From NCBI GenBank assembly GCA_033065855.1, contig JAVXUO010000653.1:62001-126000 (forward strand): a stretch of 64,000 bases of DNA, given 5' to 3'. The position numbers and the translations under genes are program-made. Positions 1 through 64,000 of the stretch are shown in pieces (the stretch's first letter is position 1; each line of letters starts with the position of its first letter). The notes beneath the pieces were generated by a model. It had not been told where the DNA came from. It saw only the letters and a program-made list of their open reading frames with translations, and searched no databases. Source of the stretch: Escallonia rubra (taxonomy: Eukaryota > Streptophyta > Magnoliopsida > Escalloniales > Escalloniaceae).

Positions 1-698
1 TCCGGCCTGGAATTTTAAATTTGTAAAATAAACAAGTAATATTTCTTTCCACTTAATCCATAATTTGTTGGAGTACTTGAGCAATATATGTAACACCCCA
101 GAATTTTTTGAAGCGTTAACCAATCAATCAATCAATCAATTCTTAACTATTTAATCATCTCAAATTCGCAAAGAAAATCCCAATAAATATCTCAATCAGA
201 GCTTCTACAGTAACTCAATTTCTCAACTAATTATTCTTAAACGCAAAGACTAGATTAAAATACTAAATTTAGTGAGTTACACACTAATTCCCTCGTAGGG
301 GTTTAAGTAAACAGAATAAATAAATAAAAAATCTAAACAAACTCCATCATCAGGCTCTAACCAATCCAAAAATTTATTGATGGTTAATACCTGTAGAATG
401 GAAATGAAAAAGGGAGTGACCTTTCGAGAGCTCAGTAAGGTCGCTCAAAAATCCAGGAAAACAAATACAAACGATTATCAGATTCACTTCAAAACGAAAA
501 GGGAAGAGATTCAACTCAATCCCTAAAACAGATATAGAGACAAACAAATTTCATTCACACTGAAACAATGCAGATGATATTGAACATGAGTATAATGCAA
601 AGCCACACAGGCAGTGCACAGAAATCACTTAGCAAAGCCACAAAGGCGATGCTCAATAACACTGTGGTTACATATGCATATGAACACTAGCTAGACCC
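1..698. other. AT-rich non-coding sequence with an LTR-like TGTAACACCCC motif
   Basis: No credible ORF is visible. At position 89 the sequence reads TGTAACACCCC, a terminus seen on many plant gypsy LTRs, read either as an LTR start on plus or as an LTR end on minus. No matching second terminus or duplication was found, so this is only a hint of an old LTR. A short AATC repeat lies at 121-140. Confidence 0.3.
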
Positions 699-701
699 TC
701 A

Positions 702-934
702 GGCTGTGTTTGACGCGCATGATATGACCCTGGATAGGATAAAAATAATCCTATCCGGCGTTTGGACACGCACTTAGTCCCCGGATAAGGTCCTTTGGAC
801 TTGTTTTATCCCCCTTGAGTGGGATAAAATAATAGCTGGGGGGGGGGGGGGGGGGTAAAAAATTATTCCAGATCAGTTCGGACTAAAATGAATGGGACCC
901 ACCCCACTTATACATATATATATATATACACGTG

Positions 935-971
<37 letters not shown>

Positions 972-993
972 GTATACACACACACACACACAC

Positions 994-1040
<47 letters not shown>

Positions 1041-1192
1041 AATTGCATATCTGACTTATAATCCGGACTTGGTCCAAACGCTGGATAGGATTTTTTGCTT
1101 ATCCGGTCTTATCCGACGGTATAGCTTGTCCGGCCTTATCTGCCCTTATCATGTCCTTATCCTTATCATTATCCTTGTCGCCAAACGCAGCC
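702..1192. mobile_element. PIF/Harbinger-like MITE, 491 bp, with TCA target duplication
   Basis: The left end reads GGCTGTGTTTGACG. The right end, reverse-complemented, reads GGCTGCGTTTGGCG, giving 12 of 14 matching positions. The trinucleotide TCA lies on both sides (699-701 and 1193-1195), the 3-bp duplication size of PIF/Harbinger elements; the usual target is TWA, so TCA is a mild departure. Subterminal stretches are rich in the words TTATCC and CTTATC. The centre holds an 18-G run (838-855) and TA/CA microsatellite (909-1040). There is no transposase, so it would depend on an element elsewhere. The ORF-like translation over the microsatellite is not a gene. Confidence 0.7.
838..1040. repeat. 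Poly-G run and compound (TA)n/(CA)n microsatellite
   Basis: Eighteen consecutive G occupy 838-855. From 909 to 1040 the sequence is almost purely alternating TA, with a CA block at about 976-996. Both lie inside the MITE at 702-1192. Confidence 0.9.
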
Positions 1193-1195
1193 TCA

Positions 1196-2340
1196 AGGTA
1201 CTAACATCTCCTGACAATAACAGACCATCCTTATATCAACCCTGATACAGACCATCCTTATAACTCCTTAACACACTAACTCATGTCAATATGCAGAGTA
1301 CAATAATCGATGATGCAATGATTTAATCGATGCACAACGAAAACAAATACAGAGCATTGAACAGAATTTCCAAGAAACGTGTCAGGCTCAAAACAGGGTA
1401 TTAATGTCAATCAATGCAATTTCATAACAATTATAACTGAGTCCAACGAAACTTCGATAACAATTTGGAAAGATATTTATGATGTCAAATAGATTAAATA
1501 GGGTTTCAGAAGAAATCCCTTACCTCGATCCAAGTGCTAAAGCTAAAAATACTCTCGATCAAATCCTCGAAGTTAACCTAGGTTGACAAAGTCATTTATC
1601 ATAACACTTATTATACTACTAAATTAAAATATTAATATAATTATCCATAGCGTACCCATTTTTTCTACTCGGACATGATGAAATTCTGAGCGATTTTTCA
1701 CAAGGCCAACCTATCTCGAAATTCGTCACACTCCCCGTGACTCAAAAATACCCCAAAAATGTTTTTATCGTTCATTAAACATTATTTATATCTTAATATA
1801 GCATATGGGATAAGAATATAACTTTTTGAATATTTTTGATTATTTTTGAATTAAAATAATTTCCTTAAATACACTAAAAACCAATAAATTGCCATAATTG
1901 CTTCTAGCTGGAAATAAAGACTCGTAATTTTTTAACAAACCTTAATATATGTATAAAAATTTTAGAAATAAAAATCAGGATTTAAAAGGCGCTAAAACTA
2001 TTTCTTTATTTTTCGTTTTGCTAAAATCCATGTGATACGGAAAATGATAATAAATCAACTCCAAAAATTATCAAACTTTTACTGAGTCTTTCTTATACTA
2101 TAACATCATTTCTCTAATTTTTTAAAAACATTTTCATGGGTTTAAAGCCTTTAAAATATTTTTATAAGTTTGAACTTGCAGAAACTATAACAACTTCCTA
2201 CGATATCTGAAATATATAAAATTTTACCAGAAAATCTATTATAGCCTAAGGCATCTTAGGGTGAAATTTCACACATGAACAATCACTGTACACTACTCTA
2301 TACATGCGTCTCACTTAATGCTAACTCGATACCTTTTATT
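1196..2340. other. AT-rich non-coding stretch
   Basis: I see no ORF, RNA gene or repeat with clear limits. On the minus strand a splice-donor-like GAG/GTAAGG occurs near 1521-1528, but nothing connects it to a coding exon. Confidence 0.5.
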
Positions 2341-3560
2341 GCACAGTTATACATCTTTCTCCCTCATTGAACACATTTAAACACACAACCATACATCACA
2401 CACCTGCTCACACTGTCCCCTCACACACCCACTTCTTCCTTCATCTACACACTCACTCACTCACATATAAACACACAAATATATACACCATTTTCACACC
2501 ACCAGCTTACACTACTCACACATGTACCTGTCTCACACTCATGCACACAACCAACACTCTTTCAACCCATTACTGACCACATCTCTCCATTTCAACTTTA
2601 TTCACAGGTTTAAACTCCCCATCACACGCCCACACTCACTTGTTCACTCTTTCTCTCTATACACATTGCACACACATGCACATCTACACTTAGATACACG
2701 AACACACACACACACACACACACTGTTATATTTATATATATATATACACCACTTCACACGCCCACTGCTTCACTGCAGTGGGTCTCCTTCTTCTTCCATT
2801 AACACATACACACATTGTAGAGCACACAGTTAGTCACTCAGCTGCCTCTTGGCAGCACTACCTTTCTCTTCTCTTTTCACAGACTCACACACACCCTCTC
2901 ATAATTGCCTTTCACCCTCTTGCAAATCATCAGATTTCTATTCATACCCACTGCCTCACGGCAGTGGGTCTATCCTTCTCCCCTCCCTTTCTTTACTCCT
3001 TTAACTCATGCATGTATATATATAGATACACTACACCCATCAGTCTATACACCCAAACAACCAACATTTCCAACACTACCTCATTCAACCCTTTTACCCA
3101 CCTATCAAACCACAAGCACACACTCACATCAAGCATGCACTACCCACGTAAAACACCCAGCTCACTCACTGTATATTCAACATATGCACACATCTCACAC
3201 ATTCAAGAATTAAACCCATTAATCACACCTACAGAACACCAGTTCACAACACCAAAAAAAACACGCAGCAATTCACTCCCGCAACACACACAAATACACC
3301 ACACATGCACAGCTCACGGCCACCATTTCTCACATACCCTGAATTTACACAGGCTCACACTCAAAATACACAGTTTACTCACACACACACGGCTGTTGTT
3401 TTCGGCAGTCTCACTATGCTCCTCACTGCCTTGTTTCTGTCTCTAAATCCCGCAGCCATTCGTACGAACACCATAAACCCCACACAATATACGCACACAT
3501 CCACAAGACACACTCACACCCCTGATTTCCTGCAAGAATTCACGGCCATGGCAGCCTAAA
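2341..3560. repeat. CA/CT-rich low-complexity tract with small perfect hairpins
   Basis: About 1.2 kb is dominated by ACAC, CTCAC and TCTC words. ORFs through it are His/Thr/Ser-rich translations of that composition, not genes. Three short inverted repeats stand out: 2761-2768 with 2775-2782 (CCCACTGC/GCAGTGGG), 2947-2955 with 2960-2968 (CCCACTGCC/GGCAGTGGG) and 2841-2846 with 2851-2856 (GCTGCC/GGCAGC). The first two are followed by similar GTCT...CCTTCT text, so they look like diverged copies of one unit. Confidence 0.6.
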
Positions 3561-3637
3561 TGGTCACCCGTACATCCAACCCCTTATAGCTCCCAGAAGA
3601 CTCACAAATAATTCTATCAACAGCCATGATCTCACGC

Positions 3638-3640
<3 letters not shown>

Positions 3641-3672
<32 letters not shown>

Positions 3673-3818
3673 GCACACACACACACTATACGATCGTTTT
3701 GAGTTTGCGAACTACGGAAATTCCCATATACAACTGGAGAAAACGTTAAGAAGAAAAAGAAACTTACCGGAAAGAAGTTCGCCGGAAATTCCCCTTCAAT
3801 CCCTTCACAGAAGATCCT

Positions 3819-3845
<27 letters not shown>
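3641..3845. repeat. (TA)n(CA)n and (CT)n microsatellites
   Basis: A TA run passes into CA repeats at about 3641-3686, and a CT run occupies about 3820-3844. They sit inside the possible minus-strand leader described at 3766-3927. Confidence 0.85.
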
Positions 3846-3849
<4 letters not shown>

Positions 3850-3927
3850 GCGTGTGGGTGTGTGTGGTTGGCGGCCAGAGATGCTTTGGTTGGCTGCGTA
3901 CTCATAAAGTGTGTGTATATATATAAA
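3766..3927 (-). promoter_or_regulatory. Possible minus-strand promoter and leader exon with splice donor
   Basis: Read on minus, a TATA-like TTTTATATATATAC lies at 3927-3914. It is followed by a pyrimidine/purine-rich leader and then CCG/GTAAGTTTC, a good donor site, at 3767-3766. This resembles the spliced 5' leader of a plant transcript or LTR. No downstream coding exon was found, so the assignment rests on motifs alone. Confidence 0.25.
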
Positions 3928-3960
3928 ACCCTAGTCTGACAGAAAAATAACCTTACTCCT

Positions 3961-4310
3961 CATTTGTCGCTAAAGCTTTTAACTCACACTTATTATTGCG
4001 AAAGTGATTCCATCATAAATTATTTACGATACATAATGTGTTAGGAAAATTATAAATGGTTTGTTAGGCCATCCCGTTTCACAAATCGTCGCTAATAAGT
4101 ACACCGGTACCAAAGAAGTTTAATTGTCGCTGCAAAAGTATACCAATGCTTAAAGGTAATTCATCATTAAAATACAAGTCGACGTTAAATAATGAAATAT
4201 ATTATCGCTAAAAAATTTATATCGACGTTAAGAAAGTTTAAATATGTCGCTAAAGATTGCCGATAAGATTTTCGCTCACAGAAATCTACGCTAAAACTTG
4301 CGTGAGAAAG
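3961..4310. repeat. Decayed CACTA-like subterminal repeats
   Basis: The words GTCGCTAAA, CGACGTTAA and TCGCTAAT recur about every 30-50 bases, the pattern of subterminal repeats in the CACTA elements elsewhere in this window (TTTAGCGACGG). No CACTA terminus is preserved. The gypsy LTR starts directly after GAGAAAG at 4311, so it may have inserted into this old element. Confidence 0.4.
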
Positions 4311-4475
4311 TGTTCACAACCCATCCGGACCGCACCACAGGGCCCGCTAAGGGACCCCTATTGCACGACACGTCACCCGCTTGTTAGTCAAAATTGCTCA
4401 ACATCGTTAGTCAGTCAAAGCGCTTCGTGCCTTGAGCATCCGGACGGCAGTCGAAAGTGCATTTCTCCCCCGAGG

Positions 4476-4640
4476 GGTCGGCCACCCCCCTGAGGAGGGG
4501 TCGGCTACCCCCCCTAAGAAGGGGATCGGCCACCCTCTTTAAAGGGGGGGGGGGGTCGGCCACCCTCCTTAAAAGAGGGTCGGCCACCCTCCTTAAAAGA
4601 GGGTCGGCCACCCTTGTCTTTGGGAGGGGGGGGGGTCCCT
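4476..4640. repeat. Tandem array of about 27-30 bp in the 5' LTR
   Basis: Five to six units built around GGTCGGCCACCCTCCTTAAA are spaced 25-35 bases apart and separated by G or C runs of variable length. The array is private to this LTR; the related solo LTR carries different arrays in the equivalent region. Confidence 0.8.
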
Positions 4641-4799
4641 GCTTTACGCTGCTGACTTCTCGCTCAACACATTCTGCAACGCTCAACCACCATCATCGGT
4701 AGCGCGATGCCTTTTGTCGCCCACACGTCATCGTCGCAACAACCGTCACGCACGGACGCGCATCGTCATCTAGGTACCATTCCGCGACGCTTGTCTCCA

Positions 4800-5050
4800 T
4801 TCCGGCCCTCGCGGCGGGATGTGCTCACAACCCTAAGGCCCTCGCCGGCACAATCAACTGGGGGCTCCGGCCCTCGCCAGCACAATCAACCAACGGGCTT
4901 CGGCCCTCGCGGCGGGATGGGCTCACAACCCTAAGGCCCTCGCCGGCACAGTCAACCGGGGGCTCCGGCCCTCACCAGCACAATCAACCGACGGGCTCCG
5001 GCCCTCGCAGCAGGATGGGCTCACGAGCCCGAAGCCATCACCGGCACAAT
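4800..5050. repeat. GC-rich tandem array in the 5' LTR
   Basis: Units containing CGGGATG, GGCTCACAA and CCCTCGCCGGCACAATCAAC recur at roughly 50-120 base spacing, with partial units between. Composition is strongly GC-rich against the AT-rich surroundings. Confidence 0.7.
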
Positions 5051-5886
5051 CGCACGATAGGCTTACAGGGGCTCCGCTCATAGTGCTCCGGCACGAGGAC
5101 CCCTCGCCACGGACTCTAAGTATTAAGCTGCAAGCATGTCCGCTCATGTTACCATTGATCATCGACACCACCAGGGCAATGACCCCCGGGTCACTCCGGG
5201 ACGGGAGCAGGTCCGCGGAGGGCATCGCGCCTAGGTCGCCTGATAGTTGGCTATAGAGGCAACCCTCGCCGCTGTCAGGATCTCTGCGCATCTCTTGACG
5301 CATCTCGTGGGATTCAGTAAGGGCTTGGACTGGAGGCTGGGGCAACCGCCTACTCTGACCATGCTACCGCGGTGTGGTCAGTCTCCTCAGACGGGCAGAA
5401 GGATGCTGCAAGGGCAGGGCAACACAAACTTGGGGACCGACAGTTCAACGGAGAATCAATACTGTGGGACCCCCTGACGACGTGTCACTCCCGGGGGACG
5501 ACACGTGTCAGCTGATGACACGTGCGCATTTGTGCCTATAAATAGTGGACTTTGGAGCTTATTTGAGGACTTCTATCTCATTTGACATTTTTACTTTCTC
5601 TCTCTAAAACTCATTCTCTCTGGATTCCTAGTGAGAGAAAGACATTTGGACTCCTGTCACCGGACCCTTGACGCTGCACCCTTGACTCGAATTGTTGACT
5701 GCCGGCCCTGTTCGTCGTCACCCTGCCTGCGCGGCGCTGCCAGCCCTCACGACCTGTCTGGGGAGCTTTGCTCTCAGCCCTTACCCCATCCTTATTTTCT
5801 TCCACGTTGCCTACTTAGAAGCTGACTCAGACTGCATCCCTTGTGGCACTTTTACGTGGCAACAAACCCTCTTTCTTTGGCAACAT

Positions 5887-5905
5887 TTGGCGACTCTGCT
5901 AAGGA
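5887..5905 (+). other. Primer-binding site of the Tat element
   Basis: Directly after the LTR end CA at 5885, the text TTGGCGACTCTGCTAAGGA matches the TGGCGACTCTGCT-type site familiar from Tat/Ogre-type elements, which prime from a tRNA other than initiator Met. The exact tRNA was not determined. Confidence 0.6.
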
Positions 5906-5943
5906 GGTGAGCATCGTGTTGCGGTCTGCTTCACCTAAGTGCC

Positions 5944-7327
5944 ATGCTGGTACAACGAAAAGTTACAAGGGCTACCAGCCAGGGCCTTATCCATACCGTA
6001 CGAGAAGGAGACCACTCGGGTGAACAAGAGGGGACTAGTGCTGTATGTCTCCAAGACCATACCGCACCTGACGTGCAGGTTGCAGTCAATGCGGCCATCC
6101 AGCAGTTCACTCCCACTATAGCCAGCATACAGGACTCACAAGCTTCTCTCATGACCGCCATAATGGAAATGCAAAAATCTATACAGGCGATGGCCTCACA
6201 GCGAATTGTTCCACCGGTCCAGCCTGTAGGACCTGGGCCGTCCCCTGACGTCGCCCAGGCCCAGTGCCACGACCACCGCCGCCTCGACCATCCAGACCCC
6301 TAGCGGTAGGACTCATGACATCTTCACTGCTCGTAGCTGACACACTGCGTCCCGTGATGCCACGACACAGACTACAACCGGATCTTGGGCCAGTATTGCA
6401 ACAAGTCCCCTCTACTGTTGCGCTTTAACATGTACCAGTCAGGAGCTCTTCCGAGACTCACGAATCCATTGAGATGGAGCCTAACCCCTACCCGACGGAG
6501 CATCATCAAACGACCGGCCAAGTGGTGGATATGTCTCGTCTGCCCACCCATACCACCCTACACCTACCCGCATCAACACCTGCCATGTATCGTCCTTCCA
6601 CTGCTCCTGCCCACCACGTCGCACCATCAGGGGACTCCGGGGCTCGCGGAGCACCGGCCAACCATCAACCTTTAGTCGGCCAGGAAGAGCCGCTCTCCCA
6701 CCATGTTTCCAAGGCCGACTTTGACGCACTTCTTCGTCGACTGTCACAGCATTCTGCACCCGACTCATCAGACCGATTGACAGGCCACGCGCCGTATGCT
6801 AATGAGATAGCCATCATACCATATCCACTCAAGTACAAGCAACCCACTTTTGTGCTCTTTAATGGACGTGAAGGCAACGCCCGTGAGCATTTAACCAGAT
6901 TCGCCGGTTTGTTAGAGCAATATGGACCGGGCGATAGTTTGAAGGTGAGGGAGTTTCACAAGTCCATCACAGGTTTGGCGTATACTTGGTACCATCAGAT
7001 CCCTGCGGGGACAGTCCATTCATGGAATGAGATGGTCCAACTCTTCTTGGACAAATTCCACTATGAAGCTGAACGCGTCACCATAGTGGACATCGCTGGC
7101 ATTCGCTAGGCCCCCGGCGAAGACTTGACCACTATGTGCACCGTTTTCATCTTAAGTGTCTCGAATGTACAGATTTCAGTAAAGATGAGACATTAGTACC
7201 CATATGCATCAAGAACATGAATGACGTCTACCGGGTGCACCTCGAGAACTTGCAGTTGAAATCATGGGGACACCTCAAAGAGACAGCACGACGTACTTAC
7301 GAAACAGTCGGGCCCGTCAAACCATGA
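5944..7327 (+). pseudogene. Tat-type gag, broken
   Basis: The capsid protein gene of the gypsy element survives in three pieces. The first (5944-6303) is a variable N-terminal part. The second (6474-7109) is proline-rich and then carries the retrotransposon gag domain, with YPLKYKQPTF, the EHLTRFAGLLEQYG helix and WYHQIPAGTVHSWNEM. It stops at IR-TAG where relatives read IRQAPGED, so a CAG-to-TAG change is likely. Then a frameshift leads into 7136-7327, which continues with HRFHLKCLECTDF and ends before any zinc knuckle. No functional capsid could be made. Confidence 0.75.
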
Positions 7328-7668
7328 AGGCCTCACTCGCAGAATGCACTACTGGCCTCAGCAGACACATCCAACACTCAGCGCAACAGCAATAGCACCA
7401 GCACAACAACGTCAATAATTACACTGGCTTTAAGCGTCAGTTCACGGATGGGGACCAACGCTCCAATAAACGGCGACAACATGAGACTCTGCCTGCCTTT
7501 CCATGTGATTTGAATACGGTGAAAGAGCTCTTGACAGAATGGGTTGCTAATGAAAACAACTTCCAATTGCCACATGTGCGGGTCCCCATCACAGACTAAG
7601 AAAGAACCAGGCCCAATTACTGCCCCTTCCACCAGGCCCTTGGCCATCCTCTCAAGAACTCCAATGCA
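7328..7668 (+). other. Gag-protease spacer of the Tat element
   Basis: There is no open frame of note on plus. The stretch corresponds to the Gln/Asn-rich linker between gag and protease in this clade (CAGCAGACACATCC then AACAGCAATAGC), now shifted and stopped. The 89-codon minus-strand ORF over it is a shadow. Confidence 0.4.
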
Positions 7669-8563
7669 TTGCGAGCTATCTTTGTAAGGAAGATCCTGTC
7701 AGGCGACGTACATCTGCGAAAGAACCACGATGTGCGGAAGGACCCGTACCCAAATCATGGCAACAACAACTGCGAGCATCAGGTGCTCATGGTTGTCGTC
7801 CCCAAAGCTTCTGCGGAAATCTCGCCTATGGTCACAACTTGTGTACCTCCTACCCCCCAGCCAGTGTCCTCGGCTGGCCAAATGACGAAGATCAAAGGCT
7901 TCTTTGACGAAACGGGGTTTTCACCCGCGGCATGGACTTATCTCTCGGACTGTTTGATCGAGGTCACCACAGGCCTCGGGCCCGAATGCTTCGCCGCCCA
8001 GGCTGAGCTCAGACATATCCCTTCCACCACATTCATCTTTTCGGACGAGGACTCACCACCAATTGAGCACCATAACCAGTCACTGTACCTTGAGTGCACT
8101 GTTAACGGCACCGACTTCCGCCGCGTCTTGGTAGACTGCGCATCATCATTCTCATCACTTTGCAGCAGGCCAGTATACCACCAAGGAGGATCATCCGTGA
8201 CCCCATCAAAATTACTGCCTTCGGGTAGGGTCCCCAGTCCACCCTTGGCCACATCACTGTCGACCTCATGGTCGGAACTGTCCGTCATGACACTACTTTT
8301 CATGTGATAGACAGCGAATCTTCCTTCCACCTCTTGCTTGGGCGACCTTGGATTCATATCAACAAGGCTGTTCCCTCGACGTACCACCAGTGTGTGAAAC
8401 TGGTGGCCGGTCCTACGGGACATGAGGTAGCAGTAACCATCCCCGTGACCAAGGCCCCTTTTGAATGTGCCGAGTCTTACTTCGCCGAGGCCTCCTTCTT
8501 CACTGAGCTTGCTGCAGATGGTGAGAATGCTACTCACATCCATTCCACCAAACTACCAGATTA
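7669..8563 (+). pseudogene. Tat-type aspartic protease region, frameshifted
   Basis: Two overlapping plus-strand frames (7669-8307 and 8268-8563) together cover the retropepsin. The first carries LECTVNGTDFRRVLVDCASS, where the active-site triad normally reads D-[ST]-G: the Asp is present, but the next residues are C-A. The second frame carries FHLLLGRPWIH and AVPSTYHQ, the conserved C-terminal half of Tat/Athila proteases. A frameshift near 8250 separates the halves. The altered triad plus the frameshift make it inactive. Confidence 0.75.
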
Positions 8564-9041
8564 GGACGAGCTGTGTGGGAACAAGCCCCCCAAGTCCAAG
8601 TCCAAGTCCAAGAAAAGCAACAGAAACAAAGCATCAACCTCGACAGCGCCATCTGTTGTCCCAACCAATTCCCCGCCTTCATCCCCCAAGTCCAAAAAAC
8701 ACAAGTTTGAAGCCAACTTCCAACGCATCATCAAAGACGAAAGAGTGATCTAACAGTTATGACATTGTCTGGGGGGTCCGTCGCCTAACCCTCTCGACCC
8801 CGACCTACCCACGGAGACAGAGTGATGTTGTACGGTCGAGCATTGCCCGCCAAATCCTGAGCTTACCCCGGGCGCTGCACCGCCCTGCTATGAAGACGAC
8901 CCTCAACCGCAGGCCGAAGATCTTGAAGAAATTAACCTGGCTGACCCGGGCGAGGAACCTTGACTGACCTACATTGGCACGAAACTCGCCCCGGGCCGAA
9001 GAGAGGGACTGGTTACCCTCCTCCGCGAATATCGCGACGTA
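8564..9041 (+). other. Protease-RT linker of the Tat element
   Basis: A Lys/Ser-rich stretch (about 8580-8740) is followed by a short acidic segment leading to the RT start. The frame is interrupted by several stops. No separate gene is apparent. Confidence 0.4.
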
Positions 9042-9925
9042 TTGGCATGGAGTTACAACGAAATGCCCGGATTGGATCCTGCCTTGGTGACACACCATCT
9101 CAACATTGCTAACGGGTTCAGCCCTGTTCGACAGCATTCGCGATCCTTCCGCCCCGAACTCAAATTAAAAATCAAGCAAGAGATCGAACGAATTCTACAG
9201 GCTGGCTTTATTGAACCCATCACTCATCCTATCTGGTTGGCCAATGTTGTTCCTGTACAAAAGAAGAGCGGACAGGTCCGCATTTGTATTGACTTCCGCG
9301 ATTTGAATAAAGCGTGCCCTAAAGATAATTTCCACTACCCAATATTGACATGCTTACGAAGGCTGACGCCAAACACGAGACCTTGTCCTTCATGGACGAC
9401 TTCGCCAGCTACAACCAAATTCGAATGAACCCAGACGACTGTGCCAAGACAGCTTTTCGGACCCCAATGGGTAACTTTAGTTGGAAAGTCATGCCCTTCG
9501 GTCTAAAAAATGCGGGTGCTACCTATCAGAGAGCTATGACACCTATCTTCCACGACATGATACACTGTACAGTGGAAGATTATGTTGACGACCTCATTAT
9601 CAAGTCTAAAAAGGAAAGTTAGCATCTTACGGACCTTCGAGCAGTCTTCGACCGGTGTCGCCAGTACAACATGCAGATGAACCCGCTCAAATGTGCCTTT
9701 GGAGTCTCTTTCGGCAAGTTCCTTGGCTTCTTGGTCAGTCGACAGGGTATCGACGTTGACCCCTCCAAAGCCGCCTCTATCCAAGAGATGCCACCCCCTA
9801 AAAGTACCAAGCAGTTAAAAAGCTTCCTCGGTAAGGTTTCTTATCTCCGCAGGTTCATCCCTGCCTTGGCCAAGCTTATCATGCCCTTCCAGCATTTGAC
9901 GCGCAAAAGCACGCCGTGGGATTGA
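9042..9925 (+). pseudogene. Tat-type reverse transcriptase, broken
   Basis: The RT is spread over 9042-9428, 9350-9622 and 9671-9925. Motifs in order: a QAGFIEP and WLANVVPV segment; GQVRICIDFRDLNKACPKDN; FMDDFASYNQI; FRTPMGNFSWKVMPFGLKNAGATYQRAM; and the catalytic YVDD box (VEDYVDDLII) near 9584-9595. The thumb region GFLVSRQGIDVDPSKA and the connection LKSFLGKVSYLRRFIP follow. One frameshift near 9350 and stops at about 9620 and 9923 disable it. The order protease-RT-RNase H-integrase is that of Ty3/gypsy. Confidence 0.88.
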
Positions 9926-9970
9926 GGTGCGCCCCAACAGTAAGCATTTGAACAAATCAAGGCGGTTCTC

Positions 9971-10516
9971 ATGTCACCGCAGACTATGGTTGTGCCACAA
10001 CGAGGTCTACCACTCTTGCTTTACTTAACCTCCACGCCCAGATCCATAGGGGCATTACTTGCTCAAGAAGTGGACGGAGTGGAGCTCCCGGTTTATTATC
10101 TCAGTCGGTCAATCAGGGGACCCGAGGCCAATTATTCTGAACTCGAAAAACATTGCTTCGCCTTGGTCTACGCCTCGTAGAAATTCAGGCACTACTTCTT
10201 GTCACACCAGATTACACTCGTCACCAAGGCTGATCCATTGCGATACATGCTCACGCGCCCTGCCCTGTCTGGCCGACTTACTCGTTGGTTGCTGCTATTG
10301 GCCAAATTCGGCCTATCCATCAAGAATCCTACGGCTTTACGAAGCCAAGCACTCGCGGACCTCTTGGCCTTCTTCCCGCGCGAACAATATAAACCAACCT
10401 CACATCAATTGCCCGGGGAAGAGACGACCCTGATCTCTGACATCGATGAGTTGTGGACGCTCGAGTTCGACGGCTCAGCCACTAGCAAAAGTCCTAATGG
10501 AGCTCCCCTCCGGTAA
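9971..10516 (+). pseudogene. First RNase H domain of the Tat element
   Basis: This directly follows the RT connection. PLLLYLTSTPRSIGALLAQE is the start of the gypsy RNase H fold, followed by PVYYLSRSI, NYSELEKHCFALVYA and the typical TRPALSGRLTRWLLLLAKFGL ending. A stop (YAS-TAG) fits a CAG-to-TAG change. The first catalytic position reads YLTSTP where relatives have an Asp, so the domain is probably dead independently of the stop. Confidence 0.8.
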
Positions 10517-11188
10517 GGGGGTGCCGGCATTGTCCTTCGGAACCTAGAGGGTGTTACCACATCCCTATCCTTCAAGCTTGCATTCCCGGTATCTAACAAT
10601 GAAGCTGAGTACGAGGCCCTCGTCACCGGCCTCATGCTAGCTACCAGCTTGGGGGCTAAGTCGTTATGTATAAAAGGGGACTCGAACTTGATCATGAAGC
10701 AGGCTGACGGAGAATTCGCGGTCAAAGAGCCAGCTTTGGCACCTTATCGTGCCCTGGTACAACACTTGGAGGGACGGCTTGGCCATGTCCCATATGAACA
10801 TCATAACAGGTGCCACATCCGACATGCGGACAGCTTAGCCACAATCACGTCAAAGATAGATATTGACGGTGAACAGCGCATACTAACCATTATCAGAAGG
10901 ACAACACCATGCACAACATTGAATTTAGTCCTAAAGGACATTACGACCGATGATTGGAGGCGGACGATCGTCGACCAACTTAAGGCACCGTCACTCGCTT
11001 CCGTCTCCACCCTCACAGATTTCTTAATGTTGGGAGACGTCTTGTATAGACGATGTCCCGGTGGCACTCTGCCCCGATGTTTGGCCCCAGCAGAAGCAAA
11101 GCACAAGCTGCAAATCAGACATCAAAAGTGTTGTGGTCTCGACGGCCCACCTCTATACCGTCGTCTCCAACGAATGGGCCTCTTTTAG
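10430..11188 (+). pseudogene. Second (archaeal-like) RNase H domain, a Tat-clade hallmark
   Basis: After the first RNase H, WTLEFDGSAT (10453 on) begins a second RNase H. It continues GGAGIVLRNLEG, NNEAEYEALVTGL, CIKGDSNLIMKQ and HIRHADSLA, with the D-E-D residues in place. Dual RNase H domains are characteristic of the Tat lineage of plant gypsy elements and fix this element's classification. A stop near 10515 (PLR-TAA) splits the domain into the tail of one ORF and the ORF 10634-11188. Confidence 0.85.
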
Positions 11189-11386
11189 CCATCCATGGCC
11201 AAAGATGCTTCGGATATACAGCGGGATTGTTCGGAATGCCTATATGCGCCAGATAGTATGGAAGCTCTTGTTGTCAACATCGAGGGTGACTGGCGTTAGC
11301 CTTTCCTCCAATATCTATCCCATGGACTACTACCACCTGACCGCAGCTCGGCACGATCTATCAAGCGCAAGTCGGTCAAGTATTTC

Positions 11387-12417
11387 ATGACGGAAGGCGA
11401 GTTGTTTCGCAAAGGATTTTTGGGACGCACCCTGCGATGCTTGCAGGGTGCCAAAGCAGTCAAGGTGATCAATGAAGTGCACAATGGTGCTTGTGGTGAG
11501 CATCAAGGCTCTCAAAAGTTGTATGCAGAGCTGCTAAGGTTGGGGTACTACTGGCCGACGAGGGAATCTGACGCGATCTCTCATGTCCGACACTTTGCCA
11601 GAGACACGCCAACAGAATGCACATGCCAGCATCCGACCTTCGTATGATCGTGGCCCCTTGGCCGTTTCACTCTTGGGCTCTCGACCTTATCGGCCCCATA
11701 CATCCACCATCGAAATGTCACATTTGGATCATGGTCGCGACGGAGCGTTTCACAAAGTGGGTCGAAGCCATACCTCTGCGAAAAGCCACGGGGGGCGCCA
11801 TCGCCAACTTTTTGCGCGATCACATCATATGTCGCTTCGGCATTCCCCGATGCATCATCTCTGACAACGGCACACCATTTATCAATCGGGATGTTCAGAC
11901 TCTCACAGAGGCAGATGACATCAATCACGCCACGTCAACTCCTTATTATCCACAAGGCAACGGTCAGGCTGAAGCCTCCAATAAAACTCTTTTGCGCGTT
12001 TTGTCACGCATGGTCCATGACGCGAGCAACTCCTAGTCCAAAAAGCTAAGCCATGCCCTTTGGGCTTACAGAACTTCCAGACACACAGCCACGAAGGCCA
12101 TACCCTTCTCCCTCGTCTACGGGGACGAATGTGTAGTGCCTGCCGAGATTGCAATCGCCTCGGCACGACTATCCCTCAGCAGTGGTCTCGGGGAGGAGGA
12201 AACCAGAATGGTGGCACTTGAGGGCCTTGATGAAAAAAGAGCCAATGCCATGCGCCGAATGAAGAAATATCATGAGAAGCTTGTCAAAGCCTACGTGAAG
12301 ACCGTCAAACCTCGCTCCTTCACAGAAGGCGACCTTGTCCTCCAAGCAGCCAAGCATGTACGGGCCAACCTGTCAGCTCCTAAGTTCACACCCAACTGGG
12401 AGGGCCATTTGAAGTAA
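11387..12417 (+). pseudogene. Tat-type integrase, broken
   Basis: The zinc-binding region lies at 11387-11647: EVHNGACGEHQGSQKLYAEL then YYWPT. The two His are present, but the CxxC part has decayed to HFARDTPTEC. The catalytic core (11617-12036) keeps all three acidic residues: Asp in ALDLIGP, Asp in IISDNGTPF and Glu in GNGQAEASNK. A TAG follows at HDASNS, where relatives have a Trp codon. The C-terminal domain continues at 12136-12417 with KPRSFTEGDLVL. It would insert element cDNA into chromosomes, but no intact frame remains. Confidence 0.85.
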
Positions 12418-12999
12418 ATACAGCCAGAAGCAACGGCTCATATCTCCTGCTCAATCCAGATGATGGACAGCTTACCACCCTTGTCAATGGTCGCTACCTA
12501 AAGAAGTACTATGCATGACCGGTTTGCAGCTTGTTCCCCCCCAACCTACCGCCTACAGTTTAGAACGCTTAACGCAACATTTTGTGTATATACACATGTA
12601 CTGGCTTGTAACTTCTGTTGCTTATTACAAGTTCCTTTTATGTAATGGCGTTTCTTTGATCCAAGCACTATCAATATACAGTTTTTTCACTACATACATT
12701 TATGCTTAGCCTACACTTTTGTATTCTTTTCTGGTCATTAAGTGTTTGCCCTCGAAAAAAAAAAAAAAAAAAGAGAAAGAAAAAAAAGGGGAAGGGGGAA
12801 CACCAACAGACAACCAGCAGGCGCAAGACATTCAAATAATCGCAACAGACAACGATCGTACCATGCATCCATGACAAATAATAACCAGACAGCGCACAAC
12901 TACACTTCACATACCAACACGATATATATATATGCATAAGAAGTTTTCGGCCACTATCGGGCACTGCTTATACATCAAATCTATAGTGAGCCCTACAGA
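12418..12999. other. Spacer between pol and the antisense gene
   Basis: The tail of the integrase frame fades out by about 12520. An A-rich run (12756-12790) passing into GGGGAAGGGGGA is purine-rich and could be a polypurine tract. No ORF is supportable. Confidence 0.4.
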
Positions 13000-15900
13000 A
13001 AGCTAGATAACAAAGCTGCTACCGGATGAGAGCTAAATGCCTGCAATGTCTGATGCTGAACCTGCAGCACCGACCATCCCGCCTCGAACTCGGCCTGCCG
13101 CCTCAGACGCTCAGCCTCTCGCACCTCCACATCCGCTCACCGCCGCTGGAGATCACTCAGCCGTATCTATAAATCGGTCAGCTGCCTCTCTATCTTTGCC
13201 ACCTCTCTGTCGATCACGACCAACTTTTCGTTGATCTCTGACCGTTCCACCTCCAACCCTGTGCGCCGCCTTTCGAGAAACACCTCCTCCATACGCACCA
13301 AGGCCATCCTCTCCACCAAACCACCACCCTCGCTCCTCGACCTAAGAAAGTCGGCCAGCCAATCTAGCTACAAGCCTAGGGAGGTGAACGGCGCGAACTC
13401 TGTCAGCGACCGCTCAACAAACTCTGTCGTCCAACCCGCCGCAGGAACACTCGCAAAGGGCAGCAGCCACTCCACAAACCCTGAATACACCCACCTCTGC
13501 AGAACCGGGTTCCCCACAGTCACCCCCTTAAACATCTACGGGTATGCCGCCTTCATCAACTCCAACCGGCGCACCGTCTCAGAAGGTAGCTGGAGGTTCT
13601 CCCATGATGCCACGTCGGCCTGGCCGCTCGACGATCCCCTACTCTCCTCTCCAACTACTGTGCCACTCCCCACCATCACAAGCATCTCCCTCACTCCTCC
13701 TGCTGCCTGGGCACCGACGGTCGTCCAGTGCATCGCCATCAATGTCGCACTCGCCTCAACAGCCGACCCTGACGATGCCCCCAAAACAGATTGCACTGGA
13801 TGCACCGGGATCTCTACCTCCTGAACCAGGGCTGCCACCGCAGACTCCAACTCCACCGGATCCTCCCGCTCAACCACCGCGGCCTCCGTCGCCGTACCTG
13901 TCCACCAGTAGCCGTTAGCATCGAACATCAGCGACTCGTCAACCACACCACCGTTCACATCCTCCACTCTCTCCTCAGCACTCGGCAGTGGACTCACCCT
14001 ACTGCCCACGCCAGCCCCTGATGTACCGGCTGTCGCCGGCTCATCCCAGCCTGCCGGTTCATCCACCTCAACTGCCTCAACCTCCTCTGCATCGGCAATC
14101 ACACCTGCATCACCGACTTCCTCCACTGTCTGCTCCTCATATTCCTGTCAAAAGAATCGTCAGTACATAAGATTTTTTTCTTATGGTATCAATAAGCAAG
14201 ACTTAATCAAAGAATAGCTATCACAAGGCTTACCTCAACCGCTGGCTCCTCCGATGCTTCTCGTGGCCTCTTTGACCCTGCCAAACGTGAGCCCGAAGTG
14301 CCTGCACTCGCCTGACGAGTACTCTTCATCATGCCCACCCGATGCACCGAAAGCGGCCCCTTGCCGGGCCCTGGCACCCGTGGTGCCGCCACCACCGATT
14401 TCTCTCCATGGTCCTCCTCCGGGGCATCCTCCTCGGACCCCTCACCCTCCTTCTCCGGCTCCTCATCTGGATCTCTCTCAGGGCCCACAGCCGCATTCCC
14501 CGACACCAACATGCCAGCCTGCCTCGCAGCTGTCGCCGATATCAAACTCAATGCCCGGTCACATGCAAACACATCCACCAAGCGACGTATGCCCGATGGC
14601 TGTGCCAACCACCCCGCCCAACTCGCACGTAGCCGCTCCCACCACTGGGCATACTCCATGGTCACTGCCCCCGTAACCGTCATCCTCGGCCGTTTCCGCT
14701 CCGTCACCAGTGTCGGCCACTCGCGGACCCTATCATATTGTGTGTACCCAAATGCGGTCGTTAACTCCACGGGCTGCGGTACCGACACGGCGGCTTCAAG
14801 TCATAGCCAAATGCCCGCGATAGCTGGTCCGGGCAATAACGGGCCACGTAATACAGGTTCTCCGCGGGCTTCCTACCATCATCTATCATCACTGGAAGCC
14901 ACCCTGGAATTAGGCTACCAACAGCGCAACATCTGCCGGCGCCAAGGCCCCCTCTCCTGGTCAAGTCCCTCGTCACCTCTTGTCCGTGCAACCAGGGGGG
15001 TACTTCATACGAAGCATGCATATCTCTATACGGCCGCGCCAAGCATGCCTCACGCGAATCTAGCAGCCGCGACAGCGGACAATCAGGCCTCTTGATCCCT
15101 GCCCATGCAAACGCCCGTGACCCGTTACACCACAGCGCCACCTCCCGTGATCTGCCACCATGCGTCACCGTCCTCATCGTCGGAACTGGGTGCTCGCGCG
15201 GGTAGTCTGCCAGACGATAATCCGGAAGCACTCATACATGCACCTATGCAGGAACATCCAATCTACATATGTCACTACTTGGTACCGTCCGTGCGACCAC
15301 TTCACATCGTTCACGAACTGATCTAGCCGTGAGAACATGGTGCCAAGATACACGGGAGCCAACCCGACGCCATCCGAATCGTCAAGGGAATCACCCTCGG
15401 AGAAATGCCATCCTCCGGCTTCCCCTCAAACATGAATTTGTAAAGAAACAACAACTCATTATATAAGGCATCAAACAAAGTTACACAGGCACGCGTACGA
15501 GCAACGGAAAATGCAACACTCACCTTGACAGGAACATCGTCAGGAAGGCCACCATCCTTGTGATACGGCCCCATCACAAAATGAGCAGCAGCGCCCAATC
15601 TATGCCCCGACCTCGCCTGCGCCATACCGTAAAACAATCGGAGCCATCCACCGTACGTCCCCTTTCGATGATGCCTCATCTCCGATAACATGTCAAGCAA
15701 CTGCGTCTGCAACACACGCTCCTCACCATTGAGTCGCGTCACACGCGCATCCAACTCTCCATGCATCGGCAGCCCCGTCAGCATCATCTCATCCAACAGC
15801 GTCGGACCGATCTCCCCAAACTCAGTCACAAAGGTATGCGACTAAGCGCTCCACCTCGACAGCAACAGGGTCATCCCGGGTGTATCCCTATACAACTCCA

Positions 15901-16087
15901 GGCCCCTCCCCGTAATGTTCACCGCCAGCAGCAACCCCAATGTCTGCAATAATGCCTCCCACCGCGGCGTCTCCAACATATGCCGACACCAGAAGTCCCA
16001 CCCGAGCGACATCGCACCATGGCCCTTGAACACTACAGGTGCCCAGGGTATATCCTCCCGTTCCACCAACAACCCTGCCACTTTCTC
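13000..16087 (-). pseudogene. Antisense plant mobile domain (PMD) gene of the Tat element
   Basis: Read on minus from 16087, the frame carries PWAPVVFKGHG, LLLSRWSA, then a TAG and HTFVTEFGEIGPTLLDEMMLTGLPMHGE. This is the PMD pattern of Trp, Thr-x-Thr-Phe, Gly-Glu and Gly-Leu-Pro-x-x-Gly. PEDGISPRVIPLTIRMASG, the GRYQVVTYVDW segment (15362-15174) and AFAWAGIKRPD (15231-14761) follow through frameshifts. A Glu/Ser-rich region and a GT-AG intron at 14233-14145 come next, then an acidic segment (14144-13536) and a heptad-like coiled coil to about 13000. Extra antisense ORFs between pol and the 3' LTR, some with PMD, are known in the Tat clade. The role of PMD is unsettled. Its 5' end is cut by the copia fragment. 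Confidence 0.7.
14145..14233 (-). other. 89-bp GT-AG intron in the antisense PMD gene
   Basis: On minus, GAG/GTAAGCC at 14234/14233 is a consensus donor. TTCTTTTGACAG at the 14145 end is a good acceptor with a T-rich tract before it. The intron is AT-rich between GC-rich exons, and the frame is open on both sides. Such an intron implies the antisense transcript is processed as its own mRNA. Confidence 0.65.
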
Positions 16088-16509
16088 ATGGAGTGGTTTG
16101 TTAATACAAGCCAAGGTGAAGATTGTCGATATATGTCTTGTATTTATGTCCCACATCGGTTACTCAAAGAAGGTTGCAACTTGGCCCTTAGTATATAAGA
16201 CATCTTGTCCCACATTGCTTGGAGAGAGAAGATCATTGCTTTCTCCAAGTATAAGTAAGGTGTCTTGTATTGTGTTTAAGGCCAAGAGAGAAAATTCCTT
16301 CTCTGAGTAGGAAAGAGAGGATAGTCTTTCTTTGGGTAGGCAAAGAAAGAAGAGTCATTCTTTGAGTAGGAAAACAGTTGAGAGATATACGTGAGGGAGC
16401 GTTGTAAATCTGACTTGTGCAAAGTGGATTTGAGTTCTCTCATATTTCATGTGTTTTCTTATTTGATTATCATGTTCTATACATATCTATCTAAAGCGAT
16501 TTTGTAACA
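16088..16509 (+). mobile_element. 3' fragment of a copia element: internal tail plus LTR
   Basis: From ATGGAGTGGTTTG at 16088 the sequence matches the last bases of the copia element at 38264-43206, through its polypurine-like GCCAAGGTGAAGAT. A related LTR then runs 16124-16509 (TGTCGATATATG to TTTGTAACA). The whole coding part is missing. No target duplication is evident, as expected for a truncated piece. It cuts the 5' end of the antisense PMD gene. Confidence 0.85.
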
Positions 16510-17690
16510 TAATGCAAGTTGATAAAAAAGCTTCAAGTTCTAAGAGACGGCGGACTATCTCCTTGTACAAGGTCCATGCCAAAATATCTAGGAGAGATCC
16601 TTCTGTCTGGCTTGGTGTGCTGCCATACTGAGTTTAGGGAGAGGAGTCAAGTCTTGTAGGCCTCAAAAGTGTGGAAAAACTGGGCATTCCCAGTCCCACG
16701 CAATTGGTAATAACTTTTGACCTGCCTCTTGCTTTAACTCATAATATCTTTATGTGTATGTATCCTTTGTTCGTTGTGGATCTGTTCTTAATGGAGTGCA
16801 ATGGAAAGCAAAACCATTATTTCTGAGAAATGAAGAAAAGAGCTTCAGAGGTTAATTTCCTATTCTTTGAACTCATGGATATTCGGGCGCTAGGTGTGCT
16901 TTGAAGAGGGTATTCACTTGGCTAGTGTTGGGTACTGAAATGCAATATATTTCTGCGGATAGCTAGTGTTGGATACTGAAATGCAATATATTTTGCCCAC
17001 GATTAGATTTTACTACTCCTTCCTTATCACTAAACGAAAGCATTCACATTGGCACAAAACACAAACTTATATAGAACGCTAGAAATTGTTTAGTTGATAT
17101 GAAGCTATCTTGATTGTGGTACTAGCTGTAGCCAAAAGAGGATTGTTGGGTACATTAATCATCATTCCTATAATGACCAACTAAATCTTCTATAAATCGA
17201 CACCGATAACCTGTTTGGTTATCCCCACCTTGTGCGGGTCTTGCCGTCGCCAGTTTCACACACACGCACGCAGAGACCTTCCTCTCTCCCAAGATATGAA
17301 CACAAGCAAACGCAAATGAAGCTGTTGGGTTCATGAAAAAAGAAAGAGTTAATGAGTGGACAGAGAAAAGTGGTTAGGGAGAGAGAGAAAGTAAAAAAAA
17401 AAAAAAAAGACGAGGGCTTAACTGGAAAAACAACACCAAAAACATTCGGATTATTTCATTTCGAGACAGTCAAAAAAAGAAATGTGATAAATATCTCATA
17501 TATAGTTTAGTCTACTTATTCCTAGTTCTTTTACTTCTCCTCAACTCAACTATTCTTTCTAAAATAAATATTGAGCTCCTGATCATTGACGTTCTGAATA
17601 CTCATAATCTTCATCAGGTGAACTTTTGCTCACAACTTGACAACCTTTTGGATTATATCTGTGTTATTAGTTAGCTTATCTTTCATAATC
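16510..17690. other. Non-coding stretch, nothing assignable
   Basis: No ORF of note. A short direct repeat (GCTAGTGTTGG...TACTGAAATGCAATATATT) occurs at about 16921-16953 and again at 16962-16993. A poly-A run lies at about 17393-17408. Confidence 0.4.
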
Positions 17691-18134
17691 TGTTAATAAA
17701 TTGAGTCAGTGGACCCATTATTTTCCCACTAACAGATAATGTATATTTATTAGTCTGGATTATTACAGTAAATTAGAGGATTGTTTGAGATAAATACATC
17801 TTTATTTCCTAAGTGTTTAAAGTAAAATCAGCCTCTAATACTATCTCTATATAAAGGCTAGAGATATCCCAAGAAAGAATAAGTCGCAACAATAACTCAC
17901 AAGACAATCCCTCCCTCTATTGCACTCTCTATAGAGTATCACCAAGCTCTAGGATTTGGTTCGTAGACGAAAAACTTGACTCTGATAGCCGTTTTCGTAC
18001 ATCCGAAAAAGATCAAGCGTGTTGAAGGCTCGTAACAACAAGGATCCTTCGTCAGAATTTTAGGGGACGATTTCGTGCAGTATGTTTTCGAACCTTCTAC
18101 GTCTTACATGGTAGCGCAATTAATTGTTTCAACA
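17691..18134 (+). mobile_element. Putative copia-type LTR
   Basis: The stretch TGTTAATAAA to TTTCAACA has TG and CA ends, with an inverted TGTTaA/TtCAACA terminus. A TATA-like CTATATAAAGG lies at 17846-17856, and a tRNA-iMet primer-binding site follows one base later. The 5' limit is inferred from the TG motif only. The sequence after the primer site to 18650 has no recognisable gag. Confidence 0.45.
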
Positions 18135-18135
18135 T

Positions 18136-18147
18136 TGGTATCAGAGC
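18136..18147 (+). other. Primer-binding site for initiator Met tRNA
   Basis: TGGTATCAGAGC is the exact complement-type primer site used by most plant copia elements, one base downstream of an LTR-like CA end. Confidence 0.7.
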
Positions 18148-19034
18148 GTGATTACTTGTTGATTTGCCTTTAACATACTAGTATAATTTATGTGCATGTT
18201 GCGATTTTTTTCGGATACAATATATGAGACCCAACAAGAAAAATTCTAAATTTTTTAGCATGTTATTCTGAAAAATAATTATATGATTTTGTTCTCCTAT
18301 GCGTGAGGATAACTTCGTAAAATTTCGTGATTATTGGATACATGGTTTGTGAGAAATCACGATTTTATTTTTCAAGAAAACAATGATTTTTTTGAGTTTT
18401 TTGGCTCAAATTCGGAGCTTGATATCCAGTTTTTCTCATGATCAGTTGGTACAAAATTAATCTATGTCACATAAGCTTTCCAAGAATATATGGCACGCAT
18501 TATTTAGCTTAAAAACAAGAGAGATATGGCCATCGAAAGTTGGCCTCACGGCTTGGCGGCTGCTAAAAAAATTAGGATTTTTGGGAAAGAAGATGAACAT
18601 GAAGTTTTTGTCAAACACACACAGTCGCAGTAAACGCGTGGGGAGACTGTCTTAAATCCCCGAAGGGCAGAATCTCGTGGGGCTTCAAGGAAATAATTGA
18701 TAAGGAGACTTGAACTAAAAAATATAATTATGATAGACCGTTGGGGAGCTATGTTGAGATATAGACCAAAACCTCCCTAAGCTCTAAATATTGTATATCC
18801 TCTCATACGACTCCATGTGGCACCCCTGTAAGAGCCAAAGGGATAACGATCTCTTTGAACATCCTTGAGAGATGAGACTATTAGACATGTCATGCCCCTT
18901 TGATCGAGAAATAAAACTTTACCTCAGTCTGCTCCTTCGCTTTGTTCGCACTAGTGGATGACTATAAAGATGATATGAGATGGCATACTTATTGTCACTA
19001 TTCACTAGTGTCGTATGACCCCTCACGCGACCCT
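18148..19034. other. Leader-like non-coding sequence after the copia LTR
   Basis: A T-rich stretch is followed by a 63-codon ORF (18464-18655) without recognisable domains. It is probably the decayed untranslated leader of the copia element. No other feature is supported. Confidence 0.35.
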
Positions 19035-19047
19035 TCCCTCTTGGTAG

Positions 19048-20293
19048 TTTTTTTTTTTTTTTTGGGAATATAATAGAAATATTTACTGATAAAATACTGC
19101 AAACCAGTCATGTTACACTCACCCTATAAAAGGCAAGGAAATTTGAACCCACGAAAACAGATGACATCCCCATCCTGTGAGTGTCACAATATAAAATTAA
19201 CCTACCTGAAACACAAATTAAATAACATTATGTAAAAGCTAACTAACCTGCAAACATACGATAAACTAACACAGACTAACATTAAGCAGTAACCTAGATA
19301 AATAACCAAAAAAAATAAAAATCACACAAACAGAAGGCAAAGACTACCAGGATAAGAACCAGTCAACCTTATCCCCTTAAAACCTGATCGTCATCCACAC
19401 CAAGGCCCATACCCGAGGCCATTACCACCCTAGAGTAGCATGCACAACAATGTCAACGCGCAATAATGCACGTCGCCACCACAGCTACAAAACCAAGATG
19501 CACCGTCTTCTTCTGTTTCACTGTCACCGACGGAGGCGCCAGGCTGCCCACCACCAACAGAGCACCACATTCACACGGAACGCCACTATCTCACTGACAC
19601 GCGTTTAAACCTTGTGATCTCCTCAAATTCAGCCACCACCCCCAAGACACAATCCATGGCTCTGCCACACGAACGTGACACCATGTGCCCAGCCAGTAGC
19701 CCTACCGTGCGAAGCCTGAGAAAACCACCGCAACAACATCTAACCACCACCAAAACCAAATAGCGAACCTTTCTGTAGCAAAAGGGGGAGAAGGGGGATC
19801 CACTAAGAGGGACGGGGAAGACAACCCTAGCAAAAAAAAAAAAAAAAACACACAATCCTACTAACTCACCCTCCTTCTCCAACCCGGTGGTGCCACCATG
19901 CCCGCCCAACCAACCGAAGATCCCACCGTAGCAACCTCACCTACCAACAACAACATAAATTCTGCCCACCACCAAACCTACCACATAAACCCCTCACAAC
20001 CGCATCGTTGACGCTCCGTCGCCATAAATCAAGCATCTCACGAAATTTCATGAACATCTCACCCCATAGCCGTACATCGAGCCTCAACAACATTAGGCAC
20101 AAAGGAGAATAAGGATAAAATTAAAGCACAACACACTTAATATAATGACACTAATGGAAAAAGCTTATTCTACCATGCCACCACGCGCCGGAGGAGACTA
20201 GCAATGGCAGCGGAGACGAGATGTGTGTTGGGAAGAGAAGGGTTTTTTTCCCCTTTTCTGGAGAGAATGAACGCATCCAAGTGCAGGTGAGAG
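19048..20293 (-). mobile_element. Poly(A) retroposon on minus strand with target-site duplications
   Basis: A T run at 19048-19063 is a poly(A) tail read on minus. Flanking copies of the target are TCCCTCTTGGTAG (19035-19047) and TCCCTCTCTTGGTAG (20294-20308), identical over the last ten bases, with a 2-base difference before that. This is the signature of target-primed insertion by LINE machinery. The 1.25-kb body contains one 107-codon minus ORF (19909-19586), Val/Phe/Cys-rich and without recognised domains, and no RT. It may be a LINE deletion derivative, a SINE-like unit or a processed transcript. Confidence 0.7.
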
Positions 20294-20308
20294 TCCCTCT
20301 CTTGGTAG

Positions 20309-20826
20309 TATAAATACCATTCTTACATGAAGGAAGCAAGAAGAATTACACCATACCAAAATTCTACCTAACTTAATTGTTAAATCATGCTTTGATCCTA
20401 AGTTTATCTTTAACATTGGCAAGATGGTTTTAAGTTCATCTTTAGCTAAAAGATGAACTTAAGATCAAAGCATAATTCTCATCATTTCCTCTTACTATAT
20501 GGGGTCATAAACTCATGTATCACAAATCTTGTCAAATTAGTTAATTAATAAAGACAAGGTGCATAAAACTAGATTTGGTGATAAAGACAGTGTGCATAAA
20601 ACTACATTTAGGCATCTTAAGTCATCTGAAACTTTTAAATGGGCCGTTGGCTTATAAAATTTGACGATAAAATTGCAAATTTACAACATTTAAGATGTGC
20701 ATTTGAAAGAATGAGACGTTGTGGATGAGCCAAAGGTATGGTTATGTTGCGTGCAGAGCAGACCTAGTGGGTAGCACTGGTGGGCCGGTGCCCGCCTGCT
20801 CCTCCAAAAATTTTCCCTCTTATATG
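20309..20826. other. Non-coding flank with inverted repeats
   Basis: A perfect 14-bp inverted repeat (TTAAGTTCATCTTT at 20430-20443, partner at 20449-20462) has a 5-base loop. A diverged third copy of the same arm lies at about 20388-20414. A short direct repeat (AAAGACA..GTGCATAAAACTA) occurs at about 20550-20575 and 20583-20606. No coding region is seen. Confidence 0.5.
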
Positions 20827-21086
20827 TGTTCCCAACCTATTCTGGCCGCACCTAAGGGCCCACTAGGGGTCCCGCTTCACGCGCACACGTCGGCTTCTTC
20901 AACAGTTATTTTTTCCAACGCATCGAACCGGTCAAAATGCGCGCTCCCAAGCCTCTTATATTTCTCGCTTCCCGCGTGGCTTAGGCGCTGTTTATTTCAC
21001 GTTAACGTCGCTCACGGTAGCACGATCGTCATGCCGAGACCGCCCGAGCACCTTTTCACCAAAAATATTGGCCGACGGCACATTTT

Positions 21087-21570
21087 GGAGCAACGGGGTC
21101 AAGGGGCAATGGCCTTGGCCAACCCCAGAGGGTCGGCCTCGGCCTTCCCCATGCCATGGGGGTCGGCCTCGGCCTCTTGGAGGGGTTGGCCTTGGCCATT
21201 TTCCCCCGATGGTTAACCCCTCCGCGCAAACTCATTTTCGCACTTTATTCGCTTCGTGTGCTCCATACGTAACCTTGGCACCTCGTCCGCAATGTGGGTA
21301 TGGTTCTTGGCAACGCACTCATCATAACGTAACTTCCGGATTCATCATTGCTTATCAAAACACCTACCGACGGCGCACCCAAAGTTCGCAAAAGGAGAAG
21401 TGACCTTGGGCTCCGAAAATGGAAGACAACCATTTGGCCTTGGCCAACCCCAGGGGGTCGGCCTCGGCCTTCCCCAGGCCATGGGGGTCGGCCTCGGCCT
21501 CCTGGAGGGCTTGGCCTCGGCCATTTTCCCCCGGTGGTTCACCCCTCCGCGCAAACCCATTTTCGGCATG
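21087..21570. repeat. Duplicated GGCCTTGGCC-rich segment in the solo LTR
   Basis: A segment of about 150 bases, beginning GGCCTTGGCCAACCCCAG and ending CCCCTCCGCGCAAA, occurs at about 21105-21232 and again at about 21439-21556. Within each copy GGTCGGCCTCGGCCT recurs, so the structure is a repeat inside a repeat. Confidence 0.8.
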
Positions 21571-21639
21571 ATACGTGCCCAGCACCAAGTATTGCCCCGC
21601 GACGTTCGTCGCCGCGCCCTCGCGCCATCGCCACGATAC

Positions 21640-22035
21640 GTGCCACCGGCACCTTACGCACTTCGCCGCGCCCATGCGCCGCGCCGCTGATACAGCCGTG
21701 CCCCCAGGCTCTCTGTCACACTACCGTGCCCCCGGCACCATAAGCACTTTGTCGCGCCCATGCGCCACCATTGACACCAACGTGCCCCCGGCACCTTACG
21801 CACTCTGTCGCGCCCATGCGCCACCATTGACACAAACATGCCCCCGGCACCTTACGCACTCCATCGCGCCCATGCGCCGCGCCATTGACATAGACGTGCC
21901 CCCGGCACCTTACTCACTTCATCGCGCCCATGCGCCACAATCATGTCATCATGCCCCCGGGCACCTTACTCACTTCATCGCGCCCATGCGCCACAATCAT
22001 GTCATCATGCCCCCGGGCACCACACTCATTCATCA
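21640..22035. repeat. Tandem array of about 60 bp in the solo LTR
   Basis: Six or more units of CGTGCCCCCGGCACCTTA, CGCACT and CGCGCCCATGCGCCA repeat about every 60 bases between 21640 and 22020. The last two units are near-identical. Confidence 0.85.
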
Positions 22036-22084
22036 CACCATGCGCACCTTGCCTTGGTCGTGGAACATGCTTCAACCCACTCTC

Positions 22085-22770
22085 CGGAGTGTACATCATC
22101 CGCGGGGATAGGCGACTCCTCCGGGACACTATCTCTGCCAGGGAGCTCTTCAACTCCCCTTCCGCCAGGTAGACGGCTCCTCCGGGATGCTACCTCGGCC
22201 AGTCGGGTAGACGGCTCCTCCGGGATGCTACCTTGACATGCTCCGAGTGCTCTGGCACAAGGACTCACCCGCAGGGATAGGCGACTCCTCCGGGACACTA
22301 TCTCTGCCAGGGAGCTCTTCAACTCCCCTTCCGCCAGGTAGACGGCTCCTCCGGGATGCTACCTCGGCCAGTCGGGTAGACGGCTCCTCCGGGATGCTAC
22401 CTTGACATGCTCCGAGTGCTCCGGCACAAGGACTCACCCGCGGGGATAGGCGACTCCTCCGGGACACTATCTCTGCCAGGGAGCTCTTCAACTCCCCTTC
22501 CGCCAGGTAGACGGCTCCTCCGGGATGCTACCTCGGCCAGTCGGGTAGACGGCTCCTCCGGGATGCTACCTTGACTCGCTCCAAGTGCTCCGGCATAAGG
22601 ACTCACCCGCAGGGATAGGCGACTCCTCCGGGACACTATCTCTGCCAGGGAGCTCTTCAACTCCCCTTCCGCCAGGTAGACGGCTCCTCCGGGATGCTAC
22701 CTTGGCCGGCCGGGTAGACGGCTCCTCCGGGATGCTACCTTGGCCTGCGGAATAGACGACTCCTCCGGGA
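22085..22770. repeat. Tandem array of 169 bp in the solo LTR
   Basis: About four units with a 169-base period each contain GGCGACTCCTCCGGGACAC, CAGGGAGCTCTTCAACTCC and one or two copies of AGACGGCTCCTCCGGGATGC. The identical minus-strand ORFs beginning MKSSLAEIVSRRSRLS at 22322, 22491 and 22660 are translations of the repeat. Confidence 0.9.
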
Positions 22771-23501
22771 CACTATCTCCGTCAGGGTGCCTGCGTGACT
22801 GGCCTACGTGCTCCGGCACTGGGGGCTTGCGTCGGCACCCCTAGGGACTATGACCCCCGGGTCACTCCGAGACGGGAGCAGGTCTTCGGAGGGCATCGCG
22901 CCTAGTTCACCTGGCAGTTGGGCGTCGGGTCTTCCCCACCGCTGCCAGGCCTGTGGGACTCCGCAAGGGCTTGGATTGGAGGCTAGATCAAGGGGGTTCT
23001 CTGGCCACACCGATGCGGTGGGAGCCAGTCTTTCCAGACAGACAGAGCGACGCTGTGAGGAGCAGGCCGGTTGAATATGCGATCTGACAGTCCATGGAGC
23101 ACCGGCACCCGTGGACCCCCCGGTGACGTGTCACTCCCGGGGAGCGCCACGTGTCGGTTTATGACATCATCATCTCAATCTCTATAAATAGAGGTCTTGA
23201 GAATTCATTTGGAGGAGATGAACATTTGGACATTTTCACTTTCTCACTCTAAAATTCTAGAGAGAGAAACATACAGTACCCTGACTCTGGACCTAAGCAT
23301 CGGACTGTGACTGTCGTCGTATATTCATCCTGCGCTATCGCCCTCGCAGCACTGCCACCCTCAAGCTCTGTCTGGGAAGCCCTTGGTCTCTGCCCTTGTT
23401 CCACCCTTGCTGTGTCTCACATCAACATACTTGGAAGCTGACTCGGACTGCAGCCTTTGTGGCACCTCCACGTAAGTACGAACCCGCTTTCCTTGGCATC
23501 A

Positions 23502-24770
23502 ATATGTGATATATTTAACCCACAATGATAAAAATGCCAATCTAAAATTTTTTAAGATACTCAAGGGAGTTTTTTAGGTTACTTTACATGTTAAAGTACC
23601 TAAAAACTTCAACGATCTTAAAAAAAAAAAAAAACCTTTTAGTCATTTTAAATGCTAAACTGACACAAATAAATACTTAAAAGGTAAAGTTCAAATTCCA
23701 AATAGATAAAGACATAAAGTAAACATATTTAACTACACAAGTTACACTTTAAAGGGTGACGGAGCACAACCGCCTCTGGGCTTTAGCTGGTAAACCGCAA
23801 TCTCTACCTCTGTCCTCACTTGTTTTCTCCTATCCCTCCTACGGTCAACCCAAGTCTGACATAAGATTCAATCAGTCTAGCCAATCATCTGGTGGCTTTG
23901 GGCTAAAAATTGCTTCCCTAAATTTGTGTTGCAACAGAAGGAGGTTTTTCTATTTTATTTTTGAGACGCCCTGAATAGAGCTGAAGTGCTACTTGTTAGC
24001 TAGCAGCAGTTTCACAGTGGAATCCTTATATGTTTTTTAACACCCGAAGGTCACATCATTGATTTTCATGATAAGTTCTGTTTTGATTCTTTAAATCCTT
24101 TTTTTAGTAATAGGAACAATCTCTTTTTTCAATTTATAATTATGGGATTAATAACTTATAATTCTGGATTTTAGTAATTAAAGATTTAGAGATTGTCCAA
24201 TTTCAGATTGAGAATTTGGCAATTGAAAATTTTAAACTTATAATTTGCATATTTCACAGTTATAGCAATCGAGCCTTTAACACTACAAATTTTCTGTTAA
24301 GTTTCAGCTTGAGTTAACTTGACAGAACCAAAAGAATTTAACTTTGAGTTCCACTATTTCGGTGGTTTAGGCAGTGGACTTAGTTCCATGAGATTTAATG
24401 TTACTGATAAACATATTAAAGCATGAGTTTAGGAATATTCTGATTGCTGAATCATAAAAAAATTTCAAGTGCCCACCCTACTCAACATTTCTGGCTCCGA
24501 CATCGGTTACTTGAGTAACATACTTATGAGGTTTCCTAGTACATAGGAAATATATTAAGGTTAATATGTATAAAGCAAAGGCCATAGGAAAAAATAAACC
24601 TCTTCCAAATAAGAAAGACTTGCAATGTTCTTTGGCCAAGTGAGTTCTTTATGGAAATTTATTACAAATCCAAGAGCAAAGACAATGCCATTCTCGCCAT
24701 TTTCTGAAATAAAATGGTGGAATTCTATTAACAATTAAAATATTGCACCAGTAGGATTTTTAAGCTATCA
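23502..24770. other. AT-rich non-coding sequence with a hairpin
   Basis: An imperfect inverted repeat (about 23546-23585 with 23592-23625) folds into a stem of about 35 bp with a loop of a few bases. A 72-codon ORF at 23756-23974 has no recognised domain and is not convincing. The rest is featureless. Confidence 0.4.
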
Positions 24771-24782
24771 AGGATTTGAGCA

Positions 24783-24925
24783 ATCGTTATAACGTTATTT
24801 TGACAACAACAGGCTGTCATTATAACGTTATTCTGACATCAACAGGCTGTCATTAAATAAGTGTGAGCTTGCTTAGATAATGACCGTGATAATGGAAATA
24901 GCGAGCTTGCTTAGATAATGACTTA
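24783..24925. repeat. Short tandem duplications
   Basis: TTATAACGTTATT.TGACA with CAACAGGCTGTCATTA occurs twice at about 24787-24860. GAGCTTGCTTAGATAATGAC occurs at about 24865-24884 and 24903-24922. Confidence 0.7.
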
Positions 24926-25039
24926 AGTGTAGTCTAATTAGATTATGTGCGGGCATATATGATTCATGATTCTTCATTATATTATTTATGATGTGAATTT
25001 TTAGTAATTGTTAGTTAAATTTATCTTTATATGACTGTG

Positions 25040-25138
25040 CAGCCATCCAGAAATACTGAGGATGATGATGACAATGATGGTTTGGATGTCAATGAGGAGT
25101 ATAACCTTGATGAGGATGATGATGACAATGATGTTTGA
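25040..25138 (+). pseudogene. Possible last exon of a transposon protein, acidic C-terminus
   Basis: After an acceptor-like TGACTGTGCAG (to about 25041), the frame encodes a short Asp/Glu/Asn-rich tail (NTEDDDDNDGLDVN then EDDDDNDV) and stops at about 25138. The CACTA 3' end lies 600 bases downstream, and CACTA proteins in this window also end in acidic tails. It is most likely the tail of that element's protein. The link is inferred from position. Confidence 0.3.
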
Positions 25139-25494
25139 AATGTTCAAACATCAACTTACTTTCATGTTTAAGGATGATCGCTACTATATGATAGTTTAGG
25201 ATTTGTGTTGGACTTGGTATTTTATGTGTTTGTGGACTTGTGGAGTTTGTGTTGATGAAAATTGTGGAGGTTGATTTGGTAATGAATATTGTGTTAATGG
25301 ATTTTGTGGAGATTGATGTAGTAATGGATTTTGTGGAGATTGATGTAGTAATGGATTTTGTATGCTTGATGAGTTGATGGATTTGTTGTATACAGGTCTG
25401 AAAAAAAAATGGGATTTGAAAAAAATAGGCGGAACTATACTTCTTTTGTTTTTATAATTTTAATGACGATTATGATTTGTCGCTAAAAGCATAA

Positions 25495-25764
25495 AACATT
25501 GATAAAATACCTTTAGTGACGGAATTTTTCCGTCACCATTTATTTTAGTGACGTATTTCATGTGACGGAATTTTCCGTCACCAATTGTTTTATATGAAAT
25601 TTTAAAAAAAATATTCGAAATATAAAATACATTTAGTAACGGAAATTTTCCGTCACTAAAGTTAGTGACGGAATCGTTAATTCCGTCACTAAAACTTTTA
25701 GTGACGGAAATTGTCTTTTTAGTGACGGAAATTTCCGTCACTAAAAACCTGTTTTCTTGTAATG
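25495..25764. mobile_element. 3' end of a CACTA element, TTTAGTGACGG subfamily
   Basis: The terminus reads TTTTCTTGTAATG at 25752-25764, a one-base variant of the CACTACAAGAAAA end. The preceding 250 bases hold about ten alternating copies of TTTAGTGACGG and CCGTCAC, the subterminal binding-site pattern of CACTA elements. The matching 5' end was not identified. The motif differs from the TTTAGCGACGG version in the other elements, so this is a distinct subfamily. Confidence 0.75.
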
Positions 25765-26651
25765 TCAATTAACGATTGATGATTGATTGATGCTTCTCCT
25801 TCTTAACCCACCATTTACACTACAAACTTTGTACAAAATAACTACCACTACAAGAAAAACTACCCACTTAATGACAAACTGTCCACTTATGAAATAACTC
25901 CAACTAAACTTATCCCGTGAAAGCATATTTTTAGAAGTTAGAAAGTAACTTCCTGATTTGAATTCATAATCATCTCTTTTTCACAAATAAAAGTTAATGC
26001 CATCTAGTGGCATTTAATTAAAGACATATCATTGTGAAAAAATTATATGTTGGTGCAAACGGGATGTAAGCCTTTATTTTCGTAATTACTTAATGGAACC
26101 ACATTACCAAATAAACATGGATATTAGCAATTTACTACACCATGCACATGTCAATATATTCCAAGGTCTAATCTAGGCATGAAGTCTAAAAGATCACCAC
26201 ATTTTGTTATAAATCCAAATCCTTCCAAAATATATGTACCAACACCATTTGCACTAGTTTTCACACTGCAAAATAATGATCCTTGTATTACTCATTGATT
26301 TTGTATCAAGTACATGATTGGTATTACCAACTTATGGCTGGACCAACGATCTTATGCACCCAATAATTTGTATAGCTTAAAAGCTGTGCTTGTGTTGTTT
26401 CAAGGCTGAAAATGCTTATTTTCAATCTAGTGTTGTGTTGTCCCACTGTTACCAAAAGAACACAAAATCCGAAAATGAGAAGAAAAAAGTTTCATGTTCC
26501 ATGAGGATCTTCTCATCTAAACTGACAAAATTAATCTAACATTAGCACCTTTTCGCCCAAAGAACATAAAAGGTCCCGTTTTCCACCTCTTAAGGAGGCA
26601 AGGAGGTCCGCGGTGACTCCAATATGTCTTAAACCATATACCAAAGCTTCA
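25765..26651. other. Non-coding stretch with an isolated CACTA-type terminus
   Basis: CACTACAAGAAAAAC at 25846-25860 looks like a CACTA 5' end, but no GACGG subterminal repeats follow. No ORF is present. The remainder is AT-rich and unassigned. Confidence 0.4.
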
Positions 26652-26870
26652 CACTACAAGAAAATAGGCTTTTAGCGACGGGGAAATCCGTCGCTAAAAG
26701 CCAAAAATCCGTCGCTAAAAGAATTAGCGACGGATTCACCGTCGCTAAAAATCCCTCGTATAAAAGCCCGTCACTAATAGTTTAGCGACGGAATTTTTAA
26801 ATCCGTCGCTAAATATGTGATTTTTACCGACGGATTTAAAAATTCCGTCGCTAAACTATTAGTGACGGGC
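26652..26870 (+). mobile_element. 5' end of a CACTA element with a 43-bp perfect inverted repeat
   Basis: CACTACAAGAAAATA at 26652 is a canonical CACTA terminus, followed by TTTTAGCGACGG and CCGTCGCTAAAA motifs. 26766-26808 and 26828-26870 are perfect reverse complements over 43 bases with a 19-base loop, built from the same motif. The bases before the terminus are TCA. The matching 3' end is uncertain: the terminus at 51461 is followed by AAA, not TCA. Confidence 0.8.
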
Positions 26871-27810
26871 TTGGACCAGAAAATGCCGTCATAGTGGTGC
26901 AGATCATTGTCTGCAACTTGGACCAGAAAATGGTTGGCACGAACCAGACACTTAGTTCCGACCTTCCTGAACCCCGGCCTAAGCGGAGGCCTTATCGCCT
27001 TAGAAGAACTCGATCTTCAGTCATCTTCATCTGACACTGGAGCATCGGAAACAGATCCAAGTTCGAAGCTCATGTTCCAGTATACTTGTGCTTCATTGTT
27101 GTTGCCATCTTCATGTGCATCACGTGCCATACGACGTAAGTTATGCTACTTTGACGAACTCTCATTCTATTATTTTCTTCACGTATTCGATGCAGTGCCC
27201 TTTCAAGCTCCATGTGTGTAATTCAAGGCATGTTGATTGCCTTTTGTCAAGGTATGGGTATATTCATGCGCCGTGAATCACCTACTAAGACCTCATATTC
27301 ATCCGATAAGACCATTCTGCACGTAATGTATTAACATAGCTTGATGAGTAACGCAAACTTGGACGCAAAGAATAGTGAAATTCATCTTCGCCCGCCCAGT
27401 AACGACCCATTGCTTCAAAAATATCTCGTGGAGTATATGACATTTCCAGAGTTGTTATGAAATTGGGAGTATATCACTATATGCCCTTTGCCCTTCGTGC
27501 AATGCATGTACTTATATATATACTTTGAAACGGGACCACTTTATGAGATGCTACAGTTCAACTTTTGAGAAGTGACAAGCCTCTGCAATAGACTAGAGAC
27601 TTGTCTTGTCTATGTGTAGACTTGTCAACTTTATGACACGGGCATGCTATTGTCTCCAACTACCAATTAAGCAGAGTGTCAGTGTCCAGAGACTTGTCTT
27701 GTCACCAGAGATAGGCAGGCTATTGTGTAGCTATCACACCAATATATTGTGTATGTGGGCTTATTTATATATGTTAGCCATGCTCATCGCATTAGATGTA
27801 CCTAAGTTAG
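26871..27810. other. Interior of the CACTA element or flanking DNA, uncertain
   Basis: A 104-codon plus ORF (26907-27221), Ser/Leu-rich, has no recognised domain. ACGAC/GTAAGTTATG near 27133 resembles a splice donor. GACCAGAAAATG is duplicated at 26874-26885 and 26921-26932. Nothing here can be assigned a function. Confidence 0.3.
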
Positions 27811-28194
27811 ATGACAGGAGTTCCTGGGAGTTCTAGTATGTGGGGACGCAAGACTGTGTGGTTGTTGTGTGAAATGAACGACGACTACAAAGAAGTGAAG
27901 TACACGGATCCGAGAGAGTATTATTGCGGTTTACGGAGAGAATGGGCATATCGAGTTAAGGAATCAGAAGCACTACACCAAAATCTCACCACGCTGAGGG
28001 CACCTGTGCCGCAATGTCGTTCACTTAGTATGTCGAGGCGTAATGTTAAGCATTGTAAGAAAGTTGTGCGCCGAATTCGTATGGAGAATAATCTGATGTT
28101 GCTAGAAAACGATTTTACATGCTTCAACTTGCGGAAGAAATGGCCGAGGCTAGTGGGAGGCACCTCAATTCAAACGAGAGAAACAATAGTTTAA
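27811..28194 (+). CDS. Hypothetical 127-codon ORF
   Basis: I do not recognise this protein. It is basic and charged, with a C-terminal part (VVRRIRMENNLMLLEN) that could form a short helix, and a Cys-containing middle. It ends just before the (AT)n tract that borders the palindrome-flanked element. It could be an exon of the CACTA element starting at 26652 or chance coding. A 36-codon open tail (MSFRSIMAKW start) lies on the far side of that element at about 34326-34434, but I cannot show that the two belong together. Confidence 0.25.
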   Translation: MTGVPGSSSMWGRKTVWLLCEMNDDYKEVKYTDPREYYCGLRREWAYRVKESEALHQNLTTLRAPVPQCRSLSMSRRNVKHCKKVVRRIRMENNLMLLENDFTCFNLRKKWPRLVGGTSIQTRETIV

Positions 28195-28237
28195 CCAATG
28201 ATCAGTACTTATCTGATAAGTATATGTCAAATGAAAA

Positions 28238-28240
<3 letters not shown>

Positions 28241-28283
<43 letters not shown>
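28241..28283. repeat. (AT)n microsatellite
   Basis: More than 40 bases of pure AT alternation lie at the left border of the palindrome-flanked element. A similar tract lies at its right border (34276-34322). Confidence 0.95.
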
Positions 28284-28288
<5 letters not shown>

Positions 28289-28854
28289 TCCTACTGCATG
28301 TTAGGATTTCATTCCAACTGGCACTTATCCACATGTCATTCTAATTAGCGAATCCCGTCTTTTGATCAGCATGTAAAATGTTGAGAATTTATGTTTCTAT
28401 CTAAAATGTTGGGAATTTTGGTCCTATCTATGTCTGCGATACTATATAGCGGACAGTCCCGCAGAAGGAAGAGTCTCCAACACTTAGTTTTTTTTTTGTC
28501 ATATCTATGTCCGCTATATAGTATAGTGGACAGCCAAACAGAAAGTCAGTCTCCAACACTTAGTTTTTTTTCGTCCTGTTGGGCTGTCCGCTATATAGTA
28601 TAGCGGTCAGTCTCCAACACTTAGTTTTTTTTCGTCCTGTTGGGCTGTCCGCTATATAGTATAGCGGACAGCGAAATAGAAAGTCAGTCTCCAACACTTA
28701 GTTTTTTTTCGTCCTATTTATGTCTGCAATACTATATAGCGGACAGTCCCGCAGAAGGAAGAGTCTCCAACACTTAGTTTTTTTTTTTGGTCCTATCTAT
28801 GTCCGCTATATAGTATAGCGGACAGCCAAACAGAAAGTCAGTTTCCAACACTTA

Positions 28855-29538
28855 GGGTTCGTTTGACAAAATTTTTTTTTTGGTTTTCAGTTTTTAAAGA
28901 GCAGTTTTTTAAAGAGCAGCTTAATTTTTTTTTTTATAAAAACAAATGGGTGTTTGGTAAACCCTTTTTTTTTAGTTTTTTTTTTTTGTGTTTTGTTAAC
29001 CCTTTTTATTTTGTTTTTTTTTTTTTGGTGGTTTGCGGTGGCGGTGGTGGGGTGCAGCGGTGGTGGCCGGCGGCCGGAGGTGGCTGCCGGCAGCGGTGGT
29101 CGCCGGCGGTCGGAGGTGGCTGCCGGCAGTCTTCGGCGGTGGCTGCCGGCAGTCGCTAGCGGTGGTCGCCGGCGGCCGGAGGTGGCCGCCGGCGGCCGGA
29201 GGGGCCGCCGGCGGCCGGAGGTGGCTGCCGGCAGTCTCCAGGTGGTGGCCGGCGGCCGGAGGTGGCTGCCGGCAGTCTCCGGCGGTGGTCGCCGGCGGCC
29301 GGCGGTGGTCGCCTGAGGTGGCTGCCGGCGGTGGGAGGGTGGTGGTGGTGGTCTAAGAAAAAAAAACCAAAAGTGAAAAAAAAAACCAGTTTCTGGAGTT
29401 TTTTTTTTACTCTTTTTTACTCTTGAGTTTAAAAACTGGTTTTTAAACTGAAAAAAAAATGGTTACCAAACGCTCCTTTTTTTTTCAGTTTTTAAAAACT
29501 GAAAAAAAAAGAGGAAATTTTTTTTGTCAAACCTAGCC
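28855..29538. mobile_element. PIF/Harbinger-like MITE, 684 bp, TTA duplication
   Basis: Ends read GGGTTCGTTTGACAAAA and, reverse-complemented, GGCTAGGTTTGACAAAA. TTA flanks both sides (28852-28854 and 29539-29541). The host array gives an empty-site reference: other units read CACTTAGTTTTTTTT without interruption, so the insertion point and duplication are certain. Inside the T-rich/A-rich arms lies a 300-base GC-rich minisatellite of GGTGGCTGCCGGC and GGCGGCCGGAGG units (29035-29345), which makes Gly/Ala/Arg-rich spurious ORFs. There is no transposase. Confidence 0.85.
29035..29345. repeat. GC-rich minisatellite inside the MITE
   Basis: Units of 25-35 bases of GGTGGCTGCCGGCAGTC and GGCCGGCGGCCGGAGG repeat about ten times. 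Composition contrasts sharply with the T-rich and A-rich arms around it. Confidence 0.85.
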
Positions 29539-29739
29539 TTAGTTTTTTTTGGTCCTATTGGGATGTCCGCTATATAGTATAGCGGATAGCCCAACAGAAA
29601 GTCAGTCTTGAACACTTAGTTTTTTTTTCGTCCTATCTATGTCCGAGATACTATATAGTGGACAGTCCCGCAGAAGGAAGAGTCTCCAACACTTAGTTTT
29701 TTTCGGTCCTATCTATGTCCACTATATAGTATAGCGGAC

Positions 29740-29938
29740 ATCCCAACAGAAACACAGTCTCCAAAACACTTGGTTTTTACACTTTGTTTTCCCCTGGTCA
29801 AAGCAAATCACACAGAACAAATCAAACACTCAAATCAACAAGACAACGATATCAGTCAATCAAATCAATCGCATTCAACACCAATCACATCTCAGTCAAC
29901 ACAAATAAAATCATTAGAATCGCAAACATTGTCAATTG
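29740..29938. other. 3' flank of the PMD-protease gene
   Basis: No coding content. The plus strand is rich in AAATCA and CAAATC words. It would contain the 3' untranslated region of the minus-strand gene. Confidence 0.4.
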
Positions 29939-32900
29939 TCAATTGGGGCCCTCAGCCCCTGCGGGATCCCCCTCATTACACGGATTTACAATAAATCTAA
30001 TAAGTCTAGGCCGGCCATTGATAATTTGCCAAGCCATCCTATACCTAAAGCAGTCTATGCATTCTTGGCTCCAGACGGTATTCTTGAGGCTCTCAGACCG
30101 ACATATGTAATCCATGTACATGCAGACGAAGACGCCGCAGTCCGAGGAATTAAGTTGCTTGGGCCTACTCCTCTTCAATCGGAAAACAAGCTTCGGCCTG
30201 GGCGGTGCCCTCTCTCGACGCTTACCATTGACCATGACAACAAATAGATTCTGCGAGAAACATAATAAGCATTAAACATTAAACATTAAACATAGAAAAC
30301 ATAATAAGATTAATCAGTTCTACAATATGCAAGTTACAATAAGAAGTAAATAGGATCTTACCATGGCATCCAACTGGCCTAAGCCTCGGTACATTTCAAT
30401 CACACCAATCGCGGAGGTATCATCGTAGAGACTGTCGAGGACTGATACGGTCTTCGTTACCGGTTCATAGCAAACCAAGTACCAGTGGGCATTCACTATA
30501 AATGGGATTAGAAACACGTCCACCACACTTGCGCTCGCTGGACTATCCCGAGCAAGATATGCTTGTAGGTTAGCGGACGGCCTCCACTGGGGACCCTTTC
30601 TCGCCTTCCTTGATTTATCCCATTCGTTATACTCTTGTACTAGGATGCCATGAAAAAAGCATCGCAGATAAAAATGTGCGGACCGTAGTTAGGCTGCTCC
30701 CGACCCCTTTGCCTCAGAATTTTCACGTAGTGCGAGATGACAAAGTTGTCTAACAAATTCTCGGCGCCAGCGAGGACAGTTCTCTCCACGAGGCATTGTA
30801 ATCCAAGCCCTACGGGTGATCCACGTCATACGACGCTCCGCTGGGGGGGCCCCCGCTAAAATAACAGGCTCGGATTAGCTCATGTTTATGCGGCTTGAGG
30901 GGCCTGGCTGGATGCCCTTTCGGATATTGCCCTTGGGGGTCGACCGGTTGCTCTTGCCCTCCGTCGGGGGGCAAGAGCAATGGAAGAAATTGGCCTCCAA
31001 CTCCTGGTTCGGCCGACTGATAATCGCCTACGGGGGCCCCGGCCCGCTGATATTGCTCGCCGGCCATTTCTTCCACCGGCTGATATTGCCCTTCGGGGGC
31101 GCCAAGTGGTCCCGCCCACGGGACAATGGGTAGTGCCTCGTTGAAACCGTAAGGCCAGTCTTGCGTGACTTGACTCTGAGAGAGGGGTTGGGGTTCCGGG
31201 AACAAATTGAAGGTCGGGCCGCTGTAATCGGCCCACGACGCTTGAGCCTGTCCCATCCCCACTATAGAGGGACCACCAACTCCCTGGCTCACCCCTGAAG
31301 CCTGTCCGGAGGGATCACCATATCCCTAGCTGACGCCCGTATAACCCATTCCCGGGCTGTCAACCAAAGACTATCCCGATGCTTGGTGCACAAAATTCCC
31401 GCAGCCTAAAGCCAGTGCAGCAGCCTGTTGGCGAAGATCTTCGCCCATTGCGCTCACCAGATCCTTCCGCTCACTCAACTTCTGGAAGAATGCAAGCGAG
31501 GCATTAACCTACATCCAAAGAGATAACAAATAGGCAACTACACCAATCAAAATTTTATATTCAACAAATTCAAGACAAGTAAGACTAGTTGGGCAACTTA
31601 CGAGATTGTATGCCATACGCTCGTCGATCTGACTCCTAGGCGCATACCTCTCACCGTGTTCAAAGTTCACTGGGGCTACTCTTCTCCGCGTGATGCGGTA
31701 GTACCACTCATCGTACTGTTCGATGCCGATAACGGGGTCCAGCTCCAAGACGATGGCCGCCAGTGTGTTCTGCCAAGAAGTCCAAAGCTCTAGTTCGGCC
31801 GCGCACAATTCTTGCGCATTGGCCTTGCCAAATCGCCCGACATCCGGTGGGTCCTGTTAACCCTCATGTCTGGGGCACCGGCTGGCAATCCCTGCTCCAA
31901 CTCAAAATGGCACATTGCTCGGTCTGGCAGCTGCCACTCTGCGACCTCGAAGTGGATGAGAGGTGTGCGCTGTAACCCGAAGAGCGTGAAGATGAACGAC
32001 TCTTCGACCCGTCGCGCCAAACGTATGTACGGTGCCCAACGCATTTGGCCAGGAGATAGACCGTCGAACTCCCCTCGATAGTACGTGATGTTGTGATGGG
32101 GATCGACTCTCCTGCGGTAGTGGCTATTCTTCCGGCTGTGCTCCCAAGCACGCAACCAAGGCCACACTCTATCTGTTCTATCCCTACGCATTAGTGCCCC
32201 GGGAGCAAGGTGTTCATAAGACCACACCTGAGAACATGGGCAAATTATATTTATATCGTCAATTCAACAAAAGCAAAAACAAAAACAAAAAAACAATAAC
32301 GAAGACAGGATTTATATGATATACCTGCAATAGCGAGAGACATGCACATATGGCTTTGGAGTCAGGCCTCGTCGCCTTGTGCAATGCTCAGTAAAAATAC
32401 GAAAGAATCGCTGCACCCCATGCATAATCTCCAACCTCAGCCAGGTTACCCAACAATGGTAAATATCTCACGCTGACCGTGTTCTTCGACGTCGTTGGGA
32501 ATAATATTGCCCCCATCACCCACCAGAGGAAGGCTTGTGTGTACAGCACAAGGTCACGGCCCGTATAGTTTTCCGGCAAAACCCCGTAGGTATCTACCAA
32601 CCACTTCAACTTGATACCACCAGTGCTAAATTGATCCTGGGGTATCGAAGTTAAGAAGTCCCTAGTGGTTCTCTTATTCGTTGCTTCTGACGGAGGAGCA
32701 ATTACCGGCCGCCCCGTCACCGGCAACCCTAAGATGAACCCTACATCTTCTAGGGTAATTGCCATCTCTCCGAGCGGGAAGTGAAACGTATTCGTTTCAC
32801 TTCTCCACCTCTCAACAAGGGCACCTATCAAGGCCCGGTCAAGCTGTTGACATATCTGCCCATGCGTGAAAATCCCAAACCCAATTCCATGCAGTATCCT

Positions 32901-33143
32901 CTTCTGGGCGGTGTTCAGTTTCCACGATGTGAACTCGCGAGATACTTCTACAATGTTGAGAAGTTCTCTTTCCTACTAATTAATAAGATAATTTAAGCAA
33001 AACAAACGGTATATACAACGTTCGTAAGAATAAAAAAGTTGATAAATAATGTATCTTACTCCACCATCCCATATGAGCGTACTGATATGGTTGGCTTGGT
33101 CGTATAACACGGATGGGTCTTCTGGTCTAGGGTTGAATTCCAT
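29939..33143 (-). pseudogene. Plant mobile domain-Ulp1 (C48) protease fusion gene
   Basis: Minus-strand gene with probable exons 33143-33060, 32972-32325, 32227-31602, 31508-30790, about 30526-30362 and 30250-29939, joined by GT-AG introns. Start: ATG at 33143, opening with MEFNPRPEDPSVL. Exon 2 carries the PMD: RSETNTFHFPLGEMAITLED, GLPVTGRP, LYTQAFLWWVMG and LPLLGNLAEVGDYAWGAA. Exon 3 opens with VWSYEHL. A Pro/Gly/Gln-rich linker follows. The C-terminal domain is a C48 protease with His in NAHWYLVC (about 30487), Asp in VLDSLYDD and Cys in NSSDCGVF (30139-30137). Disruptions: TGA at 32390-32388, a frameshift near 31840, stops in the linker. There is no transposase. Confidence 0.75.
30251..30361 (-). 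other. Intron between the His/Asp and Cys exons of the C48 domain
   Basis: On minus, GATGCCATG/GTAAGATCC (donor at 30361) and TTTCTCGCAG (acceptor at 30251) bound a 111-bp AT-rich intron. It contains a triple TTTAATGTTTAATG repeat and separates the catalytic His/Asp from Cys. Confidence 0.7.
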
Positions 33144-33760
33144 TTTTTTGCAACTGAAATTATGAAAAAACTTTCTTAGTTTGGATTTTACGTTTTTGGA
33201 TTTTGATAATCGCTCGCAAAAATACGACGCTAGCACATGCATAATACATAGGCCGCAAGCACATGCATAATGCATACAATGTTAGCATATGTACTCATAT
33301 GTATAATAGATATATATATACATATACGGAATCGGATTTTACAAACGCTAGCACATGAACAAAAACATACATATATAAAACGCAATATTCATCACAACTA
33401 TTGGACAGAAACGACGCTAGCACATGCATAATACATATAACGCAAGCACATGCAACAAAAATGCATACAATGTTAGCATATGTATAATAGATATATATAC
33501 ATATACGGAATCGGATTTTACAAACGCTTGCACATGAACAAAAACATACATATATAAAACGCAATATTCATCACAACTATCGATTACAAACAAAAAAAAG
33601 TATAGATTTTGTGAACTTACGTGATCGATTTAGGGTATTAAAGGTGTTCTTAAGACGGAATTGCTGCGCCGATCTGCTTGCCAACGCCGCTGGAAATTTT
33701 TGTGAGTAGAAAGAGTGGAGAAAAGTGCCGTCGTTACTGTTTTTTGAACCTATATTGACC
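33144..33760. other. 5' flank of the PMD-protease gene, with a duplicated block
   Basis: A block of about 190 bases (CGACGCTAGCACATGCATAATACATA through ATATATATACATATACGGAATCGG) occurs twice, at about 33227-33340 and 33410-33515. The downstream part (AACAAAAACATACATATATAAAACGC) is also repeated, at about 33357 and 33538. TATATAAAACG (33551-33561) is in the wrong orientation for the minus-strand gene. A donor-like CACGTAAGTT on minus lies near 33618-33624. Confidence 0.5.
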
Positions 33761-34170
33761 GTCCGCTATACAGTAGCGCGGATGGCTATTACCTCCGCCG
33801 TACAGTATCGCGGACGGCTATTGAGTCAGTAGTTACTGTATATTGCCCGTCCGCTATACAGTATCGCGAATGGCTATTACGTCCTCGATACCGTATCGCG
33901 GACGGCTATTACTGTATATTGACCGTCCGCTATATAGTATCGCGGACACTGTTGACGTGACAGGTAAGGACAAGATAGCCGTCAGTGCCGAAAAGGAGCG
34001 ACGGGACAGGACCTGACAGGTGTCAGCGCGTCCCGTCCGCTACACTGTATAGCGAACGCCTTTTTGCTGTCTCCCGTCAGGACTTTAATGATGTCCGCTA
34101 TACAGTGTAGCGGACAGGCGCGGAGGGGCAAAAAGGTAAAAAAGTTCGTCCGCGGAACTGTATGGCGGAC
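33761..34170. repeat. Right palindrome array: eight copies of the 23-nt near-palindrome
   Basis: Copies start at 33761, 33793, 33849, 33881, 33925, 34035, 34093 and 34148. The prevalent form here is GTCCGCTATACAGTATCG with a closing GCGGAC, a variant of the left-array motif. Spacer text (GGCTATTA, TACTGTATATTG) differs from that of the left array, so only the palindrome is shared. This is upstream (5') of the PMD-protease gene. Confidence 0.9.
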
Positions 34171-34282
34171 GACTGACAGTTTTCGAAAAAGGCACGATCT
34201 GGGCCGTCCATCTTTCAGGATGGACGGTCAAATCGCGCTTGCAACTTAACTCTATTTGCTAGCGCGAGCAATGGATCAGCTC

Positions 34283-34325
<43 letters not shown>

Positions 34326-34756
34326 CATGAGTTTCCGGAGCATTATGGCAAAGTGGATAGGAGTCAAATCCAAAACAGTGTCTCTTAAAGAGTTCAATAC
34401 GAAGGGCTACTCGCTGATGAAGAAATTGCCATAAAAAGAACTTGATTTTTTAGGAGCGGGCAATTTCTATAGTCGACACCGAAGAGCAGGAGACACAAAC
34501 CCTCAAGTGTGACTCAGTCTAGATAATCAACCTAATGTAAATTTATAAGTTTTCAAAACTGAGAAGTAATTATTCGTGCTGAAATGCCAAAAGGGTTCAT
34601 TCGTTAGGTGTTGTGGAGAGAGGCGAAGGCGAAAGATGAAAGTTGCTAAGTCTAGTGGGAAGATGGTATGAACTCTTTCTACATTCCAATCCCGGGTATC
34701 TTGAGAGATTAATTAAAAAACACGCAAGTGTGAAGTAGACTCAGTTCTAAACTGGA
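34171..34756. other. Right border of the palindrome element and LINE junction
   Basis: A perfect hairpin CCGTCCATC/GATGGACGG lies at about 34203-34226. An (AT)n tract follows at 34276-34322, then a 36-codon open tail (34326-34434) of unknown origin. Imperfect direct repeats of CAAGTGTGA..CTCAGT lie near 34503-34521 and 34726-34745, just before the LINE sequence. Confidence 0.5.
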
Positions 34757-37619
34757 TCAGGGCAAAGGAGGAATCGAAGGCAACCACCCATCCATCCATA
34801 CAGAAATAGATATGCCATCCCCAATTCTCCATTGCAAGCCTTGCTTCAGGACCCTTTGCCCAATTAAAATACTCTTCAAAACCCATGAACTACTACTATT
34901 ATTCTTTAGCTGAAGAAATGCCTGTTGTTTAAAGTAACGACCTTTAAGGACCTTGGCAATCAAACTCTGTGGTAATGACTAAATTTTCCAGGCTTGTTTG
35001 GATAATAAAGCTTTATTAAAGGATCGAAATTCATGAAAACCTAAACCACCAAGATGTTTAGGTAAACATAAAACAGTCCAGGATATCGAATGAATAGAAT
35101 TTTGAGAAGCTTCCCCAGACCACCAAAATCTCGCCAAGATTTGATCCAGTTGCTTACAAACATAAATAGGAAATTTCTAAACCGACATATAGCGGCATGT
35201 AGTGACTTAGGAGGGAAAAAAAACAAATTGAATTAAAGTACCTCTTCCCATTTTATTCAGAAACAAACCTAACCAGCGTGCACATCTATTCTCAACCTGC
35301 TGAACTAGCCTAGCAAACAACAACCTTTTGTTACCAGAGACATCTAATTGAATTCCCGGATATTTACCAATATTAGGCATTGAAACAAAGGCAAGGGTAG
35401 ATTCAATCTGTGTCTGAACTTCAAGAGAAGCATTAGGACTGATAGTAAGCCCCGATTTATGCCAGTTAATTTGTTGGCCAGAGAGGTTATAGTAATGATC
35501 TAAGATCGATTTGAGCTCAAAAATAGAATTGAGCGGATTTTGTTTAGGGAGGCTGAGGAAGAGAAAGGTATCATCAGCATACATGGGTGAGATATTGGTG
35601 GCGAAAGTTTGCCCACTCTGTTTCCGACAATCAAGCCCGAATTCTCATAGCGGATAAGGGAAGCCGAAAGCACTTCTGAACAAAGTATAAACAACAGGGG
35701 TGAAAGTGAATCACCTTGATGAATGCCACATTTAGGTGAGAAGTGAGGTGTAAGAGCACCATTAACCAATAATGATTATGACACTACGGAGGCACACAAC
35801 ATAATAAGTCTGATCCAATTTGTTGGGAAATTCATTGGAAGTAAAACTTGTTCTAAAATATCCCAATGCAATCTGTCAAAAGCCTTGCTCATATCCAGTT
35901 TAAAAGCAACCAAAATTCCTTTCCCTTTTTTCCATGTAGAGACACAATGAGTAAGTTCCTGTGCAAGGATGACATCGTCTGAAAGACTACGACCCGAAAT
36001 GAAAGCATTTTGATAGGGTGAGATTAGGGAATCCATAACAGGAGACAACTTGGCTGCAAGAACCTTAACAATAATTTTGTAGATCACGTTACAAAGACTA
36101 GTAGGCCGAAAATCAGAGGCAGACTCGGGAAAAGAAATTTTGGGTATAAGAGTCAAGAAGGTATTATTCACTTCATTCAAAAGATGCCCAATATAAAGAA
36201 AAGATAAAACCCCTCTAATGACAATGGGACCCATAAAGTCCCAACATTTGTAGAAAACAATAGCAGGAAAACCATATGGACCAGGAGATTTAAACATTTT
36301 CAAATGAAAAATTGCACTTTTAATTTCACTCTCATTGAAAGGCTGATTTAAAATGAGAAGCTGATTAGAGCAAAGAGCGTTTAAGCTCAAAGAAAAATGA
36401 GGAGGAAACATATTAGGAGTCTCGAGAGAAAACAAGCCTTGAAGATGATCAACTCAAATTTTTTCGAACGCTCATCTCATCGGCCTTAAGAGCACCATTG
36501 CGATCTTTTAAATAAAGGATATGATTATGGCTGCGACGAATGATCGTAGAGCTGTGAAAAAATTTGGTATTTTTGTCACCGAAATCTAACCAGTCGCTTT
36601 TAGATCGTTGAGCCCAAAAAAGTTCCTCACGTTGAAGAAGAAAAGCAAGTTTTTGTTTAAGTTAAAAAAGACGAGGAAACTGAGATCGTAAAATAGGACC
36701 TTGAGAGAAAACAGATGACAGGAGAGGATACGACAAGGTAAATCACTAGTGTTTAAACGGTTCCATGAACAGAGTTTCTTCAAGACCGTACGAGAACAGT
36801 ACACGATTTGAAATAAAGGAAAACCCGAAGGAGGAAAGAGGCAGGCCATCTTCAAAATTTGAAGACAAGAAGGATGTTCCAGCCAGAAAGCTTCAAAACG
36901 ATGTGGCCTTGGAAATACTAGACGGTGTGAATTATTATCACATAAAATAGGGGCATGGTCTGAACGAACAATGGCAAGATTAATGGCTATGGCTTCAGGA
37001 TAACGGAGAATCCAATCTGGATTACCCATAACCCTATCATGTTTTTCAGGAACAAATCTAAGTTCAGGAGAACCCCGCATCCAAGTATACTGGGAGCCCT
37101 ACCTGCCAATATCCGACAATCCAAACTTTTCAAGAAAATATCGCAAACTCTGCGCCCTAGGAAAAATACCCGAATGTGGTCCAGTTTTTTCGTTGGAAGA
37201 CATAACTTGATTAACGTCCCCACATAAACAAATAGGGCTTGAGTATGGTTCTAAAATTTTCTGAATGTGGAGCCAAGTTTCACTACGACAATGTACCATA
37301 GGATGCCTGTAGATAAAACCATATAATTCAGTTATCCCATCACGACCATCAACTGAAATCAGTATAAAGTTTTTGTCAGGAAACTTGACACCAATAAAAA
37401 AAACTCTGAGACTCGCCAAGCCAAACACCCTCACTATACCCAGCGGGTCAATTCCAACAATTCCTTTAAACCCCGTATTCCAAAAAATATGAGCTACTTG
37501 GCTCGAAGATAATTTGGTTTCCATGAGGAAGATAATATCAGGCCTATGCAAACGCCAATAAAAACTCTAATAGTGGAGTGTTGACTCAAACCTCCACTGT
37601 TCCAGCTCAAAATTTTCAT
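34757..37619 (-). pseudogene. LINE ORF2: endonuclease and reverse transcriptase, broken
   Basis: On minus, ORF2 starts near 37619 with MKILSWNSGG, the usual plant L1 opening. The APE-type endonuclease covers about 37551-36960: FLMETKLSS, YGFIYRHP, CLCGDVNQ and the closing VRSDHAPIL. The RT covers 36435-35207: SPGPYGFPA, FLTLIPK, DFRPTSLCNVIYKII, KLDMSKAFDRLHWD, GIHQGDSLSPLLF and the catalytic MYADD box (about 35584-35570). Past the RT, RYFKQQAFLQ and SSWVLKSIL lead to DGWLP at about 34760, where the sequence ends abruptly without RNase H or poly(A). At least four frame breaks are present. Such an element would reverse-transcribe its RNA at a nicked target. Confidence 0.88.
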
Positions 37620-38258
37620 TCAATGATAAGGGGTTGATGAAGCTCAACCCCAAAAGCATGATGCCACAAAGATGGCATGATCTGTGAGCACTGTTGTGAT
37701 GTTTGATGAGCGAATGCAGATGCCGAAAGAGGTAAACCACCGCTAACCAAAGTTTCTAAAGCAGGAAAATCACAGGACTCCACAGGCAAACAATTCAGAT
37801 TTCTAAATGGTGATGATCATGACGAGAGGAAGATCAAATAAACGGTGATGATCATGACGAGATGTTTTGGAATCCATATCATCCACCGCAAGTGCAGTCA
37901 TACCAGCTCTTCTTTTATGAGACCCTGTTGAACCCGAAGAAACGGAATCAGAGCGAGAAGAGCAAGGGGTTGGCACAGGAAGAACTTGCAGTAAACCATC
38001 GGTCGACGATATGAGCGCAATTGGCAATCCATATTTACAGTATCCATGATCTCATTTAGCCCAGAAGACCTATTAGAAAAAGGAAGGTCATCAGGTTGTG
38101 CTCCCTGAACAGACAAAAGCAGACAACCTACAGTAGAATTTGGATCAGCTTGATGATTAGATTCATTAGCGGGCTGAAGATGTAGATCCAAACCAGAATT
38201 ACACCGAAACTGATTTGTCATGCTAATGGACTCAGCCAAGATATTGTTCGTATGATTT
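37620..38258 (-). pseudogene. LINE ORF1, C-terminal part
   Basis: Downstream half of ORF1 of the split LINE, in overlapping frames (38239-37898 and 38027-37803). It is Ser/Pro/Asp-rich with a basic SHKRRAG patch and no folded domain. Its upstream half, with the zinc knuckle, lies at 43212-44030 beyond the copia insertion. Confidence 0.6.
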
Positions 38259-38263
38259 AAAGG
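38259..38263. repeat. Left target-site duplication of the copia element (AAAGG)
   Basis: AAAGG directly precedes the 5' LTR and recurs directly after the 3' LTR at 43207-43211. Confidence 0.95.
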
Positions 38264-38620
38264 TGTTGATATATGTCTTGTATTTATGTCCTACATCGGT
38301 TACTCAAAGAAGGTTGCAACTTGGCCCTTAGTATATAAGACATCTTGTCCCACATTGCTTGGAGAGGGAAGATCACTGCTTTCTCCAAGTATAAGTAAGG
38401 TGTCTTGTATTGTGTTTAAAGGAAAGAGAGGATAGTCTTTCTTTGGGTAGGCAAAGAAAGAAGAGTCCTTCCTTGAGTAGGAAAACAGTTGAGAGATACA
38501 CGTGAGGGAGCGTTGTAAATCTGACTTGTGCAAAGTGGATTTGAGTTCTCTCATATTTCTTGTGTTTTCTTATTTGGTTATCGTGTTCTATACATATTTA
38601 TCTAGAGCGATTTCATAACA
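38264..38620 (+). repeat. 5' LTR of the copia element (357 bp)
   Basis: Ends TGTT and AACA. It carries one to two copies of a short GAGTCCTTC..GAGTAGG unit (about 38405-38485), fewer than the 3' LTR, which explains the 59-base length difference. AGTATATAAGAC at about 38331-38341 is a TATA-like box. Confidence 0.95.
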
Positions 38621-38622
38621 AG

Positions 38623-38635
38623 TGGTATCAAGAGC
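38623..38635 (+). other. Primer-binding site of the copia element
   Basis: TGGTATCAAGAGC matches the initiator-Met-tRNA complement TGGTATCAGAGC with one extra A, two bases after the LTR. Confidence 0.85.
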
Positions 38636-38686
38636 TTCCAAGTTTTTTTTTTTGGGCAAAATTGAAATCGATTTGAGAGGATAAAT

Positions 38687-41600
38687 ATGTCGAACAACAC
38701 GACCATGAAGTATGCCTGTGAACAATTCGATGGAAAGATGAATTTTGGCATATGGCAGAGCACGGTGAAGGATATCCTTGTGCAGCAAGGATTGCTCAAG
38801 CCTTTGCTGGGGAATAAGCCTGAGTCAATGGATCAGGACGATTGGGAGGAATTACAGGCTAAGGCTGTATCTACGATACGGTTGAATCTAGCCCCGAAGG
38901 TTAAGTACCAGGTTTTGACAGAGACTTCTCCAACGACTCTGTGGTAGAAATTGGAGAAGATATATATGTCAAAATCTTTGTCGAATCGGTTATATCTGAA
39001 GAAGATCTGTACCAGTTACGGATGGATGAAGGTTCAGATCTGGGTGACCATATATCAGAATTTAATCAGTTGGTGTCCCAATTATCAAGTATAGATGTTA
39101 AACTCGAGGAGGAAGATCAGGCGATCTTGTTGTTATCTTCGCTTCCAAAATCATATGAGACCTTGAAGACTACATTGCTTATTGGGAAGGAGACATTGCT
39201 TGTTGATGATGTTATGTCAGCTCTTATGGACTCGAGCAGAGTTAATGGGACGAGTTCAAGCAATCAAGGTGACGGTCTGGTGGTAAGGTCTGAAAATAAG
39301 AATGGTCATGGAAGAGGCAGAGGTCGGTCTAGAAGCAGAAATTCAGGACATGGAAATGACAGGTCTAAGTCTCGTGGAAAGCAGAATAAGTCCAGTATTG
39401 AATGCTGGTATTGTAAAGAGATTGGTCATATCGCAAGGAAGTGTCCAGAAAGGAAGGACAAGAAGAACGGAAAGAAACATGTGAACAATGCTAATGTTGC
39501 TGAAGAAGATGACAAAAGCAGCGACGGTGATCTCTACTTGGTTTCCTCGGTTGAGCAGCAAGAAGGTAATCTCTTATCAATTAGAGACAACAGTTTTTGT
39601 ACGGAATGGTTTCTTGACTCTGCATGTTCGTTTCATATGTGCCCACATAAGGAATGGTTTGATTGTCTTACTCCATGTAACGGTGGTACTGTGTTAATGG
39701 GTAATGACGCTGTTTGTGAAGTCATGGGGATAGGTACCGTTAAAATTAAAATGTTTGATGGGATTGTGAGAACCCTAGGTGATGTAAGGTACATACCTAA
39801 CTTAAAGAAGAATTTGATTTTCTTGGGCACACTCGATTCTATAAATTGCAGTATATCTATAAAAGGTGGAGTCATGAAAGTTAGCAAAGGTGCCATGGTG
39901 ATAATGAAAGGTCAAAAAATTGGAAATTTGTATAAACTGATAGGGAAGACAGTTATTGGTGGAGCTTTAGTATCAACTCATGCAGGTTCTAGCAATGATA
40001 ACTCTGAGTTATGGCATAAACGGCTTGGACACTTGAGCGAGGGAGGTATGCTGGAACTTCACAAACGCAAGTTGTTGCAGGGAGTGAAATCATGCAAGCT
40101 GGACTTCTGCAAATTTTGTGTGTTTGGGAAGCAGAAACGAGTTAGTTTCAAAGCTACTTCTCATACTAGTAAAGGAGTTTTGGACTATGTGCATTCGGAT
40201 GTTTGGGGACCAATCAGGCATATCTCAAATGGGGGAGCTCGTTACTTTGTTACGTTTATAGATGATTTCTCAAGAAAGGTATGGGTGTACTTTATGAAGC
40301 ACAAGTCTGAAGTTTTCAACGTATTTAAGCAATGGAAGGCTAGAGTTAAAAATCAGACGGGTAAGAAGCTTAATTACTTCAGATCAGATAATGGCATGGA
40401 ATACAAGGTGAGAAGTTTCTGCAGTTCTGCAAGGATAAGGGTATCATCAGACATTTTTCAGTGAAGAGGACTCCAGAGCAGAATGGAGTTGCCGAAAGGA
40501 TGAACAGAACCTTGCTAGAGCGAGCTAGATGCATGAGGTTGAATGCAGATTTGCCTAAGAGTTTCTGGGCTGAAGCTGTTAACACAGCTTGTTATTTGAT
40601 CAACCGTTCTCCATCATCTGCCATTAATCACCAAGTTCCCGAGGAGGTATGGTCCGGTAAACAAGTTAATTTTTCTGCAATGAGAATTTTTGGTTGTCCT
40701 GCGTATGTTCACCTTCAGAATGAAGAACGATCCAAACTTGATCCTAAGTCAAAAGAATGTATATTCCTTGGGTATGAGGAAGGAGTAAAAGGATACAGGT
40801 TATGGGATCCAGTGGCCAAGAAAAGGGTGATTAGTAGAGATGTGGTATTTAATGAAGCACAGATGTTGAATACGAATGCAACTTCTAGCGAGAGGCAGGG
40901 TCACATAGTGGAGATAGAGTTGCATGAGCAGAGGACAAAATCGGCTGATGAGTCTAAAGATGGATCTACAGATGAGTAGTCTTTAAAGAATCCAGAGGAG
41001 CATCCTAGTGATTCTTGGAATCTAGTCAGAGATAGAGAACCACGTACCAAGAAACCAACTCAGAGGTATGGTTTTGAGGACTTGGTCTTATTTGCACTAA
41101 TCGTTGGAAGTGGAGATCCTACCAGTTACAACAAGGCTGTCAAGGCAGAGGATGGTAACTTGTGGTTGACAGCAATGCATGAGGAGATGGAATCTCTACG
41201 GAAGAATCAGACTTGGGAATTAGTTAAACTTCCAAAGGGTGTGAAGGCTATTGGATGCAAGTGGATTTACAAGAAAAAGGAAGATCAGAAGTACAAGGCA
41301 AGACTGGTTGCAAAAGGGTATTCTCAAAAGGAGGGAATTGATTATAGTGAGATCTTTTCGCCAGTGGTGAAGCACACTTCTATCAGATTTATATTGTCCA
41401 TTGTAGCAGCGAAGAGAATATGGAGTTGGAGCAGCTTGATGTGAAGACAGCTTTCCTTCATGGTGATTTGGAGGAGAGGATCTACATGCAGCAACCCGAG
41501 GGATTTATTGAACCTGGGAAGAAGGACTATGTGTGCAAGCTGAAAAAGTCCTTATACGGTTTGAAGCAGTCTCCTCGGCAATGGTATAAGTGATTCGACA

Positions 41601-42667
41601 CATTCATGGTAACTCATGGTTACTCTCGCCGTGAGTATGATTGTTGTGTGTATTATCGAGTCCTTAATGATGGTTCACTGTTGTTGCTTACATTATATGT
41701 GGATGATATGTTGATTGCTATGAAGAGTAAGTCTCATATTCTACACTTGAAGAAATTGTTGAGTAAGGAGTTTGATATGAAGGATCTTGGTTCTGCCAAA
41801 AAGATCCTTGGTTTGGAGATTCATAGAGATCGAAAGGCAGGAAAGTTATGGGTAACTCAGAAAAGTTATGTTGAAAAGGTACTGGAGAGGTTTAGTATGC
41901 TCAATGTTAAACCGGTTAGTACACCATTGGGAGCTCATTTTCAGTTATCCTCACAACTTTGTCCTAGTACAAAAGAAGATGTTGAGTATATGTCTCGAGT
42001 ACCGTACGCAAATGCGGTTGGTTGTCTTATGTATGCCATGGTATGTACCAGACCTGATATCTCACATGCAGTTAGTATGGTCAGTAGGTATATGGGAAAT
42101 CCAGGAAAGAAGCATTGGGATGCAGTGAAGTGGATCTTCCGTTACCTAGCAGGTTCGATCAACTTTGGCGTCATGTTTGATCGTGATGGGGCAAAAGGTG
42201 AGGTTTCTGGCTTTGTGGATTCTGATTATGCGAGGGACTTGGATTCCAGGAGGTCCATGACTGGATATATTTTTACATTCTATGGAGGGCCGATATGTTG
42301 GAAATCAGTGTTACAGTCTACTACAGCATTGTCAACTACGGAGGCAGAGTACATGGCATTGACAGAGGCAGCTAAGGAGGCATTATGGTTAAAGGGACTG
42401 GTAGAGGAGCTTGGCTTCAAGCAGCGTGGTGTTTTGTTACAGTGTGACAGTCAGAGTGCATTGGATTTGGCAAAGAATCAGGTTTTCCATGCAAGGACCA
42501 AGCATATTGATGTACGTTATCATAGGGTCCGGGAATGGATTAATTCTAAACAAATTGTCGTGCACAAGGTTCACACTAATGACAACGCTGCTGATATGCT
42601 CATGAAGACAGTCACGACAGAGAAGTTCAAGCATTGCTTGAGTTTGATTCATCTTCTTTCTTGTTGA
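38687..42667 (+). pseudogene. Copia gag-pol polyprotein, broken
   Basis: Start ATG at 38687. Gag: KMNFGIWQS and LNLAPKVKYQVL, then TAG (38945) and a frameshift into 38941-40464, with zinc knuckle CWYCKEIGHIARKC. Protease: WFLDSACSFHMC, with DSA where DSG/DTG is usual. Integrase: LWHKRLGHLSEGG and the CKFC zinc site; catalytic Asp in HSDVWGPI, Asp in FRSDNGMEY; after a frameshift near 40410, Glu in PEQNGVAERMN (40473 on). [34 protein letters not shown]; a frameshift near 41415; [15 protein letters not shown] then TGA; catalytic LYVDDM near 41700. RNase H: FVDSDYARD, STTEAEYMAL, CDSQSALDL. It ends at 42667. It cannot give a full polyprotein. Confidence 0.93.
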
Positions 42668-42777
42668 GTTCAAGGTGGAGTGTATCCCTACCTTTAAAGG
42701 GGATGCAAGGTGGAGTACATGAAGAAGGTACTGAAGGCATATTACACTTTCCTTATGGAGTGGTTTGTTAATACAAG

Positions 42778-42790
42778 CCAAGGTGGAGAT
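42778..42790 (+). other. Polypurine tract of the copia element
   Basis: CCAAGGTGGAGAT lies directly before the 3' LTR and is also present before the LTR fragment at 16124. Confidence 0.7.
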
Positions 42791-43206
42791 TGTTGATATA
42801 TGTCTTGTATTTATGTCCTACATCGGTTACTCAAAGAAGGTTGCAACTTGGCCCTTAGTATATAAGACATCTTGTCCCACATTGCTTGGAGAGGGAAGAT
42901 CACTGCTTTCTCCAAGTATAAGTAAGGTGTCTTGTATTGTGTTTAAGGGCAAGAGAGGAGAGTCCTTCTTTGAGTAGGCCAAGATAGAAGAGTCCTTCTC
43001 TGAGTAGGAAAGAGAGGATAGTCTTTCTTTGGGTAGGCAAAGAAAGAAGAGTCCTTCCTTGAGTAGGAAAACAGTTGAGAGATACACGTGAGGGAGCGTT
43101 GTAAATCTAACTTGTGCAAAGTGGATTTGAGTTCTCTCATATTTCTTGTGTTTTCTTATTTGGTTATCGTGTTCTATACATATTTATCTAGACCGATTTC
43201 GTAACA
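42791..43206 (+). repeat. 3' LTR of the copia element (416 bp)
   Basis: Nearly identical to the 5' LTR, but with extra copies of a 25-30 base unit (GAGAGTCCTTCTTTGAGTAGG and AAGAGTCCTTCTCTGAGTAGG) at about 42955-43010. It is followed by the AAAGG duplication (43207-43211). Confidence 0.95.
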
Positions 43207-43211
43207 AAAGG

Positions 43212-44030
43212 ATTGGCCCAATCCATGACTTCGTATAAAGACGAGTCATGTCCGTCTAAAGTATGTGATCAGGAAAAGGGCCTGATAAACAAAGGTCCAA
43301 CTCAGTGGCTTTGGGTCCAAAGAAAACCTCAGCCCACTTCCGTCCCATATCTGGAAAGATAGAGTACAACAATTGATGAGCCACCTGAGAAATACGGTGC
43401 CACGCGTCACGCACCGGTGAAACAACCTGCCACGCCGGAAGACACGTCTCCAACAGTTTAGGAGTTGCATTGACTGCAATTGCCACGTCATCCGTCGCTG
43501 GAGAAGAAGCAGATTCCGGTGAAGAGATCATCTTATCAGATGAACCTTCCTGGGGAGAGAAAAATACTTCATCATTCAACGATGGATTAACAAAATCAGG
43601 AGAAGGCTCAGATGATTGATGATGAATTGCTTCTCGATTCTTGAAAGAAGATGAGGCACCAGGGTCATGATGAATCACTGAACCATACAATAACACCGTT
43701 TCCCCATGCACTGATACATGAGAATCTTGATCTATGTAAATGTGACGGGTTCGATTCCAGTTAGTGTTTGCAAATGCCCGAATTTTTCGTGAAAAAGGGG
43801 GCCTGTGAGACTAATGAAGCATCTGAGAGGAATCACGATGAGCGATCAAGAACTAGTTCAATTTTCCAGTGAGCTTGTGACAGAGAACTTAAGCATTCTT
43901 GATTGACATGATCAATCATGCCACAACGATAGCAAACCCGGAAGATTTTCTCATATGCAGCCCACACCCAGAAATTCCGTCGTCGAACAAGCCAATGTGA
44001 AGCTGTAAAAGTTAACTTGGATTTGGCGAC
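43212..44030 (-). pseudogene. LINE ORF1, zinc-knuckle part
   Basis: On minus, ASHWLVRRRNFWVWAAYEKI leads into CYRCGMIDHVNQEC at about 43934-43893. This is a CCHC knuckle (C-x2-C-x4-H-x4-C) of the type that follows DUF4283 in plant L1 ORF1 proteins, which bind element RNA. A Ser/Pro/Asp-rich part (43711-43256) follows and continues across the copia insertion at 38258. The upstream DUF4283 domain is absent, so this LINE is truncated at its 5' end near 44030. Confidence 0.7.
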
Positions 44031-44110
44031 AAAAATCTATGTCAGTAAAAGTCTTAGCGACATATTTTCTTATCATATTTTCTAATCGTGTTTTTAAGAG
44101 TTTTTTGAGG
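44031..44110. other. Junction between the two LINEs
   Basis: Eighty AT-rich bases include AAAAGTCTTAGCGACATATTTTC, reminiscent of CACTA subterminal motifs. No gene. Confidence 0.3.
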
Positions 44111-46624
44111 TTTTTTTTTTTTTTTGGGTGAAAGTCAAACTTTTATTACCAAATCAAATGTTCTACAACAAAAAAACTTTCATAGCATACATGTCCTATA
44201 TTTCAATATAGCTATAGCTGTCTTAAGACAACAGCATTCTCTCATCAATTTCCCAATTGGAGCAAAGCCTTTTGTTTACATTGTGCCCCTTTATTTGCTT
44301 CCAGCTTCTCAGACACCGGCAGATCCATTGTTGAATCATCATGATCAGCTCCTCCTTTGTTTTTTGTTGCAGTTCAAATGTTCTCTTATTTCTTTCAAAC
44401 CATAGCATGTAAACTGTGACAGCCATCCCAAGCTTTCTAAGCCTTGCTTGAAAACTTTTTCCTCTGAATTTCTTAGTAGCATAACATAAGAACTGATTCA
44501 AAGACGCCCCTTGAAACTGTATCATTAGTTTCCTCAATACTACCTCCCATACTGTACTAGTGTAATTGCATCTCCAGAAGAGATGATCTTCATCTTCCCT
44601 GTGGTTTCCACAAAGAGGACATGAGTCATCCATGCTAGCAGTCCATTTCATCAATTTGTCTTTAGTTTTCAGTCGCCCCTTGCATAACATCCATAGTATA
44701 AATGCACACATAGGGATATGACCATTGAACCAAACTAATTTCCACCAAAGCACCAGTGCACTTTTAGTTCTTAAGAGCTGCCATGTTGAGTTTATTGAGA
44801 ATATGGCATTCTTATTCCCTTTCCACATGATTTTAACTTCTCTAGTGGTTTGAGGCAGGCTGATGCATCTAATATCTTCAATCCAACTGCTAAGTGCATG
44901 AGATCTTGCTAGAGGTAATTTCCATTGCCCATCTTCTATGATAGCACTCACCCTGTTATCCTTTCTTAGTCCAGAATCTTAGATGATTCTATGACCATAT
45001 TGTGCAATTAGATTTCGTTGGGGCATCCAATTATCATACCAAAGCCAGGTATTTTTAACATTTCCAATATCATACCACACCAGCTGCTGCATTTTCTTTT
45101 TGAACTTGATTATCTTTCTCCATATCCAGGTCATTGTCACAGGGAGTTGAAAAGTCCACAGATTCCTATTCTTGATGATGTAGGAGTGACACCATTTCAC
45201 CCGTAGCGAGTCCTTTTTGTGTTGTAGGTCCCAGATATGCTTGGATAGAGCTGCTCTATTCCACTCAGCCAGTCTTTTGATCCCCAGCCCCCCTTCTTGT
45301 TTAGGGACACACATATCCTTCCAAGCCACTTTGGCTTTAGAGCATTTTATGTCTTTCCCATGCCAGATGAAAGCTCTAATTTTTGCTTCAAGTTGTTTAA
45401 TCATTTTCTATGGGAGAATAAACATAGAACACCAATATACTTGCATGCTTATAAGCACAAATGTAGCAAGTTGGACTCTACCTGCATAAGATAGGCATTT
45501 AATGGTCCAACTATCAATTTTCCTTGTGAGTTTATCCAACAGTATTTGATAGTCTTTCACATGTAACTTAGTTGAAATGAAGGACACCCCCAAATAGGTG
45601 ATAGGAAGTTGAGCAGCTTTTACTCGAATAATCTGGGACAAAGCTTCCTTATCTTCTTCTTGTACCCCAGCCATAAACATAGAGCTTTTGTCCAAATTTG
45701 GTATAAGTCCAGATAGGGTACCAAACTCCAAAGCATTCTTGACGTAGGCCAGGGAAACTTGATCTGCAGCAGCCATGATGAACAAGTCATCTGCAAAACT
45801 GATGTGGTTAATTTGTAGTTCTTGATATTTGGGATGATAATTGAAACCAGGTTTAGCTGTGTAATCATCTAGTAGACCAGAAAAAGCCTCCATTACCAAT
45901 AAGAAGAGATAAGGTGATATGGGGTTTCCTTGCCTCAATCCCTTTGAGCTAGGAAAATATCCATCCATTGCTCCATTTAAGTTTATTGAGAATCTAGCTG
46001 TAGTTACACATTTCATTACCCATTGAATGTAGGATCTAGGAAACTCAAACACTTCCATAGTACATTGTAGGAAATCCCATCCAACTGAATCATAGGCCTT
46101 TTGAATGTCCACCTTCATGACACATCTAGGTTTACCACCTTTTTTGTGGTAATTTTTAACAATTTCTTTCATCAGCAGAACGTTGTCAGCTATGTGTCTC
46201 TCCCTCACAAAGGCTGATTGCCTTGTGTTAATGAGTTTAGGCATAATTTCCTTTATTTTTTTGCAAAGGATATTTGAAATCACTTTATAGACCACATGCA
46301 GCAAGAAATAGGTCTAAAATCCTTCATAGTTCTAGGACATGGAACCTTTGGCACCAATGTCAATCTAGTATTATTGAAAAAGTGAACCCCACTACCTGTG
46401 CTAAAGAATTCCTTCACTGCATTTTTTAGATCAGAACCAATCATATCCCAATTATCTTGGAAGAATTCAGCTGTATATCCATTTGGTCCTGGGGCTTTAT
46501 TAGTTTTTAATGAGAAGACTGCCTCCTTGATCTCCATCAGTGTAACTGGACCTGCTAACATAGCCTGATCTGAGTAGGTGAGGTTTTTCTTGATGACTTC
46601 TCTAAGCCTTCCCTTGGCCACCAA
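44111..46624 (-). pseudogene. Second LINE: RT and zf-RVT, 5'-truncated, with poly(A)
   Basis: A T run at 44111-44125 is the poly(A) tail on minus. Frames 46624-46280, 46304-45408, 45404-44979 and 44951-44223 give most of the RT: TNKAPGPNGYTAEFFQ, TLVPKVPCPRTMKDFRPIS, MKVDIQKAYDSVGWDFLQ, GLRQGNPISPYLF and the catalytic ISFADDLFI box (about 45800). AYITYLGVSF-type text and QEGGLGIKRLAEWN follow. The zinc-binding reverse transcriptase domain has CPLCGNHREDEDHLFWRC near 44620-44570. The endonuclease and ORF1 are missing. Few stops separate the frames, so decay is lighter than in the other LINE. It abuts TNP2 sequence at 46625. Confidence 0.9.
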
Positions 46625-48835
46625 AAGCTTTTGTTACCAGATCATCAGTTCCGTGAGCAGAATGATAAATTTGACGAGACGATAGAGCGTGAGGTTGTCA
46701 CACACACTATCCATCTGGTGAAGAAGTGCTTTCACACTTGGAGGCACTTGAAGAATAAGAGCACAACTGGAGGAAACTGTATATTTTTTAGAAGTTAGAC
46801 TACTAGAGGACACTCATTATTCGAAACAACATGGATGTGATGCAAATTTAGAAGAACTTTTTTGATATAGTGTTCAACACAGTCATGAATATGAATGGGA
46901 AATTGAAAGCTCACCTTAAAGTGAGAAATGATCTACAACAGTTGAGTATACGTCGTGAACAGCATCCTCGGAGAGTCAGTGGGAGGACGATACTTTTGAA
47001 AGCACCTTACTATCTAGATAAGAAACATGTGGATGAATTATGTAAGTGGGTTAAGAATTTGAAGCTTCCGGATGGGTATGCATCCAACATATCTCGTTGC
47101 TGCAATGTATTGGAAAGCAAGTTCCAAGGGATGAAGAGTCACGACTACTACTTTATGGAAAGATTCATTCTTATTGCCTTCTAGGGATTATTGTCAAAGA
47201 TTGTATGCAAGACTTTAACAGAATTATCTTATTTCTTTTGAGATATATATTCTTCTACAATTCGGGTAAGTAATATGGAAGTACTTGAGAAAAACATTAT
47301 GGTGACAATTTGCAAGCTCGAGAAGATTTTCCCACCGTCGTTCTTTGATTCAATGGAGCATTTGCCTATTCACTTGGCGTATGAAGCAGAGATGGGTGGA
47401 CCTGTGCAATTTCGGTGGATGTATCTATTCGAGAGATAATCCTTTAACTCTATGTTGTTCGTTTCCACATAGTTTAAACTCTGTTATCATTGATATTTTA
47501 CTTAACACTATTCATTAAAATTCTAGGTTCATGTTCCTTCTGAAGAAAAAAGTCTGTAATATTGCTCGTGTTGAGGACTCAATTGCTGAGGTTTACATAA
47601 TAGAAGAGCTTGTCAACTTTTGAAGCCAATATTTGGGCCTATTGTTGATACAAAGTTAAATCAACTAGGATGAAATGAGCCCAGAGATATCACAAATGTT
47701 GAAGGGCATTTATCAATATTAAAGCAGTTATGTAGTCTATTTAGACAAACCTATACTCAGTGGCTAACAGATGAAGAGCATAGTGTTGCAACAATATATG
47801 CCCTTCTAAATTGTGATTCAGTATTCGACGAGTAAGTTACAGTCTCAAAATAATTATTATAACCGCTTAAAAATGTGCGATCAGCACGGTAACTATATCA
47901 GTTTGCAATGAGTTCGATATAGAATCTTTAATCACTGATCCCGTTGGACTTGAATCTCATCGAAAATTGCAATTTTTCGAGTGGTTCAGAAGAAGTGTAA
48001 GTCTTTAACCAAACTATACCATATGTTTTATATAGTTGTGGTTTATTAATATGCTAATTTAACCTTAATTTTTATTGTCTTCTATAGTAGGTTCAGTCGG
48101 TCGATAAACCAGTAGCCTTCTGCTTGAAATTAATAGCTCAAGGCCCTAGAAAACAAATATCCTATCATGAAAGATCTATCATCAACCGGTTTAGGTTTAA
48201 CGTAAAAGATAATGACCGAACAAAACAAACCCAAAACAACAGAGTTTTGGTCAACAATGACTTTTATGACAAGAATTACGTCGGCTTTTATGGAGAGTTA
48301 GATGATATTGTTGAGCTAACATATCTATGTATTCAAAGCCGCCTGATAATGTTCAAGTATACCTGATTTGATGTCACATGCCTATAAAGGAATCCGTGTT
48401 AGCTTGCAAAGGATTGTAGATGTCAATGTTAAGTCAAGACTTGGATCAGAGAAGTCGTTTGTGTTTGCTAGTCAAGTTGTATAAGTCTTCTACGCGGAAG
48501 ACGTCACAAATCCTAAATCTCATTGGTATATAATTATCAAGTCTAAGAAATTTCCTATGGCATATGACAGTGACCTTTCAAGGTGACTAAGCACCTACCT
48601 CAGTACCCATTGAGCTAAATAATGAAGAGGAAAATCTTCATCAATCTTCAACCAACACTTGACGTAGGAGAAAAGGTTGTAGATGATGAAGCGGAAGACG
48701 TAGAAAGTGTTGAACATGATCAGGCTGAGTCTACTGACGAAGAGGATAAATTACACAATGAAAAGGAGGACGAGTCCTAGGAAGAAGAGGATGACGAGTC
48801 TGAGATTCCCAAAATGAAGATGATTGATTTGTAAA
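46625..48835 (+). pseudogene. Decayed CACTA TNP2, C-terminal half
   Basis: Colinear with 61290-63576 of the better copy, starting at AAGCTTTTG. It keeps the DUF4218 region (46870-47440, KLKAHLKVRNDLQQLSIRREQHPR, HVDELCKWVKNLKLPDGYASNISRCCN), the following exon (47525-47835) and a DUF4216 fragment (48124-48366, FRFNVKDNDRTKQTQNN). The first intron donor is lost (GAGAGATAATCC where the better copy has GAGAGGTAATCC), and stops are frequent. The N-terminal half is absent because the sequence is cut at the LINE. Confidence 0.85.
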
Positions 48836-50830
48836 ATAGTAACATGCATTGTTATAATAATCGGTTCATATATTGTTTTTATACTCGGATTGTAAACTCA
48901 GTTCATATAGTGTTGTAACATGTTGTGGACTATACATTGTTTTTAATGTGTCAACTTCTTTGGACTTCCTCTATACAAAGTCAGTTATGGATAAATTGGG
49001 CCATTAGTAGTCGTGGAGGATGCCAAGTTGCATCCACCCTAGTGGCTTCCACTCCATCATTGCCCGCTGATGACAAGACACATAGTTCTCACATCTAGAA
49101 GGCAGGGCCCCAGCCACTACCGTGGCCCCAACCTCAGCCCGATTCCTCCCACACTCATGTTGATTCTTCTTCTTCTGTGGGTTCCATCTCAGGTATATTT
49201 GATAACGGCGTTCAGTCATAATGTTAGACTTATATTTAAATTGTATTTGAATTGTATTAATGTTGATATTTTGTATGATCTCGACGAGGCCGTCGACCGA
49301 CACGCGGGATGCACATCGACCCCCAGTGTAAACAGAGAGTTATTTTTACTGAGGAGGGCCAGTAAGTAAAAAAATCAAATAATGCAGTACTTACATTCTT
49401 TAATTTTGATAGTTATTACGGCTCACTTATTTAATGTATTTATTTATTTCTTTATCAGGATCCTAGAGTCTCCTGCGAAGACTAAGATCGGCATCCTTGT
49501 GAAGGGCCGATTCTTTGAGCTACGACTATACTGGATGGACTAGGATGTCGATATCGTCCTTGTGGGAGGAGTGCTGGTATGATTTTTCCTTTTTGTCAGT
49601 CATTATTTGTTTAATTAGTATTTAAGGTTTAAATTAATCGTATTGATTGTGTAATTGGATGTTTAGCAAGAGGGGTTTGGGTCTGAGTCACCTGAGCAAC
49701 AGGCGCTGGGGTGGCAGGCTTTTTTTGCCTATATTGGCAAGAATTACTGGTGATGTCTACATGATGCACGGAAGCAGACGAGGAATATTCTACCTGAGGG
49801 TGCCCTGATTGAGGAGTGGAAGGGGAATCCTGCTCATCGGATCTCTCTATCTGTATAGGGGCAAATGGTTGATCGGTGGAGGACTGATCCATCTTGGGAG
49901 GCCAAGAGTATGAGTGGGACCAAAAATAGACGTGAGAAAGATCCCACGACATGGGGGGTCAGTGGCTCATGATGTCATCTGACACAAGAATGTGGTTGAG
50001 CACCCAGACCTAGAGGCGGATGAGGTCTGTGCTCTAACGTACACTTAGACGCATGTGAAGAAGAAGGATAAGGAAGATGCAAATCAGGCGGGAGAACTTT
50101 GCTTCAGATATTTTTCGGCAGATCAATGTAAGTTACAAATTAATTTTTGTACGTTAAAATTACAATTACGTATTCAATGTTTGTTGCCTTAATGTTTTTA
50201 GTGTCAAATTATTGTTTTGCAGTTCTTGTATGAATATCTCAAGGGGTCTGGGCATCAATCCGGACAACCATCAGCATCCATGAGTACAGGTACGAGTATT
50301 GGGGGATTAAAGTGATGGCTGGATAGACTGGGGGTCGTCAGTAGGCCGAAAGGCAGCGTACTCGGCCTGCCCAGCACGATTGCACGTACCGTGATAGGAG
50401 CTTCCCCACTCCCCGTTACCCTCCCACAAACGCAGACACCGACCACGAAGTGACAGTTACATGAGAATTAGATTCGTTGCATTGTTAGGAGGTGTTCAGG
50501 ATGATCAGGATGCATGATCAGGTACAACCACTATGTATGTTTTACTAAACGCCATATATGATTGCTATCGAGATTAGTGTGTCTGTCTGTACCTTTACAT
50601 GCAGGGCACTGCTGCTCGACATACCGAGCTGAATCTGGATGACGGTACCCCCGTGGATGAGGATGATCAGCAGAATCCAGATCCGGGACTTGCCAACCCC
50701 TGAGCCCTTTCCGTCTCGTGCCTCCTATTTGTATCCGCTCCCGTGCCTTCTAGGCTTGTGCTCTCTTTCCTTCCCCTACTCTATTGTATCCCGCTTCTGT
50801 GCCCTCCTGAACTTTGTATACATTTTCTTT
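48836..50830 (+). pseudogene. Decayed second CACTA gene (ORF2)
   Basis: From about 48985 the sequence is related to the ORF2 start at 63746 of the better copy, including a CTCAGGTATA donor-like site at about 49189-49198. Further pieces with plausible exon-intron texture continue to about 50830, for example 49460-49580 and 50639-50703, but the frame is too broken to follow. In CACTA elements this gene usually encodes a subterminal DNA-binding protein. Identity rests on position and on the 5' match. Confidence 0.5.
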
Positions 50831-51029
50831 TTCGATTAGTAAAGCGCTTGTAAATTTATATATGTGAATTGTGTTTGTTTTAGGGTTAAATAATTACTGA
50901 TGGATCAGCAATTATTTAACCCTAATGTGCATTGAGAAATATTTGCTGGATCGAGATTGTGTTGTTCAGAATTGTAATTACATGTTTGGATAATAAAAAA
51001 TATTTAAAAATTAGTTTGATTGTTAGTGG

Positions 51030-51461
51030 CAGATTTTATTCTATTGCTAAAGATTTGCACTTAAGAAATACATAAATACTTTTAGCGACGAACTATTACG
51101 TCGCTCAAGGTTTTATCGACAGACTTTTTTAGCGACGGATATTCCATTGCTAAAAACTGTCGGTAAAACTTTTAGCAACAAACTTTTCCGTCGCGATATA
51201 TTTTACGTAATAAACTATTCTTAAAAAAAATTTAAAAATACAGAAAATATATTTAACGACAGAACTCCCGTCGCTAATTCAATATATCTCCCCATCGCTG
51301 AAAGTCAATTTTTAGACAGCGGATTTCAAAAGTCTGTCGCCAAACTTTTGTCGACGAGGTCATAGGCAACAGACTTTTAGCTACGGGGTGTCTGTCGCTA
51401 AAAGTTTTTAGCGACGGATTTAAGATATTAGCGACGGACAAGAACTTAATTTCTTGTAGTG
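51030..51461. mobile_element. 3' end of the decayed CACTA element
   Basis: Many TTTAGCGACGG and CCGTCGC motifs in both orientations lead to TTTCTTGTAGTG at 51450-51461, the reverse complement of CACTACAAGAAA. The next bases are AAA. Confidence 0.85.
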
Positions 51462-51938
51462 AAAAATGAAAGAGTAACTTATTTAAGAAGAAATGTTTGA
51501 AATTCTACATAACAAATACTAAACCGCATAATTTAAAACTTGTAAGGTTGCCATATAATGCAATTTTTGTGGTACCACATTCATTACAGGCTTGTAGTCG
51601 CCTTTGTCAACCATTGACTCGTGTACCTCCCTGATAATAGTACTATACGAATTCATGAACGAGAAACATTAAAGAAGAACAGGAAGAGCCCTTTTCAATA
51701 AAAGACGAAGACCGCAAATGCGTCAACGTCTACGCATTTGGTTTTCCTCCCAATGGGTCACTAGTTTATTCGAAATCCATTTTTTGATTTTGCGAGAGTT
51801 GGTTCTGATCATCCATGTATCAAACTAAAATAAGCAGCTACTAGCTATATGCCAATATTTACTTGTGGAGGAGGGCGCAAGTCTAACTTCCAGGAGGAGG
51901 AGCCTACATTGAGGCCATTGCCTCCATTAGTGTGTTAC
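51462..51938. promoter_or_regulatory. Upstream region of the TIR gene with W-box cores
   Basis: GTCAA at 51606-51610 and TTGAC at 51614-51618 form a close pair of WRKY-type W-box cores on opposite strands; another GTCAA lies at 51722-51726. Such boxes are common before plant immune genes. No clear TATA box was picked. An upstream in-frame ATG exists at 51849. Confidence 0.4.
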
Positions 51939-52399
51939 ATGGCAACACAGTACCCTTATGATGTGTTCATAAGTTTCAGCGGTAAAGACACTCGGATTGA
52001 ATTTGTGGACTACCTCGTTCATAGTTTGAAACGGGCAAATATTCGTCCTTTTGTGGATAGATATACGAAGAAAGGAATTAGTATAAGCTCCCAGTTGCTG
52101 ACGGCAATATCAGAGTCGCGGAGTTCGATAATCGTAATGTCCGAGAAATTTGCTGCTTCCAAATGGTGCCTTATCGAGTTGGATGTTATCCTTGAGAAGA
52201 ACAGAACCAATGGATACACAGTCATGCCTATCTTCTATAAAGTGAATCCTTCTCATGTGAGGAACCAGGAAGAGAAATTCGCACAAGCACTTGCTGAGCA
52301 CGAAGAGAAGGAGGACAAGGTCCAGGTGAACAGGTGGAAGCATGCGCTTGCAGAATTTGGAGATTTGGTAGGCTGGGTCTTCCCAAGTTCCTATTACAG
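51939..52399 (+). CDS. TIR-domain immune receptor, exon 1
   Basis: I choose ATG 51939 (ACATGGC context) because the protein then opens MATQYPYDVFISF, as plant TIR proteins do; an in-frame ATG at 51849 would add 30 residues. TIR motifs: YDVFISFSGKDTR (residues 7-19; S where most have R), the BB-loop region DRYTKKGISIS, LLTAISESRSSIIVMS, then SKWCLIELDVI with Glu80 at the position of the proposed NADase glutamate, and MPIFYKVNPSHVR. The exon ends at CAG/GTAAGT (52399/52400), the usual place of intron 1 in TIR-NBS-LRR genes. No NB-ARC or LRR follows within 11 kb, so it is a TIR-only or TIR-X gene or a remnant. The frame has no defects. Confidence 0.85.
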
Positions 52400-54316
52400 G
52401 TAAGTGATTTGACGTTAAGTCATTTTTTAACTTGCTATTTTCTTTTGCTTTCCGATTGAACTTTTTTCAAGTATTTTGAAAACCAATTAGGAAAGCATAA
52501 ATGGATTAGCAATTGGATCCGTACAGAATAAACTTGCATTGCGACGGGTAATTAGGTGTTGGTGTTGTCACACCTAACAACTACGCTTCACTTGATTTGC
52601 GGCACTTGGTACAATGCAAATTGAAGTATTGAGATCCTCAATCTAGCTAGCCATCGGAAAATTAAACTGTGATCAAGGGGAGATACACAATCAGTCAAGA
52701 TAGTGATTCACAGTGATTCAAGTGGAGATGCACAATTGTTGTTGCTCAAGTTGTTCTGTTGGACCTCCTTTAGAGCCGTACAGATCAAAAGGAGATATAG
52801 GCTCATGATTCAAGATGTTCCTTGATTCCTCTATCAACATATTAGTGGACTTAAGGTAATTGTATTTTAACGAGAAAACTATATTCTCTCTTAAAGCACG
52901 ATTTTAATAACTTAAACTTTTAGAGTAGATGATAACTTAACATGGTATTAGATTTTTGGTTTGGCAAGGTCTTTTTGAGTTCGATTCTTCCTGCTTGCAT
53001 ATTGGCATTCCTTTATTACAGCGCAATTTGCACTCACTTTAATTTGTGCATCTAGTGGTAGTGCATCCAGTTTCTTCACGTACAATCAGGGGCTTGCATC
53101 CTTCTTAGAGTATTAAAGCATGATACACATTATTGGACCTATTCTCTAAGCGTTTAAACTTCTAGAGTAGATAATAACTTAATATTTTTGTGTCTGTCAT
53201 ATGTTTATACACCTCAGTCAGGTTACTTCTTCAAGGTCACGTGCCTTCTCACACTGCTACCCTCTATAATCATCTTGGGTCTCAATTCTTCTTTCTATTG
53301 TTATAACAAGTCCCAGGAGTAAACAAGCTAGCCTAAGTTGTAAGCTCGTATTTAAGAAACAAATGGACTCCGGCAAGGAAATTCTTATTCTTTTAGAAGG
53401 ACACTAGCAAGGAGATTCATATTTTTCTGCCTCTATTCACTTAGTGTTATCCCTCGTTTTTGGGTCCATATAACGGAGACTAAGCAATATTTTTCACCCA
53501 TGTTGGCTGACCTATAAAGTTAGGGTAAATTAGGAAGAAACACATTTCATTGCTAGGAAACAATTGTGACAAAACTGTCAGAAAAACAGGTGAGAATATG
53601 TTCATAGATCACTAAATGTCGAACAAATTAAATACAACAAAAGCTTTTTCAACAACGTGTAACAGACACTAAAAATGTTGCAGCTAGTTGCACATGGTAA
53701 AATTTGCTGAATCCCACCATCGAGAGGTTCTTAGTGATTGCTGCAAGCAATTGCTCTTTAGATTGGGCAGTGTTTACCTATCTAATATAATCAAAGTCTT
53801 GCCACCACAAAATGCCAAAAATATACAACAAGAGTTTGAGGATATACAAGATAAAGAAACTAAAACTACCATGTACTATTGATGATGATTACTAGTAGTA
53901 TTCAAGGAACAACACCGTAATTAATTCCAAATCGTCACGAGTACCCAGTGGCATATAAAATGAAAGGGGTCCTTCTTTTTCATCCCATCTCTGGCCGTTC
54001 ACTGGGAGTAATTGGGGGCAAATCAGCACGAGTACCTGTACAGGTGTCTATATATGTGTGTGTGGGTTTGTGCGTGTATTTATGATTTCTAAGAAAAATA
54101 TGAGTGCAAGGTGAATATCTGATTTATGTACCAGTCTTTAACACCAACAATCTAACTCTTCTAAACATTACTGACAATCTGATTCACTTATTTTATATAT
54201 ATGCCAGTCTTTAAACCCTGAAATTGAAACACTTGAAAACGTTACTGGAAGAATGAAGAAAATTGAAACACTTGAAAACACTTGACAATCTATTCTAATA
54301 TTTCGTATTGGATACA
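52400..54316. other. Intron or intergenic sequence downstream of the TIR exon
   Basis: The consensus donor GTAAGT starts it. No NB-ARC motif (P-loop, Kinase-2, GLPL) is seen in any frame. A block ACTT..AGAGTAGAT.ATAACTTAA is repeated at about 52913-52942 and 53157-53183. A 64-codon ORF (53688-53882) has no recognised domain. Confidence 0.5.
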
Positions 54317-54901
54317 ATGACCAGCTTTGCGACAAATCTTATTGAAGATGTTGTCGAGCACACTAAGGATACAGTTACTGCCGAAAAAGTGAGAGAGAAG
54401 AGAAGAGTAGAAGGAGGAGGAGGAAGGAGAGAAGAACAAAACAGAGACGCCCTGCGACCATCTGAACAACAAGAAGAAGAAGAAATGCAGCCATCTAAAG
54501 ATGTAGAAAAACAAGGAGAACTGGGACCATCTCAACCAGGACAAGACAAGCCACCATCTAAAGAAGAAGCAAAAAGAGAAGAAGTGCAAATTATAAGGCC
54601 AGAAAACGATCAATTTGGAAAGGGAGTTATTTGGGAAATTATGTTCCCTAAGCAAAGAAAATTAAAAGCAAGAGGAGGGGTACAAATAAAGGAAGGAGAG
54701 GAAGGAGACGAATGCAAGCGAATGAGAGCAAAAGAAAAGAATGAAGGAAAGGGACTGAGTGAAAAAGACGGAGGAGAAGAAGAGGAAAAGGGAGAAGAAC
54801 TTGATTACCGCCAATCGGTCATGGAGGTTGGCATTGTCTGGTACGCTCTTTTCCTCAGCACTTTTTATTCATTGAGATGTTCATTGAGGTGCCTGGTTTG
54901 A
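54317..54901 (+). CDS. Highly charged hypothetical protein, possible later exon
   Basis: A 194-codon frame from ATG 54317 is rich in Glu, Lys, Arg and Gly, with runs such as EEEEMQPSK and GEEEEKGEE. It ends in a short hydrophobic stretch (VGIVWYALFLSTF) before Cys-containing residues. I do not recognise the family. It is the longest open plus frame downstream of the TIR exon and could be a C-terminal exon of a TIR-X protein, an independent gene or purine-rich chance coding. No acceptor was firmly identified. Confidence 0.35.
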   Translation: MTSFATNLIEDVVEHTKDTVTAEKVREKRRVEGGGGRREEQNRDALRPSEQQEEEEMQPSKDVEKQGELGPSQPGQDKPPSKEEAKREEVQIIRPENDQFGKGVIWEIMFPKQRKLKARGGVQIKEGEEGDECKRMRAKEKNEGKGLSEKDGGEEEEKGEELDYRQSVMEVGIVWYALFLSTFYSLRCSLRCLV

Positions 54902-55099
54902 TGGCTTTAGTTCTTCCTTTGATAATATTCCTTGATAATAGCAGCGACAAATAATTGATTCATCATCTTCCATAAGACGACCCCAAATTTTTAGGTGTGA
55001 TATATCCAATGAATCAAGTTCAAGGAACTCCATCAAGGAATTCACAACACCGACTTTGTATGTACGTATGTAGGTATGTATATGTCTATATATATATAT
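54902..55099. other. Spacer ending in an (AT)n tract
   Basis: Non-coding; TATG and AT repeats at about 55060-55099 border the inverted-repeat element. Confidence 0.5.
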
Positions 55100-55946
55100 G
55101 GGCAAATATGAGGCTAGCCTCACGCACTCATGCAAGCTGCGTGAGGCTAGCCACTAAGTCGGTGTTGCAGGCCCTAGCAAGCCAACGCCACCATAACACA
55201 CCACCATGTCTACCGTAGACCACCAATCTTCCATCGCAAGCCACCATCAATGGTCATCCCTACCGCAAATGGAGTCTGTGGTAGAGATGGTGGCGGCACA
55301 AAGTCTGCTTGTGGGTGAAATTCAGTCGATGTTATAACGTAAACTTGTAGACAAACACGAAGGGAGAAATAAATTAGAGGTGTACGGATTCAGCTTACTC
55401 TAAAACCAAGTAAAACTTGATTTGGGTATTAATCCAAATTTTGAGCTTGATCGGTACTTCGATTTGGCGGGGTATTGAGCTAACAGTCATGGGTTTATGT
55501 ATGATGGCAATGGTTTGTGATGATGTGGGTGGTAGGTGATCTGCGCCAAAGGTTTGTGAAGATCGCCGGTGATGGAGGTTGGCCGGTGACAGAGGTCTGT
55601 GATCAGATAAGGCGGTGGTGGTTGGTTCCGTTATGTTGCGGAGGGAAAGAGCACCATCAATAGATGGGTTCTGATATCTTATGGCTGTGGTGGTTGGTGG
55701 TGGTAGAGGTGGTGGGTGGTGGCTTGTGATAATAAGGTGGTGGCTGGTGGTGGATGATGGTATCTTATTAGGGCCGACCGGCGACAAAGAGATGGGAAAG
55801 AGAAAAACAGTGAAAAGGGGGAGAGAGAAAAAAAAGAGAGAAACGAAAAAGAGAGATTATGCTTGTTTTATCCGAAACTATGTTGTTTTAGTCGCTAGCC
55901 TCACGTAACTTGCGTGAGTTTAACCTCATATTCGCTTTGCATGCCC
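55100..55946. mobile_element. Inverted-repeat element with GTGAGGCTAGC ends (847 bp)
   Basis: The left end (55100-55158) reads GGGCAAATATGAGGCTAGCC, then CTCACGCA and GTGAGGCTAGCCACTAA. The right end (55887-55946), reverse-complemented, reads GGGCATGCAAAGC, then GAATATGAGG, CTCACGCA and GTGAGGCTAGCGACTAAA. So about 60-bp terminal inverted repeats match with small indels. The borders are microsatellite (AT on the left, GC/AC/AT on the right), so no duplication can be read. The interior is CAC/GTG-rich with a 130-codon minus ORF (55787-55395) of Thr/Pro/His-rich composition and no known domain. It has no transposase and is probably a non-autonomous MULE-like or other MITE. Confidence 0.65.
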
Positions 55947-55947
55947 C

Positions 55948-55951
55948 CGCG

Positions 55952-56005
<54 letters not shown>

Positions 56006-56006
56006 G
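55948..56006. repeat. (GC)n(AC)n(AT)n compound microsatellite
   Basis: GC alternation, then AC, then AT, without interruption, at the right border of the inverted-repeat element. Confidence 0.95.
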
Positions 56007-56167
56007 TGAATAAATAAATATAATAATAGATGAAATGTAAACTATTCTTAATATTCTTTTCCTTTTCTACTCCTTTTGTCATTTTTTTTTTCATTTCTTA
56101 TTGAAGTCATACATGCATTATGACAATTTATTATTAGCTTTTTTCAGCGCTCTTTTCCTTATTTACC
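56007..56167. other. AT-rich spacer
   Basis: Non-coding. It contains a T run near 56080-56092. Confidence 0.5.
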
Positions 56168-56515
56168 CACCACAAGAAAATATGTATTTAGCGACGGATT
56201 TTTAGCGACGGAATACCTTCCGTCGCTAAAAAGCCCTTTAAGCGACGGAAGATCCCGTCGTTAAAAGTCCGTCGTTTAATACTATTACCGACGGAAGCCA
56301 CCGTCCTTAAAAGTATTTGCAGACGGAATTTTAACGACGGACTTTTAGCGACGGAATTACCGTCGCTAAATATTTTTTAAAAAATTCGTATTTTTTGAGA
56401 TTTTTTTAAAATTATTTAAACGACTGAATAAAACCGTCGCTAAAAGTCTTTATAATAAGACCTTCACCGACGGATTTTTAGCGACGGTGTTATTCCGTCG
56501 CTAAAGATCCTGGAT
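56168..56515. repeat. Subterminal repeats of the right-hand CACTA element
   Basis: About fifteen copies of GCGACGG or CCGTCGC in both orientations are spaced 10-40 bases apart. In CACTA elements such motifs are binding sites for an element-encoded protein that aligns the ends. Confidence 0.85.
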
Positions 56516-57530
56516 TAAAAACCACATCTGGTTTCTTTTTCTCTCCCCGTTTCCCTCTCTGAAATTCATCTCTCACCCACTCACCGCCGTTCTCACCTCC
56601 GGCGACACCCATGTCCCCCACCTTACGCCGCGCCACCAAGCCTTTTACTGCCGTCGTGCCACAAAATCCTCTACTATCGCCGCACCACGAAGCCCACCAC
56701 TGCCACCGCACCACCTACGCCGCCGTCGTCATACCCACCTCGAGATTTGTATGTCAATTGCCCTAAATTAATCTTGTAAAACATTCAAAATTGCCCTAAA
56801 TTATCTGAATTTTTTGTTAATTTGTCTTCAATTTAGGTTACATGCATCTCTTTCCTTTTATTTATGATATCATTCACTTTGTTGTTCAGACGGATCTTGG
56901 CTTATTGAAGAACTTGAACTTTGAGGACTAGGTTCTTCAAAATCAAGTTCAACTGTTAACTGTTCATACAGTTACGGACAACAGAAAAATTACCTATACA
57001 AGAGATTGTTTGTAAAAGCTTCTATATTATACTAGTTGTTACATAGTTGGGTTGCTAGTAGAAACTAGTGTTTTTGTACTCTCCTGTAGATGACTTAAGT
57101 TTTTTTGCTATTACAATGGCCAGTTGTTCACTTCGTTCTTATACTTTTATTTATAGTTGCCTGCTTCTTAACAGCTGGGCATCTTCCCATGTCTATTTCA
57201 TCTGAGAGTTTCTGTATAATTTCCTTCTGCCTTTTTGTGTGCTTTTTGCAAGTTGCCTAGCCCTAATATGCTGCAATTGGAGGCTGCAAATTGATTTGCT
57301 GGATTGGGAAGTAAATGCTAGTTTTGGTTTTGTGTAAGACAACCCTTTTAAAGAAATCGATATCCTGATTTAAATTTGTTATCTCTAATTTTCCTTAATT
57401 CTTGACCAGGTAGGGAAGAAAACCATATTCGGTAGTTAGTCCGTAACACCGATATAGATCATGGTGACGCTGAAAGGTCATAGATTATGGGCCATTGCAT
57501 GACATCAGGATAAGAAACCCTTTGTATTGT
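56516..57530. other. Leader of the CACTA element, possible untranslated exon
   Basis: 56540-56745 is C-rich (CCACCG, GCCGCCGTCG) unlike its AT-rich neighbours and ends near CGAGATTTGTATGTC, where a leader exon could be spliced. The rest to 57530 is non-coding and T-rich. Confidence 0.35.
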
Positions 57531-57534
57531 TTAT

Positions 57535-58010
57535 TCAATTCAACCGACCACTAAATTGAAGTAATTGAACCATAATTGAACCCTAAATTGAAGTAATTGA
57601 ACCTTAATTAAACCCTAAATTGAATGCTCTAATCGAATCGAACCCTAAATTAAACTAATTAAACCCCTAATTGAACCCTAAATTGAAGTAATTGAACCAT
57701 AATTAAATCCTAAATTGAATGTCCTAATCGAATCGAACCCTAAATTAAACTAATTGAACCCTAAATTGAATGCCCTAATCCAACTGAAACTTAAATTGAA
57801 CTAATTGAACCCTAAATTGAATACCCCAAATCAATCGAACCCTAAATTGAATCAATAGAACCCCCTAATTGAACCCTAAATTGATGTAATTGAACCCTAA
57901 TTATACCCTAAATTGAATTCCCTAATTGAACCGAACCCTAAATTAAACTAATTGAACGCTAAATTGAATGCCCTAATACAATCGAACCCTAAATTGAAAT
58001 AATTCAAGCG
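57535..58010. repeat. Degenerate AACCCTAAATTGAA tandem repeats
   Basis: About 20 variants of AACCCTAAATTGAA, AATTGAACC and CCTAATCGAA tile this stretch. The core AACCCTAAA resembles plant telomere repeat, but the longer unit and its position inside a CACTA leader argue against a telomere. Confidence 0.75.
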
Positions 58011-58254
58011 CATTGGATATGTGTATTTTGAACAATTTTTTTCCATTTGAACATTGATTATTTGTTTGATAATTTTAGGTTGTTAATTGTGCATTTGACA
58101 ATTGTGATTATTGATCGATGATTATTTTAGGTTGTTAATTGATGATTTTAGGTTATTAGCTGTGCATTTGAAGTAATTGCGATTATTAATTGATGATTTT
58201 AGGTTGTTAATTGATAATTTTAGATTGTTAATTGTGCATTGAGCATTTGAGATA

Positions 58255-59060
58255 TTGAGATTACTGACGGAGGATGTGACTCAATTGGATTGAATGTGTG
58301 ATTTATGTTAATTTTTATTGCATTGAGCATATGAGAATTGCGAATTGAGATTGTTGACGGATGATGGGACCTAATTGGATTGAGATACCTGTTAGTTAGC
58401 GCAGACACGGACACCACGTTTGATCGACGGTGTCCGACATTTAAAAAATGAATTAAAGTATGCCGATGTGTCTGGAGGTGCGTGTCCGGAGGGGTCGGAC
58501 ACGTGTCGGTATGTGTCGCACACGTGTCCGGAGGTGTCAGACACGTATCGGACACCATATCGACACCCTCTATGAGGTGTCGGAATTGAGGTTGTTGACG
58601 GAGGATGGGACCCAATTGGATTGAGATACCTGTTAGCTAGCGCAGACACGGACACCACGTCTGATCAACGGTGTCCGACATTTAAAAAACAATTTAACGT
58701 ATGCCGATGTGTCTGGAGGTGCGTGTCGATGGGGTGGGTGTCTGGGGGCGTCGGACACGTGTCGGTATGTGTCGGACACGTGTCCAGAGGTGTCAGACAC
58801 GTATCGGACACCATATCGACACCCTGTATGATGTGTCAGAATTGAGGTTGTTGACGGAGGATGGGACCCAATTGGATTGAGATACCTGTTAGCTAGCGCA
58901 GACACGGACACCACGTCTGATCGACGGTGTCCGACATTTAAAAAACAAATTAACGTATGCTGATGTGTCTGGAGGTGCGTGTCGGTGGGCGTCGGACACG
59001 TGTCCGGACACGTCCGGAGGCCTCGGACACGTGTCCAGAGGCGTCGGACACGTGTCCGAA
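58255..59060. repeat. Three tandem copies of about 256 bp with CACGTG palindromes
   Basis: Each copy has GGGACCCAATTGGATTGAGA, ACCTGTTAGCTAGCGCAGAC, GGTGTCCGACATTTAAAAAA and a cluster of GGACACGTGTC motifs. The copies begin near 58364, 58604 and 58860; the identical minus ORFs starting at 58658 and 58914 show the 256-base period. At least eight GACACGTGTC-type sites occur in total, each an exact or near palindrome with a G-box core. Confidence 0.85.
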
Positions 59061-59061
59061 A

Positions 59062-59919
59062 CTACCCCTCATTAACATTAATTAGCCCTAACATAACCCA
59101 ATTAAGCCTAATTAGCCCTAATTAGGACTAATCAGCACTACTCGGCACAATTAAACCCTAGTTAGGATTAAATAACCCCTAATTAGTCCTAATCAACCCT
59201 AATTAGCTATAATTATCCAAAACTACCCCTCATTAACATTAATTAGCCCTAACATAACCCAATTAAGCCTAATTGGCCATTGGCAACGAGATGGTTCAAC
59301 TCGTTGCCAACGAATTCTATTTAATGTGGAATTGGTAACATATGTAACGATCTTTCTGCAGTTTTAATATTTTGGAAAGATTCTTGCATATGTTATCAAT
59401 TTCTGAACGCATGCATGCATAGAAACCTTTAGTTCCCGTTCAAAGGTACTCATTACAAAGTAATGCTTTGTAATGAGCCTTTGGATGTCCAGTTTGGACA
59501 ATTTAGAAAAGCTAATTGTTTATAAAACAACATTTTGACTCATGCTTTGTGTTCTATGTCGTGGATATTTGGTACACGTTCTCGTGTGTTTCTCCGGGTG
59601 CATACAGATCTGGTTTTCTAACATCCGTCAAACCTTTTTTAGCAAGGTTAGATGAATGTTAGAACACCTAATCGATGTCGTGTACTTGGAGAAATGCGGG
59701 GAGGTGCTGCCGAATTTTTCACAGACATGGGACTAAGCATGAGTTATTCACTGTTTTATAAACATGTGCTTTTCTGAATGGGATAGGGCCACTACCTATT
59801 GAAAAGTGGAGGGGAAATATGTAGACATGTTGTAACATTCATACATTCATATTTACATCGACAATGCCTAATCACTGGTCATAATTGAAGGTGGTATACA
59901 GTACGATAATTCAGTCGTC
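59062..59919. other. CACTA leader upstream of TNP2
   Basis: A block beginning AACTACCCCTCATTAACATT is duplicated at about 59062 and 59219, separated by TTAGCCCTAA-rich text. The remainder to 59919 has no ORF and would hold the transposase promoter. Confidence 0.5.
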
Positions 59920-62900
59920 ATGTCAGTCGATCGAAGTTTGATGAAAATGAAGAATGCTGAAGATTTTGAGTGTCTCGTTGACGAATTTCTTGACTTCGCT
60001 TATGTGCATCCTGCACATGTTGACCTTGATAAGATAAGGTATCCGTGCGGTAGATGTGAGTTGTTGCACTGGAGAAAAAGAATTGAAGTAAAATGGCATC
60101 TTCGTCGGTACGATTTTATGGGTGGATACACAAGGTGGACGCAGCACGGGGAAACGATAGTATTGTCGTCCAACCCGGCTAGTCAAACTGAAGTTAGGGA
60201 GGAGGCACGATATGATTACCGAGATATGATTATGGATGCTGGGCATGCTAATGTTGACTGGGGTGACGACAGTCCACAACCGTCGAACGAGGGGGCTCAT
60301 CAGTTTTATGAGTTGTTGAGAGCTGCGAAAGAGCCGCTGTGGGATGGAGCTATGAAACACACATGGCTGTCTGCGGTTAGTAGGTTATTACAGTTGAAAT
60401 CAGACCACGGGCTGAGTGAGAAAGGTTTTAACGAGTTTGTTACCCTAATCAAATAAATACTGCCCGAAAGTGAAAAGGTACCGCCGTCGTACTATGACGC
60501 GAAGAAGATGATGAGGAAACTTGGGTTGAGCTATGACCGAATAGATGCATGCAATAACGATTGTGTATTATTCTGGAAAGAGAATAAGGATTTGTCACGG
60601 TGTCCAGTATGTGATCATTCGAGGTACAAACCGGACAAAGGGAAGAAGAAAAATATTGCATGGAAGATATTGCGATATTTCCCGGTCACACCACGGCTTC
60701 AGAGAATGTACTACTCCTCCAATACGGCTGAACATATGAGGGCTCATCGTGAGACTCGCAGCAACGATGTCGATGTGCTGACACACCCAGCTGATGGAGA
60801 GGCGTGGAAGGAGTTTGACCGCAGGCATCCAGTCTTTGCTCAGGAAGTTCGGAATGTTAGACTTGGTCTGGCAACCAATGGGTTCAACCCTTTCGGTCAG
60901 TCTACCACGCCTTACTCCTGTTGGCCTGTTATTATTGTCCCTTACAACCTTCCACCAGGCATGTGCATGAAGAAGTCGTATATGTTCTTGTCGTTGCTTA
61001 TTCTGGGGCCGAAGAGCCCCGGTAAGGACATAGATGTGTATTTAAGGCCGTTGATTGATGAGTTAAAACAGTTATGGAATCATGGAGTCGAAACATATGA
61101 TGCATCCCTTAAATAAAATTTTCAGGTGAGGGCTGCTTTGATGTGGACTATACATGATTTCCCCGCTTTGGGAATGACGTGTGGCTGGAGCACACATGGG
61201 AAGCTAGCATGCCCTGCTTGTATGGGCGTGAACCCCGGTCATACGTTAAAGCACGACGGAAAGGCCTCGTGGTTCGGATGTCACCGTAAGCTTTTGCCAC
61301 CGGGCCATCAGTTTCGTAGGCAGAAGGATAAATTTGACGGGACAATCGAGCGTGAGGTTGTCACACTGGACTACCCATCTGGTGAAGAAGTACTCTCACA
61401 CCTGGAGGCACTTGATACTGACATACCACACGGTAAGGGTGTGCTGGATCAGAAGATTGCAGGGTTCGGGAAATAGCACAACTGGAGAAAATTTTGTATC
61501 TTCTAGGAGTTAGCCTACTGGAGGACGCTCGTTATCCGAAACAACATGGATGTGATGCATATTGAGAAGAACGTTTTTGATAATGTGTTCAACACAGTGA
61601 TGAATGTCAAGGGCAAATCGAAATATCACCTTAAAGCGAGAAGGGATCTACAACAGTTGGGTGTACGCCGTGAATTGCATCCTCGGACAGTCAGTGGGAG
61701 GACCATACTTCCGAAAGCACCTTACTGTCTAGACAAGAAACAAGTGGAGAAGGTCTGTCAGTGGGTTAAGAATTTGAAGCTTCCGGATGGGTTTGCGTCC
61801 AACATATCTCGTTGTTGCAATGTATCGGAATGCAAGTTCCAAGGGATGAAGAGTCACGACTGCCACGTATTCATGGAGAGATTCATTCCTATTGCCTTCC
61901 GGGGACTGTTGCCACGGGTTGTTTGCGAGACTTTGACTGAATTATCTCATTTCTTTCGAGATATATGCTCTTCTACGATCCGGGTGAGTAACATGGAAGT
62001 GCTTGAGAAGAACATTGTGGTGACGATTTGCAAGCTGGAGAAAATCTTCCCACCTTCGTTCTTTGATTCAATGGAGCATCTGCCTGTTCACTTGGCATAT
62101 GAAGCTAAGATGGGTGGACCCGTGCAATATCGGTGGATGTATCCCTTCGAGAGGTAATCCTTAAATTGTTACAGTTGTTCGTTTACACTTAATGCGACAT
62201 CTGTTATCATTGATATTCCACCTAACTCGATTCGCTAAACTTCTAGGTTCATGTTCCATTTAAAGAAAAAAGTCCGTAATAAGGCTCGGGTTGAGGGCTC
62301 AATTGCGGAGGCTTACGTAATGGAAGAACTTGTAAACTTTTGTAGTCAATATTTCGGGCCTGATGTTGGTACAAGGTTAAATCAACTAGGCCGAAATGAC
62401 CCCGGAGCAAGCACAAATTTGGAAGGGCAATTGTCAATATTCAAGCAGTCAGGTAGTCCGTTCGGCCGAACGTATACTCGATGGCTAACGGATGAAGAGT
62501 ACAGTGCTGCAACAATATATGCCCTTCTAAATTGCGATGAAGTTTCGGCATTCGTTGAGTAAGTTAAAGTCTTAATTCACTTACATTGTTGTACATAATT
62601 GAAAGTGTGTGTTAAGCGAGTCAACTATATTGGTTTGCAGTGAGTTCGATGCGGAATCTTTAATCACTGATCCCGCTGGACTTGAATCTCATCGGAAATC
62701 ACAATTTGTACAGTGGTTCAAAATCCGTGTAAGATTGTTTAACGAAATTATATTATGTGTTATATACAGTTCTGTGGCCAATTAGTATACTGATTTATCC
62801 TTAATTTTTACCGTCATCTACAATAGGTTCAGTCAATGGATAGACCAGTGGCCTCCTGCTTGAAATTACTAGCCGAAGGCCCTAACAAACAAACATCCTG

Positions 62901-63576
62901 TTACGGAGGCTATATCATCAACGGGTTTAGGTTTAACGTAAAAGATGATGACCGAACAAAACAAACCCAAAACAGTGGAGTCTTGGTCAACGGCGACTGT
63001 TATGCCGAGAATTGCATGGACTTTTACGGAGAGCTAGATGAGATTGTTGAGCTAACATATCTGGGTTCCCAAAACCGCCTGGTAATGTTCAAGTGTACGT
63101 GGTTCGATGTCACATGCAGTAGAGGAATCCGTGTTAGCTCTCAAGGGATTGTAGATGTCAATGTCAAGTCAAGACTTGCATCAGACGAGCCCTTTGTGTT
63201 TGCTAGTCAAGCTGTACAAGTCTTTTACGCGGAGGACGTCGCCAATCCCAAATCTCATTGGTATACAACTATCAAGTCCAAGAAATTGCCCGTGACATAT
63301 GACAGTGAGCTAGACTCCTTTCAAGCCGACCAACCACGTGTCTTGTTCCCTGTTGAGGTCAACAACGAGGAGGACGATCTTCCTCTTCCAACAACACTTC
63401 TTGTAGGAGAAGAAGTCGTAGATGATGACGCGGAAGACGTGGAAAGTGTTGGAGATGATGTGACCGAGTCTACTGATGAAGAGGATGAATTAGAAGATGA
63501 AGAGGACGACGAGTCCCACGAAGAAGAGGACGACGAGGAAAGTGATGAAGATGATTCGCAAACTGAAAATGATTGA
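59920..63576 (+). pseudogene. CACTA transposase TNP2, four exons, four in-frame stops
   Basis: Exons 59920-62153, 62247-62558, 62641-62728 and 62827-63576. Start ATG 59920. Domains: transposase-associated N-terminus (FECLVDEFLDFAY, YPCGRCE, TRWTQHGE); tnp2 core (LSYDRIDACNNDCVLFWKEN, CPVCDHSRY, RYFPVTPRLQRMY, NGFNPFGQ, VIIVPYNLPPGMCMKK, then MWTIHDFPALGM, GKLACPACM); DUF4218 (DVMHIEKNVFDNVFNTVMN, KSHDCHVFMERFIPIAFRGLLP); a conserved linker; DUF4216 (GFRFNVKDDDRTKQTQNSGV) and an acidic tail. It would cut and paste CACTA elements. One continuous frame in exon 1 is interrupted by TAA 60454, TAA 61114, TAG 61474 and TAG near 61501. No frameshift was seen, so inactivation looks recent. Confidence 0.9.
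62154..62640 (+). other. TNP2 introns 1 and 2
   Basis: Intron 1 is 62154-62246 (GAGAG/GTAATC to TTCTAG) and intron 2 is 62559-62640 (GTTGA/GTAAGT to GGTTTGCAG). Both restore the frame. A third intron is 62729-62826 (CCGT/GTAAGA to ACAATAG). Confidence 0.75.
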
Positions 63577-63745
63577 CTTGTAATGTTGTAACATCACGGG
63601 AAAAATGTAGTAACATTTTAGAACTTGGTGTTTATTGATGTGTTTTTGCACATCCGTTCATATATATATATATATATATAGTGCCGATGATGATTTATGC
63701 CAAATTATTGTTTTTAACGTGTTAATGTCTTTGTAATTTATCTAT

Positions 63746-63959
63746 ATGAAGTCAGATATGGATAGGATACGGGCTATTCGTGGCCGGGCTGGACGCCGAG
63801 CTGCTTCCTCCCCGGTGGGTCCCACCTCGTCATTGTCTACTGATGACGAGGCACAGAGTGATCACGGACAGCAGATGGGGCCCCAGCCGTCGCCCCAGCC
63901 CGACGCAGATTCATCCTACACGCGCGTGCATTTTCCATCTTCCGTGGGTTCTACCTCAG
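63746..63959 (+). CDS. First exon of the second CACTA gene (ORF2), partial
   Basis: ATG 63746 opens a Ser/Pro/Gln/Asp-rich frame (MKSDMDRIRAIRGRAGRRAA, then PQPSPQPDADSS) that ends at CTCAG/GTATAG, a splice donor at 63959/63960. A related but decayed copy occurs at about 48985-49192 in the same relation to its TNP2 gene. In CACTA elements this gene encodes the accessory protein that binds subterminal motifs. The remainder lies outside the window. Confidence 0.6.
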
Positions 63960-64000
63960 GTATAGTTGATAACGGTGTTTAGTACATTTTCGCTAGCCTT

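Follow-up and report, generated by a model that had tools for sequence, protein, structure and literature searches.

A PMD-C48 gene between two clusters of a 23-nt dyad in Escallonia rubra: a putative decayed DNA element with candidate protein-binding sites in both ends

Results

Two palindrome clusters bracket a single gene

We analysed a window of 64,000 nt from Escallonia rubra (GCA_033065855.1, contig JAVXUO010000653.1, positions 62,001–126,000, forward strand), and every conclusion given here is based on one locus, present in one copy within this 64-kb window. The locus comprises a minus-strand gene for a protein with a plant mobile domain (PMD) followed by an Ulp1-like C48 protease domain, two clusters of a 23-nt near-palindrome on either side of this gene, a nested MITE, and two perfect (AT)n microsatellites that we propose as edges (Table 1). 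We scanned both strands at all 64,000 positions with the query GTCCGCTATAYAGTATAGCGGAC, allowing ≤7 mismatches, and obtained exactly 17 sites of 23 nt each in two clusters (9 + 8), all of which carry 0–4 mismatches to the query on the better strand. Five first-order Markov sequences, scanned as a control, yielded 4 sites in total, at 6–7 mismatches and none below 6. The half-site GTCCGCTATA (≤1 mismatch) occurs 26 times in the 64-kb window, compared to an expectation of 2.14 and a maximum of 8 over 100 shuffles, and 26 of these 26 occurrences fall inside the two clusters. No further dyad site was found at ≤7 mismatches anywhere in the window outside the two clusters, including the 4,021 bp that separate them (29740–33760). 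The initial annotation, made from the sequence alone, had described nine near-palindromes 3′ and eight 5′ of a minus-strand gene, with some 4 kb free of palindromes in between, and the full-window scan confirms this arrangement.

Table 1 Features of the locus, with positions given in the 64,000-nt window
Feature	Position	Strand	Details
(AT)22 microsatellite, proposed left edge	28241..28284		
Proposed element	28285..34284	gene on minus	6,000 bp between the (AT)n runs; putative boundary, no TIR
Left palindrome array	28432..29739		9 copies: 28432, 28509, 28586, 28647, 28722, 28801, 29565, 29641, 29717; tandem units 61–79 nt
Nested MITE, PIF/Harbinger-like (presumed)	28855..29538		684 bp; ends GGGTTCGTTTGACAAA / TTTGTCAAACCTAGCC
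PMD-C48 gene	29939..33143	minus	candidate ATG 33143; last coding piece ends 29942; TGA 29939–29941
C48 part with Gln and Cys motifs (QLNSSDCG)	29942..30271	minus	E 1.3e-6
C48 part with His and Asp motifs	30323..30688	minus	E 9.9e-4, 19.4 bits, just under the cut-off of 20.7
PMD, second part	31793..32263	minus	profile 180–302, E 1.9e-14, 54.1 bits
PMD, first part	32391..32972	minus	profile 12–158 of 347, E 2.2e-41, 142.6 bits
Right palindrome array	33761..34170		8 copies: 33761, 33793, 33849, 33881, 33925, 34035, 34093, 34148; spacing 32–110 nt
(AT)19 microsatellite, proposed right edge	34285..34322		

The gene encodes a PMD and a C48 domain and is probably dead

We derived the exon boundaries and the frame change of the gene from its reading frames, and both are tentative. 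Pfam profile matches confirm the two domains that had been named from the sequence: both PMD parts exceed the curated cut-off of the PMD family (PF10536, 34.9 bits), and the Ulp1/C48 family (PF02902) is recognized by its profile match together with the His-Asp-Gln-Cys motifs (HW, LDS and QLNSSDCG), of which the His/Asp part is weak alone. The Gln/Cys part aligns to SENP1 and SENP2 at QLNSSDCG (SENP2, E 1.3e-8), and the His/Asp part has a weak PDB match to 6dg4, an Ulp1-like SUMO protease (E 0.053). An in-frame TGA (32388–32390) lies inside the PMD, the frame apparently changes at ~31793–31856, and additional stops occur in the linker; this copy of the gene is therefore probably dead, and the C48 protease is predicted from a disrupted frame.

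Six-frame Pfam scans of 28285–29520 and 29500–34284 detected neither a transposase domain nor DUF1985. Between 29500 and 34284 they returned PMD, Peptidase_C48 and two matches below cut-off, DUF7745 over the PMD (E 0.019) and a YhfX-like model (E 0.086). Between 28285 and 29520, weak matches were obtained and none was accepted as real: a proline-rich model over the GC-rich middle of the MITE (E 2.6e-5, below its own cut-off), HemY_N (0.024), DUF7915 (0.068) and CTLH_Armc9 (0.19). The predicted structure of the first PMD part has a mean pLDDT of 36.6 and is unusable as evidence for DNA binding. A search of this part against the PDB gave one chance-level match (E 1.2), and a search of viral contigs gave 5 pattern matches with 0 confirmed, in a viral collection that has no bearing on plants.

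The dyad is conserved and its surroundings are not

The dyad has the layout GTCCGCTATA-N3-TATAGCGGAC. The consensus is GTCCGCTATATAGTATAGCGGAC for the left and GTCCGCTATACAGTATCGCGGAC for the right cluster; core position 11 is T in the left consensus and C in the right (C in 7/8 right copies), and positions 2, 4, 6, 9, 10, 13 and 14 are invariant across all 17 copies. Mean identity between left and right sites amounts to 0.81 over the 23 core columns, a value inflated by the choice of sites by consensus likeness (the Markov controls gave none with fewer than 6 mismatches), and falls to 0.25 and 0.26 over the 30 columns on each side. The spacers on the two sides are thus unrelated, and it is the motif that was retained or that spread, both as the initial annotation had proposed. 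Conservation confined to the motif supports a putative dyad site for protein binding. The hexamer YAGTAT, the first six letters of the VANC21 motif YAGTATTAY, is present in 12/17 cores, which may be chance.

Alternatively, each palindrome might fold into a hairpin when single-stranded, in RNA or DNA, and serve either as a source of small RNAs or as a replication structure. In favour of a stem, all 17 copies keep 7–10 of the 10 base pairs of the dyad, but all 10 pairs are intact in only 2/17 copies, one or two are broken in 10 and three in 5, and an apparent two-sided change is seen in one copy (33881, in alignment columns). Since pairs are broken and a single two-sided change is found, a protein target of two half-sites suits the data better than a stem, and we regard the hairpin as very improbable.

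The dyad form would also be expected if a host transcription or chromatin factor bound these sites and the element exploited them as promoter or insulator. One cluster does lie upstream of the gene, beginning 617 nt before the candidate ATG; a matching cluster, however, is also found downstream, ending 199 nt from the stop, and the palindrome is not known to match the site of any plant factor. We consider a host regulator an improbable explanation.

The left and right clusters differ in how they were formed

On the left, the sites form a tandem array (TRF periods 61–79), with the core reversed in 3/9 units and a flank identity of 0.45–0.49. This array is split 6 + 3 by the nested MITE, which we take to be PIF/Harbinger-like from the form of its TIR and TSD. 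TTA is present on both sides of the MITE (28852–28854 and 29539–29541), and removal of 687 nt (684 + TTA) restores the usual 77-nt spacing, so that the spacings of the array read 77, 77, 61, 75, 79, 77, 76 and 76. In the right cluster, which contains one internal duplication, neighbouring sites start 32–110 nt apart. In 6 of its 8 sites, with the two copies from the internal duplication excluded, the cores are 0.82 alike, whereas flank identity is 0.251, no different from randomly chosen positions of the element (0.252 ± 0.013).

These figures bear on the possibility that the clusters are an ordinary minisatellite, grown by slippage and unconnected to the gene. The true tandem structure of the left cluster, with its shared flanks, is what slippage would produce, and the duplication within the right cluster points the same way. 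Tandem growth alone can hardly account for the right cluster, however, where flanks are at background and cores remain 82% alike, nor for the occurrence of the same 23 nt among unrelated neighbours to the left and right of a single gene but at no other place in the 64 kb. The right cluster is not a simple minisatellite; for this cluster the slippage reading is already hard to keep, and for the locus as a whole we hold it to be improbable, about to the same degree as a host regulator. The motif either has been maintained under selection or has spread on its own.

Helical phasing of the sites was considered as evidence and set aside. Right spacings fit multiples of 11 nt with R 0.78, a value reached by 0.4% of random spacings, and give R 0.04 at 10.5 nt, the fit on this side deriving in part from the one internal duplication; left spacings fit 11 nt poorly, with 33% of random spacings reaching the same value. 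Clear helical phasing was not found in the site spacing.

Departures from the consensus that are C-to-T or G-to-A at CpG make up 5/11 in the left cores and 0/19 in the right cores, and the observed/expected ratio of CpG in the spacers is 0.55 on the left (28432–28857 only, 288 nt) and 1.01 on the right (226 nt). This pattern, in small numbers, would be consistent with earlier methylation on the left.

Two (AT)n runs are the likely edges of the unit

Beyond the outermost palindromes, the perfect (AT)22 and (AT)19 runs follow at distances of 147 nt (left) and 114 nt (right). AT runs of at least 12 copies occur three times in the 64-kb window, and two of the three are the proposed edges; random placement of three such runs brings both within 150 nt at 3.1e-5, with the 150-nt limit chosen post hoc. 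From their position, the (AT)n runs are likely the edges of the unit. Terminal inverted repeats were not detected: when aligned locally, the two ends reach a score of 11, compared to a shuffle mean of 14.5, and among the best 25 of 295 inverted pairs by length, those running from edge to edge consist of the AT runs only. Because both edges are (AT)n, a target-site duplication (8–11 bp for a MULE) is unreadable. CACTA-type termini are absent at the (AT)n runs, if these are the edges.

On the right, the unit adjoins a minus-strand LINE (RVT_1), whose frames we read as stopping at (AT)19. To the left, a zf-RVT remainder was found neither in 24.0–28.3 kb (six frames) nor in 16.4–24.1 kb (minus strand), and the two flanks do not look colinear. 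With the LINE at the right and no zf-RVT match in these stretches at the left, a clean insertion into a single microsatellite is conjectural, and the empty site is not reconstructable.

The unit carries a (TA)n run at both edges, as TA-microsatellite-targeting MULEs do, and in the scans above shows neither a mudrA/MULE transposase nor long terminal inverted repeats. Non-autonomous MULEs are without mudrA by definition, and non-TIR MULEs may lack long TIRs. The initial annotation had also suggested a mobile unit without a transposase of its own. The second half of this suggestion agrees with the Pfam scans; for mobility, the missing terminal inverted repeats, the single copy and the (AT)n edges, which hide any duplication, leave the suggestion standing in part. 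We infer that the 6 kb form a single unit, that it has moved in the past and that it is kin to Mutator.

A unit of this kind accommodates a further explanation, in which the palindromes are subterminal repeats bound at both ends by the transposase of an autonomous relative, which thereby mobilizes this non-autonomous element, and the PMD-C48 gene is a passenger. Dense copies in both orientations near both proposed ends would be expected of such sites, and so would a unit that lacks a transposase domain. Neither terminal inverted repeats nor, within the window, another dyad site marking an autonomous relative accompany them, however, and the cluster upstream of the gene is equally explained by a regulatory role. 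This is the main rival to binding by the element's own protein, since it explains position and density of the sites equally well, and it is compatible with a regulatory role; we nevertheless judge it rather unlikely.

Discussion

The closest functional precedent is VANC21, which binds YAGTATTAY, a motif tandemly repeated in the non-coding regions of VANDAL21, where silencing is lost (PMC5735166, PMC10398659). VANDAL21 and VANDAL6 of Arabidopsis, with their VANC genes, resemble the Escallonia unit in being non-TIR, in repeating a short tandem motif in non-coding DNA and in having array repeats that change together, and an Ulp1 domain occurs in some of the VANC genes (PMC5735166, PMC10398659 and PMC13317346). 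The Escallonia unit likewise repeats its motif in the non-coding DNA of the element. The two systems differ in that VANC is a DUF1985 protein and VANDAL has a transposase, whereas the Escallonia unit encodes a PMD, no DUF1985 protein and no transposase domain, and the VANDAL motif measures 9 nt compared to a dyad of 23 nt. With a PMD in place of DUF1985 and without a transposase, the Escallonia unit is not a VANDAL, although it may work like one.

In CACTA elements, too, short motifs are clustered near both ends. These elements can carry Ulp1 (PMC2528002); the Escallonia unit differs from them in that it has no CACTA-type termini at its (AT)n edges and no Tnp2 domain in the six-frame Pfam scans. 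KAONASHI (KI) and other Ulp1 MULEs of Arabidopsis, melon, grapevine and rice share the C48/Ulp1 domain on a DNA element, and some of them are non-TIR, but there the domain lies alongside a transposase gene, and the excerpted description leaves PMD unmentioned (PMC2528002).

With regard to the edges, MuTAnT of Medicago is characterized by (TA)n at its two sides, a feature that SaTar (guayule, rice), TAFT (maize) and Micron (rice) commonly show as well (PMC4486113, PMC5907723), and AutoMuTAnT spans 4.9 kb between 59 and 27 TA repeats (PMC4486113). According to the same excerpts, most of these TA-microsatellite MULEs are small and most are defined by their TIRs, whereas the Escallonia unit has no detected TIR, and neither a PMD/C48 gene nor a palindrome array is mentioned there (PMC4486113, PMC5907723).

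PMDs themselves are found on mobile elements, namely on MULEs of grasses and Amborella and on Ty3/Gypsy elements (PMD-A), and an anti-silencing use of transposon-borne PMDs has been proposed as speculation (PMC5418596). As described there, the PMD is fused to the transposase or resides in Gypsy; in Escallonia the PMD is followed by C48 and accompanied by no transposase domain. In the cassette of Amaranthus palmeri that contains EPSPS, clusters of palindromic direct repeats lie to either side of EPSPS, and the cassette includes an Ulp1 gene along with six PMD genes; it is far larger, however, and PMD and Ulp1 are listed as separate genes, a comparison made by description only (PMC5240378). A PMD-C48 element with palindrome arrays is undescribed in the titles and abstract openings among the matches listed from the open-licence PMC literature, and a full-text query with the half-site strings returned, among the matches listed, titles unrelated to plant transposons. 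The palindrome patterns had 0 matches in viral and prokaryotic contig collections, which are uninformative for plants.

The explanation that we tentatively favour, at somewhat less than an even chance, is a decayed class II (DNA) element, most likely derived from Mutator, that lacks its own transposase and whose palindromes are bound by its own PMD-C48 protein. Such an element would (i) sit between two (AT)n microsatellites and encode a PMD-C48 (Ulp1-like) protein, (ii) carry in both non-coding ends palindromes that would serve as dyad sites, most likely for a PMD-C48 dimer, (iii) be kept unsilenced, together with its own promoter, by the bound protein, or be regulated by it otherwise, and (iv) depend for its movement on a transposase provided in trans. 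Binding by the element's own product and an anti-silencing role are what we infer by analogy to VANC. The initial annotation had offered the palindrome as a dimer-binding site for mobility or as a site read by the element's own product. Conservation of the motif alone supports a putative dyad site for protein binding; of the two halves of that proposal the second is the better, because VANC and VANDAL provide a functional precedent.

PMD proteins function in silencing and influence genes that carry a promoter motif (PMC5418596, PMC7156037, PMC9899485); PMC7156037 and PMC9899485 leave direct DNA contact by these proteins open and state as unknown whether MAIN/MAIL1 complexes contact chromatin. 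In tea, PMD genes are reported to be small-RNA sources, which is consistent with hosts silencing PMD elements. It is conceivable, if on balance unlikely, that the PMD-C48 proteins of plant elements constitute a second family of anti-silencing factors with sequence specificity, one that arose separately from VANC and in which each protein reads a palindrome multiplied in both non-coding ends of its own element.

A PMD gene that lies between two arrays of a sharply bounded dyad provides a concrete motif that is testable in vitro. If the PMD-C48 reading is true, this locus would provide a first DNA ligand candidate for a plant mobile domain carried by a transposon. If the protein binds the dyad, sequence-specific anti-silencing by transposons would extend past the VANDAL elements, and a general design would be suggested in which an element combines its own factor with its own multiplied motif.

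Repeats and mobile-element-like stretches in the window

Immediately upstream of the PMD-C48 gene, an apparently broken minus-strand gene with plant mobile and Ulp1-like domains, two copies of a unit of ~179 nt with 89% matches occupy positions 33224-33580. The profile search returned another, more distant PMD fragment at 15323-15841 (-), with an E-value of 3.4e-5 that lies under the cut-off; the plus-strand reading frames near it look Ty3/Gypsy-like by eye. A further profile scan gave a weak match to PF16486, the Argonaute N-terminal domain, at 26864-26953 (-) (E 9.7e-4; 20 bits, under the curated cut-off of 30.9), adjoined by a palindrome of 109 nt with 94% identity at 26764-26872. This match is possibly a captured Argonaute fragment.

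By eye, the 3′ part of a LINE appears to break off abruptly at the (AT)19 run, the microsatellite proposed as the right edge of the PMD-C48 unit. A stretch at 16079-16512 is related to the Copia-like element and is perhaps a solo LTR. The stretches 46619-49216 and 61282-63983 share 77% identity, and the latter, going by its reading frames, resembles a CACTA Tnp2 coding region. It is accompanied by period-21 repeats with the consensus CGTGTCCGGAGGTGTCGGACA around 58477-59057.

Retroelement features in the window
Feature	Position	Strand	Remark
LINE with RVT_1	34323-37600	-	
Copia-like element	38264-43207		type judged by eye from reading frames
Terminal repeats of Copia-like element	38264-38621 and about 42791-43207		

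CpG changes in the palindrome arrays

Among the departures from consensus in the 23-nt near-palindromes left of the PMD-C48 gene (28432-29739), 5 of 11 are C-to-T or G-to-A transitions that fall on a CpG of the consensus, versus 0 of 19 on the right (33761-34170). Perhaps the two arrays differ in methylation history.
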